Assembly (NCBI GenBank): GCA_017999985.1
Contig: JAGNKU010000002.1
Coordinates: 310,001-374,000, forward strand
Direction: 5' to 3'
Source: Phycisphaerae bacterium
GTDB taxonomy: Bacteria; Planctomycetota; Phycisphaerae; UBA1845; Fen-1342
Length of the DNA: 64,000 nucleotides
The position numbers and the translations under genes were made by a program. How positions within the stretch are numbered: the stretch's first letter is position 1; every line of letters starts with the position of its first letter. The notes beneath the pieces are model-generated. The model had not been told where the DNA came from and ran no database searches. It saw only the letters and a list, made by a program, of their open reading frames with translations. Below, piece by piece: positions 1 to 64,000 of this stretch.

Positions 1-2
1 CC

Positions 3-332
3 TGGCACGGCTTGCTCATGGCGCGCGAGATGCTCGAGCCGACGGCGGCGTTCGACACGTTCATCACCGACTCGATCCGGCCGCGCTACCGGCTGCTGGC
101 CGAAATCGTGCGCGACCTGTGCCCGGCCGCCGACAGCGATGAGAAGCGGAACCTGCTGGCCAATAGCATCGTCGGCCAGTGCCTGCACTACCATCACGCC
201 CGGCATCTGCTCGCGCGGCTGTTGCCGGGGCAGCGCTGGCCGACCGACGTGGACCGCCTCACCGATCACATCGTGCGCTTCTCGCTGGCCGCGCTAAAAT
301 CGAAGACACTATTCCCGAGGACCACCCCGTGA
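3..332 (+). CDS. TetR/CecR-like transcriptional regulator, C-terminal part
   Basis: Partial gene: the reading frame is open from the window edge and ends in TGA at 330-332, so only about 109 C-terminal residues are visible and the DNA-binding helix-turn-helix lies outside. The visible part begins WHGLLMAREMLEPT, which resembles the ligand-binding C-terminal domain of CecR/YbiH-type TetR regulators (DUF1956), where a conserved MREMxxPT stretch occurs. It overlaps the start codon of the following RND adaptor gene by two bases, so the three genes probably form one transcript. Repression of the efflux operon and of itself is the usual role of such a neighbour; that is inference here. The family call rests on one motif and on context. 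Confidence 0.6.
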   Translation, partial: WHGLLMAREMLEPTAAFDTFITDSIRPRYRLLAEIVRDLCPAADSDEKRNLLANSIVGQCLHYHHARHLLARLLPGQRWPTDVDRLTDHIVRFSLAALKSKTLFPRTTP

Positions 333-1471
333 GGTGCGCGACACCGCGACCATTGCCGTGGCTTGCGATTCTGGTAGCCGGGTTCGCAGGCTGCTCCCGG
401 CACGACGCGGCGGCCAACCGGTCGCACGCCGTCCAGGCCGATCCCCTGCCGGTCAAAGTCGCCACCGCTGTCCGACAGGACGTGCCCGTCGAGCTGCACT
501 CGATCGCGCGCGCGGCAGCCTACGCCACCGTGACCGTCAAGCCGCAAGTCACCGGGCAGATCGTCGCCGCGCACTTCGCCGAGGGCCAGGACGTCCAGGC
601 CGGAGACCTGCTCTTCGATTTGGACGCGCGCCCCTTCGAGGCCGCGTTACGGGAGGCCGAGGCGACGCTCGCCAAGAACACCGCCCTGGCGGACGACGCC
701 GAGGCCGAAGCGCAGCGCTCCACCGGCCTGTTCCGGCAGGGGGTGGCCACGCAGCGCGAGTACGAGACCAGCGTGGCGACGGCGGCATCCTTACGCGCGA
801 CGGTGCAGGCCGCCCGGGCTGCGGTCGACGAAGCCAAGCTCAACCTGGAGTACTGCGCCGTCCGCTCGCCACTCGCCGGCCGCACCGGTACACGCCTGGC
901 CGACCCGGGTAACGTCGTCAAGGCCAACGAATCCGAACTGGTGGTCATCAATCAGATCAACCCGATCTACGTCACGTTCGCGGTGCCCGAGCAGCACTTC
1001 GCCGCCGTCGTCGCGCGCCAGGCTCACGGCCGGTTGCCCGTGGTCGCGACCATTCCCGGCGACAGCGGCCTGCCCGAGCGCGGCGAATTAACCTTCATCG
1101 ACAATCAGGTCGACTCGATGACGGGCATGCTCAAGCTGAAGGCAACTTTCGCCAACGAGCAACGCCGCCTGTGGCCCGGCCAATACGTCAACGCCGTGCT
1201 GACGCTGACCATGCAGCCCAACGCGGTCGTTGTGCCGAACGCCGCAGTGCAAACGGGCCAGGCGGGGGACTTCGTGTACGTCGTGCAGAGTGACAACACG
1301 GTCGAACTGCGGCCCATCGTCGCCGGTCTGCGTTTCAACCACCACACTGTGATCGAGCAGGGCGTTGAAGCCGGCGAGCGCGTCGTGACCGAGGGTCAGC
1401 TCCGGCTGGTGGCGGAAGCCAAAGTGAGCATCAAGGACGGGGCCGCCACGACGCAGGAAGCCCGCCCATGA
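329..1471 (+). CDS. RND efflux periplasmic adaptor (membrane fusion protein), lipoprotein
   Basis: A 380-residue HlyD/AcrA-type adaptor that would link the inner-membrane RND pump to an outer-membrane channel. I chose the GTG at 329 because it overlaps the regulator's stop codon, has GAGG about 8 bases upstream, and gives a lipoprotein signal ending in AGFAGC (Cys22). The usual order is visible: a biotinyl-lipoyl half (VTVKPQVTGQIVAAHFAEGQ, about residues 66-85), an alpha-helical hairpin with EAEATLAKN and YETSVATAASLR, a second lipoyl half (YCAVRSPLAGRTG), then a beta-barrel domain (VPEQHFAAVVARQ) and a membrane-proximal end with WPGQYVNAVL. An earlier in-frame ATG at 179 lies inside the regulator and is unlikely. 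The stop overlaps the pump start by four bases. Confidence 0.9.
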   Translation: MRCATPRPLPWLAILVAGFAGCSRHDAAANRSHAVQADPLPVKVATAVRQDVPVELHSIARAAAYATVTVKPQVTGQIVAAHFAEGQDVQAGDLLFDLDARPFEAALREAEATLAKNTALADDAEAEAQRSTGLFRQGVATQREYETSVATAASLRATVQAARAAVDEAKLNLEYCAVRSPLAGRTGTRLADPGNVVKANESELVVINQINPIYVTFAVPEQHFAAVVARQAHGRLPVVATIPGDSGLPERGELTFIDNQVDSMTGMLKLKATFANEQRRLWPGQYVNAVLTLTMQPNAVVVPNAAVQTGQAGDFVYVVQSDNTVELRPIVAGLRFNHHTVIEQGVEAGERVVTEGQLRLVAEAKVSIKDGAATTQEARP

Positions 1472-4400
1472 ACCTCCCGGAGCTGTGCATCCGTCGTCCC
1501 GTAATGACGACGCTCCTGATGCTGGGCCTGGTCGTGTTCGGCGTCATGGGTTACAGCCTGCTCCCGGTCTCCGACCTGCCGAACGTCGATTACCCCACGA
1601 TCCAGGTCTCCGCCAGCCTGCCGGGGGCCAGTCCGGACACGATGGCCTCCTCCGTGGCCACGCCGCTGGAGCGCGAGTTTTCGACCATCGCCGGCATCGA
1701 TTCAATGTCCTCGACCAGCGTGCTGGGCACAGCGCAGATCACGTTGCAGTTCAATCTCACCCGCGACATCGACGCCGCCGCCCAGGACGTGCAGGCGGCG
1801 ATCGCCCGCGCCCAGCGGCGCCTGCCGCCCGAAATGCCGAACCCGCCCTCGTTCCGCAAGGTGAACCCCGCGGACCATCCCGTGCTGCTCCTCGCGCTCA
1901 CGTCGCCGTCGCTGCCGCTGTACACGCTGAACGAATACGCGGACACGCTGATGGCACAGCGCATCTCGATGGTCAACGGCGTCGCCCAGGTCATGGTCTT
2001 TGGGGCCCAGAAATATGCCGTCCGCGCCCAGGTCGACCCGCGCAAGCTCGCGGCCCACGAGATCGGCATCGACGAGGTAGCGACCGCGATCCGCAACGCG
2101 AACGTCAACCTGCCCACCGGCGCACTCTACGGTCCGCAAACCGCGCTGACCATCGAAGCCACGGGGCAACTGCTCAGCGCCAGCGCCTACCGCCCGCTGA
2201 TCGTCGCGTATCGCAACGGGAACCCCGTGCGGCTCGAACAACTCGGCCGCGTGATTGACAACGTCGAGAACGACAAGACCGCCGCCTGGTTCGTCGACCA
2301 GCGCGCGATGGTCCTGGCCATTCAGCGCCAGCCCGGCACGAACACGGTCGCGGTCGTCGATGCCGTCAAGGACCTGCTCCCATCCTTCCAGTCCCAGCTT
2401 CCGGCGTCAGTGTCCATCCGCGAGCTTTACGACCGCTCCGCGTCCATTCGCGAGTCGGTGCGCGACGTGAGATTCACGCTCTGGCTGACGCTCGCCCTGG
2501 TCGTTATGGTCATTTTCCTGTTCCTGCGCAGCCTGACCGCCACGGCCATCCCCAGTGTCGCCATGCCCATGTCGCTCGTGGGCACGTTCGCCGTCATGTA
2601 CCTGCTCGGCTACAGCCTCGACAACCTCTCCCTGATGGCCCTCACGCTGTCCGTCGGGTTCGTCGTCGACGACGCGATCGTCATGCTCGAGAACATCGTC
2701 CGGCACATGGAGCTGGGCGAGGGCACTCTGACCGCCGCGCTCAACGGATCGCGCGAGATCGGTTTCACCATCATCTCGATGACGCTCTCGCTCGTGGCCG
2801 TGTTCATCCCGGTGCTGTTCATGGGCGGGCTCGTCGGCCGCCTGCTCAGCGAGTTCGCCGTGACGATCGGCGTCGCCATTCTGGTGTCCGGCGTCATCTC
2901 CCTGACGCTGACGCCGATGCTGTGCAGCCGCTTCATTCGACCGCCGAGCACGATTCGCCACGGCCACCTGTATGCTGTCTCCGAGCGCTTCTTCCGGGGC
3001 ATGCTGAACGTCTACGCCTGGGGCCTGCGCGGGGTGCTGCGTCACCGGCGCTTGACGATGCTCTTCTCGCTCGCCGTGTTGGTGGCGACCGTCTACCTGT
3101 TCAGGAAGGTGCCGCAGGGGTTCTTCCCGAGTGAGGACGCCGGACGCATCTCCGCCCAGACCGAGGGCGCCGAGGGCACGTCGTTCGAGGCCATGGTGCG
3201 CTATCAACAGGCGGCCGCCGAAGTCGTGCGCGCGGACCCGCGCGTCGAGGCATTCATGTCGTCCGTCGGCGGCGGCGGGCGTGCCATGGGCAGTAACGCC
3301 GGGTCCATGTTCATCAAGCTGAAGCCGCGCGCGCAGCGCGACGCTTCCGTCGATCAGGTCATCCAGGACTTGCGACCCAAGCTCGCCGCGGTGCCGGGTA
3401 TCCGCGTCTTCCTGCAGAACCCGCCGACGATTCCGATCGGCGGCCGCATGGCCAAGAGTCAATACCAGTACACGCTGCAAAGCCCCGATACGAACGATCT
3501 CTACCGCTATGCGCCCGTGCTTGCGGAGAAGATGAGCGACCTGCCCGGCTTCCAGGACGTCACGACCGACCTGCAGCTTGCGAACCCGCAGATCACCGTG
3601 CAGATCGACCGCGACAAGGCCACCACGCTCGGCGTCACGGCTGCGCAGATCGAGTCCGCCCTCTCGTATGCCTACGCGGCCCAGCAGATTTCGACCATCT
3701 ATGCCCCGAACAACCAGTACCAGGTCATTCTCGAACTCGCGGACGAATACCAGGCGAACGCCGCCGCCCTGTCGCTGCTCTACGTGCGCTCCGACCGCGG
3801 TACACTGGTCCCGCTCGATGCGGTCGCGGACCTGGTCCCCACCGTCGGGCCGCTGTCGGTGAACCACTCCGGCCAGTTGCCGGCCGTGACGATCTCGTTC
3901 AACCTCCAGCCGGGCCACGCGCTCGGCGACGCCGTCGCCGCGGTGAACGACCTGGCCCGCGAAACCCTGCCGGCGGACATGAGCACCAGCTTCCAGGGCA
4001 CCGCCCAGGCGTTCCAGGCGTCGCTGGGCAACCTGATCACGCTGCTCATTGTCGCGATCCTGGTCATCTACATGGTGCTGGGCATCCTGTACGAGAGCTT
4101 CTTCCACCCCATCACGATCCTGTCGGCGTTGCCGTTTGCGGGTTTCGGCGCGCTGGCCACGCTGCTGATCTTCAAGGTCGAGCTGAGCCTGTACGCCTTC
4201 GTCGGCATCATCATGCTCATCGGTTTGGTCAAGAAGAACGGCATCATGATGATCGACTTCGCCCTCGAGGCGCAGCGCAACGAGGGCAAGCCGCCGCTGG
4301 ACGCCATCTACGAAGCCTGCCTGATCCGCTTCCGCCCGATCATGATGACCACGATGGCGGCGTTGATGGGCACGCTGCCGATCGCGCTCGGCTACGGCGC

Positions 4401-4626
4401 CGGGGCCGAGTCGCGCCAGCCGCTCGGTCTGGCGGTTGTCGGCGGTCTGCTGTTCTCACAGCTTCTCACCCTCTACGTGACGCCGGTGTTCTTCGTGTAC
4501 ATGGAGAAGCTCCGGATGCTCTTCCACCGCCGGCCCCGCCACGCGGCTGGTGCAGCGACGCCGGTCCTGGCGCCGGTGCCGATCAGCGGCGAAAGCCCCA
4601 GCTTCACGCCGGGCTCGCAGAGCTGA
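1468..4626 (+). CDS. RND efflux pump, HAE1 family inner-membrane permease
   Basis: At 1052 residues this has the normal length of an AcrB/MdtB/MdtC-type proton-driven exporter. It starts at an ATGA overlap with the adaptor. TM1 follows CIRRPVMTTLLMLGLVVFGV, the porter loop follows, and the TM4 proton-relay pair is present in GFVVDDAIVMLENI (about residue 405). The second half repeats the fold, with TM8 around FQASLGNLITLLIVAILVIY and a typical FVGIIMLIGLVKKNGIMMID stretch. PVSDLPNVDYPTIQVSA near the N-terminus is characteristic of the HAE1 branch and closest in feel to MdtB/C. No outer-membrane TolC-like gene follows, so the channel partner must be encoded elsewhere. The substrate cannot be inferred. 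Confidence 0.95.
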   Translation: MNLPELCIRRPVMTTLLMLGLVVFGVMGYSLLPVSDLPNVDYPTIQVSASLPGASPDTMASSVATPLEREFSTIAGIDSMSSTSVLGTAQITLQFNLTRDIDAAAQDVQAAIARAQRRLPPEMPNPPSFRKVNPADHPVLLLALTSPSLPLYTLNEYADTLMAQRISMVNGVAQVMVFGAQKYAVRAQVDPRKLAAHEIGIDEVATAIRNANVNLPTGALYGPQTALTIEATGQLLSASAYRPLIVAYRNGNPVRLEQLGRVIDNVENDKTAAWFVDQRAMVLAIQRQPGTNTVAVVDAVKDLLPSFQSQLPASVSIRELYDRSASIRESVRDVRFTLWLTLALVVMVIFLFLRSLTATAIPSVAMPMSLVGTFAVMYLLGYSLDNLSLMALTLSVGFVVDDAIVMLENIVRHMELGEGTLTAALNGSREIGFTIISMTLSLVAVFIPVLFMGGLVGRLLSEFAVTIGVAILVSGVISLTLTPMLCSRFIRPPSTIRHGHLYAVSERFFRGMLNVYAWGLRGVLRHRRLTMLFSLAVLVATVYLFRKVPQGFFPSEDAGRISAQTEGAEGTSFEAMVRYQQAAAEVVRADPRVEAFMSSVGGGGRAMGSNAGSMFIKLKPRAQRDASVDQVIQDLRPKLAAVPGIRVFLQNPPTIPIGGRMAKSQYQYTLQSPDTNDLYRYAPVLAEKMSDLPGFQDVTTDLQLANPQITVQIDRDKATTLGVTAAQIESALSYAYAAQQISTIYAPNNQYQVILELADEYQANAAALSLLYVRSDRGTLVPLDAVADLVPTVGPLSVNHSGQLPAVTISFNLQPGHALGDAVAAVNDLARETLPADMSTSFQGTAQAFQASLGNLITLLIVAILVIYMVLGILYESFFHPITILSALPFAGFGALATLLIFKVELSLYAFVGIIMLIGLVKKNGIMMIDFALEAQRNEGKPPLDAIYEACLIRFRPIMMTTMAALMGTLPIALGYGAGAESRQPLGLAVVGGLLFSQLLTLYVTPVFFVYMEKLRMLFHRRPRHAAGAATPVLAPVPISGESPSFTPGSQS

Positions 4627-4723
4627 CCGGCTTGCCCCGCCGCGCGTTCCCCTCCCGCCACCCCGATGCGTCGCACATCTGCATCCCGACGCTCCCCAGA
4701 CTGTCGCTGGCTCATCCTCTCAC

Positions 4724-5014
4724 GGAGATTTGAACAGCGACGCCGTCATCGATTTCCTCGACATCAACGCCTTCGTGCTCTACCTGTCGAACTTCCCCGT
4801 GTGGCAAACGACCTACGCTGGTTGCGACGCCGCATGTGGCGACATCGATGGCAACGGCGCGTATCCCTCGTTTGGCGACATCAACCCCTTCGTGACGCTG
4901 TTTCTGACGCACGCGCTGCCGCTGCCGTACGATGGGCGGCAGCGGCTTGAATGGCAGGTCGTCAGGATCGGCGGGGAGCGCAAACCGCCTGAGCGGGGAG
5001 AGTCAATGTTGTGA
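4724..5014 (+). pseudogene. Orphan dockerin-like domain remnant
   Basis: From 4724 an open frame encodes GDLNSDAVIDFLDINAF, then a spacer with NFPVWQTTYAGC, then GDIDGNGAYPSFGDINPFV. These are the two EF-hand-like halves of a planctomycete C-terminal dockerin-type tail. It closely matches the tail of the beta-helix protein ending at 18000 in both DNA and protein, including the unusual NFPVWQTTYAGC spacer. There is no body of a protein in front of it: upstream in frame lies only the end of the RND pump gene. About 30 unrelated residues follow the domain before the stop. I read it as the surviving 3' end of a deleted secreted-protein gene. Confidence 0.7.
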
Positions 5015-5110
5015 GCGGGGAGAGCGAACCTCTGGTTTGCTTGGGGCAAAGCAGAGCTTTGCACTCCCCTGATCGTGCGGAAGCAAAGCAGAGCTTCGCT
5101 GTCCCCCGCG
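4991..5110. repeat. Short intergenic repeats with small palindromes
   Basis: GAGCGGGGAGAG occurs twice (4991-5002 and 5013-5024). GCAAAGCAGAGCTTTGC (5046-5062) is a 7-bp perfect stem with an AGA loop and is followed by a near copy, AGCAAAGCAGAGCTTCGCT (5082-5100). The block lies between two convergent transcription units. It could act as a terminator hairpin, although no T-run follows. Similar AAGCTCCTGCTTTGC-type pieces occur at 35617-35712, so this is probably a dispersed repeat family. Confidence 0.55.
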
Positions 5111-5136
5111 GCCGCTTGCCCATATCTCAATCCGCC

Positions 5137-6840
5137 TCACGGCTGATACGTGAAGTTCACGTGCTGGATCCCGTGGCATGTCAGCGTGCATGAGCCGGTG
5201 TAGCGGCCCGTGTCCACGTAGAACCGCTGCCCGCCGACAATGGCAATGTCAAAGTTGATCAGGTGCCCGTGCTGTGCCGGGCTGCCGCTCACGCCGTGGG
5301 CAGCATGACACGCGCTGCACGGCGTCCGCCCGCGCACGACGTGCCGCTGGTGCAACGCGAAGCTCTCATCGCTGAGAATCGAATTGCGATCGTGACACTG
5401 GTAGCACAGGTCATACGCCTGCGGCGATTCCATCGTGAAGTCGCGCGTCTCGTACCGCGCAACCAGCAGATGCTCATAGCGCGACCCGTGCGGCCCGTCG
5501 ATCTCTGTCCCGCCCGCGCTCACCCCGTCCGGGTTGTTGTGGCAATCCTGGCAATTGATGAACCGCCGCGTTCGCAGCTCCGGCCGCAGGCTCGGCACTT
5601 CGCCGGACTGCCGGCTGGGAAACGCCACCGGATGCGCCGACGCCGCCGTCGGCATGAACTCCCGCCGAACGTTGCCGCCCTCGTCCTGCTGCCGCACGAT
5701 CCGCTGCGTCAGCAGCACGGGACGGTCGCCGTGGCAGCGAAAGCATACTTCGTAGTAAAACCCAGCCTGCTCGACCGTTGCACCCAGCAGGCTCACCCCC
5801 GGCACCGCCCACATCGCCGGCGGCACGATCGGGCCAGCGTTGAGTGTGCCCATTGGCCCCTTCAACAGGTCCTTCGCCGCCGCATGTGGATTGTGGCAAT
5901 CCGTGCATTCGACATAGCGCGCCACGCGCAGCCGATTCTCCGGGGTGGAGCGCAGTTCGCGCAGCTTGTTTACGCGATGCCCGGAACGCTGGTCCAGCAC
6001 CGACAGTACGCTCGGCCCGCTGATGCCGTCGTGGCACGTGATGCACAACTGCGATGGCCGATCGTACAGGAGTTGCTCGCGCCGCGGCGCACTGTGCGAG
6101 AGATGGCATGAACGACACGCGTTGTCCGCCAGCGACCGATACGGCAATTGCTCGCCGTTCGTAACTGTCACGGGCACGGATCGTGGGCTGAGCGCGTGCG
6201 AACCGTGCCACCAGCCGTCCATGTCATGGCACGTCAGGCACAGCGCGCCGTTCCGATCGGTAATCCGCAGAAAATCACCCAGCTCATTGTTGTGCGGATC
6301 GTGGCACGCCGTGCATTCCAGCTCGCCGCGCTCGCCGAGCTTGATCCGGTGGTCCACCAGCTCCGGCGGCCGAATCTGGCGATCGCGGTTGGCCAGCACG
6401 CGGTCGTAGCGGAAGCCGACCGGATGGTCGTCGGACAGGTCGTTGGTCAGGTTCGACGGCCCGGTCGGCATGAACGTATGTGTCATCGGGATCGGCTCGG
6501 TCATGGCCCGGTCGAGGGTCAGGCCGATCGCCAGGCTGCCGTCGTGGCAGCTCAGGCACAGCTTGCTCGCCGGCCCCGGCTGGTCGACGCGCGCGTCGGT
6601 CGTGCTGCTGCGATAGATGCGGTAGTACGTCGTCGGGTTGTGCCGGTTCCACAGCGGCGCCACGGGGCTCGCGTTGTGCGGCACATGGCAGAAGATGCAG
6701 ATTTCGCTTTCATCGAGCGCTCGGACCGGCCCCGGCCCCATCGCCGACAGGTCGTGCTTGGAGTTCATGATACGGTCGTCGGCCCATGCCACCGACACGA
6801 GGCACAACGCGCACGCGAGCGTCCGAACTGCCCGCTTCAT
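5137..6840 (-). CDS. Dodecahaem c-type cytochrome (periplasmic or secreted)
   Basis: A 567-residue cytochrome with a Sec signal (MKRAVRTLACALCLVSVAWA). Eleven CXXCH motifs (CIFCH, CLSCH, CTACH, CLTCH, CRSCH, CITCH, CTDCH, CFRCH, CQDCH, CYQCH, CSACH) and a final CX3CH (CTLTCH) lie between residue 48 and the C-terminus, giving 12 predicted c haems. Several motifs continue as CxxCHDG or CHxPH, the signature of paired-CXXCH domains. The start at 6840 overlaps the stop of the NHL lipoprotein gene as ATGA; a much longer upstream reading frame exists but is only a shadow of that gene. Last gene of a barrel, NHL lipoprotein and cytochrome operon, so it is a good candidate for the electron carrier that enters or meets the outer-membrane barrel, as MtrA does in Shewanella. 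That role is inference. Confidence 0.9.
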   Translation of the reverse strand: MKRAVRTLACALCLVSVAWADDRIMNSKHDLSAMGPGPVRALDESEICIFCHVPHNASPVAPLWNRHNPTTYYRIYRSSTTDARVDQPGPASKLCLSCHDGSLAIGLTLDRAMTEPIPMTHTFMPTGPSNLTNDLSDDHPVGFRYDRVLANRDRQIRPPELVDHRIKLGERGELECTACHDPHNNELGDFLRITDRNGALCLTCHDMDGWWHGSHALSPRSVPVTVTNGEQLPYRSLADNACRSCHLSHSAPRREQLLYDRPSQLCITCHDGISGPSVLSVLDQRSGHRVNKLRELRSTPENRLRVARYVECTDCHNPHAAAKDLLKGPMGTLNAGPIVPPAMWAVPGVSLLGATVEQAGFYYEVCFRCHGDRPVLLTQRIVRQQDEGGNVRREFMPTAASAHPVAFPSRQSGEVPSLRPELRTRRFINCQDCHNNPDGVSAGGTEIDGPHGSRYEHLLVARYETRDFTMESPQAYDLCYQCHDRNSILSDESFALHQRHVVRGRTPCSACHAAHGVSGSPAQHGHLINFDIAIVGGQRFYVDTGRYTGSCTLTCHGIQHVNFTYQP

Positions 6841-7892
6841 GACGCCTTCTCCGACAGATACTGGAAGACCTGCACCCGGCGATTGTAGCCGTCCGCCACC
6901 CAGATGCGATCCTGGGCGTCGATCGTCAGTCCCCCCGGCAGCGCGAACTCGCCCGGCCGCGCCCCCTCCTGCCCAAACGCGAGCAGCAATCGCCCGTCGC
7001 GATCGAAGATCTGGATATTCTCGAACTGGTTGTCCACGACATAGATGTGCTGATCGGAATCCACCGCCACCGCGCGCGGCCGCGCGAAATCGCCAGCGGC
7101 GTCGCCCTTCTGCCCGAAAACACGCACCGGCGTAGCGTCCGCGCCGAAGACCTGCACGCGGAAATTCATGGCATCGGCCACGATGAGACCGATATCGGGT
7201 TGCGCGGCCAGCGCCGTCGGGAAGTTGAACTGTCCGGGCGCGCTGCCGCGTTGTCCGACGCGCTGTTCCAGCGTCCGCCAATCCGTCGTCGCAAAGCATG
7301 CATGCGCCGCCGCGTCCGCCAGCCAGAACCGCCGCCCGCGGGCATCCCAGGCAATCGCCACCGGCGCCGTCAGCTCCGGCCAACGGTGCGTCGCGCGCCA
7401 CCGGCCGTCCAGATCGAACACGTCCACGGCTGCGCGCCCGCGATCTACCACGTACAACTGCGTGCCATCGCCGACGCTCACATCGATCGGAACACGCAAC
7501 GGATCGCTTGGCGACCCGCGAATCGTCGTGTACCGGCGGGCGGCAAGATCGAGGAGGTGCACGCTGCCGAGCCCGGTATCCGCCACGAAAACGCGTTCAC
7601 CGGCCACAGCGACCGCTGCCGGACGCGAGAATTCGGCCTGTGCCCGCGGGCCGGCAAGCGCCGCCTGAAACGCTTCCCAGCCACTCGGCCGCGCGCCAAG
7701 GCTGGCCTCGCCGCGCAGCTCGCCGATGTAGCGGATGCGCGGCCGGTCGGGCGGCGCGGGCCAGACGATCGGCGGTGAGACCGTGGGGAAGATCGGGCCG
7801 GACGGTGCCTGGCAGCCGGCGAGCAGCACGGCGCAGCCCATCGCCGCCAGCAGACCGGCACGCACGACCGCGTTGTGTCGCAGGGCGCTCAT
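6837..7892 (-). CDS. NHL-repeat beta-propeller lipoprotein
   Basis: 351 residues. A lipoprotein signal ends at VLLAGC (Cys27), followed by a six-blade-like NHL propeller. Repeated blades are visible as FSRPAAVAV...VFVADTG, FNFPTALAA...LIVADAMNFRVQVF, FARPRAVAVD...IYVVDNQFENIQIF and FALPGGLTID...IWVADGYNRRVQVF. There is no haem motif. Both ends are translationally coupled: the start overlaps the stop of the barrel gene as ATGA, and its own stop overlaps the start of the 12-haem gene the same way. NHL propellers are protein-protein or ligand platforms rather than redox centres, so a structural or docking role at the outer membrane is likely. Two other NHL proteins in this island are fused directly to haem domains. 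Confidence 0.88.
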   Translation of the reverse strand: MSALRHNAVVRAGLLAAMGCAVLLAGCQAPSGPIFPTVSPPIVWPAPPDRPRIRYIGELRGEASLGARPSGWEAFQAALAGPRAQAEFSRPAAVAVAGERVFVADTGLGSVHLLDLAARRYTTIRGSPSDPLRVPIDVSVGDGTQLYVVDRGRAAVDVFDLDGRWRATHRWPELTAPVAIAWDARGRRFWLADAAAHACFATTDWRTLEQRVGQRGSAPGQFNFPTALAAQPDIGLIVADAMNFRVQVFGADATPVRVFGQKGDAAGDFARPRAVAVDSDQHIYVVDNQFENIQIFDRDGRLLLAFGQEGARPGEFALPGGLTIDAQDRIWVADGYNRRVQVFQYLSEKAS

Positions 7893-10009
7893 TCGGCCCC
7901 CTTGCTGATGATCGGGATCTCGCGCTTCAGCTTGAGCCAGAACGACATGTCGCCGTCGCGCGAGCCCGGCAGATCGAGCATGTCATACTCGGCCTCGAAG
8001 CGCAGGGAAAAATAGCCCAGCCGCCAATCCACCGCCGCGCTGAGGTCCACGCCGTTGGTGATGCCGTTCAGCGAATCGTCCTCGTAGCGATAGAAGGCGC
8101 TGGCATTCGCCTCCAGGTTCGGCGCCAGCAGGTAACGGTACGAGCAGCCCAGGTCCAGCAGTGTCGTGTTGTGCGCCTCCAGCTCATCCGCCCCGCGGAA
8201 TCGAAAATGCGACAGCGTACCCCTGCCGTCCAACTGGTTCCGGGCGCTTTGCCACAGCACCACGTCGCCGTTGCTGTGCATGGCCTGGTACGGATCGAGC
8301 GCATCGTCGTTGTATTCATACTCCAGCCCCACCGACCAGCCCCGCCGCCGATAAGTGGCCCCGACCCGCTGCCGGTTCACGTCGCGCTCGCGAAACGCCA
8401 GGTAACGCACCGCGTTGTGGTCCTCGTTCTGGAATGAACCCGCGTAGTAGGGCGTCAGCCCGAACTGGAATTCCTGCTGCAGGCGGAAATCAAAGCGGTC
8501 GCGCCGCAGGCTGTAGTCCTGGTAGACGCGGTATGTGTAGCTGACCAGCACCGTCTGGCGATCGGTGATCTGCCCCGTGACCACCCGCCGTAGCGCCGTG
8601 TAGCGTCCCATGCGCAGGATCACGTAATCGCGCGCCGGCAGATACGTGCGCGTCCGCCCGGCGTCGGTGACGACAATGCTCCAGACATTCACGTCCGTCT
8701 GTGCCAGGTACGCCGGCAGCGGGTCGCGCAGCGTCACCGACTCGCCGATGACAATCCCCCCGCGGTCGCCGTGCCGCGTCTCGGTCGCGGTGTGGTTGTA
8801 CGTCGCATTCGCCGAGAAGCGGCCCCACGCGTTGTCCTGCGCGAAGGCGCTGTTCAGGACGCCGCCCCACTCGCAGAAATCCGCGTTGTAGTCCTGCTGC
8901 TGCTGCAGGCCGTAGAGCTGCGCCGAGGTGGTCAGCCACTGTCCGAGCTGGTGCGCCAGGCCAGCCTCGCCGCGCCAAGTCTCGGTCGTGAGCTCCTGGA
9001 ACGAGTCGCGCAGGTATTGGACGCCGTAGTTGCTCGCCAGTGAATCCGTGTGCTGCAGGCGCAGCCGCGTGGAGAGCTCCGCATTGTCGCGGGCCAGGTC
9101 GCCGGCCTCGTCCTGCAGCCGCGCCAGCGTCTCCCACGCGCTCTTGCCGTCGGGGCCGAAGCGCAGCACGTGGTTCAGGTTCAGGTAATGCCGCGTCGTG
9201 TCATAGCGCGTCCGGCTGCCCGAGTACAGCTCATGCCGATCGTTGTACTCGTAATCGACCCGCAGGGCGTGGTTCGGGCTGATCTGCCAGGTGCCCTCGT
9301 AGCGGAACATGTCGGTGCCGCGCTGCTCGTCATCCGACAGCTCCCGCGTGCGGCTGGTCAAGTCGTCCCAGGTGTGCTCAAAGGTGAAACGCATGGGGAA
9401 CTTCGCATTGTTGACAGACAGCCCGCCGCCGTACCGTTCGTACGTGCGATCCAGGCTGGGCTGGAACATCCGCGGCACACGGCTGTCGAGCCGTTGGGCA
9501 TAGGCGTTGCCTGAGATCACCCCGCGCGGCAGAAAGGTCAGGTTCACGTCGTATTCGAGCAGCGTGCCGTCGGAACCCTGGTCGTCGTCCGGCCCGGGCC
9601 GCGACTCGCTGAACCACTCCTGCGTCAGCCCGTAGCGCGCCGCGATGTCGTACAGCAGGAATTGCTCGCCGAACAGGCTCCCCGCAGTGTTCAATCCCAG
9701 CGTCTCTTCCAGCCGCCGGGCACGGTTGATCTGCTTCGCCGAGTGCGGCACAGGATTGCGATAGTCATAGTCCACGTCACGCCGGTCGAACTCGAGATCG
9801 AACCCCAACTCGAGCGCCAGGCGCCGCATCTCCAGAATGGACCGCGGCGGGCGGACCTCGCCGGCGGGCTGCGAAGTCGGCGCCGCCCGGCTGTCTGCCT
9901 CGGCGGGCTGCGTGTCTTGTCCGGCGGCAGGCGTTCCCGCGCCGGCGAGCCCTACCAGCCAGCCGGCCGCGCAGAGCATTCCGCCGGTAGAAATGACCCT
10001 TCGCGACAT
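7889..10009 (-). CDS. Putative outer-membrane beta-barrel (porin of a cytochrome conduit)
   Basis: 706 residues with a signal peptide (MCAAGWLVGLAGAG region, mature end near AAGQDTQP). After a short low-complexity linker the protein is rich in alternating aromatic and polar strands, such as NHALRVDYEYNDRHELYSG, WSVGLEYEYNDDALD, and NLEANASAFYRYEDDS near the end, the pattern of a large transmembrane barrel. It has no CXXC pair like MtrB and no haem motif. It is the first gene of an ATGA-coupled operon with the NHL lipoprotein and the 12-haem cytochrome, which is the logic of porin-cytochrome conduits (MtrCAB, OmbB-OmaB-OmcB). I do not recognise the exact family. The last residue is Glu, not the Phe expected by the classical BAM signal. 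Confidence is good for barrel, moderate for conduit. Confidence 0.7.
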   Translation of the reverse strand: MSRRVISTGGMLCAAGWLVGLAGAGTPAAGQDTQPAEADSRAAPTSQPAGEVRPPRSILEMRRLALELGFDLEFDRRDVDYDYRNPVPHSAKQINRARRLEETLGLNTAGSLFGEQFLLYDIAARYGLTQEWFSESRPGPDDDQGSDGTLLEYDVNLTFLPRGVISGNAYAQRLDSRVPRMFQPSLDRTYERYGGGLSVNNAKFPMRFTFEHTWDDLTSRTRELSDDEQRGTDMFRYEGTWQISPNHALRVDYEYNDRHELYSGSRTRYDTTRHYLNLNHVLRFGPDGKSAWETLARLQDEAGDLARDNAELSTRLRLQHTDSLASNYGVQYLRDSFQELTTETWRGEAGLAHQLGQWLTTSAQLYGLQQQQDYNADFCEWGGVLNSAFAQDNAWGRFSANATYNHTATETRHGDRGGIVIGESVTLRDPLPAYLAQTDVNVWSIVVTDAGRTRTYLPARDYVILRMGRYTALRRVVTGQITDRQTVLVSYTYRVYQDYSLRRDRFDFRLQQEFQFGLTPYYAGSFQNEDHNAVRYLAFRERDVNRQRVGATYRRRGWSVGLEYEYNDDALDPYQAMHSNGDVVLWQSARNQLDGRGTLSHFRFRGADELEAHNTTLLDLGCSYRYLLAPNLEANASAFYRYEDDSLNGITNGVDLSAAVDWRLGYFSLRFEAEYDMLDLPGSRDGDMSFWLKLKREIPIISKGAE

Positions 10010-10118
10010 AGATGCAGCCGAAATGCGGACGCGGACCGCACACGCCGTGTTGGGCGCGCAGGCTACCGGCCCGCCGCGCGCCTGTCCAGCATGAACCCGG
10101 CGCGGGGCGGTCTACGTA

Positions 10119-10147
10119 TTGTCGGCGGCGCGGCCGATCGCTATATT
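10119..10147 (+). promoter_or_regulatory. Sigma-70-like promoter of the tetrahaem/NHL-octahaem operon
   Basis: TTGTCG (10119-10124), a 17-base spacer and TATATT (10142-10147) make a good housekeeping-type promoter about 45 bases before the ATG at 10191. It sits in the 181-base divergent gap between the barrel operon and this operon. Its position also argues against starting the tetrahaem gene at 10119. Confidence 0.6.
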
Positions 10148-10190
10148 CGTGCCACGAGCCGCCAAGTCCGCCGTCTTCAGGAGCACCGGG

Positions 10191-10868
10191 ATGCGCAGTC
10201 GACCGCCGGGTTCTGTGTCTTGGCTCATCGCCGGCGTGTTGGGTGGCGTCCTCGGCATCGGGGGGTTGCGTGGCGCGCAGGTAGCCGAGCCCGACGCTGG
10301 ACCTGCCGCCACATCCCAGCCGACCACGCAGCCCGGCGAGACCGGGCCGCGCGCCGCACTCATCAGCGGGCTGATCGGTAGCAAGCACGATTTCACCCAG
10401 GGGGGCAAGAGCGGACGCGACCTGTGCCTCCCCTGCCATACCCCCCACCAGGTCGCGCCGCCGGTGCCGCAGCTCGATCGCCGACCGGAGACCACCCTGC
10501 CCCTGCGGCCGTACCAGGGCCTCGGCATCGAACTCACCGGCTGGTCACTCCTCTGCCTCGGCTGCCACGATGGCGTCACCGCACCCGACGTCTACACGTC
10601 CGCCCACGCGATCACCGTCGCCGCCGAACTCGGCCACACCCGCCTCGGCACCCGCGGCCTGCGCAGCCACCCGGTCGGCATCCGCTACCCGTCCGCCGCC
10701 ACAGACTACCAGCCGGCGGCCGCCGTCGAAGCCGCCGGTCTCTGGTTGCCTGACGGCCGCATCCAATGCACAACCTGTCACGACGCTCACAACACGCATC
10801 GATATGGCCGCATGTTGCGCATCAGTAACGAACGCAGTCGCATGTGCATGGCATGCCACCGGCTCTAG
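10191..10868 (+). CDS. Tetrahaem c-type cytochrome
   Basis: 225 residues; the start was placed at ATG 10191 because AGGAG stands 7 bases before it and a signal or anchor segment follows (WLIAGVLGGVLGIGGLRGA). Four CXXCH motifs are present: CLPCH, CLGCH, CTTCH and CMACH. The N-terminal mature part reads SKHDF...CLPCHTPH, very like SKHDL...CIFCHVPH in the divergent 12-haem protein, so the two are probably paralogous paired-CXXCH cytochromes. CLGCHDG and CHDAHNTH continue the same theme. It is probably a small periplasmic shuttle. The last 16 bases overlap the start of the NHL-octahaem gene, so translation is probably coupled. Confidence 0.88.
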   Translation: MRSRPPGSVSWLIAGVLGGVLGIGGLRGAQVAEPDAGPAATSQPTTQPGETGPRAALISGLIGSKHDFTQGGKSGRDLCLPCHTPHQVAPPVPQLDRRPETTLPLRPYQGLGIELTGWSLLCLGCHDGVTAPDVYTSAHAITVAAELGHTRLGTRGLRSHPVGIRYPSAATDYQPAAAVEAAGLWLPDGRIQCTTCHDAHNTHRYGRMLRISNERSRMCMACHRL

Positions 10869-12865
10869 CGTACATCCCGAATCGCCGCTGGCTCGCCGGC
10901 ACCGCGCTGGTCGCCGGCGCCTTGGCTGCATCGTTGCTTCCGAGCTGCGTGACGACCCGGCCCGAACTCACCGCGCAGGCCCCTTCGCCGCTGTACCCGC
11001 CGCCACCGCAGGTTCCACGCGTCGTTGCCCTCGGCACCCTCCGCGGCGCGCCCCCGCCGTCCCGGGCCGAAGTCAATCTGACCCTGTTCCTCTTCGGGGC
11101 CGCCCCGCCGCCGCCTCTCACCATCGCGAACCCCACGGGCCTGGCCGCCCGCGAGCGCGCGGTGCTCATCTGCGATCACGCGCTGAGCACCGTCTTCCGT
11201 TGGGACGCCGACACGAATCACATCTGCGAGGAGTCACTCCGGCCCCCCGCCGAGCATCCGTTCGCCATCGACCTCCTCCCGGACGGCCAGCGCCTGCTCT
11301 GCGATCGTCGCGGCGTGTTGCGAGTCGCCGCGGACGGCGCCGTCCAACAGCGTTACACGATCGAGGGCGGACCATATCGCCCGAGCGGCGTCCTCGCCGT
11401 CGACGAGCATGTCTGGGTCGCCAACGCCGCCGCGGATCGTATCGAGGTCTTCGCGCTCGACAGCGGCGCACACCTGCGCTCCATCGGTCGCTACGGACAA
11501 GGCCCGGCCGAGTTCTCGCTACCGCGCAGTCTGGCCCGCACGCCCGACGGCAACATCTGCATCGTGGATGTCCTGAACAACCGCGTGCAGGTGCTGGGTC
11601 CCGACGGCACGTGGGTTCGTGACGTCGGCGGCCCCGGCGACACCACCGGCCGCTTCGGCCGACCGCGCGACGTAGCCGTGGGCCCCGACGGTGCGATCTT
11701 CGTAAGCGACACTTTCTCGCAACGCGTCCATGCCTTCACCCGCGACGGCCAGCCGTTGCTCGCGTTCGGCGAACCCGGATCGGGACCAGGTGCGCTGGCT
11801 CTGCCCGCCGGCGTCGCTATCAGCGCCCACGCGCCACAAACGGAGACTGCCCCCGCGGTCGAGACCGTGCCGGCCTACTACGTGCTGGTCGCGGAACAGC
11901 TGGATCGTCCCGGTGTGCGGGTCTATGCCTGGCTCGCGGGGAATGACAAAGCCGCCGCCGAAGCCCTGCCCGCCGGCACCGCGACGAACTGGAAGCCCAC
12001 CTACCCGGAATCTGCGGCGATCAACCCGCACTGGGATGCCACGCGGTGCGCGACTTGTCACACGTCCTCCGGCGGCAAGCTCTTCCCCATCGCCCCTGAA
12101 GCGGTGAACGCCCTCTGCATATCCTGCCACGATGGGGTGAAAGCCCCCGCCGATCCACACCCCATCGGTCGCGCCGCGCAGACGGACCTCGTCCAAACGC
12201 CGGACGACTGGCCAACCGTGGACGGTGCGATCGGCTGCCTGACCTGTCATGACATCAAACGCCACTGCGAGCCCACCGCCCAGCGCCCCGCCGTCAACGC
12301 CGTGCTGCTGCGCCACTACGACGCGCAGCAACCCCTCGAATACTGCGGCAACTGCCACACCGCGGACATCGGCGGCCGCTTCAGCCCGCATCAGCAGCGT
12401 GACGCCAGCGGCAAAGTCCGCGAGGACGCCTGCCTGTTCTGCCACACGCGGCGGCCCGAGGTACCAGCGGATGGTCGCCGCCGCTTCGAGCCGCACGTGC
12501 GCGTGGAGTCGTCCGACCTGTGCCTCAACTGCCACGTGCGGCACTGGGACCTCTCGCCGCTCGGCCACGTGGACCGGCCGGTCACGCCGGCGATTCGGCA
12601 GTGGATGCTGATGAATGAAATGAGCGGCCAGGCCAACGTCGGCCGCGCGCAATTAAGGCACATGGCCGACGAGTCCGGACGCGAACCAGCCCGGCTGCCG
12701 CTCGGCAAAAACCGGGTCACGTGCTACACGTGCCATAACCCGCATTACGCCGGCATGTTTCCGCCGGACAGCGAACTGGGTGCGCTCGCCGCCAACCCCG
12801 TGGATCGGAAGGCGGCGCTGCGGACGGATTGGATCGACCTGTGCTCCGAGTGCCATCATCACTAG
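10853..12865 (+). CDS. NHL propeller fused to octahaem cytochrome, lipoprotein
   Basis: 670 residues from ATG 10853 (a GTG at 10844 is an alternative). The signal ends SLLPSC, a slightly unusual lipobox with Cys32. Residues about 90-390 form NHL blades (FSLPRSLARTPDGNICIVD, FGRPRDVAVGPDGAIFVSD). Eight CXXCH motifs fill residues 399 to the end: CATCH, CISCH, CLTCH, CGNCH, CLFCH, CLNCH, CYTCH and CSECH, the last two residues after it being His. The join of a propeller and a haem wire in one chain matches the larger 20-haem protein at 28493-31636, and the propeller alone resembles the lipoprotein of the divergent operon. A surface or outer-membrane-tethered electron carrier is the natural reading. 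Confidence 0.9.
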   Translation: MPPALAYIPNRRWLAGTALVAGALAASLLPSCVTTRPELTAQAPSPLYPPPPQVPRVVALGTLRGAPPPSRAEVNLTLFLFGAAPPPPLTIANPTGLAARERAVLICDHALSTVFRWDADTNHICEESLRPPAEHPFAIDLLPDGQRLLCDRRGVLRVAADGAVQQRYTIEGGPYRPSGVLAVDEHVWVANAAADRIEVFALDSGAHLRSIGRYGQGPAEFSLPRSLARTPDGNICIVDVLNNRVQVLGPDGTWVRDVGGPGDTTGRFGRPRDVAVGPDGAIFVSDTFSQRVHAFTRDGQPLLAFGEPGSGPGALALPAGVAISAHAPQTETAPAVETVPAYYVLVAEQLDRPGVRVYAWLAGNDKAAAEALPAGTATNWKPTYPESAAINPHWDATRCATCHTSSGGKLFPIAPEAVNALCISCHDGVKAPADPHPIGRAAQTDLVQTPDDWPTVDGAIGCLTCHDIKRHCEPTAQRPAVNAVLLRHYDAQQPLEYCGNCHTADIGGRFSPHQQRDASGKVREDACLFCHTRRPEVPADGRRRFEPHVRVESSDLCLNCHVRHWDLSPLGHVDRPVTPAIRQWMLMNEMSGQANVGRAQLRHMADESGREPARLPLGKNRVTCYTCHNPHYAGMFPPDSELGALAANPVDRKAALRTDWIDLCSECHHH

Positions 12866-12887
12866 GCGCCCGCCGCAGGAGGACCGC

Positions 12888-14231
12888 ATGCTCTGGCGCT
12901 CGCTCAGCCTGGATATTCACACCTCTCCCCCGGCCGCCTCGCGAAGAAGCCCCAGCGTCGTCCGAGCGCTCAGCGGCGTGATAGCGGCGGGCACACTCAC
13001 GCTCCTCGCCGGTTGCCCCGGCACCCCACCCGACGACGGCCCGGTCTTCAACAACCCCGAGGACCCCACCAACGGCGGTGCCAGCTACATCGGTGCCGCC
13101 GCGTGCAGCGCCTGCCACCCCGACATCGACGCCGCCACACGCTTGCACGGCCACGCCTCCGCGCTCAAGCGCAGCGAAGGCGCCGCACCCAGCTATCCCA
13201 CCGACGCCACGCGCGCCGGCGTGCCCAGCCCCCCGGACGGATACGCCTGGACTGACGTGAGCTACGTCATCGGCGGCCATGCCAAGGGCGCGATCTTCGT
13301 CGACCGCGACGGCTACGTGCTGACCGACGGCGTCGCCGGCGTGAACACGCAGTGGAACCTCGACTTGCCGCCCAACGGCACAAGCGCTGGCTTCGCGGAG
13401 TACCTGCCCGCGCAAGCCACGCTGCTGCCATTCGCGTACGACTGCTTCCGCTGCCACACGGTCAATCCGCAGCCGCAAACCGCCGACGACCCACGCACCC
13501 AGGACGGGCGCCCCGGCATCGGCGGCACGTGGTCCGAGCCCGGCGTCATGTGCGAAGCCTGCCACGGACCCGGTTCGAAGCACGCGCCTGACCCCGAGGC
13601 CCGCACCATGTTCGTCGATTCGTCGGCCGCGCTATGTGCACGCTGTCACACCGCCGGCGATGACCCCGATGTGATCCTTGCCGCGGACGGCTACGTTAAT
13701 CCGAATACGCAATACGCCGAGTTGCGGGCCAGCGGCGGGCACGCGGACTTCGCGTGCGGCTATTGCCACGACCCGCACGCCTCGACTGCGTACGCTCGTG
13801 CGACCGGCGTTCGCAACGGCTGTGTAGGCTGCCACGCGGATCAGAACCTCGCGTTCCACGATGGTTTCACATTCGTGCGCGGCGACTACGTGGAGGCGTT
13901 GACTTGCGAAAGCTGCCACATGCCGTTCACCGGCCGGAGCAATTCCGTCGCGGGCGCGGACGTGGTCGGCACGCGCGACCCGGGGCGGATGGGCGATGTC
14001 CGCGGGCACATCTTCCGCATCGACACGCAGGCCCCGCGCTATACGCAGATGTTCACACCGGACGGCACACAGGTCATCAAGGACGAGAAAGGCCACGCCG
14101 GCGTCTCGCTCGACTTCGTCTGCCTGCGCTGCCACAACGGCATCGGCAACGCGTTTGTCATCTCCTCCGACGGTGCCGCGGTCATCGCGACGCAAATGCA
14201 CCAAAACGCCGCCGCGTCCGCCAGCGAGTAG
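12888..14231 (+). CDS. Octahaem c-type cytochrome lipoprotein
   Basis: 447 residues. The ATG at 12888 follows AGGAGG and gives a lipoprotein signal ending LTLLAGC (Cys43). Eight CXXCH motifs: CSACH, CFRCH, CEACH, CARCH, CGYCH, CVGCH, CESCH and CLRCH. YIGAAACSACHPDIDAAT followed by an H-rich stretch is typical of the cytochrome c554 family, and SCHMPF after the seventh haem recalls the cytochrome c nitrite reductase and hydroxylamine-oxidoreductase-related octahaem proteins. There is no evident catalytic Tyr cross-link or Lys-ligated haem motif that I can point to, so enzyme or wire remains open. Third gene of the operon, 22 bases after the NHL-octahaem gene. Confidence 0.88.
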   Translation: MLWRSLSLDIHTSPPAASRRSPSVVRALSGVIAAGTLTLLAGCPGTPPDDGPVFNNPEDPTNGGASYIGAAACSACHPDIDAATRLHGHASALKRSEGAAPSYPTDATRAGVPSPPDGYAWTDVSYVIGGHAKGAIFVDRDGYVLTDGVAGVNTQWNLDLPPNGTSAGFAEYLPAQATLLPFAYDCFRCHTVNPQPQTADDPRTQDGRPGIGGTWSEPGVMCEACHGPGSKHAPDPEARTMFVDSSAALCARCHTAGDDPDVILAADGYVNPNTQYAELRASGGHADFACGYCHDPHASTAYARATGVRNGCVGCHADQNLAFHDGFTFVRGDYVEALTCESCHMPFTGRSNSVAGADVVGTRDPGRMGDVRGHIFRIDTQAPRYTQMFTPDGTQVIKDEKGHAGVSLDFVCLRCHNGIGNAFVISSDGAAVIATQMHQNAAASASE

Positions 14232-14403
14232 AAGTCGCCCCACACCCCCGTTCGCGTCAGGGAGGGGCGAGGGGAGGATCGAGATTCAGGGCGTCTTCGC
14301 GCTCTCCTGGGCTGTCCGCGGCGCAGAGCGGAATCACGGGACAGCTTCTGCCGTGGCCTAAGCCCGCCGCGCGTGAGCGCGTATCCGGACGTGCCACCGA
14401 TCA

Positions 14404-14433
14404 TTGACCCGGGGATGCACCGGACGATATAAA
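14404..14433 (+). promoter_or_regulatory. Sigma-70-like promoter of the beta-helix gene
   Basis: TTGACC (14404-14409), an 18-base spacer and TATAAA (14428-14433) lie 43 bases before the ATG at 14476. The match is among the best in the window and suggests that the beta-helix gene is transcribed independently of the cytochrome operon upstream. Confidence 0.65.
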
Positions 14434-14475
14434 GGTTGTAGGAGGCTCCTGCCGTTTTCTCCGGGGAGAGTGTGC

Positions 14476-17400
14476 ATGCGTCCGATTCGTGTATTCGCGG
14501 GCCTCGTCGGGTTCGTCGTCATCGCCTCTACCTGCTCGGTCGCCGGGGCGACCATCATCTACGTGGACGACGACGCCTCGCCCGGCGGCAACGGACTGAG
14601 TTGGCCGACGGCGTTCCGATTTCTGCAGGATGCGCTTGCGGCGGCGCAGCCCAGCGACGAAATCCGCGTGGCGCAGGGCACGTACTACCCCGATCGCGAC
14701 GCGGCCCACCCGACAGGGACGGCCGACCGCGCGCTGAGCTTCACGCTCAAGGACGGCGTGGGGCTCTACGGCAGCTACGCGGGCTTGGGCGCGACGGATC
14801 CGAACGCGCGCGACATCGCGGCATACGTCACGGTTCTCAGTGGCGACATCGGCGCGCCGGGCGATGATAGCGACAACAGCTACCATGTCGTCCACGGTGG
14901 CAGCACCAGCGCCAGCGCGCTACTCGATGGCTTCACGATTACGGACGGTAACGCGAACGGCGCCGCTCCTCACGACCGTGGTGGCGGCGTCCGCTGCGAC
15001 GACTCCTCCAGCCCCACGCTGGCCAACTGCACGATCGCGGGCAACACCGCCAGCCTCAACGGCGGTGGCGTGTACTGTGGCTACTTCTCACGTCCCACTC
15101 TGACCAACTGTGACATCGTCAACAACGTCGCCGATCATGGCGGTGGCCTGCACTTCTACGACTCTTCCAGTCCCACCCTGGCGGACTGCACAATCGCCGG
15201 CAACCTGGCCGCCGACGGCGGCGGCGTGTATTGTGACCACAGCGACTACCACGCCATACCCACCCTGACCAACTGCACGATCGCACAGAACACGGCTGCC
15301 GGCAGTGGCGGCGGAGTGTACGGCGACGGATACGCCATTCTGGTGCTCACCGCCTGCACAATCATCGGCAACACGGCTGGCGGCGATGGCGCTGGCGTGC
15401 ACGGCGGCTGGTACTCCAGCCTTACGCTGACGAGCTGCAGCATCACAGACAACGCTGCCGGGACGGACGGCGGCGGAGTGTACTGCGGGTCGTACGCCGA
15501 CGCGACGCTGACCGCTTGCACAATCACCGACAACGTGGCCAGCGAGCGCGGCGCAGGTGTATGCTGCCACTGCTTCAGCGCCAAGCTGACGAGTTGCACG
15601 CTTAAGAGCAACGTCGCCGGCGGCAATGGCGGTGGCGTGTACTGCGATGCCTCAAGCTTGACGCTCGTAAATTCCACGCTCGCCGATAACGTCGGTGGCA
15701 ACGGTGGTGGTGTGTACTGCGAGGCAAACCCTACCGCGCGGCTGACCAACTGCACATTCACGGGCAATGCCGCCGCCAGCAAGGGCGGTGGCCTGTACCG
15801 CAGCGCTATCTCCAACCCCATCTTCACCAATTGCATCCTCTGGGCTAACACGCCACAGGCCATCTACCCCCAGGGCGGCAGCATGGTGGTGACGTACTGC
15901 GACGTGCAGGGTGGCTGGAGCGGTACAGGCAATATCGACGCCGATCCAGAATTCGCTTTTCCGGATGATCCGCACCTGCTGAACAGCTCGCCGTGCATCG
16001 ACGCGGGCACGAACAGCCCATCCGGGGGGCTCCCATCCAGTGACGCCGACGGGCTGGCGCGTGTGCTCGACGGAGATGGCGACGGCTCCACGGTCGCGGA
16101 CATGGGCGCCTGCGAGTTCGACCCGGCCACGCCGACGCTGGCCTTGAGTGCTACCAGGCTGACGATCACTGCCCTAACCGGGCAAACCGGGTCGCGGGCG
16201 CTGGAGATCCGCAACAGCACTTGCGGCGCGCTGGCCTGGGAACTGCACTGTGCGGCAGACTGGCTCACGGCCGACCCGGTGGCCGGGGAATCTGCGGGTG
16301 AAGTGGATACGGTCACATTGACAGCCAGCACGACGGATCTGACCCACGGGACTTACGTTACGACCGCGTGGGTGAACGCGGCGCAGGCCCTCAATGCCCC
16401 ACGGGCAGTGACCGTGGTCCTGCGCGTGGCTGGGACACTGCACGTTCCGAGTGAGTATCCGACGATCCAGGCGGCCATCGACGCTGCGACCTTTCCGGGT
16501 GACGAAGTCGTAATCGCCGACGGGGTGTATGCTGGTCCCGGCAACATAAACCTGGACTTTCGCGGCCGCGCGATCCCGCTGCGCTCCGTAAGCGGTGACC
16601 CGGCCCTGTGCACCATTGACTGCGAAGGTAACGGGTGCGGCTTCTACTTCCACAGCGGCGAAGGCCCCGCGTCCAATGTGCAGGGCCTGACCATCCGGAA
16701 CGCGAGCAACAGCGGCGTCTACTGTTCTGGATCAAGCCCAAGGTTGGTCAATTGCCGGATCACCGGCAACACGACCGGCGATAACGGGGGCGGCGTGTAC
16801 TGCACCGACCAGGCCAGCCCGTCGTTGGTCAATTGCACGCTTGCGGGCAACACTTCCATGAACGACGGCGGTGCCCTGTACTGCGGGTACTACTCCAGCC
16901 CCACGCTCATCAATTGCACGCTCGCAAGCAACACAGCCGCCCATCGTGGCGGCGGCCTCTCCTGCCACAACTACTCTAACCCAACACTGACCAACTGCAT
17001 CCTCTGGCCAAACACGCCCGAAGCGATCTACGTTCGCTCAGGCAACCCGGACGTGACCTACTGCAACGTGCAGGGCGGCTTCGTCGGCACAGGCAACATC
17101 AACGCGTCCGCTCTCTTCGTGCGGGACCCGGACCCTGGTCCGGATGGCCAATGGGGCACACTGGACGACGATTACGGCGATCTCCGCTTGACTCATGGAT
17201 CAACCTGTATCGACGCCGGCAACAACTTGGCCGTGCCCAGCACCATCGCCACCGACCTGAGCGGAAACCCGCGGTTCGTCGATGTGACTTGTCGCCCCGA
17301 CTCGGGCAACGGGCCGCCGCCGATCGTGGATCTCGGCGCTTACGAAGCGCCCGACGATCTGCTCATCGACTGCAATGGCAACGGCGTCGATGACTTATGT

Positions 17401-18000
17401 GAGACGCTGGGCGGCACGAGTACCGACTGCAATGTGAACGGCGTGCCCGATGCCTGCGAGATCGCGGGTGGTTCAAGCCCAGACTGCAATGGTAACGCCG
17501 TGCCCGACGAGTGCGATCTCGACGGGGGCACGAGCCTGGACTGCAACTTGAACGGCTATCCGGACGAGTGCGAGCCCGACTGCAACGGCAACGGTCAGGC
17601 CGACGAATGCGACATCTTTCAGGGGGCCAGCTTCGACTGTGACGCTAACGGCGTGCCGGACGAATGCGAGCTGCACCCGGACTGTAACCAGAACTATGTC
17701 CCCGACGAGTGCGACTTGCTGAGCGGCACAAGCATCGACGCGAACGCCAACGGCATCCCCGACGAGTGCGAAATCTGCGCCGGCGACCTGGATTGCAGCG
17801 GGGCCGTCGACTTCGTCGATATCAACGCGTTCGTGCTCTACCTGTCGAACTTCCCCGTGTGGCAGACGACTTACGCCGGCTGTGACGCGGCAAACGGCGA
17901 CCTGGACGGCAACGGCGTCTACCCCGCCCTCGCCGACATCAACGCCTTCGTGACCCTGTTATCCACGCATTCACTGCCGCTGGCGTGCGGCGACCGCTGA
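14476..18000 (+). CDS. Secreted right-handed beta-helix protein with calcium repeats and dockerin tail
   Basis: 1174 residues from ATG 14476, preceded by GGGGAGAG. The signal peptide ends near TCSVAGA. The body has two parallel beta-helix blocks (about 25-560 and 660-950) built of repeats of the type LTNCTIxxNTAxxxGGGVYC, separated by a short beta-sandwich-like linker. About eight DCNxNGxPDECE units follow (about 970-1100), resembling thrombospondin-3 calcium loops. The end is a dockerin-like pair GDLDCSGAVDFVDINAF and GDLDGNGVYPALADINAF. No polysaccharide-lyase catalytic residues can be assigned, so adhesion or surface structure is as likely as enzyme activity. It lies inside the cytochrome island but has its own promoter; a link to electron transfer is unproven. 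Confidence 0.85.
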   Translation: MRPIRVFAGLVGFVVIASTCSVAGATIIYVDDDASPGGNGLSWPTAFRFLQDALAAAQPSDEIRVAQGTYYPDRDAAHPTGTADRALSFTLKDGVGLYGSYAGLGATDPNARDIAAYVTVLSGDIGAPGDDSDNSYHVVHGGSTSASALLDGFTITDGNANGAAPHDRGGGVRCDDSSSPTLANCTIAGNTASLNGGGVYCGYFSRPTLTNCDIVNNVADHGGGLHFYDSSSPTLADCTIAGNLAADGGGVYCDHSDYHAIPTLTNCTIAQNTAAGSGGGVYGDGYAILVLTACTIIGNTAGGDGAGVHGGWYSSLTLTSCSITDNAAGTDGGGVYCGSYADATLTACTITDNVASERGAGVCCHCFSAKLTSCTLKSNVAGGNGGGVYCDASSLTLVNSTLADNVGGNGGGVYCEANPTARLTNCTFTGNAAASKGGGLYRSAISNPIFTNCILWANTPQAIYPQGGSMVVTYCDVQGGWSGTGNIDADPEFAFPDDPHLLNSSPCIDAGTNSPSGGLPSSDADGLARVLDGDGDGSTVADMGACEFDPATPTLALSATRLTITALTGQTGSRALEIRNSTCGALAWELHCAADWLTADPVAGESAGEVDTVTLTASTTDLTHGTYVTTAWVNAAQALNAPRAVTVVLRVAGTLHVPSEYPTIQAAIDAATFPGDEVVIADGVYAGPGNINLDFRGRAIPLRSVSGDPALCTIDCEGNGCGFYFHSGEGPASNVQGLTIRNASNSGVYCSGSSPRLVNCRITGNTTGDNGGGVYCTDQASPSLVNCTLAGNTSMNDGGALYCGYYSSPTLINCTLASNTAAHRGGGLSCHNYSNPTLTNCILWPNTPEAIYVRSGNPDVTYCNVQGGFVGTGNINASALFVRDPDPGPDGQWGTLDDDYGDLRLTHGSTCIDAGNNLAVPSTIATDLSGNPRFVDVTCRPDSGNGPPPIVDLGAYEAPDDLLIDCNGNGVDDLCETLGGTSTDCNVNGVPDACEIAGGSSPDCNGNAVPDECDLDGGTSLDCNLNGYPDECEPDCNGNGQADECDIFQGASFDCDANGVPDECELHPDCNQNYVPDECDLLSGTSIDANANGIPDECEICAGDLDCSGAVDFVDINAFVLYLSNFPVWQTTYAGCDAANGDLDGNGVYPALADINAFVTLLSTHSLPLACGDR

Positions 18001-18021
18001 CGCACGCGACGATGCGGACGA

Positions 18022-19542
18022 TTACTCCGGCTTCGGCGGCCCCGGCAGCGGATCCTTCAACCCTACGGCCGCCCAGAACGCCGGCACGCCGTGGCAGGCC
18101 TCGCAGCCCAGCGCCATCTCCTTCGGCGCGACCTCGTGGCTGACTTTGAGGTACATGACGGTCTCAGGGAATCCGTAGGTTCCGGTGAACGGAATCCCCG
18201 TGTACGCCGCCCCGTCCGCGAGCGCCAACCCCCAGTCAAACTCGACCCAATACGGATTCGCGCCGCCGGCCGTGCCAAACAGGTGCGGCACGCTCAGCCG
18301 CTTGGCCAACGTGTCCGCCGGCTGCCGGCCCACCATTTTCTTGAACGGGTAGATTTTCGCGTCCGCGTCATCCTTCGTCGCCGCCGGCTCGGCGATGACC
18401 ACCGGGTCTTCCGCGGTACCCGCCACCGTGTACGTATCGCTCACGCCGATGATCATCCGCCGCCACAGGTCGTTGTGCCAGCGATACTCCGGCTGCACGC
18501 CCTTCGCCCACACGAACGTGCCCTTCTGCTTGTCGTACGTCGGCTGGCCGAGTTCATCCGTCGGAATCGGGCTGATGTCCTGGCCGGCCGTATCCCAATA
18601 CCACGCCACCTTCGTCGGCTTGCTGCGCGCGAAGGCCGGAATATGGCACGTTTCGCAGGCTACGCGCGCCAGGTGCGCGTTCAGCAACGGATCGACCGGC
18701 GGGTTCGCCGTGTGCACGTCGGTATCCCCGTGGCAGCGTGTGCACGCCGGCGCCGCCCCGCCCTCGTTCACCGAATGCAGCGCAAAGCCGGCGATGCCGT
18801 GATTCTGTTCCGTATGGCACTCCTGGCACGCGAAATCCAGTCCGCCCATATGCACATCCATCTCGCGCGTCGGGCTGGCCAGATCGGACGACATGTCGCC
18901 ATGCTTCACGTTGTCGCCCCCGCCGGCGTAGAAATGACAGAAGCCGCAGTTGCGCCGCGTCGGCGGCCCCACCTTGTACGCGACCTGCTGCAGTTCGTCG
19001 GGGCCGACCACCGTTACTTGACCTTCGTTGACGAGCGCCGCCGCCCCACCCCCACCGCCATCCGTCGGGTGCTTGGCATACGTACCCGTTGTGTCGTGAC
19101 AGATGAAGCAATCGACCTGCGCCGTGCTCGTGAAGTCGAACGTGTCATCCTTCCAGCCATAGCTCGGATGGCACTGCGCGCAGCGCCCCTCGTTGGACGG
19201 TACCGCGATGCAGAAGTTGTTCAGCAGATCACGCTTGCCGTGCGTTTCCGTTTCGTGCCCGACGATGTTCACGGACGCCCCCGCCCACTGCCAGTGCCCG
19301 CTCTCCAGCAGGTCCGCCGCCACATCCGCATGGCAGATCTGGCATGTCGCCGGCCCCTCGTACCCCCCGGGGACAACCTCCGTCAGGAAGCGTTCGTGAT
19401 CGGTCTTTTCCACCGGCGTATTGCCATCCGGCGGTGAATTCCCGTCCGGCACGCCGTCGTCGGGCGGACACCCCCCCAGTGCCCCCAGCCCCGCGATGCC
19501 GAGCCCCGTCAAGGTGACGATCAGGCAGTATCGCAGAGACAC
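18022..19542 (-). CDS. Octahaem cytochrome, tetrathionate reductase (OTR) family, lipoprotein
   Basis: 506 residues. I use the GTG at 19542, which has GAGGAG 6 bases upstream and a lipoprotein signal ending LGALGGC (Cys25). Eight CXXCH motifs: CQICH, CAQCH, CFICH, CGFCH, CQECH, CTRCH, CETCH and CEACH. The stretch NEGRCAQCHPSYGWKDDTFDF followed by VDCFICHDTTGTYAKHP is the hallmark of octahaem tetrathionate reductase proteins. Characterised members reduce tetrathionate, and in vitro also nitrite and hydroxylamine. The haem spacing and the length fit the family; here the protein is lipid-anchored. It is convergent with the beta-helix gene, separated by only 21 bases, and 191 bases downstream of the OmcA/MtrC-like gene on the same strand. 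Confidence 0.9.
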   Translation of the reverse strand: MSLRYCLIVTLTGLGIAGLGALGGCPPDDGVPDGNSPPDGNTPVEKTDHERFLTEVVPGGYEGPATCQICHADVAADLLESGHWQWAGASVNIVGHETETHGKRDLLNNFCIAVPSNEGRCAQCHPSYGWKDDTFDFTSTAQVDCFICHDTTGTYAKHPTDGGGGGAAALVNEGQVTVVGPDELQQVAYKVGPPTRRNCGFCHFYAGGGDNVKHGDMSSDLASPTREMDVHMGGLDFACQECHTEQNHGIAGFALHSVNEGGAAPACTRCHGDTDVHTANPPVDPLLNAHLARVACETCHIPAFARSKPTKVAWYWDTAGQDISPIPTDELGQPTYDKQKGTFVWAKGVQPEYRWHNDLWRRMIIGVSDTYTVAGTAEDPVVIAEPAATKDDADAKIYPFKKMVGRQPADTLAKRLSVPHLFGTAGGANPYWVEFDWGLALADGAAYTGIPFTGTYGFPETVMYLKVSHEVAPKEMALGCEACHGVPAFWAAVGLKDPLPGPPKPE

Positions 19543-19733
19543 GCACGTCTCCTCATTGAGCTGAGTCAGCGCGAGCCTTCCCGCGGCTGCGCGCGGACAT
19601 GCCACTGGCTGTGGTAGTCCAATCGCCCCCGCAAGTCAACGCCCCCCGTGCCAGCAAGACGCAGGGCAGGGAAGACTCCCTGCCCTGCGGTGATTCCAGG
19701 TGTGCCGTCGCTTCCGTTACGCCCGCCGGTCGA

Positions 19734-22070
19734 CTACGGAACCGCGTGGCTCCGCTCCACCGAGAATGTCTTGCCGTCGCCGTGGCAGACCGCGCAGCCT
19801 TCCTGGCCCACGCCGAGCGTGTTCAGCTCGACGTGCACGGCCGTCGCGGTGGAGTCGTGGCACGACGTGCAGGCGACCTTCCAGATGCTGACGTCGTTGC
19901 GTTCCACCGGTGTCTTCCACGCATCCGTCGCGTGGCACGCCACGCAATTCGCCGGCCCGTTGGGCATCACCGGGGTGAATGCTGTCGAAAAGTCGGCGAC
20001 GTTGTTGCCGAATCCGACGAGGTCGTACACGCCTCCGTCCTGCACGACGCTCAGCGCGCGCGCCGCGTGAATCTTGTGGATCATGATCTTGAAGTCGATC
20101 GAATCCGCCTCGGGCGCCTGCGTCTGACCCTCGGCGACGTTCGGACGATCCTCCGCGCCCGCCGTGTGGCACATTACACAATTCTCAACACTCTTGCGGC
20201 CATTGCCGTGGAAGCGGAGATCGCCGTGGCAGGCGTTGCACTTCGCGTCCGTGACAAAGCCCGGATAGTCCCCCGCCGCGCCGGAGCCGGCGGTGTTGAT
20301 GCGGACGCCAAACAACCCTGGCTCCGACGTCTCGCGATAGGTGGTGTCGCCAAGCGTGAATTGCCGGTACGCATACACCATGATCGTGTAGGACCCCGCC
20401 TTCAGATTCTGGCCGCTCAACTCGCCCCAGCCGTCGGCATAGGTGAACGCCGCCGAGTCGTTCAGTGGCGCCGGATACGTCGCCGGAATCGCCGCCGGGC
20501 TGGTGTACACGAACGGTCCGGTCCCCGTCGCGGGCACGCCACCCGTCATCGTCACCACGCCCTCGTTGGAGGTGGCCTTGATCGCGGCCGTCGAGCCCGC
20601 CACCGGCAGGATCTTCTGGTAGTTCACCGTCGGACCGGCCATGACGAAGTTCACCGACCACAGATCTTCCATGTCAACGGGGTCATCGTTCGCATCGAGT
20701 ACGCGGAACGTGACGATCGGCGCATCTCCGACCGCGAAGAACCCATCGCCGCTGTTGCCCTCCACGGAGTCGATCACAACCTTCAGGCCCAGGATGTTGT
20801 CGGGGTTCGACAGCGGCGGCACGTGCACTACCTCCGCGTCGTACGTCATCCCGGCACCGTGGCACAACGCGCAGGATCCGTCCGCGAACTTGTGCACAAC
20901 GCCAGCCGAGTCCGACGACTTCCCCGGCGGCACGCGGTACGCCACGTTGTTCAGCTGCGTCTGCTTCAACGTGCCAAACAGCTCGTTGTCCTGATCGAGC
21001 ACCGTCCCGCTGTCGAAGTTCAGGTCATCGTGGCAGGTCGTGCAGCGCGCCTGGGTCAGGTTCGCGTCCGCGTAGATCTCGGCGCCCTGCGCCGCGCCGC
21101 CGTGACACACTTGGCAGTTCCGCATCTGCTCGTTGAAGCCGGTGCCGCCCGGCATGAACGGGAACTGCACGTGCGAGAAATCCACCACGTTCCCCTGGAA
21201 TCCGGCCACCTCGTAGAGGTAAGGGTCCGAGCCATCAGCCGTCGCGGCGACCCGGGGCAGATTCGCGCCGGTGTGCAGCTTGTGAATCATCTCGCCGAAT
21301 TCAATCGACTCGGCACCCGCGGAATCGAGCGCACCGGCGGTATGGCAGAGCACGCAGCCGGTCAGGCTGAAGCGGTTGGACCCGTGCACGGTCATCTGCA
21401 CGTGGCAGATGTTGCAGTTGGCCTGCGTCACGAACTCGCGCGCCGTCGGCGTCGCGCCGCCAACCGCGAAGTCGAACGTCGCATCGCCGGCCTTGCGGAC
21501 GCTCTCACCGTCCACGGTGAAGGTCCGCCGTGCCTCGATTCCTACGGTGTAAGTACCGGCGGCGACGGTGCCGCCGCCGCCCGACGGCGCGTTCACGGGC
21601 TTGGCGTACGTGGTGGGCAGATTGCCCAGCGCGTAGGTGTAGCTTCCGTCGGCGTTGGTCGTGACCTTCGTCAGGTCGCCCTCCGGCACGATCACCCGCT
21701 GGTAGCCCTCGGTCGGCCCCGACACGTAGATCGAGAACCGGTCGAGCTCCTCGATCGCAATCGTATTGCTGCTGCCATCCTGGATCGTGAACGTCACGTT
21801 CACCGGACCGCCGAGTTCGACCGGGCTGCTGCCACTCACATCCGTAATGGTGACGACCGTGTCCGGAAGCGTATCTCCGGCTGCGAGGCCCGGATCGCCC
21901 TGCGGACCCGTTGCACCCGTCGGCCCCGCCGGCCCCGTCGGACCCTCCGGACCCGTCGGACCCGTCGGACCCTCCAACAGGCCGCCTGGACAGCCGCCGA
22001 GCATCAGGCTCAGCGCCGCGATGATGCTCAATCCGACGCCTGTACGCAACATTGCCGAGCTGCGCCTCAT
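19734..22070 (-). CDS. OmcA/MtrC-family decahaem c-type cytochrome, lipoprotein
   Basis: 778 residues from ATG 22070, preceded by AGGAG. The lipoprotein signal ends SLMLGGC (Cys27). A short collagen-like run of GPT/GPA triplets follows (about 34-60). Beta-rich domain I leads to a first pentahaem group (CNICH, CVLCH, CQVCH, CTTCH, CALCH, from residue 219). A second beta domain (LGLKVVIDSVEG onward) leads to the second pentahaem group (CNACH, CVMCH, CVACH, CTSCH, CAVCH). This alternation of split beta-barrels and pentahaem domains is the architecture of OmcA and MtrC, surface terminal reductases of Shewanella. It implies a surface-exposed cytochrome and makes an extracellular electron route very likely. 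No MtrA or MtrB is directly beside it; the barrel operon at 5137-10009 may serve. Confidence 0.93.
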   Translation of the reverse strand: MRRSSAMLRTGVGLSIIAALSLMLGGCPGGLLEGPTGPTGPEGPTGPAGPTGATGPQGDPGLAAGDTLPDTVVTITDVSGSSPVELGGPVNVTFTIQDGSSNTIAIEELDRFSIYVSGPTEGYQRVIVPEGDLTKVTTNADGSYTYALGNLPTTYAKPVNAPSGGGGTVAAGTYTVGIEARRTFTVDGESVRKAGDATFDFAVGGATPTAREFVTQANCNICHVQMTVHGSNRFSLTGCVLCHTAGALDSAGAESIEFGEMIHKLHTGANLPRVAATADGSDPYLYEVAGFQGNVVDFSHVQFPFMPGGTGFNEQMRNCQVCHGGAAQGAEIYADANLTQARCTTCHDDLNFDSGTVLDQDNELFGTLKQTQLNNVAYRVPPGKSSDSAGVVHKFADGSCALCHGAGMTYDAEVVHVPPLSNPDNILGLKVVIDSVEGNSGDGFFAVGDAPIVTFRVLDANDDPVDMEDLWSVNFVMAGPTVNYQKILPVAGSTAAIKATSNEGVVTMTGGVPATGTGPFVYTSPAAIPATYPAPLNDSAAFTYADGWGELSGQNLKAGSYTIMVYAYRQFTLGDTTYRETSEPGLFGVRINTAGSGAAGDYPGFVTDAKCNACHGDLRFHGNGRKSVENCVMCHTAGAEDRPNVAEGQTQAPEADSIDFKIMIHKIHAARALSVVQDGGVYDLVGFGNNVADFSTAFTPVMPNGPANCVACHATDAWKTPVERNDVSIWKVACTSCHDSTATAVHVELNTLGVGQEGCAVCHGDGKTFSVERSHAVP

Positions 22071-22272
22071 GGCCGTTCTCCTTCGCGATTTGCGCTCGCA
22101 ACTTCCTGACATGTGCCCGTTGAGTCGTATGTTATCGCGCGAAGGGTGCAATGCAATGCAAACTTGCGCGCTCCGCGCCGGCCACGTCAGTATGCTCCGG
22201 AACGCGCCAGCACCGCAATCCTCCCCAGCGGGGGATCTCCTCCCCCTTAGGGGGGAGCCGACTGCGTACTGT

Positions 22273-22938
22273 TCAGAGGTTGTTACGGACCGCGTAGCTC
22301 ACCGCCGCCGCGCGCGAGCACAGCGCCAGCTTGCGGTAAACGCTCTTCAGATGTGAACGCACCGTCGAGGACGATACGCCGATTTCCGAGGCGATGACAT
22401 CGTTGCGCAACCCGCGCCCCACCAACCGCAGCACCCGCAATTCCTGCCCGGTCAGGCCCGCCGGCGGCCCGTCGTCCGCCGCGCCGCCCGCCATGCCGAT
22501 CAGACGGTGCGCGACCGCCTGCGAAAGCCGTACCTGCACGGCTCGGTCGTCCGTGACATCACAGAACAGCAGCGCGCGCCCGATCAGCGCACCGTCCGGG
22601 CTGTAACACCGCGACGCATTGGCCTTGAGATCGGCGCGCTGCGGCCAGCGCAGCGCGATGTCCGCCATGTGGTGCCCCTCCATTTCACCGGCGTCACGCC
22701 AGAACGCGGCCAACTGCGGGTCTTTCAGGACCTGGCCGACCGCGTGTCCGACGCATTGCGCGCGCGGCGCCCCCAGGACGTGCTCGGCTGCGCGATTCAA
22801 CCACACCACCCGTCCCTGCGTGTCCACCAGCACCAGGCCGATCGACAGGCCCGCCACCGCCTGCGCCAACAAACAGGCATCCTCGCAATCCTGCCCTCGC
22901 GGCGATTTCCCGGCCGGCATGCGGCTGCGCGCAATCAT
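22273..22938 (-). CDS. PAS-domain LuxR-type transcriptional regulator
   Basis: 221 residues, starting at ATG 22938 after GAGAGGG. The N-terminal half is PAS-like: SIGLVLVDTQGRVVWLNRAAE, then LLFCDVTDD at the end of the fold. The C-terminal half is a LuxR/FixJ helix-turn-helix (LTGQELRVLRLVGRGLRNDV, then IASEIGVSSSTVRSHLKSVY). It has no receiver domain and no visible haem- or flavin-binding signature. It is transcribed divergently from the CbcL-like operon across a 97-base gap, and lies upstream of the decahaem gene on the same strand, so control of electron-transfer genes is a reasonable guess. Longer in-frame extensions toward 23157 would run into the opposite gene. Confidence 0.85.
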   Translation of the reverse strand: MIARSRMPAGKSPRGQDCEDACLLAQAVAGLSIGLVLVDTQGRVVWLNRAAEHVLGAPRAQCVGHAVGQVLKDPQLAAFWRDAGEMEGHHMADIALRWPQRADLKANASRCYSPDGALIGRALLFCDVTDDRAVQVRLSQAVAHRLIGMAGGAADDGPPAGLTGQELRVLRLVGRGLRNDVIASEIGVSSSTVRSHLKSVYRKLALCSRAAAVSYAVRNNL

Positions 22939-23035
22939 GTTCTGGCCCTCTCGCGTACACCACCAACCGTCGATTATAGTTACCGCCACGTCACGCGGCC
23001 TCCACGGCCGGAGTTTTTCTCCGAGACGAGGCGCC
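22939..23035. promoter_or_regulatory. Divergent control region with small hairpin
   Basis: 97 bases between the PAS-LuxR gene and the CbcL-like gene. TTATAGT near 22976 could be a -10 element for the rightward operon. CGGAG-TTTTT-CTCCG (23009-23023) is a 5-bp inverted repeat close to the start codon, preceded by two direct CGGCC copies. Either could be a regulator site; neither is a known operator that I can name. Confidence 0.35.
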
Positions 23036-24931
23036 ATGTCTGAGCACCGGTCCAGCTTTCTGCCCCGCACGCAGCGCCGCCGCTCATGGCCCTGGCTCGC
23101 GGTGCTGTTCCTGCTGGCTCCGCTGCCGCCAGCCGCGCGGGCGGGCGACCCGGACAACTGCCTGCTTTGCCACCAGTTTCGCGGACTCAGCCGCTACGAC
23201 CCCGCGGCCGACCGCGCGCACCTGTTCTTCGTCGATCCGGACTACACTCATGAGCTCCGCGGCCCGCACGCCCGGCTCGCCTGCACGGCGTGCCACGCGC
23301 GCAGCGAAGTCGGTGTCGTGCCGCATGGCGCCGTCTCCCGCGTGAACTGCACGCAGACCTGCCACCTCAGCGCCGCGGGCCAGCTCGACCGCCGCTTCAG
23401 TCACGAAAACGTCGCCTGGCTCCTCGATCGCGGCGCACACACACATGCTGTGCTCAGCAGCCTGACCTTCACCGGCGGACCCTTGCTGGCGCCCGGCCAG
23501 TCCCCCTGCCTGTACTGCCACGACGAGCCGGTCTTCCGCGACCCCGCCAACGTGGTGACCACGCTGTCGCCACGTGATGACCGGACTTTCGACCGCTGCG
23601 ACGTCTGCCATGCCGAGCAAGTCCCCATCGATGTCGCCTACTACCTGCGGCATATCGCGGCCCGGCTCCAGTCCGCCCGGCCCCCGCTCGAGATCGCCCA
23701 GGTCTGCGCCGTCTGCCACACGGACCCCGACGTCCTCAAGACGTTTGAGATGCCCAACGCCGTCGCCAGCTTCGTCCGCAGCTTCCACGGCAAGGCCGCG
23801 CTGCTCGGCGACAACACGACCGCCGACTGTCTCGCCTGCCACGTCGCCGCCGGCGAGAACGCGCACCTCATGCTCGCCAAGGCCGACCCGCGTTCGTCTG
23901 TCCATCCCGCCAACGTCGCCAACGCCTGCCGCAGCACCGCCTGCCATCCGGGCGCCGACCCGCGCTTCGCCGCCGCCGCCGTGCACCTTGACCTGCCCAC
24001 CGCCCGCGGCACGCTCGAATTCGCCGTCGCGGCGGCGTTCATTCTGCTGACCATCGGTACGTTCGGCCCGTCGCTGCTGCTCTGCCTGCTCGAGCTGGCC
24101 CAGATCGTCTTCGGCCGCCGGCATGAGGGCGAGCACGCCGCCCTGCAGCTCGTGCAGGCAGTGCTGGCCCACCCCTACGGTCGCACGCGTTTGGCGCGCT
24201 TCACGGTCAGCCAGCGCTACCAGCACTGGGTCCTGGTCGTGCTCTTCACCACGCTCGCCGTCACCGGCTTCCCCATGAAATTCGCCGATCACGACTGGGC
24301 CCGCGGCGTGATTGAGACGCTCGGCGGCCTGCGCGTCACCCGCACGATTCACCACTGGGCCGGCATCGCCCTTGTGCTCGGCTTCGCCGCGCACTTCGTC
24401 TATTGCCTGCACACGTACTGGCGGCGCGCCCGCGAACGCGGCCCCGCCGGCGGACGCGTCGGCCTCTGGGCGGCGATCTGGAAGCTCCCGATGGTCGTCC
24501 ACCCGCGCGACCTGCTGAAAGGGCATCATCTGCTGCTCTATCTCTGCGGCCTGCGCCGTGAGCCGCCTTCGTTCGGCCGCTTCAGCATCAAGGAAAAATT
24601 CGAGTACATCGGCGTGTTCTGGGGCACGACGCTGCTGGGGCTCACCGGCGCCCTGCTGTGGGGCGAGCAAATCTTCTCCCACTACCTCAGCGGCCGCATC
24701 CTGAACATCGCGCTCATCGCCCACACGTACGAGGCCTTCCTGGCCATCATCCACGTCGGCATCCTGCACATCGTCAACGTCATCTTCTCGCCGCACGTCT
24801 TCCCCCTCTCGCTCGCCACGATCACCGGCGACACCCCGCTCGGTGAACTGGCTGCCACCCACTCCGAGTTCGTGGCGGAGGCCGCCCGCGACCTGAACGT
24901 CCAACTCCCAGCGGAGGCACCCCATGAGTAA
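23036..24931 (+). CDS. CbcL-like fusion: octahaem cytochrome c plus b-type cytochrome
   Basis: 631 residues from ATG 23036, just after GAGG. A signal peptide (WPWLAVLFLLAPLPPAARA) leads to a periplasmic domain with eight haem motifs between residues 42 and 305: CLLCH, CTACH, CTQTCH (CX3CH), CLYCH, CDVCH, CAVCH, CLACH and CRSTACH (CX4CH). From about residue 320 an integral domain of the cytochrome b561/FdnI-HydC type follows (RYQHWVLVVLFTTLAVTGFP, RTIHHWAGIALVLGFAAHFV, HTYEAFLAIIHVGILHIVNV), with several in-membrane His suited to two b haems. Geobacter CbcL has the same fusion and oxidises menaquinol for low-potential extracellular acceptors. The function here is by analogy. The stop overlaps the next start by 8 bases. 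Confidence 0.87.
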   Translation: MSEHRSSFLPRTQRRRSWPWLAVLFLLAPLPPAARAGDPDNCLLCHQFRGLSRYDPAADRAHLFFVDPDYTHELRGPHARLACTACHARSEVGVVPHGAVSRVNCTQTCHLSAAGQLDRRFSHENVAWLLDRGAHTHAVLSSLTFTGGPLLAPGQSPCLYCHDEPVFRDPANVVTTLSPRDDRTFDRCDVCHAEQVPIDVAYYLRHIAARLQSARPPLEIAQVCAVCHTDPDVLKTFEMPNAVASFVRSFHGKAALLGDNTTADCLACHVAAGENAHLMLAKADPRSSVHPANVANACRSTACHPGADPRFAAAAVHLDLPTARGTLEFAVAAAFILLTIGTFGPSLLLCLLELAQIVFGRRHEGEHAALQLVQAVLAHPYGRTRLARFTVSQRYQHWVLVVLFTTLAVTGFPMKFADHDWARGVIETLGGLRVTRTIHHWAGIALVLGFAAHFVYCLHTYWRRARERGPAGGRVGLWAAIWKLPMVVHPRDLLKGHHLLLYLCGLRREPPSFGRFSIKEKFEYIGVFWGTTLLGLTGALLWGEQIFSHYLSGRILNIALIAHTYEAFLAIIHVGILHIVNVIFSPHVFPLSLATITGDTPLGELAATHSEFVAEAARDLNVQLPAEAPHE

Positions 24932-26039
24932 GCCCGCTGCTTACCGTCGCTCCGCCCGCGACTGGCTCTGCCTCCTCGGCCGCTTCGGTCTCGAGTCCGT
25001 CCGCCGCAGCTATGCCGTCGCGGTCATTGCCGTCGTGGCGTGGCTCAGCTTTCTCGCCCTGCGCTACCTCGTCGTCACATTGATGTTCCCGGCGCCCGCC
25101 CCGGCCCAGATCACCGGCATCCCCACCCGCCTGACCGAGTCGGTGCTCCGCACGGACAGAAGCGCATGGCGCGGCGTCACCACGGACGCCAACCCGCGCA
25201 CGCCCCCCGCGCACTACCACCGCATCGCGGGCTGGATTCAACCCGATCGCTTCAACGGCTGCACCACGAGCGGCTGCCACGATCCGCTGCCACACGCCCG
25301 CCGCAAGGAGGTCCGTGCTTTCCTTAACATGCACGCCACGAGCCTGCACTGCGGCGTGTGCCACCTGCCGCGCGACGAGCAGCCGCTCACCCTCACCTGG
25401 TATGACCTGGGCCGCGGCGCGCCGCGCGGCGCCCCCGAGGTCGTGCAGCTCTACGCCTGGCTGACCTCGGAACAGGGCCGCGCCGCGCTGGCCGACCCGA
25501 CGCCGGCAATCCAGGCCGAGCTGGTCGCCAGGGTCCGCGAGGCCGCCCGTCAGGCCGACCACGCCCGGGCGCTGGTTGACCTGGCGGACCAGCTAGCGGC
25601 CGAACGCCACAGCAGTCCGGCCTTTGCCGCCCTGGTCGAGACCGCCCGCACGATCCTGCCACGCCATTTCCGCGGCGAGTACGGCGCCAAGCTGGCCCTG
25701 CTGGACCGCACCACAAAAACGCCGACTCTCGGATACGTAGGCACACAGGCCGCCAACGAGGCATATCTGCGCGAGGCCCCGCAAGCTGATGCCGCCCGGC
25801 GGGCACAATTGCTGGCCGCCGTGCATCCGGCGTTGCGCACCCCGACGCTGCACTGCACGGACTGCCACCGCACCCCGGGCATGCTCTTCGACTTCGCTGC
25901 CGCTGGTTATCCCGCGGCACGGATCGAGATGCTCTCGCAGCCCGTGATCTTCCAGATGATCGAGCACATCGCCGCCGGCCAGCCCTTCTACCTCCCCAGC
26001 TTCGTCATCCCAACCACTCAGCCAAGAGATCCGCAGTGA
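24924..26039 (+). CDS. Membrane-anchored trihaem cytochrome
   Basis: 371 residues with one N-terminal transmembrane anchor (AVAVIAVVAWLSFLALRYLV, about residues 32-51). Three haem motifs are spread widely: CTTSGCH (CX4CH, about residue 111), CGVCH (about 140) and CTDCH (about 312). The middle 150 residues are helical and haem-free (rich in Ala, Arg and Glu). No family is recognised. Translational overlap with the CbcL-like gene suggests that it is a partner, perhaps taking electrons from the octahaem domain. RIAGWIQPDRFNGCTTSGCH shows the first motif in context; the wide-spaced motif makes automated haem counts likely to miss it. Confidence 0.8.
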   Translation: MSKPAAYRRSARDWLCLLGRFGLESVRRSYAVAVIAVVAWLSFLALRYLVVTLMFPAPAPAQITGIPTRLTESVLRTDRSAWRGVTTDANPRTPPAHYHRIAGWIQPDRFNGCTTSGCHDPLPHARRKEVRAFLNMHATSLHCGVCHLPRDEQPLTLTWYDLGRGAPRGAPEVVQLYAWLTSEQGRAALADPTPAIQAELVARVREAARQADHARALVDLADQLAAERHSSPAFAALVETARTILPRHFRGEYGAKLALLDRTTKTPTLGYVGTQAANEAYLREAPQADAARRAQLLAAVHPALRTPTLHCTDCHRTPGMLFDFAAAGYPAARIEMLSQPVIFQMIEHIAAGQPFYLPSFVIPTTQPRDPQ

Positions 26040-26437
26040 GGCATCCGCTAGAGAAGCTGCCGGAGATTGTCGCCGCCTACAGCCGCGACGGACTGTACTT
26101 TGCCTCGATCCGGCTGAGTCGCGCCGGAGTGGGCCGCGTCTTTGAGCTGGGTATCTCCCGCGCGTCGTATCTGGCGCTGCGCCGTGTGTTCCAAACGCGG
26201 CCGTTTGATGCGCTACCCGGGCTTCGACAACGGTACTATTTCGAGTGGCCACACCGTCGAAATGACGCTGACCCCAACCGATGCTCTGGTACGATCCGGA
26301 TTGAGCAAGACCGTCGAGGCCGGAATATGGAGTTCGAGCTGCCGCAGCAGCTCATCGCCAACCTGCTCTGGTTCTATGAGATGGAGACGCTCGAGCCAGC
26401 GCGCCACCTGCGCTGCTGGCTCCCACAAGATGAATGA
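26036..26437 (+). CDS. Small protein of unknown function, third gene of the CbcL-like operon
   Basis: 133 residues starting at GTG 26036, which overlaps the trihaem stop as GTGA. I do not recognise a family. It has no signal peptide, no transmembrane segment and no haem motif, so it should be cytoplasmic. It reads as a mixed alpha/beta protein with several Arg and aromatic residues (ISRASYLALRRVF, QRYYFEWPHRR, LIANLLWFYEME). A cytoplasmic product in a membrane cytochrome operon might help assembly or might be unrelated. Coding is supported by the tight coupling rather than by homology. Confidence 0.6.
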   Translation: MRHPLEKLPEIVAAYSRDGLYFASIRLSRAGVGRVFELGISRASYLALRRVFQTRPFDALPGLRQRYYFEWPHRRNDADPNRCSGTIRIEQDRRGRNMEFELPQQLIANLLWFYEMETLEPARHLRCWLPQDE

Positions 26438-26504
26438 GTGCATGCCGCCTCTTCCCGCCTGAGTAAGCCGCGATCGCGCGATACGCATATGCCGGTGACC
26501 GACC

Positions 26505-28337
26505 TCACTCCCGCGTCAACTGCCCCATCACGTCATCCAGGTCGCGCACGCTCAGATCGAGCAGATACAGCGCGTAGTTCTTGTTGTGGATCCCGTTGCC
26601 CGCCTTGATGAACTGCACATTTTGTCGGGCGGGCGTAATCCGCGTCTCGATGTCCGCCGGCAGCTCGATGCCGCGCGCCTGCAGATCCGCGATCCGCTGA
26701 TCGACACGTACCAGCGCCGCCTCCGCTTCCTGCACGTACGTCGCGATCTCGCTGCGCCACTGCTCGAACAACCGCTCGTAGTCACTGCCGTGACACGCGA
26801 TGCACGTCGCCTCCGACGCCTTCACGAGCGCGTCGCCCTTCAGATCGACCGCCGGCTTGATGTGGCAGCCCGTGCAATTCAGCCGCGAGCCGAACATCGC
26901 ATTCGGCATCGGCCGCAGCGCGCCGGTGCCGCCGATCCCCATGAGCAGCTCGACCTGCTCGTGGTGATGGTTCGGGTGGCAATGCTGGCAATCATCGAGA
27001 ATGGGCTGCAGGAACCCCGCGCTCGTCCCGACGTGCGTCGCATCGATCAGCTTATGCTCGATCGCCCGGTGACAGTCCACGCACCGGGCCCACTGACCCG
27101 CGACGTGCGTCTGGTGATACCGCGCCACCGTCTCGGTGTCGCGCGTCGCGAAATCCACCAGATACTTCTCTTGATCGTGGCAGTTCGTGCACGTGCGTTC
27201 CGACACGACCGCCGCGCCCTGGATCACGTCCAGGTGACAGCTCGCGCAGTCGATCTTGCGGTCCACGATTTCGCGGTGGTCCATCAGCGCCGGCCCCGGG
27301 GCCGACGTGGTCGGAAACTGCTGCTGCCAGCTCGCCAGCACCGCCTGATCGTGGACGAGAATCTTGCGCGTCGGCGGCGCGTGGCACTTCAGGCATTCAC
27401 CCGTGTCGCGATTGAACGCCTGGTTGCCGAAGTGGCACGTGAAGCACGTCTCCAGGTCCACCGCCATCACGTGCGCCAGCCCCGACGGATCGTAGCTGTG
27501 GCACGCAGCGCAGTTGAGCCCCCCCAATTGCCGCAGACGCGTCCGCTCGTGCTCCAGCCGCGCGTACTCCAGTACGTCCGCCAGCAGGTCGTCTCGCGCC
27601 AGACCCCCCACCAGCTCGCGCAACTTTGCCTCACGCCGTTCCGCCGGCCCCACCTGCACCGCCGCGACGCGCAGCGGCTCGAAAGCCGCCGGTGACACCG
27701 CCTGCTCGAGCCGTTGCCGCAGGCCCGCGAGTGACGCCTCGGTCTCCGTCAGCTTCAGCTCCGTCCGCAGGTGCTTTTCATGCACGAATGTGACCGTCGG
27801 CAGACGAGTGACCTCCGTCTCCTGATCGCCGACCAGGCGTTTCTCCACGCGCGGCTCGCCGATCAAGAGCGGCTTGCGCATGTACTCGTTGTCGCCATGA
27901 CAAGCCGACCTCAGGCAACTTGCGTCATTGACGCGCGCCCGTGGCCGGCTCGTGCCGTAGCGCCCGCTGAAGTAACTGGCGACCTGCGACAGCCCCCTGA
28001 ACTTCGCCTTGAGCGTGTGCTGCTCGCCCGGCGCGTAATGACACTCCACGCACCACGTCCCCACCTTCTTGCCATGCACATCCTGGCTCCACGACTGGTA
28101 GTAGGAGTCCATGATGTGGCATGTCCCGCAGAAACTCGGCCGTGCCGTGTAGTACTCCGCCCCCCCGATGCCCAACACCCCCAGCACGACGATCACGCCG
28201 CCGATGAGCAACCCCTTGCGCAGCACGCGGCGCCATCGTGGCCGCGCCGGCCTCCCCCTCGGCGTCGCCGCGTCACGCGCCGGAACGTCCCCCGCCGCTG
28301 CAGAATCGCCCGCATGCTGCGCATCATCCGTGGACAT
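26505..28337 (-). CDS. NapC/NirT-type quinol dehydrogenase extended to 12 haems
   Basis: 610 residues from ATG 28337 (a longer upstream in-frame start is possible; no clear ribosome site). One transmembrane anchor (LLIGGVIVVLGVLGIGG, about 42-60) precedes a NapC/CymA-like start, PSFCGTCHIMDSYYQSW and WCVECHYAPG. The haem motifs are CGTCH, CVECH, CLRSACH (CX4CH), CAACH, CFTCH, CLKCH, CASCH, CTNCH, CVDCH, CQHCH, CTGCH and CIACH, between residues 70 and 516. A helical, probably coiled insert lies at about 165-255, and a haem-free helical tail of about 95 residues ends the protein. NapC and CymA have four or so haems and oxidise menaquinol; here the same module seems to continue into its own periplasmic wire. 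Confidence 0.85.
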   Translation of the reverse strand: MSTDDAQHAGDSAAAGDVPARDAATPRGRPARPRWRRVLRKGLLIGGVIVVLGVLGIGGAEYYTARPSFCGTCHIMDSYYQSWSQDVHGKKVGTWCVECHYAPGEQHTLKAKFRGLSQVASYFSGRYGTSRPRARVNDASCLRSACHGDNEYMRKPLLIGEPRVEKRLVGDQETEVTRLPTVTFVHEKHLRTELKLTETEASLAGLRQRLEQAVSPAAFEPLRVAAVQVGPAERREAKLRELVGGLARDDLLADVLEYARLEHERTRLRQLGGLNCAACHSYDPSGLAHVMAVDLETCFTCHFGNQAFNRDTGECLKCHAPPTRKILVHDQAVLASWQQQFPTTSAPGPALMDHREIVDRKIDCASCHLDVIQGAAVVSERTCTNCHDQEKYLVDFATRDTETVARYHQTHVAGQWARCVDCHRAIEHKLIDATHVGTSAGFLQPILDDCQHCHPNHHHEQVELLMGIGGTGALRPMPNAMFGSRLNCTGCHIKPAVDLKGDALVKASEATCIACHGSDYERLFEQWRSEIATYVQEAEAALVRVDQRIADLQARGIELPADIETRITPARQNVQFIKAGNGIHNKNYALYLLDLSVRDLDDVMGQLTRE

Positions 28338-28425
28338 AGCGATATCCAAACACTCGGAGTTCACGCGGGCAGCAAATGTGTATTCTGCCCGTCTCGGTCG
28401 GTCGCCGCGGCCACGCCACATACTC

Positions 28426-28431
28426 TATAAT
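28426..28431 (+). promoter_or_regulatory. -10 element before the 20-haem gene
   Basis: A perfect TATAAT 62 bases before the ATG at 28493, in the 155-base divergent gap between the NapC-type and 20-haem genes. I see no good -35 at 16-18 bases upstream, so the promoter may rely on an activator or on another sigma factor. Confidence 0.45.
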
Positions 28432-28492
28432 GCCCGCACCCCGCCGGAGGCAAGCGCTTCGGCGGGCAGATCGTTCCGACCGAGGATCGGGC

Positions 28493-31400
28493 ATGCTGCG
28501 TCCTGGCAACCTGGCACACGTCGCCCGCGCTGCCGCGTTTCTCGCTATCACGTCCGCCAGCAACGCCGCTCCGCCTGAGCCACCCGCGCGGTTTGTCGCC
28601 ACTCCGGTGCTCACGTTCCAGTACGACGGCCCGCCCGCACTCCACATGCCCACCGCCGTCGCCATCGGGCCCGGCGGCGACGTGTACGTCACCGACGGGG
28701 CCCTGGACCGCATCGTGGTCTTCGCGCCCGACGGTTCGCTCCGTGAAGAATTCCAGACCGTCGGCGAAGAAACCCTCGCGCAGCCCATCAGCCTCAAGTT
28801 CGACCGCCAAGGCATCCTCTGGATCGCCGACACCGGCCACGGTCGCGTCCTCGCCCGTAACCCGGACGGCAGCCTCGCCCGCGTGATCCGCTGCCCGCCC
28901 GCGCCCGACGCCAGACACTCCCCGGACATCACCGATGTGGCCGTCAACGCCGACGGCACCCGTATCTGGCTGGCCGACAACGACAATCACCGCTTGCTCC
29001 GCTATGACGTCGCCGGCGCGACCTTCAGTTCGACCGGCGAGCGCGGCCAATCGCTCGGCCAGCTCTACTACCCATTCATGCTCGCGCTGGGTCCCACCGG
29101 CGATGTCTTCGTCAGCGAGCCCGTCACCGGCCGCGTTCAGATCTTCGACGCCGCCGGCCGCGTCGTGCGCAGCCTTGGCACGTACGGCGCGGACCTCGGC
29201 CAGTTCTACCGCCCCAAGGGCATCGCGATCGATGCCGACGGCAACGCCTGGGTCGTCGACGGCACGCTCGGCGTCGTGCAGGTTTTCCGGCCCACCGGCA
29301 GCCTGCTCGGCGTTCTGTGTGAGCCAGGCGGCCAGCCCTTGAAGCTCGTCTCCCCGGCCGGCATTGCGTTTGACGCCGACGGCAACCTGTACGTTGCCGA
29401 AGTCTCGGCGCACCGCGTCCACAAATTCGCCCTCAAAGTGGATCCCGACGTCGCGCCACCCATGCTGCCGCGCCGTACGACCGTTACCCCGCTGCAGCCG
29501 CAGGCGTGCGCTGTCTGTCATCTTGAGTGGCTCGAACCTCTGGCGCGCGGTGTGACAACCGCGATCATGGCCCCGCCGACAACCACGCCCGAACATCCGG
29601 TCGCCAGCCGGCCGGAAATGTGCCTCTCCTGCCACGATGGCGCGGTCGTGGATTCGCGCCGCCGGATCTGGCTTGAGCACGGTCACAGCACGGACATCCT
29701 GCCGCCACCGACGATGCAGGTACCAGACTTCCTCCCGCTCGTGAACGGCCGGATCGAGTGCCGCACGTGCCATTCCGCCCACGCCGCCGGCCAACCCATG
29801 GGCGATATCGCGACGGCGGTGTTCCTGCGCGTCGCCAACCGCGCCAGCGAGCTGTGCATGAGCTGTCACGCCGACAAGACGGGCGGCCGCGCGGCCGGCA
29901 CGCATCCCACCGGCGGTATGCCCTGGGCCATCCCCGAGGCGCTGGTGCAAGCCGGCGCCCAGGTCGGCCCCGACGCGCGCGAGCTGACGTGCCAGGTCTG
30001 CCACACGCCGCACGGCGCCCGCCATGACCACTTGCTCGTCATGGGCACCGAATCCAGCCAGCTCTGTGTCACCTGTCACGATCAGATGCGGCCTGGCATG
30101 TTCCGCGACGGCGGACCGGCGGAGCACCCGCTCAGCCCAGTCGTGAACGCCGAGCAGGCCGCGGCCATCCGCGAACTCGGCACGCAGCTCGGCCCCGGCG
30201 AGCACCTCATCTGCCTGTCATGCCACAAGCTGCACCACGGCAAAGGCGAGCGCTTCCTCCTCGCCGACGACCTGACGGACGGTCAGATGTGCCTGCGCTG
30301 CCACTCCGACAAGCAGAGCGTCGTCGCGACGCACCATGACCTGCGCACCAACTTCCCCGAGGAGCGCAACCGTCTGGGCATGACCGCGCACACCGGCGGC
30401 CCGTGCAGCTCCTGCCATCTCTTCCACCGCTACGCACGCGCGCCGGAGGCCAGCGAACTCGACCCCGGTGGCGGCAAGTGCATCACCTGCCACCAGCCCG
30501 AGCGCCCCGCACAGACCAAGATCCTCGGCTCCGCCAATCACAGCCCGATCGGCTGCACCAAGTGCCACGATCCGCATACCGGCCAGTTCGGCCAATTCAT
30601 GCACGACGCACCTTACGTCGTCTGCACGCAGTGCCACACAGATCAGGCCGGGCTCGGCGGCGGCCCGCACGATGTCACGCGCGCATCGCCATCCTGGCCC
30701 GTTGCCTCCACGGCCATCGGCGATCGGTGCCTGGCTTGCCACCGCCCCCACGGCGACGACCAGACCGGTCGCTTCCGCGCCGGCCTCGCCGCCGACGCAC
30801 CCGTCGGCGAAGCCTCCTGCCTCGCGTGTCACCGAGCGGTTGGCCCGGACGCGCAGGCCCCGCTCGCCCTGCTGCATCCGCGCGACGTGACCGCGCAGTC
30901 AACGGCCACCGAAGTGCCGCTGTCGACCGGCGGCGAACGCAACGAACGCGGGGAACTCGCCTGCCGCAGTTGTCACGACCCGCATCGCGGTCGCGGCGCT
31001 TCCGAAAAGCTCGTTCGCGTTGCGGCCGGCGACAGCCCGCAAAAAGCCTGCACCAACTGTCATGCCGAAATGACCAACCTGCACGCGATCGGCCATGCCG
31101 CCGGGGTGCTGCGGGCGGCCGGTTTTGAGCCGGGCACCTGCGGCCCATGCCACGTTCCGCACGGCCGCCGCGATGACATCGAGCCGCGCTTTCTGTGGCC
31201 GAAGAAGCTCGAGTTCGTCATGGACGCTGCTGATCCACTGCGGGTGGCGAACCAGCATTGCGTAGCCTGCCATCACACGGGTGGCCCGGTCGCGCCCCCG
31301 GCCATCGCCACGCACCCACCCGCCGAGATGTTCAACGCCACCGCCCCCGACGCCTCCGGCTACCTGCCGCTGTTCAACGAGCGCGGCGAAGTCGACCCGC

Positions 31401-31636
31401 AAGGCAAGATCGCCTGCCGCACCTGTCACCTCACGCATGGCCGGCAGACGGCTGCCCCCTTGCCACCGGCGCTCGGCGAAATCGCCAGCCGGGAGCTGCG
31501 CGCCCGCCAGTGGCATATCCGCTCATTCACCGCCAACGCCGTCTGCACGACCTGCCACGGCACCGATGCGCTGCGCCGTTTCATGTACTTTCACGACGCG
31601 GCCCGGCGCGGCGGACCCATCGCCGGTGGCCGCTGA
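28493..31636 (+). CDS. NHL propeller fused to a 20-haem cytochrome
   Basis: 1047 residues from ATG 28493, after GAGG. A signal peptide (AAAFLAITSASNA) leads to an NHL propeller at about residues 35-325 (LHMPTAVAIGPGGDVYVTDG, LYYPFMLALGPTGDVFVSEP, FYRPKGIAIDADGNAWVVDG). Twenty CXXCH motifs follow between residues 339 and 1022, about one per 34 residues, all canonical. Many are in paired-CXXCH form (CLSCHDG, CTKCHDPH, CRSCHDPH, CQVCHTPH). There is no transmembrane segment after the signal, so it should be periplasmic or exported. The domain order equals that of the NHL-octahaem lipoprotein, which suggests duplication with haem-repeat growth. It is divergent from the NapC-type gene. Function is inferred as a long electron wire. 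Confidence 0.9.
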   Translation: MLRPGNLAHVARAAAFLAITSASNAAPPEPPARFVATPVLTFQYDGPPALHMPTAVAIGPGGDVYVTDGALDRIVVFAPDGSLREEFQTVGEETLAQPISLKFDRQGILWIADTGHGRVLARNPDGSLARVIRCPPAPDARHSPDITDVAVNADGTRIWLADNDNHRLLRYDVAGATFSSTGERGQSLGQLYYPFMLALGPTGDVFVSEPVTGRVQIFDAAGRVVRSLGTYGADLGQFYRPKGIAIDADGNAWVVDGTLGVVQVFRPTGSLLGVLCEPGGQPLKLVSPAGIAFDADGNLYVAEVSAHRVHKFALKVDPDVAPPMLPRRTTVTPLQPQACAVCHLEWLEPLARGVTTAIMAPPTTTPEHPVASRPEMCLSCHDGAVVDSRRRIWLEHGHSTDILPPPTMQVPDFLPLVNGRIECRTCHSAHAAGQPMGDIATAVFLRVANRASELCMSCHADKTGGRAAGTHPTGGMPWAIPEALVQAGAQVGPDARELTCQVCHTPHGARHDHLLVMGTESSQLCVTCHDQMRPGMFRDGGPAEHPLSPVVNAEQAAAIRELGTQLGPGEHLICLSCHKLHHGKGERFLLADDLTDGQMCLRCHSDKQSVVATHHDLRTNFPEERNRLGMTAHTGGPCSSCHLFHRYARAPEASELDPGGGKCITCHQPERPAQTKILGSANHSPIGCTKCHDPHTGQFGQFMHDAPYVVCTQCHTDQAGLGGGPHDVTRASPSWPVASTAIGDRCLACHRPHGDDQTGRFRAGLAADAPVGEASCLACHRAVGPDAQAPLALLHPRDVTAQSTATEVPLSTGGERNERGELACRSCHDPHRGRGASEKLVRVAAGDSPQKACTNCHAEMTNLHAIGHAAGVLRAAGFEPGTCGPCHVPHGRRDDIEPRFLWPKKLEFVMDAADPLRVANQHCVACHHTGGPVAPPAIATHPPAEMFNATAPDASGYLPLFNERGEVDPQGKIACRTCHLTHGRQTAAPLPPALGEIASRELRARQWHIRSFTANAVCTTCHGTDALRRFMYFHDAARRGGPIAGGR

Positions 31637-31660
31637 GTGCGCATCCGGCGGCGCGCGGGA

Positions 31661-31666
31661 TACAAT
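31661..31666 (+). promoter_or_regulatory. Possible -10 element of the lipoprotein gene
   Basis: TACAAT 51 bases before the ATG at 31717, within GGGATACAATCCGG. The -35 region is weak. Confidence 0.35.
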
Positions 31667-31716
31667 CCGGCATTCGTGCGTGGCTGTCCGCCCGCCGCCG
31701 AAGGAGACGAGCACCA

Positions 31717-32448
31717 ATGGTCAAGTGCATATGGCCCCCGGCTGCCACCTGCTGCTGTCTACTGCTGATCGCGCTTGGCGGGTGCGAGCGCGGCACGCCG
31801 AGCACGCCCGCGACGCCCGCGACCGCGGCGAGCACGCAGCCGACCGCCGACGAGCTCGCCCGCGTCCGCCAGTTCGTCCAGGAAACCGCGCCCCGGCGAA
31901 CCGATGCGTTGCCAGCGGGCCATCCGCCGATCAACAACGCGCCGCAGCCCGCACAGGCGCCGCCGTCGCGCAACGCCGGCCCCACGCTGAAGTACACGGC
32001 GCCGGCAAGCTGGGAGCAACAGCCCGTGACGGGCTCCCTGCGCGTGGACGACTATCGGCTCCCGCGGGTCGAGGACGATTCCGAGGATGGCGACCTCGCG
32101 GTATTCGGCACCAATATCGGCGGCGGCGTGGAGGCGAACGTGGAACGCTGGCGGTTGCAGTTTGCCGCTGCCGACGGCCAGCCGATTCCCAACGAGGCCT
32201 TTCATCGTGAACTGCTGGAGGTGAATGGGCTCAAGATCACGTTCGTGGAAGTGGCCGGCCATTTCAGCGGCACGATGATGATGCCTGGCACCCCCAACCC
32301 CCCCGCGAAGAAGGACTACCGGCTGCTGGGCGCAATCGTCGAAACGCCCGCCGGCCCGTGGTATTTCAAAGCCACCGGCCCGGCCGCAACCATGGCACAC
32401 CACCGCGAAGCCTTCCTCGATTTCCTGCGCTCCATGAAGCTCGAGTAG
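31717..32448 (+). CDS. Lipoprotein of unknown function
   Basis: 243 residues from ATG 31717, preceded by AGGAG. The signal ends LIALGGC (Cys23), followed by a Pro/Thr/Ala-rich linker and a compact domain from about residue 85. The domain contains TAPASWEQQPVTGSLRV, then VEANVERWRLQFAAADG, then a C-terminal AAIVETP-like strand (GAIVETPAGPWYFKATGP). From memory, similar PxGW...EANLxRWxxQF...PYFFKLxGP lipoproteins occur in planctomycetes and deltaproteobacteria, without known function. The larger frame beginning at 31258 is a shadow inside the 20-haem gene. It follows the 20-haem gene by 80 bases with a possible promoter of its own. Confidence 0.8.
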   Translation: MVKCIWPPAATCCCLLLIALGGCERGTPSTPATPATAASTQPTADELARVRQFVQETAPRRTDALPAGHPPINNAPQPAQAPPSRNAGPTLKYTAPASWEQQPVTGSLRVDDYRLPRVEDDSEDGDLAVFGTNIGGGVEANVERWRLQFAAADGQPIPNEAFHRELLEVNGLKITFVEVAGHFSGTMMMPGTPNPPAKKDYRLLGAIVETPAGPWYFKATGPAATMAHHREAFLDFLRSMKLE

Positions 32449-32454
32449 CCCGCC

Positions 32455-33630
32455 CTACTCCTTGACCCGCAACTCACCGTCCTTCGTCAGCCCCAGGAAC
32501 TCCGCGATAAACACCTGCGGCGAATCCAGCCCATTGCGCGTGGACGTCCACATCAGGTACTTGCCGTCCGGCGAGAACACCGGCAAGCCATCGAACCCCG
32601 CATCCGACGTCACGCGGCGCATGTCGGTCCCATCGTCGCGGATGATATAAACATCGAAATTCGGCCCGCGCCGAAAATCCGCGTGCGTGAACACGATCCA
32701 CTTGCCCGACGGGTGCCAGTACGGGCACCAGTGGAATGAATCCGCCGGCGTGATCGCCTTCTCCGCCGTCCCGGCGATGTTGTTCACGAAGATCTGCAGG
32801 TTCCCTTTTCCCTCGCGGTCCGAGCGATACACGACGCGCTGTCCATCCGGACTGAAGAACGGTCCGCCGTCGCGCCCATCGTGATGCGTGATCCGTCGCG
32901 GGTTGCCCCCGTCCGCGTCGCAGATGTAGATCGCCGGCGCGCCCTCACGGAGTGAGCAGAACACGATCTGCTTGCCGTCCGGCGAATACGCGCATTCGGC
33001 GTCGTAGCCGTCGCTGTTCGTGAGGCGCTTCAGTGCCCCGGTCGCGAACGTGTACTCGTAGATCTCCATGCCGGGGTAGTACTTCCAGGCATAGTCGCCG
33101 CCGCGCCCGCCGCCGTGCTTCGGCCCGCCCTCGCCGCCCGGATGGCCCTGCGTACGCGCTTCGCCGTGCCCCGGATGGCCGTCCTCGGCCGGTGGCTTTG
33201 CGCCGGCACTTTCACCACGCGGCCGCTTGGCTTCCAGCTCTCCCGGTTTCTCCGGCGGGCGCGGGTCGTCGTGATTCGCCCCGAAGATCACTTTGTCCCC
33301 GCTGGGATGGAAGAACGAGCACGTGGTAGCGCCGGTGCCGGTGCTGATCATCTTCAGCCCCGTTCCATCCGCGTTCATCACGTAGATTTGGTAGTCCTCT
33401 TTGCCGACTGGAAACGCCTGAAAACAGACACGCGCGGCGTCAGGCGAGAAATACGCCTCGCCCGACCGCGCCAGGCCCATCTCCACCGACGTCAATTGGC
33501 GCACGTTGCGCAGCCAGCGCGACTCGTCATGCGCCGGCTGAGACGCCGGCACCTGCGCCCGCGCCGCGCCGACCACCGCAGGCGCCAGAACCATCACCAC
33601 CACACCCGTGACCACGGACAGTGCCTTCAT
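32455..33630 (-). CDS. TolB-like (PD40) beta-propeller protein, secreted
   Basis: 391 residues from ATG 33630, preceded by GGAGAG. A signal peptide (VVTGVVVMVLAPAVVGAARA) leads to repeated PD40 blades: AYFSPDAARVCFQAF, AYSPDGKQIVFCSLREG, FFSPDGQRVVYRSDREG, YWHPSGKWIVFTHADF and VFSPDGKYLMWTSTRNG. A Gly/His/Pro-rich insert (about residues 130-170) interrupts the propeller. Such proteins are common in planctomycetes as periplasmic WD40-like propellers; TolB itself works in envelope integrity, but most relatives are unassigned. No protease domain follows, unlike the prolyl oligopeptidase relatives. It is convergent with the lipoprotein gene, separated by 6 bases. Confidence 0.82.
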   Translation of the reverse strand: MKALSVVTGVVVMVLAPAVVGAARAQVPASQPAHDESRWLRNVRQLTSVEMGLARSGEAYFSPDAARVCFQAFPVGKEDYQIYVMNADGTGLKMISTGTGATTCSFFHPSGDKVIFGANHDDPRPPEKPGELEAKRPRGESAGAKPPAEDGHPGHGEARTQGHPGGEGGPKHGGGRGGDYAWKYYPGMEIYEYTFATGALKRLTNSDGYDAECAYSPDGKQIVFCSLREGAPAIYICDADGGNPRRITHHDGRDGGPFFSPDGQRVVYRSDREGKGNLQIFVNNIAGTAEKAITPADSFHWCPYWHPSGKWIVFTHADFRRGPNFDVYIIRDDGTDMRRVTSDAGFDGLPVFSPDGKYLMWTSTRNGLDSPQVFIAEFLGLTKDGELRVKE

Positions 33631-33784
33631 GTTCGGTAGCTCTCCATTTCGAACCCGCTTTCGACGGATTGTAGGCCGCCCGAAGCGCCAGGCCCGGCGC
33701 CGCACGCGATTTCCCACGTGCGCGGCCGCGACCGACCCATGATGACCGCCGCCGAGCACCTTGCCAACCCCGGCCGGGCCGTGG

Positions 33785-33814
33785 TTCGCAACCGCGCTGC
33801 CCAGCCGCTATGAT
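33785..33814 (+). promoter_or_regulatory. Promoter of the small membrane protein
   Basis: TTCGCA (33785-33790) and TATGAT (33809-33814) with 18 bases between them, 33 bases before the ATG at 33847. GGAG precedes the start codon. Confidence 0.45.
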
Positions 33815-33846
33815 GCCTACTAGACCGTCCGCCTGGAGTCCCGCGC

Positions 33847-34104
33847 ATGCGTTTCATGTTTTCCCACGAAGGCCCCGGCCACATCTGGCTGGCACCGATG
33901 ACGCTCGGCGTGCTCCTGATCGCGCTGGGCGTGCTGCTCTGGGCCATGCCCCGGTTGCTGGAGTTCGTTGTCGCCGGGATCTTCGTCCTCGCGGGTTGCG
34001 GCCTTATCGGCGCAGGCTGGCGGATGCGGCGGCAGGTCAGCTACCGGCGCATGGACAGCCCCTGGCAGATTCACGAGCCCCCCGACGACCAGTTCCACGC
34101 CTGA
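33847..34104 (+). CDS. Small two-helix membrane protein
   Basis: 85 residues. Two hydrophobic segments (MTLGVLLIALGVLLWAMP, then FVVAGIFVLAGCGLIGAGW) with a short loop, and a charged C-terminal tail. GGAG lies 11 bases before the ATG and a promoter-like pair is upstream. No family is recognised; from its size and topology it resembles the small DUF-type membrane proteins often found singly in planctomycetes. It stands alone between two oppositely oriented genes. Confidence 0.65.
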   Translation: MRFMFSHEGPGHIWLAPMTLGVLLIALGVLLWAMPRLLEFVVAGIFVLAGCGLIGAGWRMRRQVSYRRMDSPWQIHEPPDDQFHA

Positions 34105-34158
34105 CGGTACGCCGCCACCCCGCCCGTCAAGACCGGGGGCGGGACCATGAAGGCGCCG

Positions 34159-34356
34159 CTACAGCGACGTGTTCGCCTCTTGCGCAACGTTGATCAACGC
34201 GCGCAGCACGGATGCGAACAGGCTCTGTGACGTCGTGATGATGCCGTTCTCAATGGTGGCCTGAAGCGTCGGATCGCAGCCGGCAAGAAACAGCAACAAG
34301 CCAGCCACGGCGGTTACCAGCCACCCATTGCGGTTCGTCCGGGGTTTGCCCAACAT
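34159..34356 (-). CDS. Very small lipoprotein (65 residues)
   Basis: The start at ATG 34356 follows GAGGAG. The signal ends LLLFLAGC (Cys27), leaving a mature peptide of only about 39 residues (starting DPTLQATIENGIITTS), predicted to form one amphipathic helix (SLFASVLRALINVAQEA). No family is recognised. The strong ribosome site and the textbook lipobox make it a probable real gene despite its size. It lies just downstream of the Xer recombinase on the same strand, 136 bases away. Confidence 0.65.
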   Translation of the reverse strand: MLGKPRTNRNGWLVTAVAGLLLFLAGCDPTLQATIENGIITTSQSLFASVLRALINVAQEANTSL

Positions 34357-34491
34357 GCTTGCTCCTCGTGGCGTCCGTACTGCCGCCCAGTGCATCGTAC
34401 AAGGTTCCCAGCCGTCCGACCACCTCGGCCGCACGCCCGGCCAGCGCTTACAGACTGTTACCCGCGTGGCAGTCAGCGGTTGCAGCCGCCG

Positions 34492-35565
34492 TCAGGAGCC
34501 GAACTCGCCCCCGGGCGGGCTCGTTCCCGCCTTGCGCCCCAGCTCGTCCGCACCCCGCGGATGGCAGCGGGCATGGATTTCCTGCAATCTCCGGGTTTGC
34601 ACGTGCGTGTAGATTTCGGTCGTGCTGATGCTGGCGTGGCCGAGCAATTCCTGCACGACGCGCAAATCCGCCCCGCCCTCCAGCAAATGCGTCGCGAAGC
34701 TGTGCCGCAGCGTGTGCGGGCTGACCTTGCCGACGATCCCCTGCCGCTTGGCCTCCCGGCGGACGAGGAGCCACACTGCCGTCCGCTCCATGGCGCCGCC
34801 GGTGCGCGAGAGAAACAGCGGCAACGCGGCCGTCGCCGACTTTGACAGCGGTGTCTTCCAGCGCCCGCGTTCCTGGCCAGCAGCGATCAACTTCGGGCGC
34901 AGGTCGGCGAGGTAACGCTCCAGCGCCTCGCGCGCCTTGCTGCCGATCGGCGCGACGCGCTCCTTGCGTCCCTTGCCCATGCACCGCAGGTACGCCCCGT
35001 CGAGATTGACGTCGCCCTCGCGCAGTCCGCAGAGCTCGCTCACGCGCAGGCCTGATGCGTAGAACAACTCCAGGATCGCCCGGTCGCGCAAGCCCAGCGG
35101 GCTTTCCGGGTCCGGCGACGTCACCAAGTCCACCGTGCGATCCAGGCTCAACGTCTCCGGCAGACGCTGCCAGCGCTTCGGCAGCTCGATCAGCGACGTG
35201 CGGTCCTCCGCGACCTGGTGCGTCAGGTGCAGCCACCGCAGCCACATGCGCAACGCGACCACCCGCCGGGCGAGCGTCGTCTCCTTGTGCCCCAGCTCGC
35301 TCTGCTCGACGAGGTATTCCTGAACTAGCTCCGGGGTCAGTCTCGCCCAGTCGTCGATTTGCCGGCGGTGCAGGAATTCGCCGAAGCGCAGCAGGTCGCG
35401 GCGGTAGGCTTCGACGGTGTTCGCGGACAGGCCGAGTTCGACGTTCTGGTAGACGCGGAAGCCGTCGAGCGCGTGGGCGAAGGCCGCCGAGCAGATCGGC
35501 GTCTCTCCCCGGCGGCGGTGATTGGCTGGATGGGAACCGGCGTCCACGACTGGCCTCGCTTCCAT
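34492..35565 (-). CDS. Tyrosine recombinase, XerC/XerD type
   Basis: 357 residues from ATG 35565; no ribosome site is obvious and the frame stays open to 35820, but the upstream part translates intergenic repeats. The N-terminal SAM-like core-binding domain (FAHALDGFRVYQNVELGLSA, NTVEAYRRDLLRFGEFL) and the catalytic domain are complete. The catalytic set is visible: Arg in ASGLRVSELCGL, Lys in GKGRKERVAPIG, HTLRHSFATHLL (HxxR), LLGHASISTTEIYTHV (His and the Tyr nucleophile). The length is slightly above XerD because of an N-terminal extension and a C-terminal Gly/Pro tail. Chromosome dimer resolution at dif is the family role. I see no integron, phage or transposon context, so I do not call it a mobile-element integrase. 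Confidence 0.88.
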   Translation of the reverse strand: MEARPVVDAGSHPANHRRRGETPICSAAFAHALDGFRVYQNVELGLSANTVEAYRRDLLRFGEFLHRRQIDDWARLTPELVQEYLVEQSELGHKETTLARRVVALRMWLRWLHLTHQVAEDRTSLIELPKRWQRLPETLSLDRTVDLVTSPDPESPLGLRDRAILELFYASGLRVSELCGLREGDVNLDGAYLRCMGKGRKERVAPIGSKAREALERYLADLRPKLIAAGQERGRWKTPLSKSATAALPLFLSRTGGAMERTAVWLLVRREAKRQGIVGKVSPHTLRHSFATHLLEGGADLRVVQELLGHASISTTEIYTHVQTRRLQEIHARCHPRGADELGRKAGTSPPGGEFGS

Positions 35566-35616
35566 GCGAGCGGGTATTCGCGTTCCACGCGCCGCGCAGT
35601 GTATCCGGCCCGGCGG

Positions 35617-35712
35617 GGGCGAGCAAAGCTCCAACCCGGGAGGGCGAAGCCCAGATTGGGGAGGGCGAAGCTCCTGCTGAGCCGGGGGAGAGCCAAGCTC
35701 CTGCTTTGCTGC
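35617..35712. repeat. Degenerate tandem repeat, about 4 units of 22-27 bp
   Basis: Four imperfect units with the core GGGAGGGCGAAGC(TC)CTGCTGAGCC run from 35617 to 35712, including CAAAGCTCCAACCC, GCGAAGCCCAGATTGGGG, GCGAAGCTCCTGCTGAGCC and GCCAAGCTCCTGCTTTGC. Read on the minus strand in frame with the recombinase they give QELGSPP/QELRPP-like peptides. The same base vocabulary occurs at 5046-5100. Such arrays are, as I recall, frequent in planctomycete intergenic DNA. Confidence 0.6.
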
Positions 35713-35820
35713 CCGTGACACCGGCGTCTCGCCGACGCATTCTCCGCATAAGACCGGGCTTCTGGTGCTGCCCGCCCAAGGGTGCCAAGCGGTTTTTTTC
35801 GCGCGTCCTATTTCGCACAC

Positions 35821-36200
35821 TTCGTTATTGGGACGTTGAAGCGGTCAGCGTTCAGCACTCGGCGATCAGCCAGACGCGCGTCCGCAGCTCCGAGTTTAGA
35901 ATAACCGCCGAGGACGCAGAGGTCGTGAAGGAGTACTAGGATTGCTAGATTCTGGCGGCCTGGGCGTGGGAAAGTGGACACGTGGGGAAAAGGGAAAGCG
36001 GGCGGCGGAGCACGGTCCGAGCCGCGAACGGCAGTGAGCGAACGTTCGGCACGCCGTCGCGTACGCGAATGCCGTCGCAACATGGTTCTGGCCCACGGCT
36101 TGCGGCTTGTGCCTCACGGCTCAGTGGCCACGGATTGACACAGACAGCCACGGATCAGAAGCGGATGTTGAGGAGAACGCGGGCGGGTAAAGTAGAGCGT
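35821..36200. other. Intergenic stretch made of short repeat-like pieces
   Basis: 380 bases without a convincing gene. They contain TCAGCGTTCAGCACTCGGCG-type heptamer-like text (35846 onward), a CCGCCGAGGACGCAGAGGTC piece (35909 onward) and a CCACGGATTGACACAGACAG piece followed by another CCACGGAT (36129-36155). All three resemble phrases I remember as recurrent in planctomycete intergenic DNA. Short open frames here lack ribosome sites and conserved motifs. Confidence 0.45.
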
Positions 36201-36635
36201 ATGGCGGAGAGCGAGTACAAGCACTGCCTGCGCTGCGGGTACATCCTGGATCACCTGCCCGCGCCGCGCTGCCCGGAATGCGGCCTGGAATTCGATCCGA
36301 ATCAACCGGAAACGTACAGGTGTCCACAGCCCCGCCAGTCCGCGCGGCCATATTTCATCGTGGCGTGCACCGGCGGTTTGATGCTGTTGGCTGCGTATTT
36401 CGTCACGCGCATATCGGAATACAGCTGGGCGTGGGTTCCAGACTGGGTCGCCTGGACCCTCTACTTGGTGCCGGTTGTCGGTTGGGTCCTGTTGTGGTGG
36501 ATATTCCTCCGCGGCGTATATCTCCTCTTTCAACGTCAGCGATTCCGCAGGTTCGGCCTGTTCATAGTAGCGCTGGTGATCAGCGCCATCGGCGGTCCTG
36601 GAACGTGCTTGCTCACCGCGTTGGGCGGGCCGTGA
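36201..36635 (+). CDS. Zinc-ribbon membrane protein
   Basis: 144 residues from ATG 36201. The N-terminal zinc ribbon is HCLRCGYILDHLP...RCPECGLEF, with four Cys in CxxC-x(n)-CxxC spacing. Three hydrophobic segments follow (YFIVACTGGLMLLAAYFV, WTLYLVPVVGWVLLWWIFL, FGLFIVALVISAIGGPGTC). Proteins with a CxxCGYxL...CPECG head and a membrane tail are abundant in Planctomycetota and have no settled function. An in-frame extension to 35982 crosses repeat-like DNA and is unlikely to be coding. Confidence 0.75.
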   Translation: MAESEYKHCLRCGYILDHLPAPRCPECGLEFDPNQPETYRCPQPRQSARPYFIVACTGGLMLLAAYFVTRISEYSWAWVPDWVAWTLYLVPVVGWVLLWWIFLRGVYLLFQRQRFRRFGLFIVALVISAIGGPGTCLLTALGGP

Positions 36636-36977
36636 GGCCCGTGGCAAAGCCGCGAAGGGGGCGAGAAATGGCGGGACGATAGGAGACAGAAGAGCGACGC
36701 AGCGACGGAGGGCACACAAGTCGAGCCCGAAGCGCGCGAGGGCCCCACGCCGGCGTCCCATCAGAGCCCCGAGCGCGAGCGAGCGGGCGCCGCGCAGCGC
36801 GATTCGAGCAGCGAGCGAACCGTGGGCGCTACGCCGGCGCAGTTCGGCCCGGCGCCCCGTTGGGGCTTATGGGAATCATGCGGGCGAACGGGCTGCGGTC
36901 CCCAGGGTTGCACCCTGGGCTACAGCCGCGCGCCCCTGCGGGGCGATACACGCGGGTCCGGTGGAGCGTGACTGGGG
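36636..36977. other. Intergenic stretch with palindromes and a dispersed repeat
   Basis: 342 bases with no credible gene. CCCAGGG-TTGCA-CCCTGGG (36902-36920) is a perfect 7-bp inverted repeat, followed by GCGCCCCTGCGGGGCG. CCCCGTTGGGGC (36851 onward) is a further small hairpin. The piece 36757-36800 is repeated near 57280. Nothing indicates an RNA gene. The block could end transcription of the two convergent genes around it. Confidence 0.5.
36757..36800. repeat. Dispersed repeat copy 1 (CCCATCAGAGCCCCGAGC type)
   Basis: About 44 bases beginning CCCATCAGAGCCCCGAGC and ending GCCGCGCAGCGC. A second copy at 57280-57322 has the same start and end with a few substitutions and one indel. Confidence 0.6.
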
Positions 36978-38258
36978 CTAACCGCGCGGGTCTACCACGC
37001 GCCCCAGGAACAGAATTGTCCCGGTCTGCGTGTCGCGGATGACGAACAGAAACGGGCGATCGATCTTCAGTTCCAGGACGCCACGGGGCTCCTCCGATTT
37101 CGCCTCGGGCAACGCTGTCGCCGCCGCTGCCTCCGTGCCCTCCTCATCCACCCGCACGAACGCCTCATGCAACGCCGCGCCGATCCAGAGGTTCTGCGGG
37201 CTCATGCCGGTGAAGTCCGCGCAGGCGGGATCGAACGCCGCCGGCATGCCCAGCGTGCTGAGCGCGTCATTCAGACGGAATTTTGCGCGGACGGTCCACT
37301 TGGGCACGCTCAGCCGGAGCGCTTTCTGCTTCAACTGGTCAACCAGACTCTGGATCGCGTTGGGCGTGAGGCGCTGCTCAAAGGAGGTGAACTGGCCCGC
37401 GTCGGGCACGAGCAGCAACATGGCCAGCGACGACCGGGCGTAAAGCAGCTCGACGGCCTGCACAGCGTCCCCGGCCGCGTGGCGGAATGTCGCGGTTTGC
37501 GACATGGTGGGCACGGAGACTTCACTGCCGTCCAGCGGCTTGAAGGGCTGGGCGCGCGTCGCGCCTTTCGCAAACGGCAAGTTCCATTTCGCCTTGAAGT
37601 AGATGGCGTTAGCCAGCGTCAGCGACGCCGCGCGCACATCGGCGGGCGACACGAGGTTCTGAATGCGCTTTTCCGTCCGCTGGCTGATCCAGTCGTTGAT
37701 GGCCTGGGCCGCGGCGTCTGCCTGGCGGAAGTCCAGCAGCCGCACGCCGGCCCCATAGTCGCGGGCCAACGATTCGAGAAACGGAGCCTCGAACGAGTCA
37801 CCTTCCTGGGCAAAGAGCTGGTTGACGATGTCCAGTCGCGGAGGCTTCGGTCTCGGGTCGCCGGGCTCCACGCCAGGGGGAGTCGCCAGCAAGCGCTGCA
37901 CGAGCGTGTTCATCGCCGCGTGCGGGTCTTCGGCCGGCAAATGCAGCGTGCGCTGCATCTGAGTCGCCGTTTCGCCGCGCGCCCCGGCGTACGTCATCGC
38001 CAGCGCGACCGAGATGCTCAGCGGCGAGACGGCCAGGTTGCCCGGCTGGCCGCGTACCTGGGCGTAAAGCTCCAGCCCGAATGCGGTGTTGCCCTGCGCA
38101 AGCTCCTGGAGAGCGGGCCTGCCGACCTCCGGCGCCGCCCGCGGTACATCGGCCTTGACCAGCTTGCCCGGAGGCTCGGCCGTCACAGCCGCGGAGCAGC
38201 CGCAAAAGGCAACCGTCAGCCCGAAGAACGTCACAACGGGACTTCTACGCGTGCTCAT
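36978..38258 (-). CDS. Serpin (serine protease inhibitor family), secreted
   Basis: 426 residues, the normal serpin length plus a signal (VVTFFGLTVAFCGC, possibly lipid-anchored at Cys21). Diagnostic stretches: NTAFGLELYAQVRG (helix A), NLAVSPLSISVALAMTYAGA, TLANAIYFKAKWNLPFAKG, VPKWTVRAKFRLNDAL, LHEAFVRVDEEGTEAAAATA and the C-terminal FLFVIRDTQTGTILFLGRVV. The hinge EEGTEAAAAT fits the consensus of inhibitory serpins, so it is probably a working protease trap. Counting from the hinge puts the scissile bond in the PEAKSEE region, so Lys or Ser are P1 candidates. Cellular target unknown. Serpins are sporadic in bacteria. Confidence 0.9.
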   Translation of the reverse strand: MSTRRSPVVTFFGLTVAFCGCSAAVTAEPPGKLVKADVPRAAPEVGRPALQELAQGNTAFGLELYAQVRGQPGNLAVSPLSISVALAMTYAGARGETATQMQRTLHLPAEDPHAAMNTLVQRLLATPPGVEPGDPRPKPPRLDIVNQLFAQEGDSFEAPFLESLARDYGAGVRLLDFRQADAAAQAINDWISQRTEKRIQNLVSPADVRAASLTLANAIYFKAKWNLPFAKGATRAQPFKPLDGSEVSVPTMSQTATFRHAAGDAVQAVELLYARSSLAMLLLVPDAGQFTSFEQRLTPNAIQSLVDQLKQKALRLSVPKWTVRAKFRLNDALSTLGMPAAFDPACADFTGMSPQNLWIGAALHEAFVRVDEEGTEAAAATALPEAKSEEPRGVLELKIDRPFLFVIRDTQTGTILFLGRVVDPRG

Positions 38259-38539
38259 GGCTCATCTCCCGACCCAAGCCCCTGTCTCCCGTGAGAATCA
38301 CCGCGTCGGAGCGATCGACGTCTCTCGTTTGGTCTTGCGCGGCTTTATGGCGGATCTTTGTGAAGCCATTCTACTGCACCCCGGGAGTAGGTACACGTCG
38401 CAGGATTCCTTCTGTCTGCGCGCATCCGTGCCCTGCCGTGCGCGGCGTCGCCGCGCTGCGCGGAGTTGTTCGCTGCCGCTGTGCACTCACAGGTGCTTTG
38501 GGTCGCCGGGGGACGATTCCGCGCCTATGCTATGCTGCT

Positions 38540-39799
38540 ATGTCAGTTTTGGCGGCGATATCCATCTTCCGACTCATCGTGTTCGGCCTGCCCGTGCTCG
38601 CCGTCATCTGGTGGTTCTGGGCGGATCGGCGGCTGCGGCGGCTGCCCCGCGGTGGACGCTGGCGCATCGCTCTGGCGGCCTTTGTCGGCGGCAACCTCGT
38701 GGTGTATGCCTGGGTGATCCTCTCGCGGTTCACCGGGCACGGGGCCGCCATACCCGGCTTGCTGCTCGAAATCTGCTACCTCTGGCACCTGCTGATCCTG
38801 CCGCTCACGATCATCGTGCTGACCGGCGGCACCGCGCTCGGCGCCGCCGTGCGCGGCGGCGCGTGGCTGCGGCGGTCGCTGCGCGCGCGGCGTATGCCGA
38901 ACGTCGGGGCCGAAATCGCTGACGATCCCGCCGATCGGCCGGCCGCCGAGGACAGGCCACCCCGCCCCACGCGGCGACAGATTCTGGTTGCCGGCCTGAC
39001 CGCCCTGCCAGTGCTGGCAACCGGAGCCGCGCAGGCGAAGGCCATGTCGCAGCTCAGCACGTTCCGAATCCGCCGACTGGATGTTGGGTTGCCGACGCTG
39101 CCGGCGGCGCTGGACGGGCTGACGATCGCACATTTGAGCGACCTGCACGTGGGCCGGTTCACGAACGGGCCGATTCTCGATGACGTCGTAACGCGCACGA
39201 ATGCCCTGGGCGCCGACCTGGTGCTGTTCACCGGCGATCTGATCGATCATGCCCTCGCCGACCTGCCCGCCGGTCTGGACGTGCTGCGCCGCATTGCGCC
39301 CGCCGAGCGGCTGTTCATGTGCGAGGGCAACCACGATTTGTTCGAGGGGCGCACCGAGTTTGAGGGACGCGTTCGCCGGGCGGGCGTGCCGCTGCTGGTG
39401 AACGAGGCCGCCATGCTGGAGATTCGCGGGGAGCGCGTACAGGTGCTCGGGCTGCGCTGGAGCGGATACGGAGGCTCCATCGACGACGACGTGGATCATC
39501 TGTTCGCGCTGCGGCAGCCGGATGCCTTCACCATTCTGCTCGCCCATCACCCGCACGCGTTCGACCGGGCGGCGGCGGCCGGCATCCCGCTGACACTCGC
39601 CGGCCACACGCACGGCGGACAGCTCATGCTGACCAGCGACATCGGCGCGGGGCCGGTCCTATTCAAGTACTGGTCCGGGCTGTATCGCCAGGGGGCGGCG
39701 GCACTCGTCGTGTCGAACGGCGTGGGGAACTGGTTCCCGCTGCGCGTCAATGCGCCGGCGGAAATACTGCACCTGAGGCTGCGCAGCCGTAAGCCGTGA
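38540..39799 (+). CDS. Membrane-anchored metallophosphoesterase (YkuE/YaeI-like)
   Basis: 419 residues from ATG 38540. The N-terminal part has three or four membrane segments (FRLIVFGLPVLAVIWWFW, IALAAFVGGNLVVYAWVIL, ICYLWHLLILPLTIIVLTGG), then an Arg-rich Tat-like segment PTRRQILVAGLTALPVLATG. The calcineurin-type active site is complete: HLSDLHVGRF (D-x-H), LFTGDLIDHAL (GD), CEGNHDLFEG (GNHD), LLAHHPHAF (H), LAGHTHGGQL (GHTH). It binds two metals. YaeI and YkuE act on phosphodiesters such as UDP-diacylglucosamine-type lipids or wall components, but the substrate here is open. The longer frame from 38291 lacks a membrane or ribosome signal. Confidence 0.85.
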   Translation: MSVLAAISIFRLIVFGLPVLAVIWWFWADRRLRRLPRGGRWRIALAAFVGGNLVVYAWVILSRFTGHGAAIPGLLLEICYLWHLLILPLTIIVLTGGTALGAAVRGGAWLRRSLRARRMPNVGAEIADDPADRPAAEDRPPRPTRRQILVAGLTALPVLATGAAQAKAMSQLSTFRIRRLDVGLPTLPAALDGLTIAHLSDLHVGRFTNGPILDDVVTRTNALGADLVLFTGDLIDHALADLPAGLDVLRRIAPAERLFMCEGNHDLFEGRTEFEGRVRRAGVPLLVNEAAMLEIRGERVQVLGLRWSGYGGSIDDDVDHLFALRQPDAFTILLAHHPHAFDRAAAAGIPLTLAGHTHGGQLMLTSDIGAGPVLFKYWSGLYRQGAAALVVSNGVGNWFPLRVNAPAEILHLRLRSRKP

Positions 39800-39963
39800 G
39801 CCAGGCAGCACGAGCCATCAGCCGTCAGCCTTCAGCTACCGGAAATCCTGACATTGGCGAAACGGCGGTGGCACGAAGTCCGGCTTCGTAGCTGCGTGGC
39901 TTCGTCGCTCTCCACCTTCGTGTCTTTGCGCCTTGGTGGTGCTCTTGACCGCGGGGTCCGTGG
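39800..39963. repeat. Intergenic repeat-like text
   Basis: Seven-base-period text GCCATCAGCCGTCAGCCTTC (39819 onward) and a segment reading CTTCGTGTCTTTGCGCCTTG (39921 onward). Both are kinds of phrase that I recall in many planctomycete intergenic regions, and GGCTGACGGCT also occurs near 57744. Confidence 0.45.
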
Positions 39964-40725
39964 TCAGAATTTCGAGCCGGTAAAGTTGGGGGCGAGGTCT
40001 TCGTTGGTCGTCTGCGCGTTGCGGAATTCGACCTGCAGATCGCGATTCAGCACGTTGATGCCGCCGCGGTGCGGGCCGATGACCTGGCTGCCTTCCCACA
40101 CGATCAGGTCGCGTACGTACGTGCCGCGCAGGATGACGATCCGCTGGGCGTCCTCCGCCGGGTTGCCGGTCAGTTCCAGCTTCAGCTTGCACAGCATGCG
40201 GCCGTCGAGAAACCCGAAGTGCTCGCGGAAATACCAGTACGCCTTCGCATCCAGCACGATTCCGTTCGGCTGGTTCGCCGCCGCCGGGCGATACGTGTAG
40301 CGGTATGCACCGCCGTGACGCGGCCAGCCGGTCAACGCGGACGGGCACACGAAGACGCCCGGCTCCGCGCCGAGATACTTTGGCATCAGCACGTTTGGCA
40401 GCGACATGGGCCAATTCGTGCGGTCGAACGGATCGAGATCGGCGTCGCTCCATTGGCCGCTGCCGAAGCCGGGGACGTTATACGGGCTGCGCGGCGGGCG
40501 ACCGGTGCCGTTCGTCATGGGCGATTCGACGTACGGCACGCGGCCGTTCCACTCGGACCAGTATTCATAGATCGCCGTGCCGAGCTGGTAGAGGTGTGAG
40601 GCGCAGACGGTCGTCTTCGCCGCCGCCCGCGCCCGCCCGAGCGCGGGCAGGAGGATCGATATCAGGATCGCCAGGATGGCGACCACCACGAGCAGTTCGA
40701 TCAGCGTAAACGCACGCTTGCACAT
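39964..40725 (-). CDS. Type II secretion/pilin-like protein (planctomycete pseudopilin)
   Basis: 253 residues. The N-terminus CKRAFTLIELLVVVAILAIL is a class III (type IV pilin) signal with Phe after the cleavage point and Glu5. SILLPALGRARAAAKTTVC and a C-terminal globular domain follow, ending in a region with HRGGINVLNRD, close in style to the H-x-GG-NxxxxDG end of planctomycete DUF1559-type proteins. These are abundant in the phylum and thought to be secretion or surface components. It is preceded by a Pro-rich upstream region and by the dockerin protein gene on the same strand 84 bases away. Confidence 0.85.
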   Translation of the reverse strand: MCKRAFTLIELLVVVAILAILISILLPALGRARAAAKTTVCASHLYQLGTAIYEYWSEWNGRVPYVESPMTNGTGRPPRSPYNVPGFGSGQWSDADLDPFDRTNWPMSLPNVLMPKYLGAEPGVFVCPSALTGWPRHGGAYRYTYRPAAANQPNGIVLDAKAYWYFREHFGFLDGRMLCKLKLELTGNPAEDAQRIVILRGTYVRDLIVWEGSQVIGPHRGGINVLNRDLQVEFRNAQTTNEDLAPNFTGSKF

Positions 40726-40759
40726 CGTTCGGCCTCCGGCCGGAGTGGCCGGCGTTCTG

Positions 40760-40793
<34 letters not shown>

Positions 40794-40809
40794 ATCATCG
40801 GCGCGCCGA

Positions 40810-42219
40810 TTACGGTTGGCTTGTCAGCAGCAGCACGAAGGGGTTGATGTCACCGAAGTCCACCGCGTCGTCGCCATTCACGTCGTTTACACACGCGAAC
40901 GTGCAATCTTCGGACTGGATGCCGCTGGCTGCCCAGGCTGCTTCTCCTCCAGAGAGCGCCGCCACGAACGGATTGATATCGCCGAAGCCGAGCACGCCAT
41001 CGCAGTTGACGTCACCGTGCCGAAAACCACCGCACACCGACGCTGCTCCGATCAGCACGAGGTCATAGCCCACTGTGTCGGTGTACACGGGATCCATGCT
41101 GTTGTTGATGCCAAAGCCGGCCGACTCCAAGTAGACATAGCGATCTGCCATCGCCGGCACGCGCGGCAGGACCACGGCGTCGAGATACGCGCCGAGGTCG
41201 CCGCTGTAGTCGGTCAGCGGCAGGCCGCCGTTGCCATCCAGGTTGCCGTTGCCGGGGTTCATGTAGGTGTAGACGTCCGCGCCGACGCCGGCCGCGATCG
41301 TGGCCGTGCCGCTGCCAAGGCCGTTTGCCGTGTTGAACGTCTGGCCAATGTGCGCCGTATCCACCGCGGGCCACGCGGTCGGGCCGAGGCCCTGCCCGGC
41401 CAGCAGTGGGAATTCATCGCTCAGTGCGTCGCGCAGCACCAGCCATCCGCGCAGCGAACCCAGAAACTGCATCGTCCCGAGCACGTCCGGCGACGACGTG
41501 TACGGGTCAATCGAATCCTCCCACAGCTCGAACCCGAGGTCTTCCACGCGATACACGCCGGTGAGTGTGCCGCCGGTGCCCGCGAACGGCGTAAGCGTCC
41601 CGCTGCGCGTGTCGATGCCCGCGTTGATGGGCCCGGTCTTGGTGCCGTCCGCCTGCGTGCCGGCGATGGTCACGAGGATCGTGCAGATGTCCGGACCGAT
41701 GTTGGGACCGCCCTCGTTGCAGCCGGTCGCGTCGACGTCGGCCAGGGCGATCGTCTGCGCCGCCCGATCCGGCAGCAGTTCGATGAAACTGTCGGTCCCC
41801 GTAATCTCGGCCGGCGTCGCTGGCGGCATCGGAACCAGGCTGCGGGTTGCGTCGTTCGGATCGCCGTCGAGGTCCAGCAGCGGGCCGCCGAGGAACTCGA
41901 TGCCGAGAATCGGCACGCCGCCGGCATAGGGAATCGTTCCCCGGCGATAGAGCATACTGAGTGAGCCGAGGTGGTTCGGATCGTACATGGGGTAGGTGCC
42001 GGTCGCGCCGACGTACGGCACGAGCGGCCCGACATCGGCCGTCCCAGCGAGGCGGTCGCCGTCATAGACCGGCCCGGGAATGCCGCCCGGAATGCTGAGG
42101 TTGCGCTGGGGGCCGGGATAGTGCCGGGCGTCGGCGCCGACCAGCAGGTAGTATTTTTCCGCGTGCGCCGACCCACCGCAGGCCAGCGCGACGAGTACGG
42201 GTATCGTCAGACGAGTCAT
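40810..42219 (-). CDS. Secreted protein with dockerin-like C-terminus
   Basis: 469 residues. The signal peptide is MTRLTIPVLVALACGGSAHA. The main domain, about residues 20-395, is beta-rich and unassigned (KYYLLVGADARHYPGPQRN near the start, QFLGSLRGWLVLRDALSDE in the middle). The C-terminus carries two EF-hand-like halves, GDVNCDGVLGFGDINPFVAA and DVNGDDAVDFGDINPFVLLL, a dockerin-type tail as in the beta-helix protein at 14476. In these bacteria such tails probably mark surface or exported proteins rather than cellulosome subunits; I saw no cohesin in the window. Functional class unknown. Confidence 0.75.
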   Translation of the reverse strand: MTRLTIPVLVALACGGSAHAEKYYLLVGADARHYPGPQRNLSIPGGIPGPVYDGDRLAGTADVGPLVPYVGATGTYPMYDPNHLGSLSMLYRRGTIPYAGGVPILGIEFLGGPLLDLDGDPNDATRSLVPMPPATPAEITGTDSFIELLPDRAAQTIALADVDATGCNEGGPNIGPDICTILVTIAGTQADGTKTGPINAGIDTRSGTLTPFAGTGGTLTGVYRVEDLGFELWEDSIDPYTSSPDVLGTMQFLGSLRGWLVLRDALSDEFPLLAGQGLGPTAWPAVDTAHIGQTFNTANGLGSGTATIAAGVGADVYTYMNPGNGNLDGNGGLPLTDYSGDLGAYLDAVVLPRVPAMADRYVYLESAGFGINNSMDPVYTDTVGYDLVLIGAASVCGGFRHGDVNCDGVLGFGDINPFVAALSGGEAAWAASGIQSEDCTFACVNDVNGDDAVDFGDINPFVLLLTSQP

Positions 42220-42353
42220 CTTCAGTCAACCTCCGTTGTGGGAGACGTTGCCAGGCCGGGCGCACGCGCGCGTGCGACGCGAGCCGGCACGGACCATCGC
42301 CGCGGCGACGGCCAGTCAGGTGCCTGCGTGAACGAATGCTCCCCGTTGTGCGG

Positions 42354-42941
42354 TCAGGCCGGCGGCGCGCGGTTGATGTGTCCGGCGCAGACGGCCAGCA
42401 GATAGCGCGGGCGAGGCACGCGCTGCTCCACGTGCGCCAGGAGGCGATTGCGACAGTCGCCCATGCGATGACGCAAGGCACGCGGCCGGCCGGCGCGCGA
42501 TTCCGGTAAGCGCGTGTCGAGCGGAGCACGCAGCACGGTCGCGACGCTGCCCACGACCAGCGCTGGCATGAAGGATGCGTCGAGGGTCTCGCCGCCGATG
42601 AACAGACGGCGCGCGGCGCCGGCATGCAGCAGCGCGATCACGCACGCCGCCGCCAGCCACGCCCGCCGACCCCGCGGCAGACGCAGCCAGTGCACGTCCA
42701 GCAGCTTGAACAGGAAGAAGAGCTGGGTGGCGGTCAGGAGGACCGCCCGGCCGAGATCGAGCCGCGCGCCTCCGGCGCCGTCGACGCCGAGCGTGGCGCA
42801 CCAGCCCGGCAGGTGCGCCAGGATCATGAGCGCCCAAAACGCGCGCTGCAGCCCGACACGTGCGCGGTGCGCGTCACGGCGACAAGAGTGCGCTGCCCCT
42901 CCCGGCCCGATGGCAGTGAAACCGCTGGCGGCCCGCATCAT
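42354..42941 (-). CDS. Probable integral membrane protein, unknown function
   Basis: 195 residues with four likely membrane segments: AFWALMILAHLPGWCATLGV, AVLLTATQLFFLFKLLDVHW, RAWLAAACVIALLHAGAARR and FMPALVVGSVATVLRAP. No family is recognised. The start codon (42941 or 42938) has no clear ribosome site, and the Arg-rich C-terminal 50 residues look less natural than the rest, so the true end or start could differ. Other frames here give only Arg/Pro-rich products. It lies between clpC and the dockerin protein, all on the minus strand. Confidence 0.5.
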   Translation of the reverse strand: MMRAASGFTAIGPGGAAHSCRRDAHRARVGLQRAFWALMILAHLPGWCATLGVDGAGGARLDLGRAVLLTATQLFFLFKLLDVHWLRLPRGRRAWLAAACVIALLHAGAARRLFIGGETLDASFMPALVVGSVATVLRAPLDTRLPESRAGRPRALRHRMGDCRNRLLAHVEQRVPRPRYLLAVCAGHINRAPPA

Positions 42942-43039
42942 GGCAGTATGTTAACGAATGGCAGGCAGGACGGCAACGCCGTCGCGGCGTGGGCCGCACG
43001 ACTGAATTCAACGTGGCGGGTGACGCTGCATGCGGACGC

Positions 43040-45568
43040 TTACGTCGTCTCGGCACTCGCGACCGGCACGTCGGGCTTGGCCCCGCCCTTCGGCGGCGCG
43101 TCGACGCCCTCGAAAACGAAGTGCCGGCCCTCGGACCCGGTCTCACCGGTGACCGAGACGCGGATGATGCCCTTGCCGGCGTACTTGTTGCGCAGGATGT
43201 CCTCGCTGAGCGGGTCTTCGATCATCGTGGAGATGGTCCGCCGCAGCGGCCGCGCGCCGAATTTCTCGTCGGTGCCCTTCTCGACGAGGTATTCCTTCGC
43301 TTCCGGCGTGAGCTCGAGCGTGAGGCTGCGTTCCTTGAGTCGCTTGGCGACCTTGCCCAGTTCGAGGTCGACGATGTTGAGCATGTCGGCGTGCGTGAGC
43401 TTGTGGAAGACGACGACCTCGTCGATGCGGTTGATAAACTCGGGGCGGAAGTTCCGCTCGAGTTCGTTGACGAGCATGTCCTTCATCTTCTGGTAGTTGA
43501 TGTCCTCGTCGCGCTTCATGAACCCGAACGGATCGGAGCTCATGATGCGGTCGGCGCCGATGTTGCTGGTCATGATCAGAATCACGTTGCGGAAGTCCAC
43601 GTGGCGGCCGAACGAGTCCGTCAGACGGCCTTCCTCCATGATCTGCAGCAGCATGTTGAACACGTCGGGGTGGGCCTTCTCGATCTCGTCGAGCAGCACG
43701 ACCGCGTACGGCCGGCGCCGGATGCGCTCGGTGAGCTGACCGCCCTCCTCGTAGCCGACATAGCCCGGCGGGGCGCCGATCAGCCGGCTGACGTTGTGCT
43801 TCTCCATGTACTCCGACATGTCGATCGTGATCATCGCGTCTTCGTCGCCGAACATGAACTCGGCGAGCGTCTTGGCGAGCAGCGTCTTGCCCACGCCCGA
43901 GGGGCCCAGGAAGATGAACGAGCCCATCGGCCGGTTCGGGTCCTTCAGGCCGCTCCGGCTGCGCCGCACGCTGCGGGCGATCGCGCTGATCGCCTCGTGC
44001 TGGCTGATCACCTTCTTGTGCAGCTCGTTTTCCAGCTCGAGCAGCCGCGCGGCCTCTTCCTTCTCCAGGCGCGTCAGCGGGATGCCGGTCATGCGGCTGA
44101 CCACCTCGCCGATGACGATCTCGTCGACGATGCCCTCGGCCTCCTGCGCGTTGTCCTTCCATTCGCGCTGGATGTTCTCCCGCTTCATGCGCAGCGTTTC
44201 GCACTTGTCGCGCAACTCCGCCGCGCGCTCGTAGTCCGCGTTCTTGACCGCCTCGTCCTTCTCGCCGCTGAGCCGCTCGATCTCACGCTCCAGGTCGGCC
44301 AGGTCCGGCGGCATGGTCATGCTGCGAATGCGCACGCGCGCGCCCGCCTCGTCGATCACGTCGATCGCCTTATCGGGCAGCACGCGCCCCGTGATGTAGC
44401 GGTGCGAAAGCTCGGTCGCCGCCCGGATCGCGTCGTCGGAGATCTGCACGCGGTGGTGCGCCTCGTAGCGGTCGCGCAGGCCGCGGAGGATCTCCAGCGT
44501 GTGCTCCATCGAGGGCTCGTCCACGTGGATCGGCTGGAACCGCCGCGCCAGGGCCGCATCCTTTTCGATGTACTTGCGGAACTCGTCGAACGTCGTCGCG
44601 CCGATGCACTGGATCTCGCCGCGCGAGAGCGCCGGCTTCAGCACGTTCGACGCGTCGATCGCGCCTTCCGCGCCGCCCGCGCCGACCAGCGTGTGCAGCT
44701 CGTCGATGAACAGGATCACGTTGCGCGCCCGGCGGACCTCGTTCATCACCGCCTTGATGCGCTCTTCGAACTGGCCACGGTACTTCGTCCCGGCCACCAT
44801 CATGGCCAGGTCGAGGATCACGATCCGCCGGTCGTGCAGCAGCTCCGGCACCTGCCGGTTGATGATCTTCTGCGCCAAACCCTCGACGATGGCCGTCTTG
44901 CCGACGCCGGCCTCGCCCAGCAGCACGGGGTTGTTCTTCATCCGGCGGCAGAGCACGGTGATGACGCGCTCGATCTCGGCGGCGCGGCCGATGCACGGAT
45001 CCAGCTTGCCTTCGCGGGCCAGCTCGGTCAGGTCGCGGCCGAACGAATCCAGTGCCGGCGTCTTGCTCTTGCCTTTCTTGCCCGGGGCCTCGCCCGGCGG
45101 CGCGATCGCGCTGGCTTCCTCGCCTTCAACGCCCGCGCCGAGCAGATTCAGGACTTCCTCGCGCACGTCGTCCAGCTTCAGCCCGAGGTTCATCAGGACC
45201 TGCGCCGCCACCCCGTCCTGCTCGCGGAGCAGCCCGAGCAGCAGGTGCTCGGTGCCGACGTAGTTGTGGTTCAGGTTGCGGGCTTCCTCGATCGCGTACT
45301 CGATGACGCGCTTGGCCCGCGGCGTGTGCGGCAGCTTGCCCATCGTGACCATCTCGGGCCCGCTCTTGACGAGCTTCTCAACTTCCAGGCGGACCTTGCG
45401 CAAGTCAACCGCGAGGTTCTTCAGCACATTCGCGCCGACGCCCGAGCCCTCCTTCACCAGGCCGAGCAGGACGTGTTCCGTGCCAATGTACTCGTGGTTA
45501 AACCGCTGCGCTTCCTGATTGGCCAGCGCCATCACCTTCCGCGCACGGTCCGTGAAGCGTTCAAACAT
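43040..45568 (-). CDS. clpC: ATP-dependent Clp protease ATP-binding subunit ClpC
   Basis: 842 residues, the normal ClpC length. Two Clp N-terminal repeats (FTDRARKVMALANQEAQRFN and a second copy around 80-140) precede AAA+ domain 1 with Walker A GEAGVGKT (about residue 218). A short UVR-type helical motif (DYERAAELRDKCETL, about 440) replaces the long ClpB middle domain. AAA+ domain 2 has Walker A GPSGVGKT (about residue 555) and Walker B VVLLDEIEKA. The C-terminal D2-small domain shows KFGARPLRRTIS. It would unfold proteins for ClpP, which is not in this window. The gene is isolated, with the next upstream gene 205 bases away. Confidence 0.96.
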   Translation of the reverse strand: MFERFTDRARKVMALANQEAQRFNHEYIGTEHVLLGLVKEGSGVGANVLKNLAVDLRKVRLEVEKLVKSGPEMVTMGKLPHTPRAKRVIEYAIEEARNLNHNYVGTEHLLLGLLREQDGVAAQVLMNLGLKLDDVREEVLNLLGAGVEGEEASAIAPPGEAPGKKGKSKTPALDSFGRDLTELAREGKLDPCIGRAAEIERVITVLCRRMKNNPVLLGEAGVGKTAIVEGLAQKIINRQVPELLHDRRIVILDLAMMVAGTKYRGQFEERIKAVMNEVRRARNVILFIDELHTLVGAGGAEGAIDASNVLKPALSRGEIQCIGATTFDEFRKYIEKDAALARRFQPIHVDEPSMEHTLEILRGLRDRYEAHHRVQISDDAIRAATELSHRYITGRVLPDKAIDVIDEAGARVRIRSMTMPPDLADLEREIERLSGEKDEAVKNADYERAAELRDKCETLRMKRENIQREWKDNAQEAEGIVDEIVIGEVVSRMTGIPLTRLEKEEAARLLELENELHKKVISQHEAISAIARSVRRSRSGLKDPNRPMGSFIFLGPSGVGKTLLAKTLAEFMFGDEDAMITIDMSEYMEKHNVSRLIGAPPGYVGYEEGGQLTERIRRRPYAVVLLDEIEKAHPDVFNMLLQIMEEGRLTDSFGRHVDFRNVILIMTSNIGADRIMSSDPFGFMKRDEDINYQKMKDMLVNELERNFRPEFINRIDEVVVFHKLTHADMLNIVDLELGKVAKRLKERSLTLELTPEAKEYLVEKGTDEKFGARPLRRTISTMIEDPLSEDILRNKYAGKGIIRVSVTGETGSEGRHFVFEGVDAPPKGGAKPDVPVASAETT

Positions 45569-45773
45569 GCGTCCAAGTCCTCAGGCGGCAGTCTGATCAC
45601 GTGCCGGATCGCACGCCCTCCGACCCGGCCGGGCTGTCCAGTATGTATGCCGCTCGATTTTAGGCGGCGCCGGTAGCGGCAGCAAGCACGATCGCACCGC
45701 CTGTGCTGTTATCGACCGCCCGCTGCGCGCGGCTCAATTGTATTGGATAGGGCGGGCGCACACGGTCTCGCCC

Positions 45774-46322
45774 TCATTGCGCCCGCAGCTTTTGCTCGTG
45801 GTCAGCGATCTGCCGGCGGTAAATCCCGTACCGATCCAGCCGCCGCACCTCCCGCCAGGCCAGCCGTGCGCGGCCGTCGTTGCCCGCCGCCGTCCAGGCC
45901 TGCGCCAGCCGATAAGCGATAAGCAGATCGTCGCCAAAACCGGACGCCAGTTCCTGCAGGACTTCCACCGCGCGCTCCGGCGCCCCGCCCGCCAGCAGTT
46001 CCTCCGCCGCCCGCAGTCCGCGCCGCCGGCGCTCCGCCTCCGCCTCGGCCCGTCGCCGCCGCAGTGTGCCGGCCAGGCGCACCTGCGCGCCCACGTACGC
46101 CCCGCCGGCCACGCCGATCGCCAGCGCCCGCAGGGTCTCCGAGTAGTCGTCCGGAAACAGCAGCACCGCCGCCAGGGCAAAGTTTGCGCATGCGGCGAAC
46201 GCCACCCCGACGAGCAGCCCGGACACGGTCGATCCGAGCAGGATCAGCCCGGCGCCCGGCAAGAGCAGGTTTGCCAGCGGCGCCCAGCGCACCGTTCCCT
46301 CGGTGAGGGCGGGACGACTCAT
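45774..46322 (-). CDS. Membrane protein with TPR-like C-terminal helices
   Basis: 182 residues from ATG 46322, which overlaps the glycosyltransferase stop as ATGA. Two or three hydrophobic segments (PLANLLLPGAGLILLGSTVS, GLLVGVAFAACANFALAAVL, LRALAIGVAGGAYVGAQ) are followed by a charged helical region whose AEELLAGGAPERAVEVLQEL and LLIAYRLAQAWTAAGNDGRA resemble tetratricopeptide units. The upstream part of the frame (to 46718) is a shadow of the glycosyltransferase gene. Function unknown; coupled to a sugar-transferase, so an envelope role is plausible. Confidence 0.7.
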   Translation of the reverse strand: MSRPALTEGTVRWAPLANLLLPGAGLILLGSTVSGLLVGVAFAACANFALAAVLLFPDDYSETLRALAIGVAGGAYVGAQVRLAGTLRRRRAEAEAERRRRGLRAAEELLAGGAPERAVEVLQELASGFGDDLLIAYRLAQAWTAAGNDGRARLAWREVRRLDRYGIYRRQIADHEQKLRAQ

Positions 46323-47449
46323 GACGCCCCTCCGGTTGCCGCCGAGACCGCCGCGGATCGCCCACACGCGGTCGCATAGAGTTCCCCCAGCCGCTCGATC
46401 ATGGCGGCGATCGAGTGCTCGGCACGCACGTACTGGGCCGCCGCGGTGCGCAGCTCCAGGGCCTTCTGCGGCTGCTCGATGGCGCGGGTCAACAGGTACG
46501 CCAACTCGGCCGCGGACCCCGGCGTAAACTGCCACGCGGTGCGTTCCTCGATGAACCAGTCGGCCGGCTGATTCCGCGTCGCGATGACGAGCTTGCCCAG
46601 GCCCATCGCCAGCAACGGCACGATGGTCAGCTCCGGCTCGGCCGCCGGCAGCAGGCACGCATCCACCTCCGGCAACACCTTTTCCCAGAGCCGCGGCTCG
46701 TCCACCAGCGCGACGCACTCCCGCACGCGCCGCTCACGGATGCGACGCCAGATTGCACCCAGGCCCGGCCCGTCACTGACGAGGCCCACCTGCAAGTCGA
46801 CGCGGTTGCGGCGTAGCTGTGCGACGGCGTCGATGACGAGCTCCAGGCCGTGCTCCTCCGCGAAACGACCCACGCACAGCGCGGTGAAGAGGCGCTCCCC
46901 GGAATCGGCGGGCGAGGTGTGCGGCGGAATCGCCACGGCCGGGGGAACCACCCGGCAGCGGGCGGCCGCGTGTGGAAAGCGTGGCAGCAACGGAGCCGCC
47001 AACGCTGACGACGCGAACACAACGTGCTCGCTTGCGCGTCGACAGGTCCGCAGGGCCTGCTCGCCGTGCGCGGTCCCAAACACGTGCGCCACGCAGGGCA
47101 CGTCGGCCTGCCGGGCCCAACGCAGCAGCCACCCCAGCCCGGCCTGGCCCCACACGTGCACCACATTCGGCGGCGCGAGCCGCGCTGTGAGCAAGCCGTC
47201 CAGGCGCCAGGCACGCCAGCCGCCGACGTGCGGGACCAGATGACACTCCACCGGCGTGTCGGCAAGTCGAACCCCCAGCTCGGCATCGTCCGTGACCAGG
47301 GTCGTTTTCAGGCCGCGGGCAGACAGCGCCTGCATCACCTGCGCCAGCATGGGGCCGAGACGCAGGGCCGCGTCGCGCCCCACGACGTGAAGCACGTGGA
47401 TCGCGAGATCCGCTGGTGGACCGGCGCGGGCCGCGTCATTGTCAGTCAT
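46319..47449 (-). CDS. GT-B fold glycosyltransferase (family 4-like)
   Basis: 376 residues from ATG 47449. Two Rossmann-like halves: an N-terminal half starting IHVLHVVGRDAALRLGP and containing NVVHVWGQAGLGWLLRW, and a C-terminal half with LFTALCVGRFAEEHGLELVI, a DGPGLGAIWRRI stretch and EPELTIVPLLAMGLGKLVIA, the E-x7-E-like donor-binding region of GT4 enzymes (here PELTIVPLLAMG). The donor and acceptor are not known. It overlaps the next gene by 4 bases. An in-frame extension to 47728 crosses the NSS small-subunit gene and is not used. Confidence 0.8.
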   Translation of the reverse strand: MTDNDAARAGPPADLAIHVLHVVGRDAALRLGPMLAQVMQALSARGLKTTLVTDDAELGVRLADTPVECHLVPHVGGWRAWRLDGLLTARLAPPNVVHVWGQAGLGWLLRWARQADVPCVAHVFGTAHGEQALRTCRRASEHVVFASSALAAPLLPRFPHAAARCRVVPPAVAIPPHTSPADSGERLFTALCVGRFAEEHGLELVIDAVAQLRRNRVDLQVGLVSDGPGLGAIWRRIRERRVRECVALVDEPRLWEKVLPEVDACLLPAAEPELTIVPLLAMGLGKLVIATRNQPADWFIEERTAWQFTPGSAAELAYLLTRAIEQPQKALELRTAAAQYVRAEHSIAAMIERLGELYATACGRSAAVSAATGGAS

Positions 47450-47508
47450 GACGGTGCAGCATAGCACGACCGGGCAGCCGCGAACACGCGCATTCGGCGC
47501 GCCGAACG

Positions 47509-47661
47509 TCAACGGTCGGGAGCGTCCGCACCGACATCGGGCGGCGTGTCTTCGCGGTCCGCGGCCGCCGGTGTGGAGAGCACGCGGTGGAAGCAGAACA
47601 CGACCAGCAAAAGGACAAAGCCCAGCGAGCACACCATGAACAGCCAACCAGCCGCGGTCAT
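47509..47661 (-). CDS. Small NSS transporter subunit (MetS-like), 50 residues
   Basis: The ATG at 47661 overlaps the stop of the NSS transporter gene as ATGA. The product is one membrane helix (GWLFMVCSLGFVLLLVVFCF) followed by a short polar tail. MetP/MetS of Corynebacterium and many bacterial NSS genes have exactly such a tiny single-helix subunit encoded immediately downstream. It is too short for usual gene-calling thresholds. The frame upstream of 47661 is a shadow of the transporter. Confidence 0.75.
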   Translation of the reverse strand: MTAAGWLFMVCSLGFVLLLVVFCFHRVLSTPAAADREDTPPDVGADAPDR

Positions 47662-49268
47662 CGCGGGGCCTCCTCGTCCGTCGCCGCAGGGAACTCGCCG
47701 CTGCCCACCGGCCAGCGCCGACTGGCAATGTGCACGAGAATCAGGAGGAACACCAGGATCGTCAGCATGAAGCAGACTGCCAGCAGGGGCACGCCGCCGC
47801 CGCGCAGCGTCTGGACATAATCCGGAGCATTCTGCCAGCACCAGGTCACCAACACGATGATCAGAATCGCCGGCGTGACAAAGCGCATGAAGACGGTGAA
47901 AAACCAGCGCGGCGGGCGCAGACGCGCGCCCTCCAGGGCCACTGCGTAGCCGCGCCGCGCCCCCAGCACCCAGCCGAACACGACGATCTCGATCATGCCC
48001 AGGATCAGAATGCCCACCTGGGCCATCCAGAAATCCATCGTGTCGAGCGCCACCAGGCCCTTGCTGAAGTAGATGACGAAGAAGCTGCCCGTTGCCGTGA
48101 TGAGGCCCAGTAGAGTCACCGAGGCCCGCCGCTCGATGTGCAGCGCCTCTTCGAGGAACGCGATCATCGGCTGCAACAGCGACACCGAGCTGGTGACCGC
48201 GGCCAGGAACAGCATGAAGAACCAGAGGAAGCCAAAGAACTGCCCGGCGGGCATGTACTCGAACACGACCGGCAGCGTGTTGAAGCCGATGCCGAACGTC
48301 CCGCCGACGGCCCCCGCCGCCCCAAGGAACACGAACGCCGCCGGGATCGTGATCAAGCCGCCCAGGCACACTTCAAAGAACTCGTTGGTCGCGGAAGCCG
48401 TCAGGCCGGCCAGCAGAACATCATCCTTGGGCTTCAGGTAGCTGGCGTAGTTCATGATGACGCCGAAGCCGACGGACAGGGTGAAGAAGATCTGCCCGGC
48501 CGCGGCCAGCCAGACTTTCGGGTCGGCCAGCGCGAAGGTCGCCACGTCGCCGGTGCCCGTCGGTTTGGGGTTCCACATGAAGCCCAGGCCGTTCAGCACG
48601 TTCAGGTCCGGGTGTGCCGGGTTCGGCGTACCCAGGGTCAGCACGCGCACCAGCACGACGAGCGCGCACAGGATCATGATCGGCATGGCGATGTTGCAGA
48701 AGCGTTCGATGCCCCTGGTGATGCCGTGGTAGATCAGGAAGAAATTGGCCGCGAACGTGGCGATGCAGAACCACACGCTGGGGTGCAGCCCACCTGCGAG
48801 CATGAGGCCGTCCTGGTCCGCGCCGACGAGCCGGGTGAAGAACTCCTGGCTCCGCAGGGAGAACTCGGTGTCCACGTCGCCCAAATCAACCCAGCCGAAC
48901 AGGTAGTACCACGCGTAAGCCAGGCACCAGGATTCCAGCACGACGTAGTACATGTACACGATGGTCGGCATCATCAACCCGAGCACACCGACGTAGTGCC
49001 ACTCCCGCCGGCCACCGAGCAGGCCCAGAATCGCCGGGCAGGAGTGATAGCCGAGGCGCCCCCCGAGCTTGCCCATGGTCCACTCGGCCCAGCAGATCGG
49101 GATGCCCAGGAAGATGAGTGCGCAGAAATACGGGATCATGAACGTGCCGCCGCCGTTCGCGACCGCCTGCCCGGGAAAACGCAGGAAGTTGCCGATGCCG
49201 ACGGCGCAGCCCGCGACGGCCAGGATCACGCCCAGCCGTGTGCCCCATTGTTCGTTTGCCTGGGCCAT
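47658..49268 (-). CDS. Sodium-dependent amino-acid transporter, NSS (SNF) family
   Basis: 536 residues from ATG 49268 (AGGAG upstream; 49301 is an alternative). Eleven or twelve membrane segments. TM1 has the family's sodium/substrate motif AVAGCAVGIGNFLRFP, followed by GGGTFMIPYFCALIFLGIP. TM6 contains QIFFTLSVGFGVIMNYASYL, the unwound substrate site. It belongs to the LeuT/MetP/SNF family of sodium symporters of neutral amino acids; substrate unknown. The MetS-like gene follows by 4-base overlap and supports the MetPS type. Confidence 0.9.
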   Translation of the reverse strand: MAQANEQWGTRLGVILAVAGCAVGIGNFLRFPGQAVANGGGTFMIPYFCALIFLGIPICWAEWTMGKLGGRLGYHSCPAILGLLGGRREWHYVGVLGLMMPTIVYMYYVVLESWCLAYAWYYLFGWVDLGDVDTEFSLRSQEFFTRLVGADQDGLMLAGGLHPSVWFCIATFAANFFLIYHGITRGIERFCNIAMPIMILCALVVLVRVLTLGTPNPAHPDLNVLNGLGFMWNPKPTGTGDVATFALADPKVWLAAAGQIFFTLSVGFGVIMNYASYLKPKDDVLLAGLTASATNEFFEVCLGGLITIPAAFVFLGAAGAVGGTFGIGFNTLPVVFEYMPAGQFFGFLWFFMLFLAAVTSSVSLLQPMIAFLEEALHIERRASVTLLGLITATGSFFVIYFSKGLVALDTMDFWMAQVGILILGMIEIVVFGWVLGARRGYAVALEGARLRPPRWFFTVFMRFVTPAILIIVLVTWCWQNAPDYVQTLRGGGVPLLAVCFMLTILVFLLILVHIASRRWPVGSGEFPAATDEEAPR

Positions 49269-49377
49269 ACGCCGCTCGCTCCTCTCCAGGTATGCTGACA
49301 TGTTGCGGAGAGAACGTGGACCGCACCAGAGCGCCGCGCGGGATTCTACTGGCCCCGCCGCGGGTCCTCAATCCAGC

Positions 49378-50091
<714 letters not shown>

Positions 50092-50104
50092 GCGCGACCT
50101 CGCG

Positions 50105-50252
50105 ACAACGTGACAAGGTGACAAGGTAATAAAGTAACGATGTGGGCCGCCGCGACCAACACCCACGCTGTTGGAGACGGTGTGCCTGGCCAACCGCTTC
50201 GGAATCGCTCGTCGGCACGCATTATCCCCTTATCCCCTTGTTGCCCGTGCAA
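50105..50252. repeat. 8-nt-period inverted repeat element, copy between livF and livG
   Basis: Left arm 50105-50143 reads as octamers AAGGTGAC, AAGGTAAT, AAAGTAAC, then GATGTGGGC. Right arm about 50219-50250 reads as roughly complementary octamers ATTATCCC, CTTATCCC, CTTGTTGC. The arms are separated by about 75 bases. The left arm and its GTGGGC border match the copy at 51088-51269. Confidence 0.55.
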
Positions 50253-51053
50253 TCACGTGCTCTCCAGTTCACCCGGTCGCCTGCTCTCCTGTTCGCTTCC
50301 AAGGTACGCCTCGATGACCTTGGGGTCCCGCTGGATTTCCGCGGGCGTGCCGGTGGCGATCGTGACGCCATAGTCCAGAACGGTGATCCGCTCGCAGATG
50401 TCCATCACCACGCCCATGTCGTGCTCGATCAGCAGGATCGTGACGCCGAACTGCTGCCGCACCAGGCGAATCAGCTCGCGCAGCGCCTGCTTTTCCTGCG
50501 GGTTCATCCCCGCCGCCGGTTCGTCCAGCAGCAGCACTTGCGGCTCGGTCGCCAAGGCCCGGGCCATCTCCAGCCGGCGCTGGTCGCCGTAGGGCAGGTT
50601 GCGGGCCAACTCATCCTGCCGGTTGGCGAGGCCGAACGCCGCCAGCAGCGTGTCGCACCGTTGCAGGATGCCGCGCTCCGCACCGACGTGCCCGGCCGTC
50701 CGCAGCACGGTCGTCAGCAGTCCGTGCCGGGCGCGCAACTGGCAGCCGATCCGCACGTTGTCACGCACCGTCAGGTCGCGAAACAGGCGGCTGGCCTGAA
50801 ACGTCCGGGCCAGTCCCGCGGCCGCAATCTGGAAGGGCCGCAATCCGATGAGCGATCGTCCCCGCAGGCGCACCGTCCCGCTGCCCGGCCGGTAGACGCC
50901 GGTGAGCAGATTGAAGACGGTGGTCTTGCCCGCGCCATTCGGCCCGATGAGACCCTGGAGATCGCCGCGCTGCAGGGACAGGCTGAAATGCTGTACGGCC
51001 TTCAGGCCGCCGAAGGCGATCGAGAGGTCGGCGATTTCCAGGAGCCCAGGCAT
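50253..51053 (-). CDS. livG: Branched-chain amino-acid type ABC transporter ATP-binding protein LivG
   Basis: 266 residues, normal length. Walker A is GPNGAGKTT, the signature region is NLPYGDQRRLEMARAL, Walker B is QVLLLDEPAAGMNP and the H-loop is TILLIEHDMGVVMD, all typical of LivG. GLARTFQASRLFRDLTV is a further family hallmark. It pairs with LivF. The flanks on both sides contain the same 8-nt-period repeat element rather than a tight operon junction. Confidence 0.93.
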   Translation of the reverse strand: MPGLLEIADLSIAFGGLKAVQHFSLSLQRGDLQGLIGPNGAGKTTVFNLLTGVYRPGSGTVRLRGRSLIGLRPFQIAAAGLARTFQASRLFRDLTVRDNVRIGCQLRARHGLLTTVLRTAGHVGAERGILQRCDTLLAAFGLANRQDELARNLPYGDQRRLEMARALATEPQVLLLDEPAAGMNPQEKQALRELIRLVRQQFGVTILLIEHDMGVVMDICERITVLDYGVTIATGTPAEIQRDPKVIEAYLGSEQESRRPGELEST

Positions 51054-51087
51054 GGTCAGCAGTCACACTCCGCCGCGCGGCCGGTCG

Positions 51088-51269
51088 GCCGGGTAACAAG
51101 GTGACCACGTGACAAGGTAACCATGTGGGCTCTCGCGGCGGAATTGAACCACAGCGCAGGGCCGAACGTGCGCAAAGAACTTGGCAGGCAGCGGCGGCAC
51201 CCTTTGTTACCTTGTCACCTTTTCACCTTGGTACGTCGCGATGCTGTCACCTTATCACTTCATCACCGG
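51088..51269. repeat. 8-nt-period inverted repeat element, copy between livG and livM
   Basis: Left arm 51090-51130: GGTAACAA, GGTGACCA, CGTGACAA, GGTAACCA, TGTGGGC. Right arm 51203-51269: TTGTTACC, TTGTCACC, TTTTCACC, TTGGTACG, then more TATCAC/ATCACC units. The reverse complement of the left arm matches the right arm over about 25-30 bases with few mismatches, so the transcript could fold into a long stem with a 70-base loop. Confidence 0.6.
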
Positions 51270-52454
51270 CGGGCGGCGGCGGCGGAGATCCCAGATCTCG
51301 TGTAGCCCCAGCAGGCCTTGCGGGCGGAGGATCATCATCAGGATCAGCGCCAACGAGTAGATGATCATGCGCAGATCGGGCAGCGCGTATCGTGCCGGCA
51401 GGAACTGGTTTACGTGGTCCGTCACCGTCCGCAGCAACTCGGGCAGCAGCGTGAGCAGCACCGCCGCGAGCGTCGAACCGGAGATCGAGCCCATGCCGCC
51501 GAGCACGACCATGATGATCAGGTCGAACGACTTCTGGAAGCCAAGCTCGCCCGCGTTGATGGAGCCGATCGAGTGGCCGTAGAGCGCCCCCGCCAGGCCC
51601 GCGAAGAACGCCGCCAGCACGAAGGCCCGCACCTTGTAGCGCGTCGTGTGAATGCCCATGGCCTCGGCGGCGATCTCGTCCTCGCGGATCGACAGGAACG
51701 CGCGGCCATAACTCGAATACTTGATGCGACAGGTGACGATCAGCGTCAGCGCCACGAACGCGTACACCCAGAACAGTGTCGTGTAGAACGGCAGGCTGAT
51801 GAAGCCGAGCGCGCCGCCCAGGCTCACGCTCAGCCGCCACGCCGCCGTCGCCTGAATCTCGTCCGCCCCGAAGAGCTGCGGCTGCGAGGCCTGCAACAGC
51901 ACCCGCACGATCTCGCCAAAACCGAGCGTTACGATCGCCAGGTAGTCGCCGCGCAGACGCAATGATGGCAGCCCCACTACGTAGCCCGCCACCGCCGCCA
52001 CCAGCCCCCCCACCAGGCACGCCACCAGGAACAGCACATCGCCGCCGCCCAGCAGGCCCCCACCCCATTCCCCCTGGCTGACGGTCCAGCTCAGCACGCC
52101 GCCGCGAAACGCCGCACTGCCGAAGAGCCGGAACGAACCGTAATAGGTCACCGCCGCGGCGGCGTATCCGCCCAGGGCCATGAAGCCGGCGTGGCCGATG
52201 GAGAACTGGCCGGTGAACCCGTTCACCAGCGTGAGCGACACGGCGAGGATGACGTTGATGCCGATGTCCAGGAGCACCTTGGTCGCAAAGGGACCGCTCG
52301 CCGGCTGCACCCAGAAATGCAGCGCCAGCGCGAGCGCGACGCCAACGAGCAGCGGCCCGGCGCTGCGCGGCACGGCCAGCGCCGCCGCGCCGCGTGACAC
52401 GATTTTGGGCTGCGTCTGAATCACAGGCTCATGGGGCCTCCGCCAGTCGTCCAC
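51255..52454 (-). CDS. livM: Branched-chain amino-acid type ABC transporter permease LivM
   Basis: 399 residues with a GTG start at 52454 (a GTG at 52424 is possible). Membrane segments cover most of the length. The family block is NVILAVSLTLVNGFTGQFSI followed by GHAGFMALGGYAAA; the cytoplasmic coupling loop FLSIREDEIAAEAMGIHTT and the GGMGSISGSTLAA end are diagnostic. Partner of LivH. The N-terminus is long and hydrophilic for the family. It starts 21 bases after the livH stop. Confidence 0.9.
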   Translation of the reverse strand: MDDWRRPHEPVIQTQPKIVSRGAAALAVPRSAGPLLVGVALALALHFWVQPASGPFATKVLLDIGINVILAVSLTLVNGFTGQFSIGHAGFMALGGYAAAAVTYYGSFRLFGSAAFRGGVLSWTVSQGEWGGGLLGGGDVLFLVACLVGGLVAAVAGYVVGLPSLRLRGDYLAIVTLGFGEIVRVLLQASQPQLFGADEIQATAAWRLSVSLGGALGFISLPFYTTLFWVYAFVALTLIVTCRIKYSSYGRAFLSIREDEIAAEAMGIHTTRYKVRAFVLAAFFAGLAGALYGHSIGSINAGELGFQKSFDLIIMVVLGGMGSISGSTLAAVLLTLLPELLRTVTDHVNQFLPARYALPDLRMIIYSLALILMMILRPQGLLGLHEIWDLRRRRPPVMK

Positions 52455-52475
52455 GTCCGTTCGGTTTCCGGCGAC

Positions 52476-53417
52476 TCATACCTTCTCCACCGTCGAGCGA
52501 CCCAGCAGCCCGCTCGGCCGGAACAACAACACGAGGATCAACAGCGAGAATACGTATACGTCCCGGTACAACGGGTCCAGGTATGCGGCGCCGAAGAATT
52601 CGAGCAACCCGATGAGGAAGCCACCGAACATGGCCCCGCGCACGTTGCCGATGCCCCCCACCACCGCGGCCACGAACGCCTTCAAGCCCAGCATGACCCA
52701 CGCCACGTCGGCCGGCTGCTTCAGGGCCGCGGGGTATTTCATCCCGTACAGGAACCCGGCGGCGGCGGCCAGCGCGGAGCCCAGCACGAACGTGAACGAG
52801 ATGATCGCACTCACGTTCACGCCCATCAGCGACGCGTTCTGCGTGTTGTAGGAGACCGCCCGCATCCCGCGCCCGATCTTGGTCCGGAAGATCAGCCACT
52901 CCAGCGCCAGCATTAGCGCCAGCGCCAGGCCCATCACCACCACGTCGACCAGCGGCAGTTTCACGCCGGCGAACTCGACGATCGTCACGTCCGGCAGCAG
53001 CCGCGGCATACTCTTCGGATACGGGCCGAAGAACACCCGGAGCTGCCCGGTGTTCTGGAGCAGCAGCGACACGCCGATCGCCGTGATCAGGACATTCAAG
53101 CGCGGCGCATGGCGCAGCGGCTTGTAGGCCAGGCGCTCGATGATGAACCCCACCGCGCCGCACGCCGCCATGGCCGCCACCAGCACGACGATTCCGGCCC
53201 ACCACGGCGCCGCCGCCGGCCCCACGGCATCAAGGCCCAGCCCGAGCACGTGCGCCGCGACGACGAACGAGAGCCAGGCCCCCAGGACGAAGATGTCGCT
53301 ATGCGCGAAATTGATGAACTTCAGGATGCCATACACCATCGTGTAGCCCAGGGCGATCAACGCATACAGGCCACCGACGGCGAACCCGTCGATCAGGGTT
53401 TGAATCAGCTTGGTCAC
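52476..53417 (-). CDS. livH: Branched-chain amino-acid type ABC transporter permease LivH
   Basis: 313 residues. GGLYALIALGYTMVYGILKF then NFAHSDIFVLGAW, the coupling loop FRTKIGRGMRAVSYNTQNAS and the GGIGNVRGAMFGGFLIGLLE block are all LivH hallmarks. About eight membrane segments. It lies 24 bases downstream of the substrate-binding protein gene, so livK-livH-livM are a tight unit. Confidence 0.92.
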   Translation of the reverse strand: MTKLIQTLIDGFAVGGLYALIALGYTMVYGILKFINFAHSDIFVLGAWLSFVVAAHVLGLGLDAVGPAAAPWWAGIVVLVAAMAACGAVGFIIERLAYKPLRHAPRLNVLITAIGVSLLLQNTGQLRVFFGPYPKSMPRLLPDVTIVEFAGVKLPLVDVVVMGLALALMLALEWLIFRTKIGRGMRAVSYNTQNASLMGVNVSAIISFTFVLGSALAAAAGFLYGMKYPAALKQPADVAWVMLGLKAFVAAVVGGIGNVRGAMFGGFLIGLLEFFGAAYLDPLYRDVYVFSLLILVLLFRPSGLLGRSTVEKV

Positions 53418-53441
53418 GGCAACTCGGCCACCCCCTCCGGG

Positions 53442-54653
53442 CTACGGCGGCTCAATCGACGTCACATAGGAAGGCTTCCCGCCCTCCAGGCGCAGGATCA
53501 CGGCCGGTTTGCGCGCGTTGCGCAACTCGTCCATCGAGATGATGCCGGTGACTCCGGGAAAGTCCTTCGTGGCCGCGATCGCCCGCGCCAGGTCCTTGCC
53601 GCTCAGCGAGGTGGCCCGCTCCATCGCATCCATGAGGATGCGGGCCGCGTCGTAGCCCGTCGCTGCCATGCCGTCCGGGATCTTGCCGAACTCCGTCCGG
53701 TAACGCGTCACGAACTCCTGCACGGCCGGCCGCTGTTCCTCGGGCGAGTAGTGATTGGAGAAGTAGCAGCCGTCCAGCGCGTGGCCGGCGTTCTTGAGGT
53801 CCTCCGCGTCCCAGCCGTCTCCGCCGAGCAGCGGCACCGTCAGCCCCAGCCGGCGGGCCTGCACCGCGATGTTCACCACCTCCGTGTAATAGCCCGGGAT
53901 GAAGACGACGTCCGGCTCGGCTCCACGGATGTTGGTGAGCTGGGCGCTGTAGTCGGTGTCGCCGTCGCCGTAGGCCTGCTCGGAGACGATCGTCCCACCC
54001 AGTTCCGTGAAACTCCTCTTGAAGTAGTCGTTCAGCCCGGCCGAGTACGCCTGCGAGCGGTTGTACAGCGTGGCCGCCTTGGTCGCCTTCAGCACGTCGC
54101 CCCGCGCGAACTTCGCGCACGCGTACCCCTGGAACGGGTCGATGAAGCAGACGCGGAAGACCATGTCGCCGATTTCGGTCACCCGCGGGTTGGTCGACGA
54201 ATGGCTGATCATCGGCACGCCGAAACGCTGCGCCACCTGCCCGCCCGCGATCGAGCGCGACGACGCCACCTCGCCCAGCACGGCGACGACCTTGTCCTGC
54301 GTAATCAGACGCGTAACCGCGGTGGCGGATTCCTGCTGCCGCCCCTGGTTGTCATAGGTGATGATCTTCACGGGCCGCCCGCGCACGCCACCGGCCGCGT
54401 TGCGTTCCTGCACCGCCAGCTTCATGCCGTTGTCCGACGACACCCCCCAGGTCGCTTCCGCGCCGGTCATCGACGCAAAGTGCCCCACCAGGATCGACTC
54501 GCCCGCGGCTCCGGCCGGCGTGGCCGACGCCGTCGTCGGCGCGCCCCCGGTGGGTGGAGCCGGCGTGGACGACCTCTCGCAACCTGCCAGGGACCAGAGC
54601 ACCAAAACGGGGGCCAGCGCAGCCGCGCCGCAGCGCCGCCGAGAACGGATCAT
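53442..54653 (-). CDS. livK: Branched-chain amino-acid type ABC transporter substrate-binding lipoprotein LivK
   Basis: 403 residues from ATG 54653, preceded by AGGAGG. The signal ends VLWSLAGC (Cys25), then a Thr/Ala/Pro-rich linker. The periplasmic-binding fold starts ILVGHFASMTGAEATWG, with NAAGGVRGRPVKIITYDNQG and the second lobe VPLLGGDGWDAEDLKNAG, typical of type I solute-binding proteins. Anchoring by lipid suits a diderm bacterium. A good promoter precedes it. Confidence 0.9.
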   Translation of the reverse strand: MIRSRRRCGAAALAPVLVLWSLAGCERSSTPAPPTGGAPTTASATPAGAAGESILVGHFASMTGAEATWGVSSDNGMKLAVQERNAAGGVRGRPVKIITYDNQGRQQESATAVTRLITQDKVVAVLGEVASSRSIAGGQVAQRFGVPMISHSSTNPRVTEIGDMVFRVCFIDPFQGYACAKFARGDVLKATKAATLYNRSQAYSAGLNDYFKRSFTELGGTIVSEQAYGDGDTDYSAQLTNIRGAEPDVVFIPGYYTEVVNIAVQARRLGLTVPLLGGDGWDAEDLKNAGHALDGCYFSNHYSPEEQRPAVQEFVTRYRTEFGKIPDGMAATGYDAARILMDAMERATSLSGKDLARAIAATKDFPGVTGIISMDELRNARKPAVILRLEGGKPSYVTSIEPP

Positions 54654-54677
54654 GGCAATTCCTCCTGGGCTAGCGAT

Positions 54678-54706
54678 GCGATACGCGACGCGCCGGCACG
54701 TGTCAA
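54678..54706 (-). promoter_or_regulatory. Sigma-70-like promoter of the liv operon
   Basis: On the minus strand TTGACA (54706-54701), 17 bases, then TATCGC (54683-54678), 25 bases before the livK ATG at 54653. A perfect -35 with correct spacing. Confidence 0.65.
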
Positions 54707-54838
54707 GGGCCGCCTGCACGGATTCGCGGGCGCCGGCGCCGGCCGCCGCTACCGCAGCCCGCGCACGTGTGTAAGATAGCGTGGCGGCGGGGTCGCCGGC
54801 GCTGACTGTCGGCGTCGCCCGCCGTGAGGTGCTGTCGC

Positions 54839-55627
54839 ATGACCCAGGGTTCACCGCCGATCGCCAAGCCGCGCAGCCGCGTGGCCGCGACGTTGAAGGC
54901 CCTGGTCCGCGCCCGCGTCACGGCCGGCCTGCTGGTGGTGCTGCCGATTTGGGTCACGGTGCTGCTGGTCCGCTTCGTCTTCGGCGCCATGCGCGACGCA
55001 TCCCTGTGGGCCGTCCTGGGCGCCCTCGAAAACACGTGGTTTCAGGAACACGTCTTCAAGATCGCGACGCCGAATGAGACGCTGGAGGTCGAGCAGCTTC
55101 TCCGCGACCACCCCTACCTGGACTGGGGCCTGGCGGTCTTCTCCGTCCTGCTGACCATCCTGCTCCTCTACGCGATCGGCCTGTTCGCGGCCAACTTCTT
55201 CGGCCGCCGCATCATCGGCTGGCTCGAGACCCTGGTGGACAAGGTGCCCCTCGTTAAAACCGTCTACCGCTCGTGTAAGCAGATTCTCAACACGCTGGCC
55301 GGCGGGCAGGCGCAGTCGTTTCAGCGCGTCGCGCTCGTCCCCTTTCCCAACGAGCTCACCCGCTCCGTCGGCTTCATCACCAACAACCTGACCGACGCTG
55401 TCACTGGCGACGAGCTGTGCTCGATCTTCATCCCCACCACGCCCAACCCGACCACCGGGTTCGTGTTCGTGCTCAAGCGCGCGGACATCATCGAGGTCAA
55501 CTGGAGCGTCGAGGAGGCGATCAAGGTGATCATGTCCGGCGGTTTGCTCTCGCCCGATTACGTGACGATGGTCGTACAAGCTGCGCGGCGCCCCGGCAGC
55601 GCCGCCGGAGAGGTCCACCGCGCATGA
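54839..55627 (+). CDS. DUF502 membrane protein, first of two
   Basis: 262 residues. Two membrane segments (TAGLLVVLPIWVTVLLVRFVF and WGLAVFSVLLTILLLYAIG) are followed by a conserved cytoplasmic or periplasmic domain (GWLETLVDKVPLVKTVYRSC, VALVPFPNELTRSVGFITN, FIPTTPNPTTGFVFVLKR, INWSVEEAI-like VNWSVEEAIKVIMSGG). All are hallmarks of DUF502 proteins, which are widespread and uncharacterised. The stop overlaps the next gene by four bases. GAGG precedes the ATG chosen. Confidence 0.85.
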   Translation: MTQGSPPIAKPRSRVAATLKALVRARVTAGLLVVLPIWVTVLLVRFVFGAMRDASLWAVLGALENTWFQEHVFKIATPNETLEVEQLLRDHPYLDWGLAVFSVLLTILLLYAIGLFAANFFGRRIIGWLETLVDKVPLVKTVYRSCKQILNTLAGGQAQSFQRVALVPFPNELTRSVGFITNNLTDAVTGDELCSIFIPTTPNPTTGFVFVLKRADIIEVNWSVEEAIKVIMSGGLLSPDYVTMVVQAARRPGSAAGEVHRA

Positions 55628-56469
55628 ACCCACCAGCCCCCGGTTCTGGCCACGCTCCCCGTCGCGGCAGCCGCGTCGGCGCCACGCTCCGTGCCCTGGT
55701 CCGCACGCGCGTCACGGCCGGCATCATCACGCTGCTGCCGATCGTGATCACGTTGTGGGTGATCCGGCTGATCTTCGGCTGGATGCGCGACGCGTCGCAA
55801 TGGGCCGTGCAGGCGTTCCTGCTCAGCCCCGCCGGTCAGCCGTACCTGGAGAAGCTCCGTTTCAATTTCGTCAAGTGGAGCCGCCTCTCGGAGCTGGGCC
55901 TGCCCCACCAGGAACAATTCTTCGAGCTGATGCCGTGGCACGTGCAGTGGGGCATCGCCATCTTCTCCGTCCTGCTCACCATCTTTATCCTGTACATCGT
56001 CGGCCTGTTCGCCGCCAACATCTTCGGCCGGCGCGCGATCGACATGCTGGAGCAACTGGTTGATCGTGTCCCGCTGATCAAGACCGTCTATCGCGGCCTG
56101 AAGCAGATTCTGAGCAGCTTCTCCGGCGACCAAACCAAGACTTACCAGCGAGTCGCCCTCGTGCCGTTCCCGCAGGACCGGATGCGCTGTGTCGCGTTCA
56201 TCACCAGTACCTTTCAGGATTCCGTGACCGGGGAGGACCTCTGCACGGTCTTCATCCCGACCACGCCCAACCCGACGACCGGCTACCTTCAGGTCGTCCG
56301 GCGCAGCGAGATCACCGAGCTGAACTGGAGCGTCGAGGACGCGATCCGCACGATCATGTCCGGCGGGATCCTGCGGCCGGACTTCCTGACCATCCTGCCG
56401 AACAAGGCGCTACCCGACGACCAGCCCGGCACGGGCACCCCCGCTGATCCCGGCCCGGCAAGCGGCTGA
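55624..56469 (+). CDS. DUF502 membrane protein, second of two
   Basis: 281 residues starting at ATG 55624 by ATGA overlap. Same architecture as its upstream neighbour with strong conservation (TAGIITLLPIVITLWVIRLI, WGIAIFSVLLTIFILYIVGL, LVDRVPLIKTVYRGLKQIL, FIPTTPNPTTGYLQVVRR) but a longer loop between the two membrane segments and a Pro-rich tail. A recent-looking tandem duplication that kept both copies. The pair may form a hetero-oligomer. Confidence 0.85.
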   Translation: MNPPAPGSGHAPRRGSRVGATLRALVRTRVTAGIITLLPIVITLWVIRLIFGWMRDASQWAVQAFLLSPAGQPYLEKLRFNFVKWSRLSELGLPHQEQFFELMPWHVQWGIAIFSVLLTIFILYIVGLFAANIFGRRAIDMLEQLVDRVPLIKTVYRGLKQILSSFSGDQTKTYQRVALVPFPQDRMRCVAFITSTFQDSVTGEDLCTVFIPTTPNPTTGYLQVVRRSEITELNWSVEDAIRTIMSGGILRPDFLTILPNKALPDDQPGTGTPADPGPASG

Positions 56470-56493
56470 CACGCGCGCCGGGCGCGGTATCAT
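56466..56493 (+). promoter_or_regulatory. Promoter of the lipoprotein at 56572
   Basis: CTGACA (56466-56471), 16 bases, TATCAT (56488-56493). It lies just after the DUF502 stop codon, leaving an untranslated leader of about 70 bases. Confidence 0.4.
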
Positions 56494-56571
56494 CAACGTC
56501 GCGCGGCCGGCCCGGCATGACGCGAGCCACGTCAGCCGGGGTTGGGCGCGCCCATCTCGGAGGAACGGGAC

Positions 56572-57264
56572 ATGTCAAGCTCAGACGTATGGCAGCGACG
56601 TGGACACGCGGGCAGCGTGGTCCGTATCGCGGGGCTGGCGCTCGGTGCGGCGCTCTTCGCCCTGCTGTGCGGCTGTCCGTACCTCGCCGACGCACTGGCC
56701 TACAATCAGACCTTCGAGAACTGGCTTGCCAGCACAGAAAGCTGGCCGGACGTGGCCGTGCAAATCGTCAATGAGACGTCGGCCACCGCGAACGTGCACC
56801 TCATCTCCGCCGGCCTCGCTCCAGAGGCCCCTTCGTTCTTGAGTTATGGCGGCGAGGGCGATTCCTATTACCCTCTGCACCAACGCAGTGTACTCATCGG
56901 TCCGGACGGCACGGCCACCGGCACGTTGAAGTGCGGCGAGGTGCTTGCCGTCGCAGTCAAAGCACCATTCGATCTGGACGCGGCGATGTTCGTCTACACC
57001 ACCGACACGAGTGACCCGTACAACCTCTATCTCGAACCCGGCAACTGCGCGCTCGACGGTGTCGGCGTTTCTCCGAGCGCTTTCGCTGGCGACATCTACG
57101 CGCTCGTGCGCTACGTGCGCCCGACGGAAGATGGCCTGGATTGCACCACGCAGACGCTGGTCATCACGATCACGGCCGCCGGCAGGCCCAGCGTCGTCAA
57201 TCCGGACACCGGCGAAGTCATAACGAACGCACGCCTCGGCGCCGCCATCGTGAGCATCGAATAG
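56572..57264 (+). CDS. Lipoprotein of unknown function
   Basis: 230 residues from ATG 56572, preceded by GGAGG. The signal ends FALLCGC (Cys33 or Cys35). The mature domain is beta-rich with four or five further Cys (for example LKCGEVLAVAVKAPFDLDAA, GNCALDGVGVSP, LDCTTQTLVITITAAGRP). I recognise no family, but the layout (NETSATANVHL, then FVYTTD) recalls planctomycete secreted beta-sandwich lipoproteins. Monocistronic, with its own promoter. Confidence 0.75.
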   Translation: MSSSDVWQRRGHAGSVVRIAGLALGAALFALLCGCPYLADALAYNQTFENWLASTESWPDVAVQIVNETSATANVHLISAGLAPEAPSFLSYGGEGDSYYPLHQRSVLIGPDGTATGTLKCGEVLAVAVKAPFDLDAAMFVYTTDTSDPYNLYLEPGNCALDGVGVSPSAFAGDIYALVRYVRPTEDGLDCTTQTLVITITAAGRPSVVNPDTGEVITNARLGAAIVSIE

Positions 57265-57279
57265 CTCGCCGCCGCGCGC

Positions 57280-57322
57280 CCCATCAGAACCCCGAGCGGC
57301 AGCGAGCGGGTCCGCGCAGCGC
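57280..57322. repeat. Dispersed repeat copy 2 (CCCATCAGAACCCCGAGC type)
   Basis: Begins CCCATCAGAACCCCGAGC and ends CCGCGCAGCGC, matching 36757-36800. It lies just after the lipoprotein stop codon. Confidence 0.6.
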
Positions 57323-57363
57323 GCCCGCCATCCTCGGCTGGTCGCACACAGACGCGACCTGCC

Positions 57364-57651
57364 CTACCCCCCACTTTTCTCCCGCCGCACACGCCGCCAA
57401 TGATCCACCGACAGCACCACGAGGACCAGAACGCACAACCCCTTCCAGACCAGCAGCCACCAGGGTTTCCACCACGCACCCGTGTGAGCCTCGACGAGGT
57501 CGCTGACGCCGAACGCGCACAGCGTCACCGCGGCCTGCACGCAGCGCACCCGCAGCAGGCCAGCCTGCCGAATCGCCGTCACCGCAAAACCCAGGCCCAT
57601 GACAATCCACACCCCAGCTTCAATGCGGTTGGCCAGTACAAACTCGTCCAT
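57364..57651 (-). CDS. Small membrane protein, unknown function
   Basis: 95 residues with three hydrophobic stretches (EAGVWIVMGLGFAVTAIRQA, VQAAVTLCAFGVSDLVEA, WLLVWKGLCVLVLVVLSVDH). AWWKPWWLLVWKG is a distinctive Trp-rich patch. GGAAGGAGAG lies 10-20 bases before the ATG. I do not know the family, though three-helix proteins with VSDxVExxTGAWW occur widely. It reads away from the heptose genes. Confidence 0.7.
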   Translation of the reverse strand: MDEFVLANRIEAGVWIVMGLGFAVTAIRQAGLLRVRCVQAAVTLCAFGVSDLVEAHTGAWWKPWWLLVWKGLCVLVLVVLSVDHWRRVRREKSGG

Positions 57652-57699
57652 GGCCGCCGCTCTCCTTCCATTCTCTTGCCCCGCGCCCCAGCCTGTCCC

Positions 57700-57740
57700 G
57701 CTTTATCACCTTCTCACGTGATCACTTCATCACCCCGCCG
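57700..57740. repeat. Single arm of the 8-nt-period repeat
   Basis: TTTATCAC, CTTCTCAC, GTGATCAC, TTCATCAC in register, the same octamer family as in the liv spacers, in a right-arm orientation. No matching left arm was found nearby. Confidence 0.5.
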
Positions 57741-57756
57741 GAAGGCTGACGGCTAT

Positions 57757-58323
57757 TCAGCTCGTCAATTCCGCCTCAACCCGCTCACACACGTAGTGAT
57801 ACGCCAGCGCGTGTACTTCCTGGATCCGGTCACTCGACTTGTGCGGCGCCCGGAACACATGCTGACACAGCCCCGCGAGCTTCCCGCCGGTCTGACCCGT
57901 GAAGCCAATCACAGTCGCCCCCCGTTTCGCCGCCAGCTCCACCGCCCTCAGCACGTTCGGCGAATCGCCGCTCGTGCTCAGCGCCCATACCACGTCGCCG
58001 GCCTGCACCAGCCCTTCGACCTGCCGCGCGAACACGCGTTCGAACCCGAGATCGTTGCCGACCGCCGTCAGCGTCGATGTGTCCGTGCTCAGCGCTATCA
58101 CCGGCAGCGCCTGTCGCTCGCGCTTGAAGCGCCCGAGCAGTTCCCCCGCGATGTGCTGCGCATCCGCCGCACTGCCGCCGTTGCCTAGCGTGTACACCCG
58201 CCGTCCGCCGCGCAGGCACGCCACGATCGCCGCCGCGATACCGTCTAGCACGGCCCCCTGCTCCGCCAGCGCGGCCACGACTTGCTGGTGTTCGCGCAAT
58301 ATGGTCGGCCAATCGCGGCTCAT
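57757..58323 (-). CDS. gmhA: Phosphoheptose isomerase (sedoheptulose 7-phosphate isomerase)
   Basis: 188 residues from ATG 58323, which overlaps the hldE stop as ATGA. One SIS domain with YTLGNGGSAADAQHIAGELL, LSTDTSTLTAVGNDLGFER and WALSTSGDSPNVLRAVELA, all diagnostic of GmhA. It converts sedoheptulose 7-phosphate to D-glycero-D-manno-heptose 7-phosphate, the first step of ADP-heptose synthesis for lipopolysaccharide core. Operon partner hldE performs the next phosphorylation and nucleotidylation. Confidence 0.93.
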   Translation of the reverse strand: MSRDWPTILREHQQVVAALAEQGAVLDGIAAAIVACLRGGRRVYTLGNGGSAADAQHIAGELLGRFKRERQALPVIALSTDTSTLTAVGNDLGFERVFARQVEGLVQAGDVVWALSTSGDSPNVLRAVELAAKRGATVIGFTGQTGGKLAGLCQHVFRAPHKSSDRIQEVHALAYHYVCERVEAELTS

Positions 58324-59819
58324 CGCGTCTCCTGCGTCTTGCCATTCAAGCAGCCCGCGATCCGCTGCATCTCGCGCGTCGTGTTGTACCCCTCGACGAG
58401 CTGCACGAGCACCACGCGTCCGCCGCGCGACTCGACGAATTCCTGCCCGACGACGTTGCCGGTCCAGTCCGCGCCTTTCACGAGCACGTCGGGGCACACG
58501 TCCGCGACGATGCGCGCCGGGTCGGGCTCCCCGAAGATGACGACATAATCAACCGATTCCAGACCGGCGAGCATGCGCGCCCGGTCGGCCTGCGTGCGAA
58601 ACGGTCGGCCGTCACCCTTGCCCTGCGCGCGGACGGAGGCGTCGCTGTTGAGCCCGACGACCAGCACGCTGCCGAGCGCCTTCGCCTTCTCCAACAGCTC
58701 GACGTGCCCGGGATGCAGGATGTCGAAGCAGCCGTTCGTGAACACAATCGTCTCGCCGCGTTGCCGCCGGGCGTCCAGTTCCCCCTTCAATTCCACCACG
58801 CTCCGCAGCTTGCCGCGCCCGCGTCCGGCCCCGTGCGTCAGCTCGTCGCGCACTTCCGCCTGCGTGATCGGCACGCACCCGAACTTGCTGACCTCCAGCC
58901 CGCCGGCCACGTTCGCCAGCATCGTCGCCTGCTCGAACGTCGCCCCCGCCGCGACCGCCACCGCGAACATCGCGAGCACCGCATCACCAGCGCCCGTATT
59001 GTCGTAAACCGCGCGCGGCGTCGTGGGGAAGCGCTGCGCCGGATGGTCTTGCCGCAGCAGTAGCGCCCCATCGCGCCCCAGCGTGACCAGCAGCCCGTCG
59101 AGTCTGTACCGCCGCATGAGTTCCAGCCCGGCGGTTTCCAGCTCCGCGTCTGTCACACGCCCGCCCCACGCGATCTCCAGCTCCGCCCGGTTCGGCGTCA
59201 GCAGCGTCGCGCCGGCGTAACGCTCCCACACGGGCGCGCGGGCCGGATCGACGCACACCGGCTTGCGTTGCTGCCGCGCTGCGGTGATGATCGCCTGGCA
59301 CGTCCCCGGCGAAAGCACGCCCTTGCTGTAATCCTCGAGGCAGACGACATCAACGGCCGCCAGATGCCGCCGGACGTGCTCCAGCAGTCGCTGCTCATCC
59401 TCCGCCGCCGGCGGCCGCACGACTTCGTCGTCCACCCGCAGGATCTGCTGGCGGTGGCGGTGTTCCGCGAGGCCGATCATGCGTGTCTTCGTGATGGTCG
59501 GCCGGTCGTTCACCCGCAGCAGTCCCGACGTATCGCAGCCGGCGTCACCGAGCGCCTTATCGACGCGGTCACCGAACGTGTCTTTGCCGAGCAATCCGCA
59601 GCAGACTACGTGCGCGCCGAGCGCAACCACGTTCAGCGCGACCGAGCCGGCCCCGCCGACACGATCCTGCCGCTCGATGACCCGCAGCACGGGCACCGGC
59701 GCCTCGGGGCTGACCCGCTCGGCGTCGCCGAAGACGTAGCGATCGAGCATGAAATCGCCGACCAGCAGAATCCGCCGTCCGGCGAAGCGTTCGACAACGG
59801 CAAGCAACTCAGTCTGCAT
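58320..59819 (-). CDS. hldE: Bifunctional heptose kinase / adenylyltransferase HldE
   Basis: 499 residues. The N-terminal ribokinase-fold kinase has DFMLDRYVFGDAERVSPEAP near residue 25 and the catalytic DNTGAGDAVLAMFAVA (about residue 280, catalytic Asp in GAGD). The C-terminal nucleotidyltransferase has FTNGCFDILHPGHVELLEKA (HxGH) and a DYVVIFGEPDP stretch. It makes D-glycero-beta-D-manno-heptose 1,7-bisphosphate and later ADP-heptose. GmhB phosphatase and HldD epimerase are not in the window. The presence of the pair supports an outer membrane with heptose-bearing glycolipid. Confidence 0.93.
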   Translation of the reverse strand: MQTELLAVVERFAGRRILLVGDFMLDRYVFGDAERVSPEAPVPVLRVIERQDRVGGAGSVALNVVALGAHVVCCGLLGKDTFGDRVDKALGDAGCDTSGLLRVNDRPTITKTRMIGLAEHRHRQQILRVDDEVVRPPAAEDEQRLLEHVRRHLAAVDVVCLEDYSKGVLSPGTCQAIITAARQQRKPVCVDPARAPVWERYAGATLLTPNRAELEIAWGGRVTDAELETAGLELMRRYRLDGLLVTLGRDGALLLRQDHPAQRFPTTPRAVYDNTGAGDAVLAMFAVAVAAGATFEQATMLANVAGGLEVSKFGCVPITQAEVRDELTHGAGRGRGKLRSVVELKGELDARRQRGETIVFTNGCFDILHPGHVELLEKAKALGSVLVVGLNSDASVRAQGKGDGRPFRTQADRARMLAGLESVDYVVIFGEPDPARIVADVCPDVLVKGADWTGNVVGQEFVESRGGRVVLVQLVEGYNTTREMQRIAGCLNGKTQETR

Positions 59820-59858
59820 GCGTGTTCCTGGTTCCGCGCCGCCAGTATACCCGGCGCG

Positions 59859-60419
59859 TCATATCTGCGGGATCGTCCGGCGAATCTCGTCCAGCAGCGC
59901 CCGCGTCCCGTGCGCATCGCACCAGCGGTGAATGTAGTCCCAGTCAAGCCGGTCCTGTTGCACGGCAATCACGTTTCGGGCGTCGTCGTAGTCCTTGCCG
60001 CGTCGCGCTAACTGCGCCCAGTAGAGCTTTGTGACGATCACGTCCTCCGCTGTCGGCAGATACACTTCGCGTCCCAGAAACGGCTCGCGGCGACGGCGTG
60101 CAAAACGCGCCTGATCGTGCGGATCCTCACCCAGCAGAAACAACTCGATCTTGAAGCGCGAGCCACGCACCTTCACGATGTAGCGTGACGTCGCGGTGAC
60201 CGTCTCGAATGACATCTGCGGATCGAGCTGGAAATCCGTGCCCAGCTCGCCGCGCAACTTAGCGATGCCGCCCGGCGGCAGTTGCACCACGATATCCGCG
60301 TCGTGCGTCGACCGCGCCACTCCGTATGCGTTGGACGAAAACGACCCAACCAACATGTACGGGATGCGGGCCCGCTCTAGTGTCTCGATCATCTGCACGA
60401 CCGCAGCGTTGCTCGTCAT
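59859..60419 (-). CDS. Nucleotidyltransferase-fold protein
   Basis: 186 residues. The N-terminal MLVGSFSSNAYGVARSTHDA then DIVVQ is the GSx(8-12)D-x-D active-site pattern of the nucleotidyltransferase superfamily. It continues to a region with YLPTAEDVIVTKLYWAQLAR and a C-terminal helical tail, as in DUF6036/AbiEii-like single-domain proteins. The ATG at 60419 shares one base with the stop of the 75-residue gene. It may be a toxin-antitoxin-like or an RNA-modifying pair; no activity is demonstrable from sequence. Confidence 0.75.
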   Translation of the reverse strand: MTSNAAVVQMIETLERARIPYMLVGSFSSNAYGVARSTHDADIVVQLPPGGIAKLRGELGTDFQLDPQMSFETVTATSRYIVKVRGSRFKIELFLLGEDPHDQARFARRRREPFLGREVYLPTAEDVIVTKLYWAQLARRGKDYDDARNVIAVQQDRLDWDYIHRWCDAHGTRALLDEIRRTIPQI

Positions 60420-60646
60420 CAGGCCGCCCCCAGACGCCGGGCAAGCCGCAACCGTTCTTCGAGCAGTTCCTCGACGCGCGCCTCGTCCGCATCCGGGTGT
60501 TGAAAGCGGATTCCGTCGCGCATGCGCTCGCAGACGTCGTCGAATAGCTCGCCGCCGAGGCGCATCTTCTCTTCCGGCGACATCTCGCGCGCCCGCGAGA
60601 CCTCGCCACGGAACAGGTCGTCCGTGAGTGCCCGCATCGGTTCCAT
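60419..60646 (-). CDS. Small protein paired with the nucleotidyltransferase
   Basis: 75 residues, highly charged and helical (LTDDLFRGEVSRAREMSPEE, KMRLGGELFDDVCERMRDGI, ARVEELLEERLRLARRL). From memory, similar LxRAxxMsPEEKLxxGxxLF proteins with HPxAxEAxVxExLxxRLxLARRL ends occur next to nucleotidyltransferase genes in planctomycetes and cyanobacteria. One-base overlap with the neighbour means coupled expression. It could be a partner or an antitoxin. Confidence 0.7.
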   Translation of the reverse strand: MEPMRALTDDLFRGEVSRAREMSPEEKMRLGGELFDDVCERMRDGIRFQHPDADEARVEELLEERLRLARRLGAA

Positions 60647-60717
60647 GGCTCAGCTCCGCCTCGATTCTACCCGGTTCGGGCGGGTTACGCAGCGCAAGCG
60701 CGGGTGCGCAAGCCGTC

Positions 60718-61650
60718 TCAACCGACAAGTTCCTCCGGGTCCAAAGGCGGCGTGGGTGCGGTCGAGAGCAGCGCCTGCCAGAGCCGCGTCAGGTCCGCCT
60801 GGCTGACCCCGCTCAAGAGCAAGTCATCCGTAGCGCGCGCGTTCGACAGGATTATTCTCACACTGCGCCAGCCGTGCACAACCACGCATAGCAGTCCGGG
60901 AGCGATCGGGTAGTCGTGAATCAGTGGTGTGCGCCGCAGGAACCCGTATCTGAGCAGTTGTAGCCGCCCGGGGGCCGCCCGGAGATAGCGTGGGCGAATG
61001 GCGAAACCCCAAAACAAGACCGCCAGCACAACGAGCACAGCGACCAGTTCTGCCCAATACCGTCCGATGACAGGTGGTATGCCACTCCGGGCAGATGCCG
61101 TCAGGCCCACCGCCAGGAGGAGGAGAAACAAGAGTGCGCCCATATTGATCTGCGTGAGCGTGCTGATTCGTGACTGACCCACGACCAGGGGTTCGAACCG
61201 AAGGTCACTCCGAGCAGGTAGATCAAACGCTCCCATGCATACGAGCGTCGCCGGGTCCGTCACGGAACTCCGCAGTGTCTTGCGAATCTCGTCGAGGCTG
61301 GGCGGCAGGTCCACGAACCACCACCGGCTGGCAATCCAGCCGCCCGCGTGATCTCTGTCACTCTCCTCGTACTCCTCCAGCCAGCGTCGCCGACGCATGT
61401 TGAATTTGCGCCGCGCTACCGTCTCAGCGATTGCAGCAACCACGAATAAGCTCGGGAAGCCGATCTGATAGAGCGTGTTCGCCCATGCAAACCGAAATGG
61501 CGCCGGCGCGATGAGGAGCCAGACAAACACCCAGACCGTGCACAACATGCGCACCGGCAATGGCGACACCTTCGGCGGCGGCACTCTCACGACGCGCGGC
61601 GGTGACCGCGCGCTCGTGTCCGTGCCCGCCGAAACTTCAACCCCGCTCAT
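60718..61650 (-). CDS. Integral membrane protein, unknown function
   Basis: 310 residues with four probable membrane segments in two hairpins: about residues 35-50 ([16 protein letters not shown]), 60-78 ([17 protein letters not shown]), 170-185 ([13 protein letters not shown]) and 200-216 ([17 protein letters not shown]). The loop between the hairpins is hydrophilic and Trp-rich ([16 protein letters not shown]). No family is recognised. The start codon at 61650 follows sucC by only ten bases and lacks a strong ribosome site, so it may be translated after sucC by reinitiation. Confidence 0.7.
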
Positions 61651-61660
61651 GCAGCGTGTC

Positions 61661-62821
61661 CTACACGGCCGCGCATACCTGCTTCGCCGCGCTCGTCAGG
61701 TCTGTCGCCGGCAGAAGCTGCGGCAGGTTCGCCTCTTTCAGCACCTTGCGGGCCTGCTCGACGTTCGTCCCTTCCAGCCGCACGACCACCGGCACGTTGA
61801 AGCCCACCTCGCGGCCGGCCTTCACCAGCGCCTGCGCGATCACGTCGCACTTCGCGATCCCGCCGAAGATGTTGACCAGCACCGCCTTCACCTTCGGGTC
61901 CGCGAGAATGATGCGAAACGCCTCCACCGCCGCGTCGCACGTCACGCTGCCGCCCACATCCAGAAAGTTCGCCGGCTCGCCGCCGTGCAGCTTGATGATG
62001 TCCATCGTCGACATCGCCAGCCCGGCCCCGTTCACCAGGCAGCCGATGTTTCCGTCGAGCGCGATGTAGCTCAGGTTGTGCTCCTTGGCCCGCAGCTCCG
62101 ACGGGTTCTCCTCGCTCTCGTCCGCCAACTCGGCAATGTCCGGGTGCCGGAACAGCGCCGCGTCGTCAAAGTTGAACTTCGCGTCGATCGCCATGATCTC
62201 GCCCGTCGGCGTCTGCACCAGCGGGTTGATCTCGGCCAGCGTGCAATCCTTTTCCACGAACAGCCGCGACAACTTCAGCATGATGTCCACGGCGGTCTTC
62301 GCCTGCAGCCGCTGCAGCCCAATCGACTCCGCCAGCGCCCGCGCCTGGAACGTCTGCAGGCCCAGATGCGGGTGGAACCACGCCTTCTTGATCGCATCCG
62401 GGCTGCGGGCCGCAACCTCCTCGATCTCCACGCCTCCCTCCGCGCTCGCCATGATCACCGGGCACCGCCGCGCCCGGTCAACCACCACGCCGAGGTAGTA
62501 CTCCTTGGCGATATCGACCGCCGCCGCCATCAGGATCTTGCGGACCCTCACGCCCGTCGGCCCAGTCTGCACCGAGACCATCGGATTGGCGAACATCCGC
62601 GTCGCGTGCTCGGTTGCCTCGCGCGCCGAGCCGACCAGCTTCACATAGCCCGCCTTGCCACGTCCGCCCGCGTAAACCTGGGCCTTGACGACCACCGTCT
62701 CGGCCGCCAAGAGCCGGAACGCCTTCGCGGCCTGCTCGGGGGCGTCGATGACCTGACTCGCCGGCACCGGAATCCCCGCCGCCTGCAGCAGGGCCCGCGC
62801 CTGGTACTCGTGAATCTTCAT
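61661..62821 (-). CDS. sucC: Succinyl-CoA ligase (ADP-forming) beta subunit
   Basis: 386 residues, the usual length. ATP-grasp N-terminus [37 protein letters not shown], and the C-terminal CoA-ligase part with [36 protein letters not shown] and [19 protein letters not shown] are diagnostic. It would form succinyl-CoA synthetase with SucD. No sucD is adjacent on either side, unlike the common sucCD pair; the downstream gene is a membrane protein and the upstream gap is followed by an opposite-strand gene. Confidence 0.94.
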
Positions 62822-63113
62822 AACTCAGGGGCTCCGTGAAACCCGGCAGCCGTCCCAGCGGGCCGCCGGCGAGCAGTGTATCCGGCCCGACCGGGCAGCG
62901 CCAAACGACGGACAGCCGCCACCTTACTCGGACGTAGCCGAATTGCGGAGATTTCGGTGTCAGAGTCGCCGGGCATTCGTGATAGGATGCACGGAATTAC
63001 TGCGCGTTCGGGAAGTTCTAGTACCTACGCTCGACACCTCCCTGGTGGGATGGGACCGCCAGGCCGGGCGTAGGCGCAGTGACGCACAGTGCTTCCCAGT
63101 CTGGAGGACTCAC

Positions 63114-64000
63114 GTGTCGAACAAGCATTTCGGGTGCGCGGGCATACTACTCGGTGTAGCGCTGATGATTTCGACCGGCGCGACCGCCGACGTGCTGGAC
63201 GTGCCAGCCGACCAGACGGTCAGGTTAACCGGCGGCAGCTACGAGTACGAGACGGTGAATATCCTCGGCACGTTGCTCTTGCAGGGCGACGTGACGATGA
63301 CCGTCACCGGACCAGCACTCCCGTCCGGTAGCGTGTTCTACAACTTCGGCGAGATCCGCTGCGACCTCGTGGACGGCGCCGACGGCGTGAACGGCGTGAA
63401 GGGTGACGATGGCGCCGACGGAGCCGATGGCCAGTACCACGTAGGCGGCAGCGGCAGCCCCGGCGAAAATGGTGGGGATGGCGCGGTCAGCACCGCCGGA
63501 CAAAGCGGCCAGCGCGGGCAGGATGGCTACAACCTGACGATCATCGTGCACGGCAAGGCCACGATCGACTTTGGGGCGATCAACCTCAACGGCACCGATG
63601 GCGGCAGCGGCGGCTGGGGTCCGCCGGGCGCCAACGGCGGCCGCGGCGGCGACGGCGCGACGGGCGCCGACGAAGACGCCCAGGGGAATTACGTTTCCGG
63701 TAACGGCGGCAACGGCGGCGACGGCGGCAAAGGCGCCAACGGCGCGGACGCAGGGAGCGGCGGCCACGGCGGCAACGGCGGGAACCTCATCCTCACGGTC
63801 TACGGCGACCTCGAGCTGTACCAGGGTGACAATGCCGGCATCTGGGTCAACGGCGGCATGGGCGGGAGCGCCGGCAGCCTCGGTGACGGCGGCGACGGCG
63901 GCTCGGCTGGCAAGGGCGGAAACGCCTGTCTTGGCCAGACCGGCGACGGTGGCAACGGCAACGCCGCCGGTATCCCGGGTCGCCCGGGAGACGGCGGCGA
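63114..64000 (+). CDS. Glycine-rich secreted protein with collagen-like repeats, 5' part
   Basis: The gene runs off the window end; about 295 residues are visible. The GTG at 63114 has GGAGG 8 bases upstream and leads to a signal peptide (CAGILLGVALMISTGATA). A short beta-rich start (VLDVPADQTVRLTGGSYEYE) is followed by repeated Gly-Asn/Asp-Gly-Gly and G-x-x triplets (GGNGGDGGKGANGADAG) interrupted by beta-strand segments (NLTIIVHGKATIDFGAINL, NLILTVYGDLELYQGDNAG). The pattern suggests a surface structural protein of beta-helix or collagen-like kind. A short repeat-rich gene of this type may be assembled wrongly; the end and any anchor cannot be seen. Confidence 0.75.
   Translation, partial: MSNKHFGCAGILLGVALMISTGATADVLDVPADQTVRLTGGSYEYETVNILGTLLLQGDVTMTVTGPALPSGSVFYNFGEIRCDLVDGADGVNGVKGDDGADGADGQYHVGGSGSPGENGGDGAVSTAGQSGQRGQDGYNLTIIVHGKATIDFGAINLNGTDGGSGGWGPPGANGGRGGDGATGADEDAQGNYVSGNGGNGGDGGKGANGADAGSGGHGGNGGNLILTVYGDLELYQGDNAGIWVNGGMGGSAGSLGDGGDGGSAGKGGNACLGQTGDGGNGNAAGIPGRPGDGG

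Follow-up and report, generated by a model that had tools for sequence, protein, structure and literature searches.

An NHL propeller fused to a 20-haem cytochrome in Phycisphaerae, a putative periplasmic electron wire

A gene of a Phycisphaerae bacterium encodes a protein in which a six-bladed NHL beta-propeller is followed by 20 haem-binding motifs. The 20-haem fusion protein is real and conserved, and is a bigger, differently built relative of the known protein wires. We give a probability of about 60% to the reading in which it is a periplasmic wire, approximately double the length of MtrA, that links quinone cytochromes to an outer-membrane conduit with the propeller as its dock. No prior description was found of the fusion, the strict plan of 20 motifs plus 20 further histidines, the tetrahaem growth of the array, the defined set of inner-membrane partners, or the distribution over Phycisphaerae and Deferribacterota.

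Small diffusing cytochromes are the usual explanation of how electrons cross the periplasm in extracellular respiration; fixed periplasm-spanning wires may or may not exist. The 20-haem family offers a clean test of whether they do: its chain of 20 haems is conserved and carries a dock, its longer relatives have 24 and 28 haems, its partners point to the inner membrane, and it extends to the Deferribacterota, some members of which are in culture. The findings also suggest that extracellular electron transfer is an overlooked trait of uncultured Phycisphaerae.

Architecture of the gene product

The window, i.e. the whole 64,000-nucleotide stretch of DNA that was analysed, contains a dense multihaem cluster from ~5 to 32 kb in which ten frames carry at least two CXXCH motifs. 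The studied gene lies in this cluster (Table 1). An earlier note, made from the DNA letters, had described its product as a single 1047-residue chain with a propeller at about 35-325, 20 canonical motifs at 339-1022, and no membrane anchor after the signal. All of these features are borne out. The frame at 28493-31636 (+) is intact, with 1047 codons and no stop, and its product runs from a signal peptide through the propeller to the haem motifs. The NHL score and the AlphaFold model put the propeller at residues 34-316, the count of CXXCH motifs is 20 where the composition predicts 0.09, and no hydrophobic segment of anchor strength follows the N-terminus. The N-terminus reads MLRPG...ITSASNA/APP and looks cleavable, and no lipobox is seen by inspection. 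An alternative upstream ATG at 28376 would place 39 extra residues ahead of the signal peptide and is the less probable start.

A chimeric junction between the propeller and the haem part had been set beforehand as a possible refutation. An assembly chimera is rejected because the same fusion recurs across many genomes: full-length fused orthologues, about 40–60% identical, are present in more than 20 others.

Table 1. Coordinates of the features discussed, as positions in the window
Feature	Position	Strand	Remarks
11-haem cytochrome, barrel operon	5137..6843	-	
NHL propeller lipoprotein, barrel operon	6837..7892	-	
Candidate outer-membrane barrel	7889..10009	-	706 aa; no Pfam match; adjoins 11-haem gene in relatives too
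4-haem OmcE-like cytochrome	10119..10868	+	4e-10 to 9yuq
NHL + 8-haem lipoprotein	10844..12865	+	
8-haem lipoprotein cytochrome	12780..14231	+	
8-haem lipoprotein cytochrome with PF11783 domain	18022..19605	-	
10-haem MtrC/OmcA-type surface lipoprotein cytochrome	19734..22151	-	
Inner-membrane quinone cytochrome, 6-haem domain + cytochrome b561/formate-dehydrogenase-gamma-type domain	22619..24931	+	probable start near 23036
Inner-membrane-anchored dihaem protein	24924..26039	+	
Small ORF after dihaem gene	26036..26437	+	no family match
NapC/NrfH-type membrane cytochrome, 11 haem motifs	26505..28421	-	divergent from 20-haem gene; probable start at 28337
NHL propeller + 20-haem cytochrome (studied gene)	28493..31636	+	1047 aa
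Signal peptide, N-terminal	28493..28570	+	~residues 1-26, ends SNA/A; inspection, low pLDDT 1-27
Six-bladed NHL beta-propeller	28592..29440	+	residues 34-316; NHL profile, AlphaFold model
Haem module 1 (haems 1-4)	29480..29953	+	residues 330-487
Haem module 2 (haems 5-8)	29954..30367	+	residues 488-625
Haem module 3 (haems 9-12)	30368..30691	+	residues 626-733
Haem module 4 (haems 13-16)	30692..31102	+	residues 734-870
Haem module 5 (haems 17-20)	31103..31633	+	residues 871-1047

Haem array

Across residues 330-1047 the spacing is ~36 residues per haem. Conservation was scored on an alignment of 27 family members, in which 18 of the 20 motifs are present in every member, the haem 5 motif in 26 of 27, and the haem 20 motif in all 24 members that reach that far. 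Twenty non-motif histidines of the haem part (396, 398, 430, 471, 507, 545, 581, 615, 645, 683, 695, 726, 753, 795, 831, 868, 890, 941, 982, and 1034) are conserved at 89–100% in the same alignment, and the next best, His513, reaches 81%. Since 20 further histidines are conserved beside the 20 motifs, all haems can be bis-His ligated, and no haem appears obviously open as a catalytic site. From haem 3 onward the arrangement follows a regular pair pattern. The odd haems have the form CXXCHxxH, and the even haems have a histidine 11-16 residues past the motif, with nine haems of each kind. Filament subunits such as OmcS lend a haem ligand to the neighbouring subunit, and therefore the count of distal histidines cannot separate a monomer from a filament.

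Sequence comparison indicates that the array, here divided into five tetrahaem modules, lengthens in steps of four haems to 20, 24, or 28. Some relatives have 24 haems, and the extra four always lie directly after haem 12. The Deferribacterota have 28, with the eight additional haems near the C-terminus. When profiles of four-haem blocks are compared, offsets of 4 and 8 outscore offsets of 6 and 10 in most pairs; only the relative order of these scores is used because CXXCH patterns inflate all of them. In a Myxococcota record (L072) the gene breaks off after haem 4 and the remainder lies in another ORF, apparently with its own signal. Wire paralogues that have neither the propeller nor the first four haems (L035, with 23 motifs; G021:C215; G002:C7; G014:C26) occur in several genomes of the order, and none is present in the window's own genome.

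Predicted fold of the haem part

The AlphaFold model of the full-length protein has a mean pLDDT of 79 and a pTM of 0.57, the latter too low to fix the course of the chain with certainty. Since propellers crowded the Foldseek and VIA matches of this model, a separate model was made of the haem part (pLDDT 74, pTM 0.64). Only one PDB entry matches the fold of the haem part with confidence, namely MtrA (6r2q_A; Foldseek probability 0.99, E 1.7e-3). The superposition is partial, with Z 6.1 and 5.4 Å over 224 residues, and covers approximately haems 8-17. The same entry is also the top PDB sequence match of the haem profile (2.5e-18). OmcE and OcwA follow as fold matches with low Z; the match to OmcE is weak (Z 4.2, 3.6 Å over 123 residues). 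The hydroxylamine oxidoreductase and octahaem sulfite reductase folds match at the noise level, with Z of 2-3.

Beyond these matches, the haem part shares with the MtrA/DmsE/PioA-MtoA decahaem cytochromes the repeated CXXCHxxH and a density of one haem per 33-36 residues. On the other hand, it has 20 haem motifs and not the 10 that TIGR03508 (DmsE/MtrA) calls for, and its match to that model (4.8e-29) scores 101.6 bits, under the curated cut-off of 192.2. It also carries an N-terminal propeller, and no porin gene lies beside the 20-haem gene, the candidate barrel being ~18 kb away. The haem part may work like a long MtrA, yet it falls outside the DmsE/MtrA family as defined.

The NHL propeller

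The propeller scores 84.6 bits against PF01436 (NHL repeat), above the curated threshold of 20. In the AlphaFold model residues 34-316 form a six-bladed propeller with a pLDDT mostly above 90, which superposes on 6xg7 with Z 35.8 and 2.4 Å over 272 residues.

The fused form is found in most Phycisphaerae members of the family. Separate neighbouring genes encode the propeller and the haem array in five divergent loci of Phycisphaerae (L066, L068-L071) and in the Deferribacterota (L073-L075); wherever the N-termini are readable, both products have their own signal peptide. The presence of adjacent genes, each with a signal peptide, points to a physical pair of propeller and wire, and where a family shows both split and fused forms its two parts usually interact physically. 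The separate NHL gene of the split relatives is closest to the 34-316 propeller and not to the cluster's other NHL proteins, and a chance or generic neighbour is rejected on this ground. When the split label is mapped on the haem-part tree, three changes are required, at least two of them by well-supported branches. The fused state is probably derived, since the Deferribacterota carry the split form, and may have arisen once or several times.

NHL proteins encoded beside multihaem genes are already known (PMC9769857, PMC10376724, PMC12016550, PMC10734462). No NHL-multihaem fusion of the present kind was found in the literature searched, most subscription papers lying outside its scope. The window holds a second NHL-multihaem fusion, an 8-haem lipoprotein at 10844-12865 (+) that is two genes in several relatives. 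Fusion of an NHL propeller to a cytochrome seems to have occurred more than once within this cluster.

Distribution of relatives

The family was detected in 48 of 114 genomes in the order-level search and in 18 of 50 Deferribacterota genomes; Seleniivibrio is one of the Deferribacterota with a relative. A phylum-wide search at E 1e-60 found it only in its own genome among 392 evenly drawn Planctomycetota, a count that is a rough lower bound since two candidates were scored per genome. A search of plasmids returned essentially propeller matches only. ORFs with 14, 18, 19, and 34 haems in Coriobacteriia and Anaerosomatales records (L080, L082, L083) match the haem part weakly.

Gene partnership

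In many Phycisphaerae the usual gene order is the 6-haem/cytochrome b561-type gene, the anchored dihaem gene, and the NHL plus 20-haem gene. As in the window, relatives often carry a NapC-type 11-haem gene divergent from the 20-haem gene. The order in the Deferribacterota, as separate genes, is 6-haem, cytochrome b, trihaem, NHL, and 28-haem, and the trihaem protein is a homologue of the anchored dihaem protein (E 1e-13).

Co-occurrence was counted in 61 genomes of the order, 35 carriers and 26 non-carriers of the 20-haem gene; the counts are raw and ignore shared ancestry, and several of the genomes are incomplete. The anchored dihaem gene is present in 32 of 35 carriers and in none of the 26 non-carriers, and the NapC-type gene in 23 carriers and again in no non-carrier. 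The 11-haem gene of the barrel operon is found in 34 of 35 carriers and in 9 of 26 non-carriers. Based on co-occurrence and gene order, therefore, the tightest genomic tie of the 20-haem gene is to the inner-membrane module and not to the barrel operon. The 11-haem outer-membrane partner is not obligatory, since it was undetected in one carrier and is absent from both Deferribacterota genomes checked.

The genes at 5137-10009 (-) and 10119-14231 (+) look, from their content, like a separate conduit. The first ~200 residues of the 5137-6843 (-) product match the OmcE nanowire subunit (1.3e-29). Together with the tetrahaem protein of 10119-10868, this makes an OmcE-type filament system in a planctomycete possible, and these OmcE-like cytochromes are better filament candidates than the 20-haem protein.

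Comparison with known systems

PCC3 of iron-oxidising Proteobacteria is a periplasmic cytochrome of ~21 haems, encoded in an electron-transfer gene cluster, for which a length sufficient to cross the periplasm has been proposed (PMC5566968, PMC10734462). By description, the present protein resembles it as a long multihaem cytochrome (20 versus ~21 haems) with a presumed periplasmic location. In contrast, the descriptions of PCC3 mention no propeller, and the membrane partner here is a b561-type/6-haem protein. No ORF with the PCC3 inner-membrane signature, two WX3HX13H motifs, is present within the window.

The Uet (undecahaem) clusters are known from Tenderiales and Gallionella (PMC10734462). 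In content, the genes at 5137-10868 (barrel-like, NHL, 11-haem, and tetrahaem) resemble these clusters, the barrel-like protein being a putative porin; no trihaem gene is seen in the window. Betaproteobacteria (L084, L087, L088) have homologous clusters in which an 11-haem gene accompanies two NHL genes, and these are likely Uet relatives. Unlike the named Uet genes, the 20-haem protein is an added part.

In Geobacter, the inner-membrane cytochromes ImcH and CbcL work with PpcA periplasmic shuttles (PMC12307469). The present system is similar in that NapC/NirT-type and b-type multihaem quinol cytochromes would feed a periplasmic carrier, but the carrier encoded nearby is one large wire and not a set of small diffusing trihaem proteins. 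A search of the window's own genome with PF14522 found no small PpcA-like trihaem protein, all matches lying in frames longer than 440 residues; PF14522 is one of several c7/c3 models, so it is a weak basis for absence. Compared with the OmcE nanowire subunit (7tfs), the haem part shows weak fold similarity over one stretch and differs in haem number, propeller, and genomic partners, and it is other genes of the window that are clearly related to OmcE.

Proposed function and alternatives

In the favoured reading, the 20-haem protein would be exported and unanchored in the periplasm of a planctomycete that performs extracellular electron transfer. The quinone pool would pass electrons to the b561/6-haem and anchored dihaem membrane cytochromes, or to the NapC-type 11-haem cytochrome, which would exchange them with one end of the 20-haem chain. 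The electrons would then travel along the bis-His haems of the five modules to the far end, which would meet the outer-membrane conduit of porin, 11-haem, and OmcE-like proteins, and from the 11-haem/barrel part they would reach OmcE-like and MtrC-like surface cytochromes. The propeller would act as a dock, holding the wire to a partner. Flow could run either inward or outward; most likely, electrons leave the inner membrane through the 20-haem protein across the envelope towards the outside. We infer the periplasmic location, the direction of flow, the partner of the propeller, and a length that spans the periplasm.

The description of the protein as a long wire in the earlier note is well supported by the 20 haem sites, the 20 conserved distal histidines, the tetrahaem repeats, and the MtrA fold match. 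Its suggestion that the propeller docks the wire to the barrel operon stands in part: the 11-haem gene of that operon accompanies nearly all carriers, but the closest partners are the inner-membrane quinone cytochromes, and for this reason the propeller more likely docks on the inner-membrane side or joins both sides. A more far-reaching proposal is that the docked chain bridges the inner-membrane cytochromes and the outer-membrane conduit as a fixed wire, a tetrahaem-lengthened module common to Planctomycetota and Deferribacterota. We regard it as tentative, with odds short of even; if it is true, electrons cross the periplasm without a diffusing shuttle.

The other idea of the earlier note, that the propeller caps a filament, finds no support. 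It belongs to a wider alternative that places the protein outside the cell, as a wire, a filament subunit, or a filament cap, with the propeller as a polymer or surface contact. A signal peptide without an anchor is also compatible with release to the cell surface, the window encodes NHL lipoproteins and OmcE-like cytochromes as well, and the haem part has its weak OmcE fold match. However, the most constant partners of the 20-haem gene are inner-membrane cytochromes, the gene has no special adjacency to the barrel operon, and the separate OmcE-like proteins suit a filament better, which makes this alternative unlikely. Only a shade less likely is that the chain plugs the outer-membrane barrel, part of it threading the pore, in the manner of MtrAB, and the remainder extending into the periplasm. 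The MtrA match over approximately haems 8-17 and the 34 carriers with the 11-haem gene fit such a plug, but the barrel gene, both here and in relatives, is paired with an 11-haem cytochrome of its own, and nine genomes have the 11-haem gene without the 20-haem gene.

A fixed geometry is suggested by the strict haem number and ligands, the ordered repeats, and the docking domain joined to the wire. These features argue against a capacitor that stores electrons in the periplasm, or a soluble relay among cytochromes without a fixed bridge, a reading that is more doubtful again despite the large capacity of 20 haems and the many potential partners in a cytochrome-rich neighbourhood. A reductase with an enzymatic haem site in the haem part is very improbable: the enzyme folds that hint at it match only weakly and at noise level, and the conserved second histidines equal the haems in number, so none need stay open for a substrate. 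Of all these readings, the periplasmic wire is preferred.

Other genes of the window

The 19734-22151 (-) product contains two MtrC/MtrF-type domains (1e-46) and is a possible planctomycete surface reductase. Amid the cytochrome cluster, a 1198-residue NosD/beta-helix protein with a BACON-type domain is encoded at 14404-18000 (+). A full-length bacterial serpin (5e-103) is encoded at 36978-38258 (-), near a phage-type integrase gene at 34492-35820.
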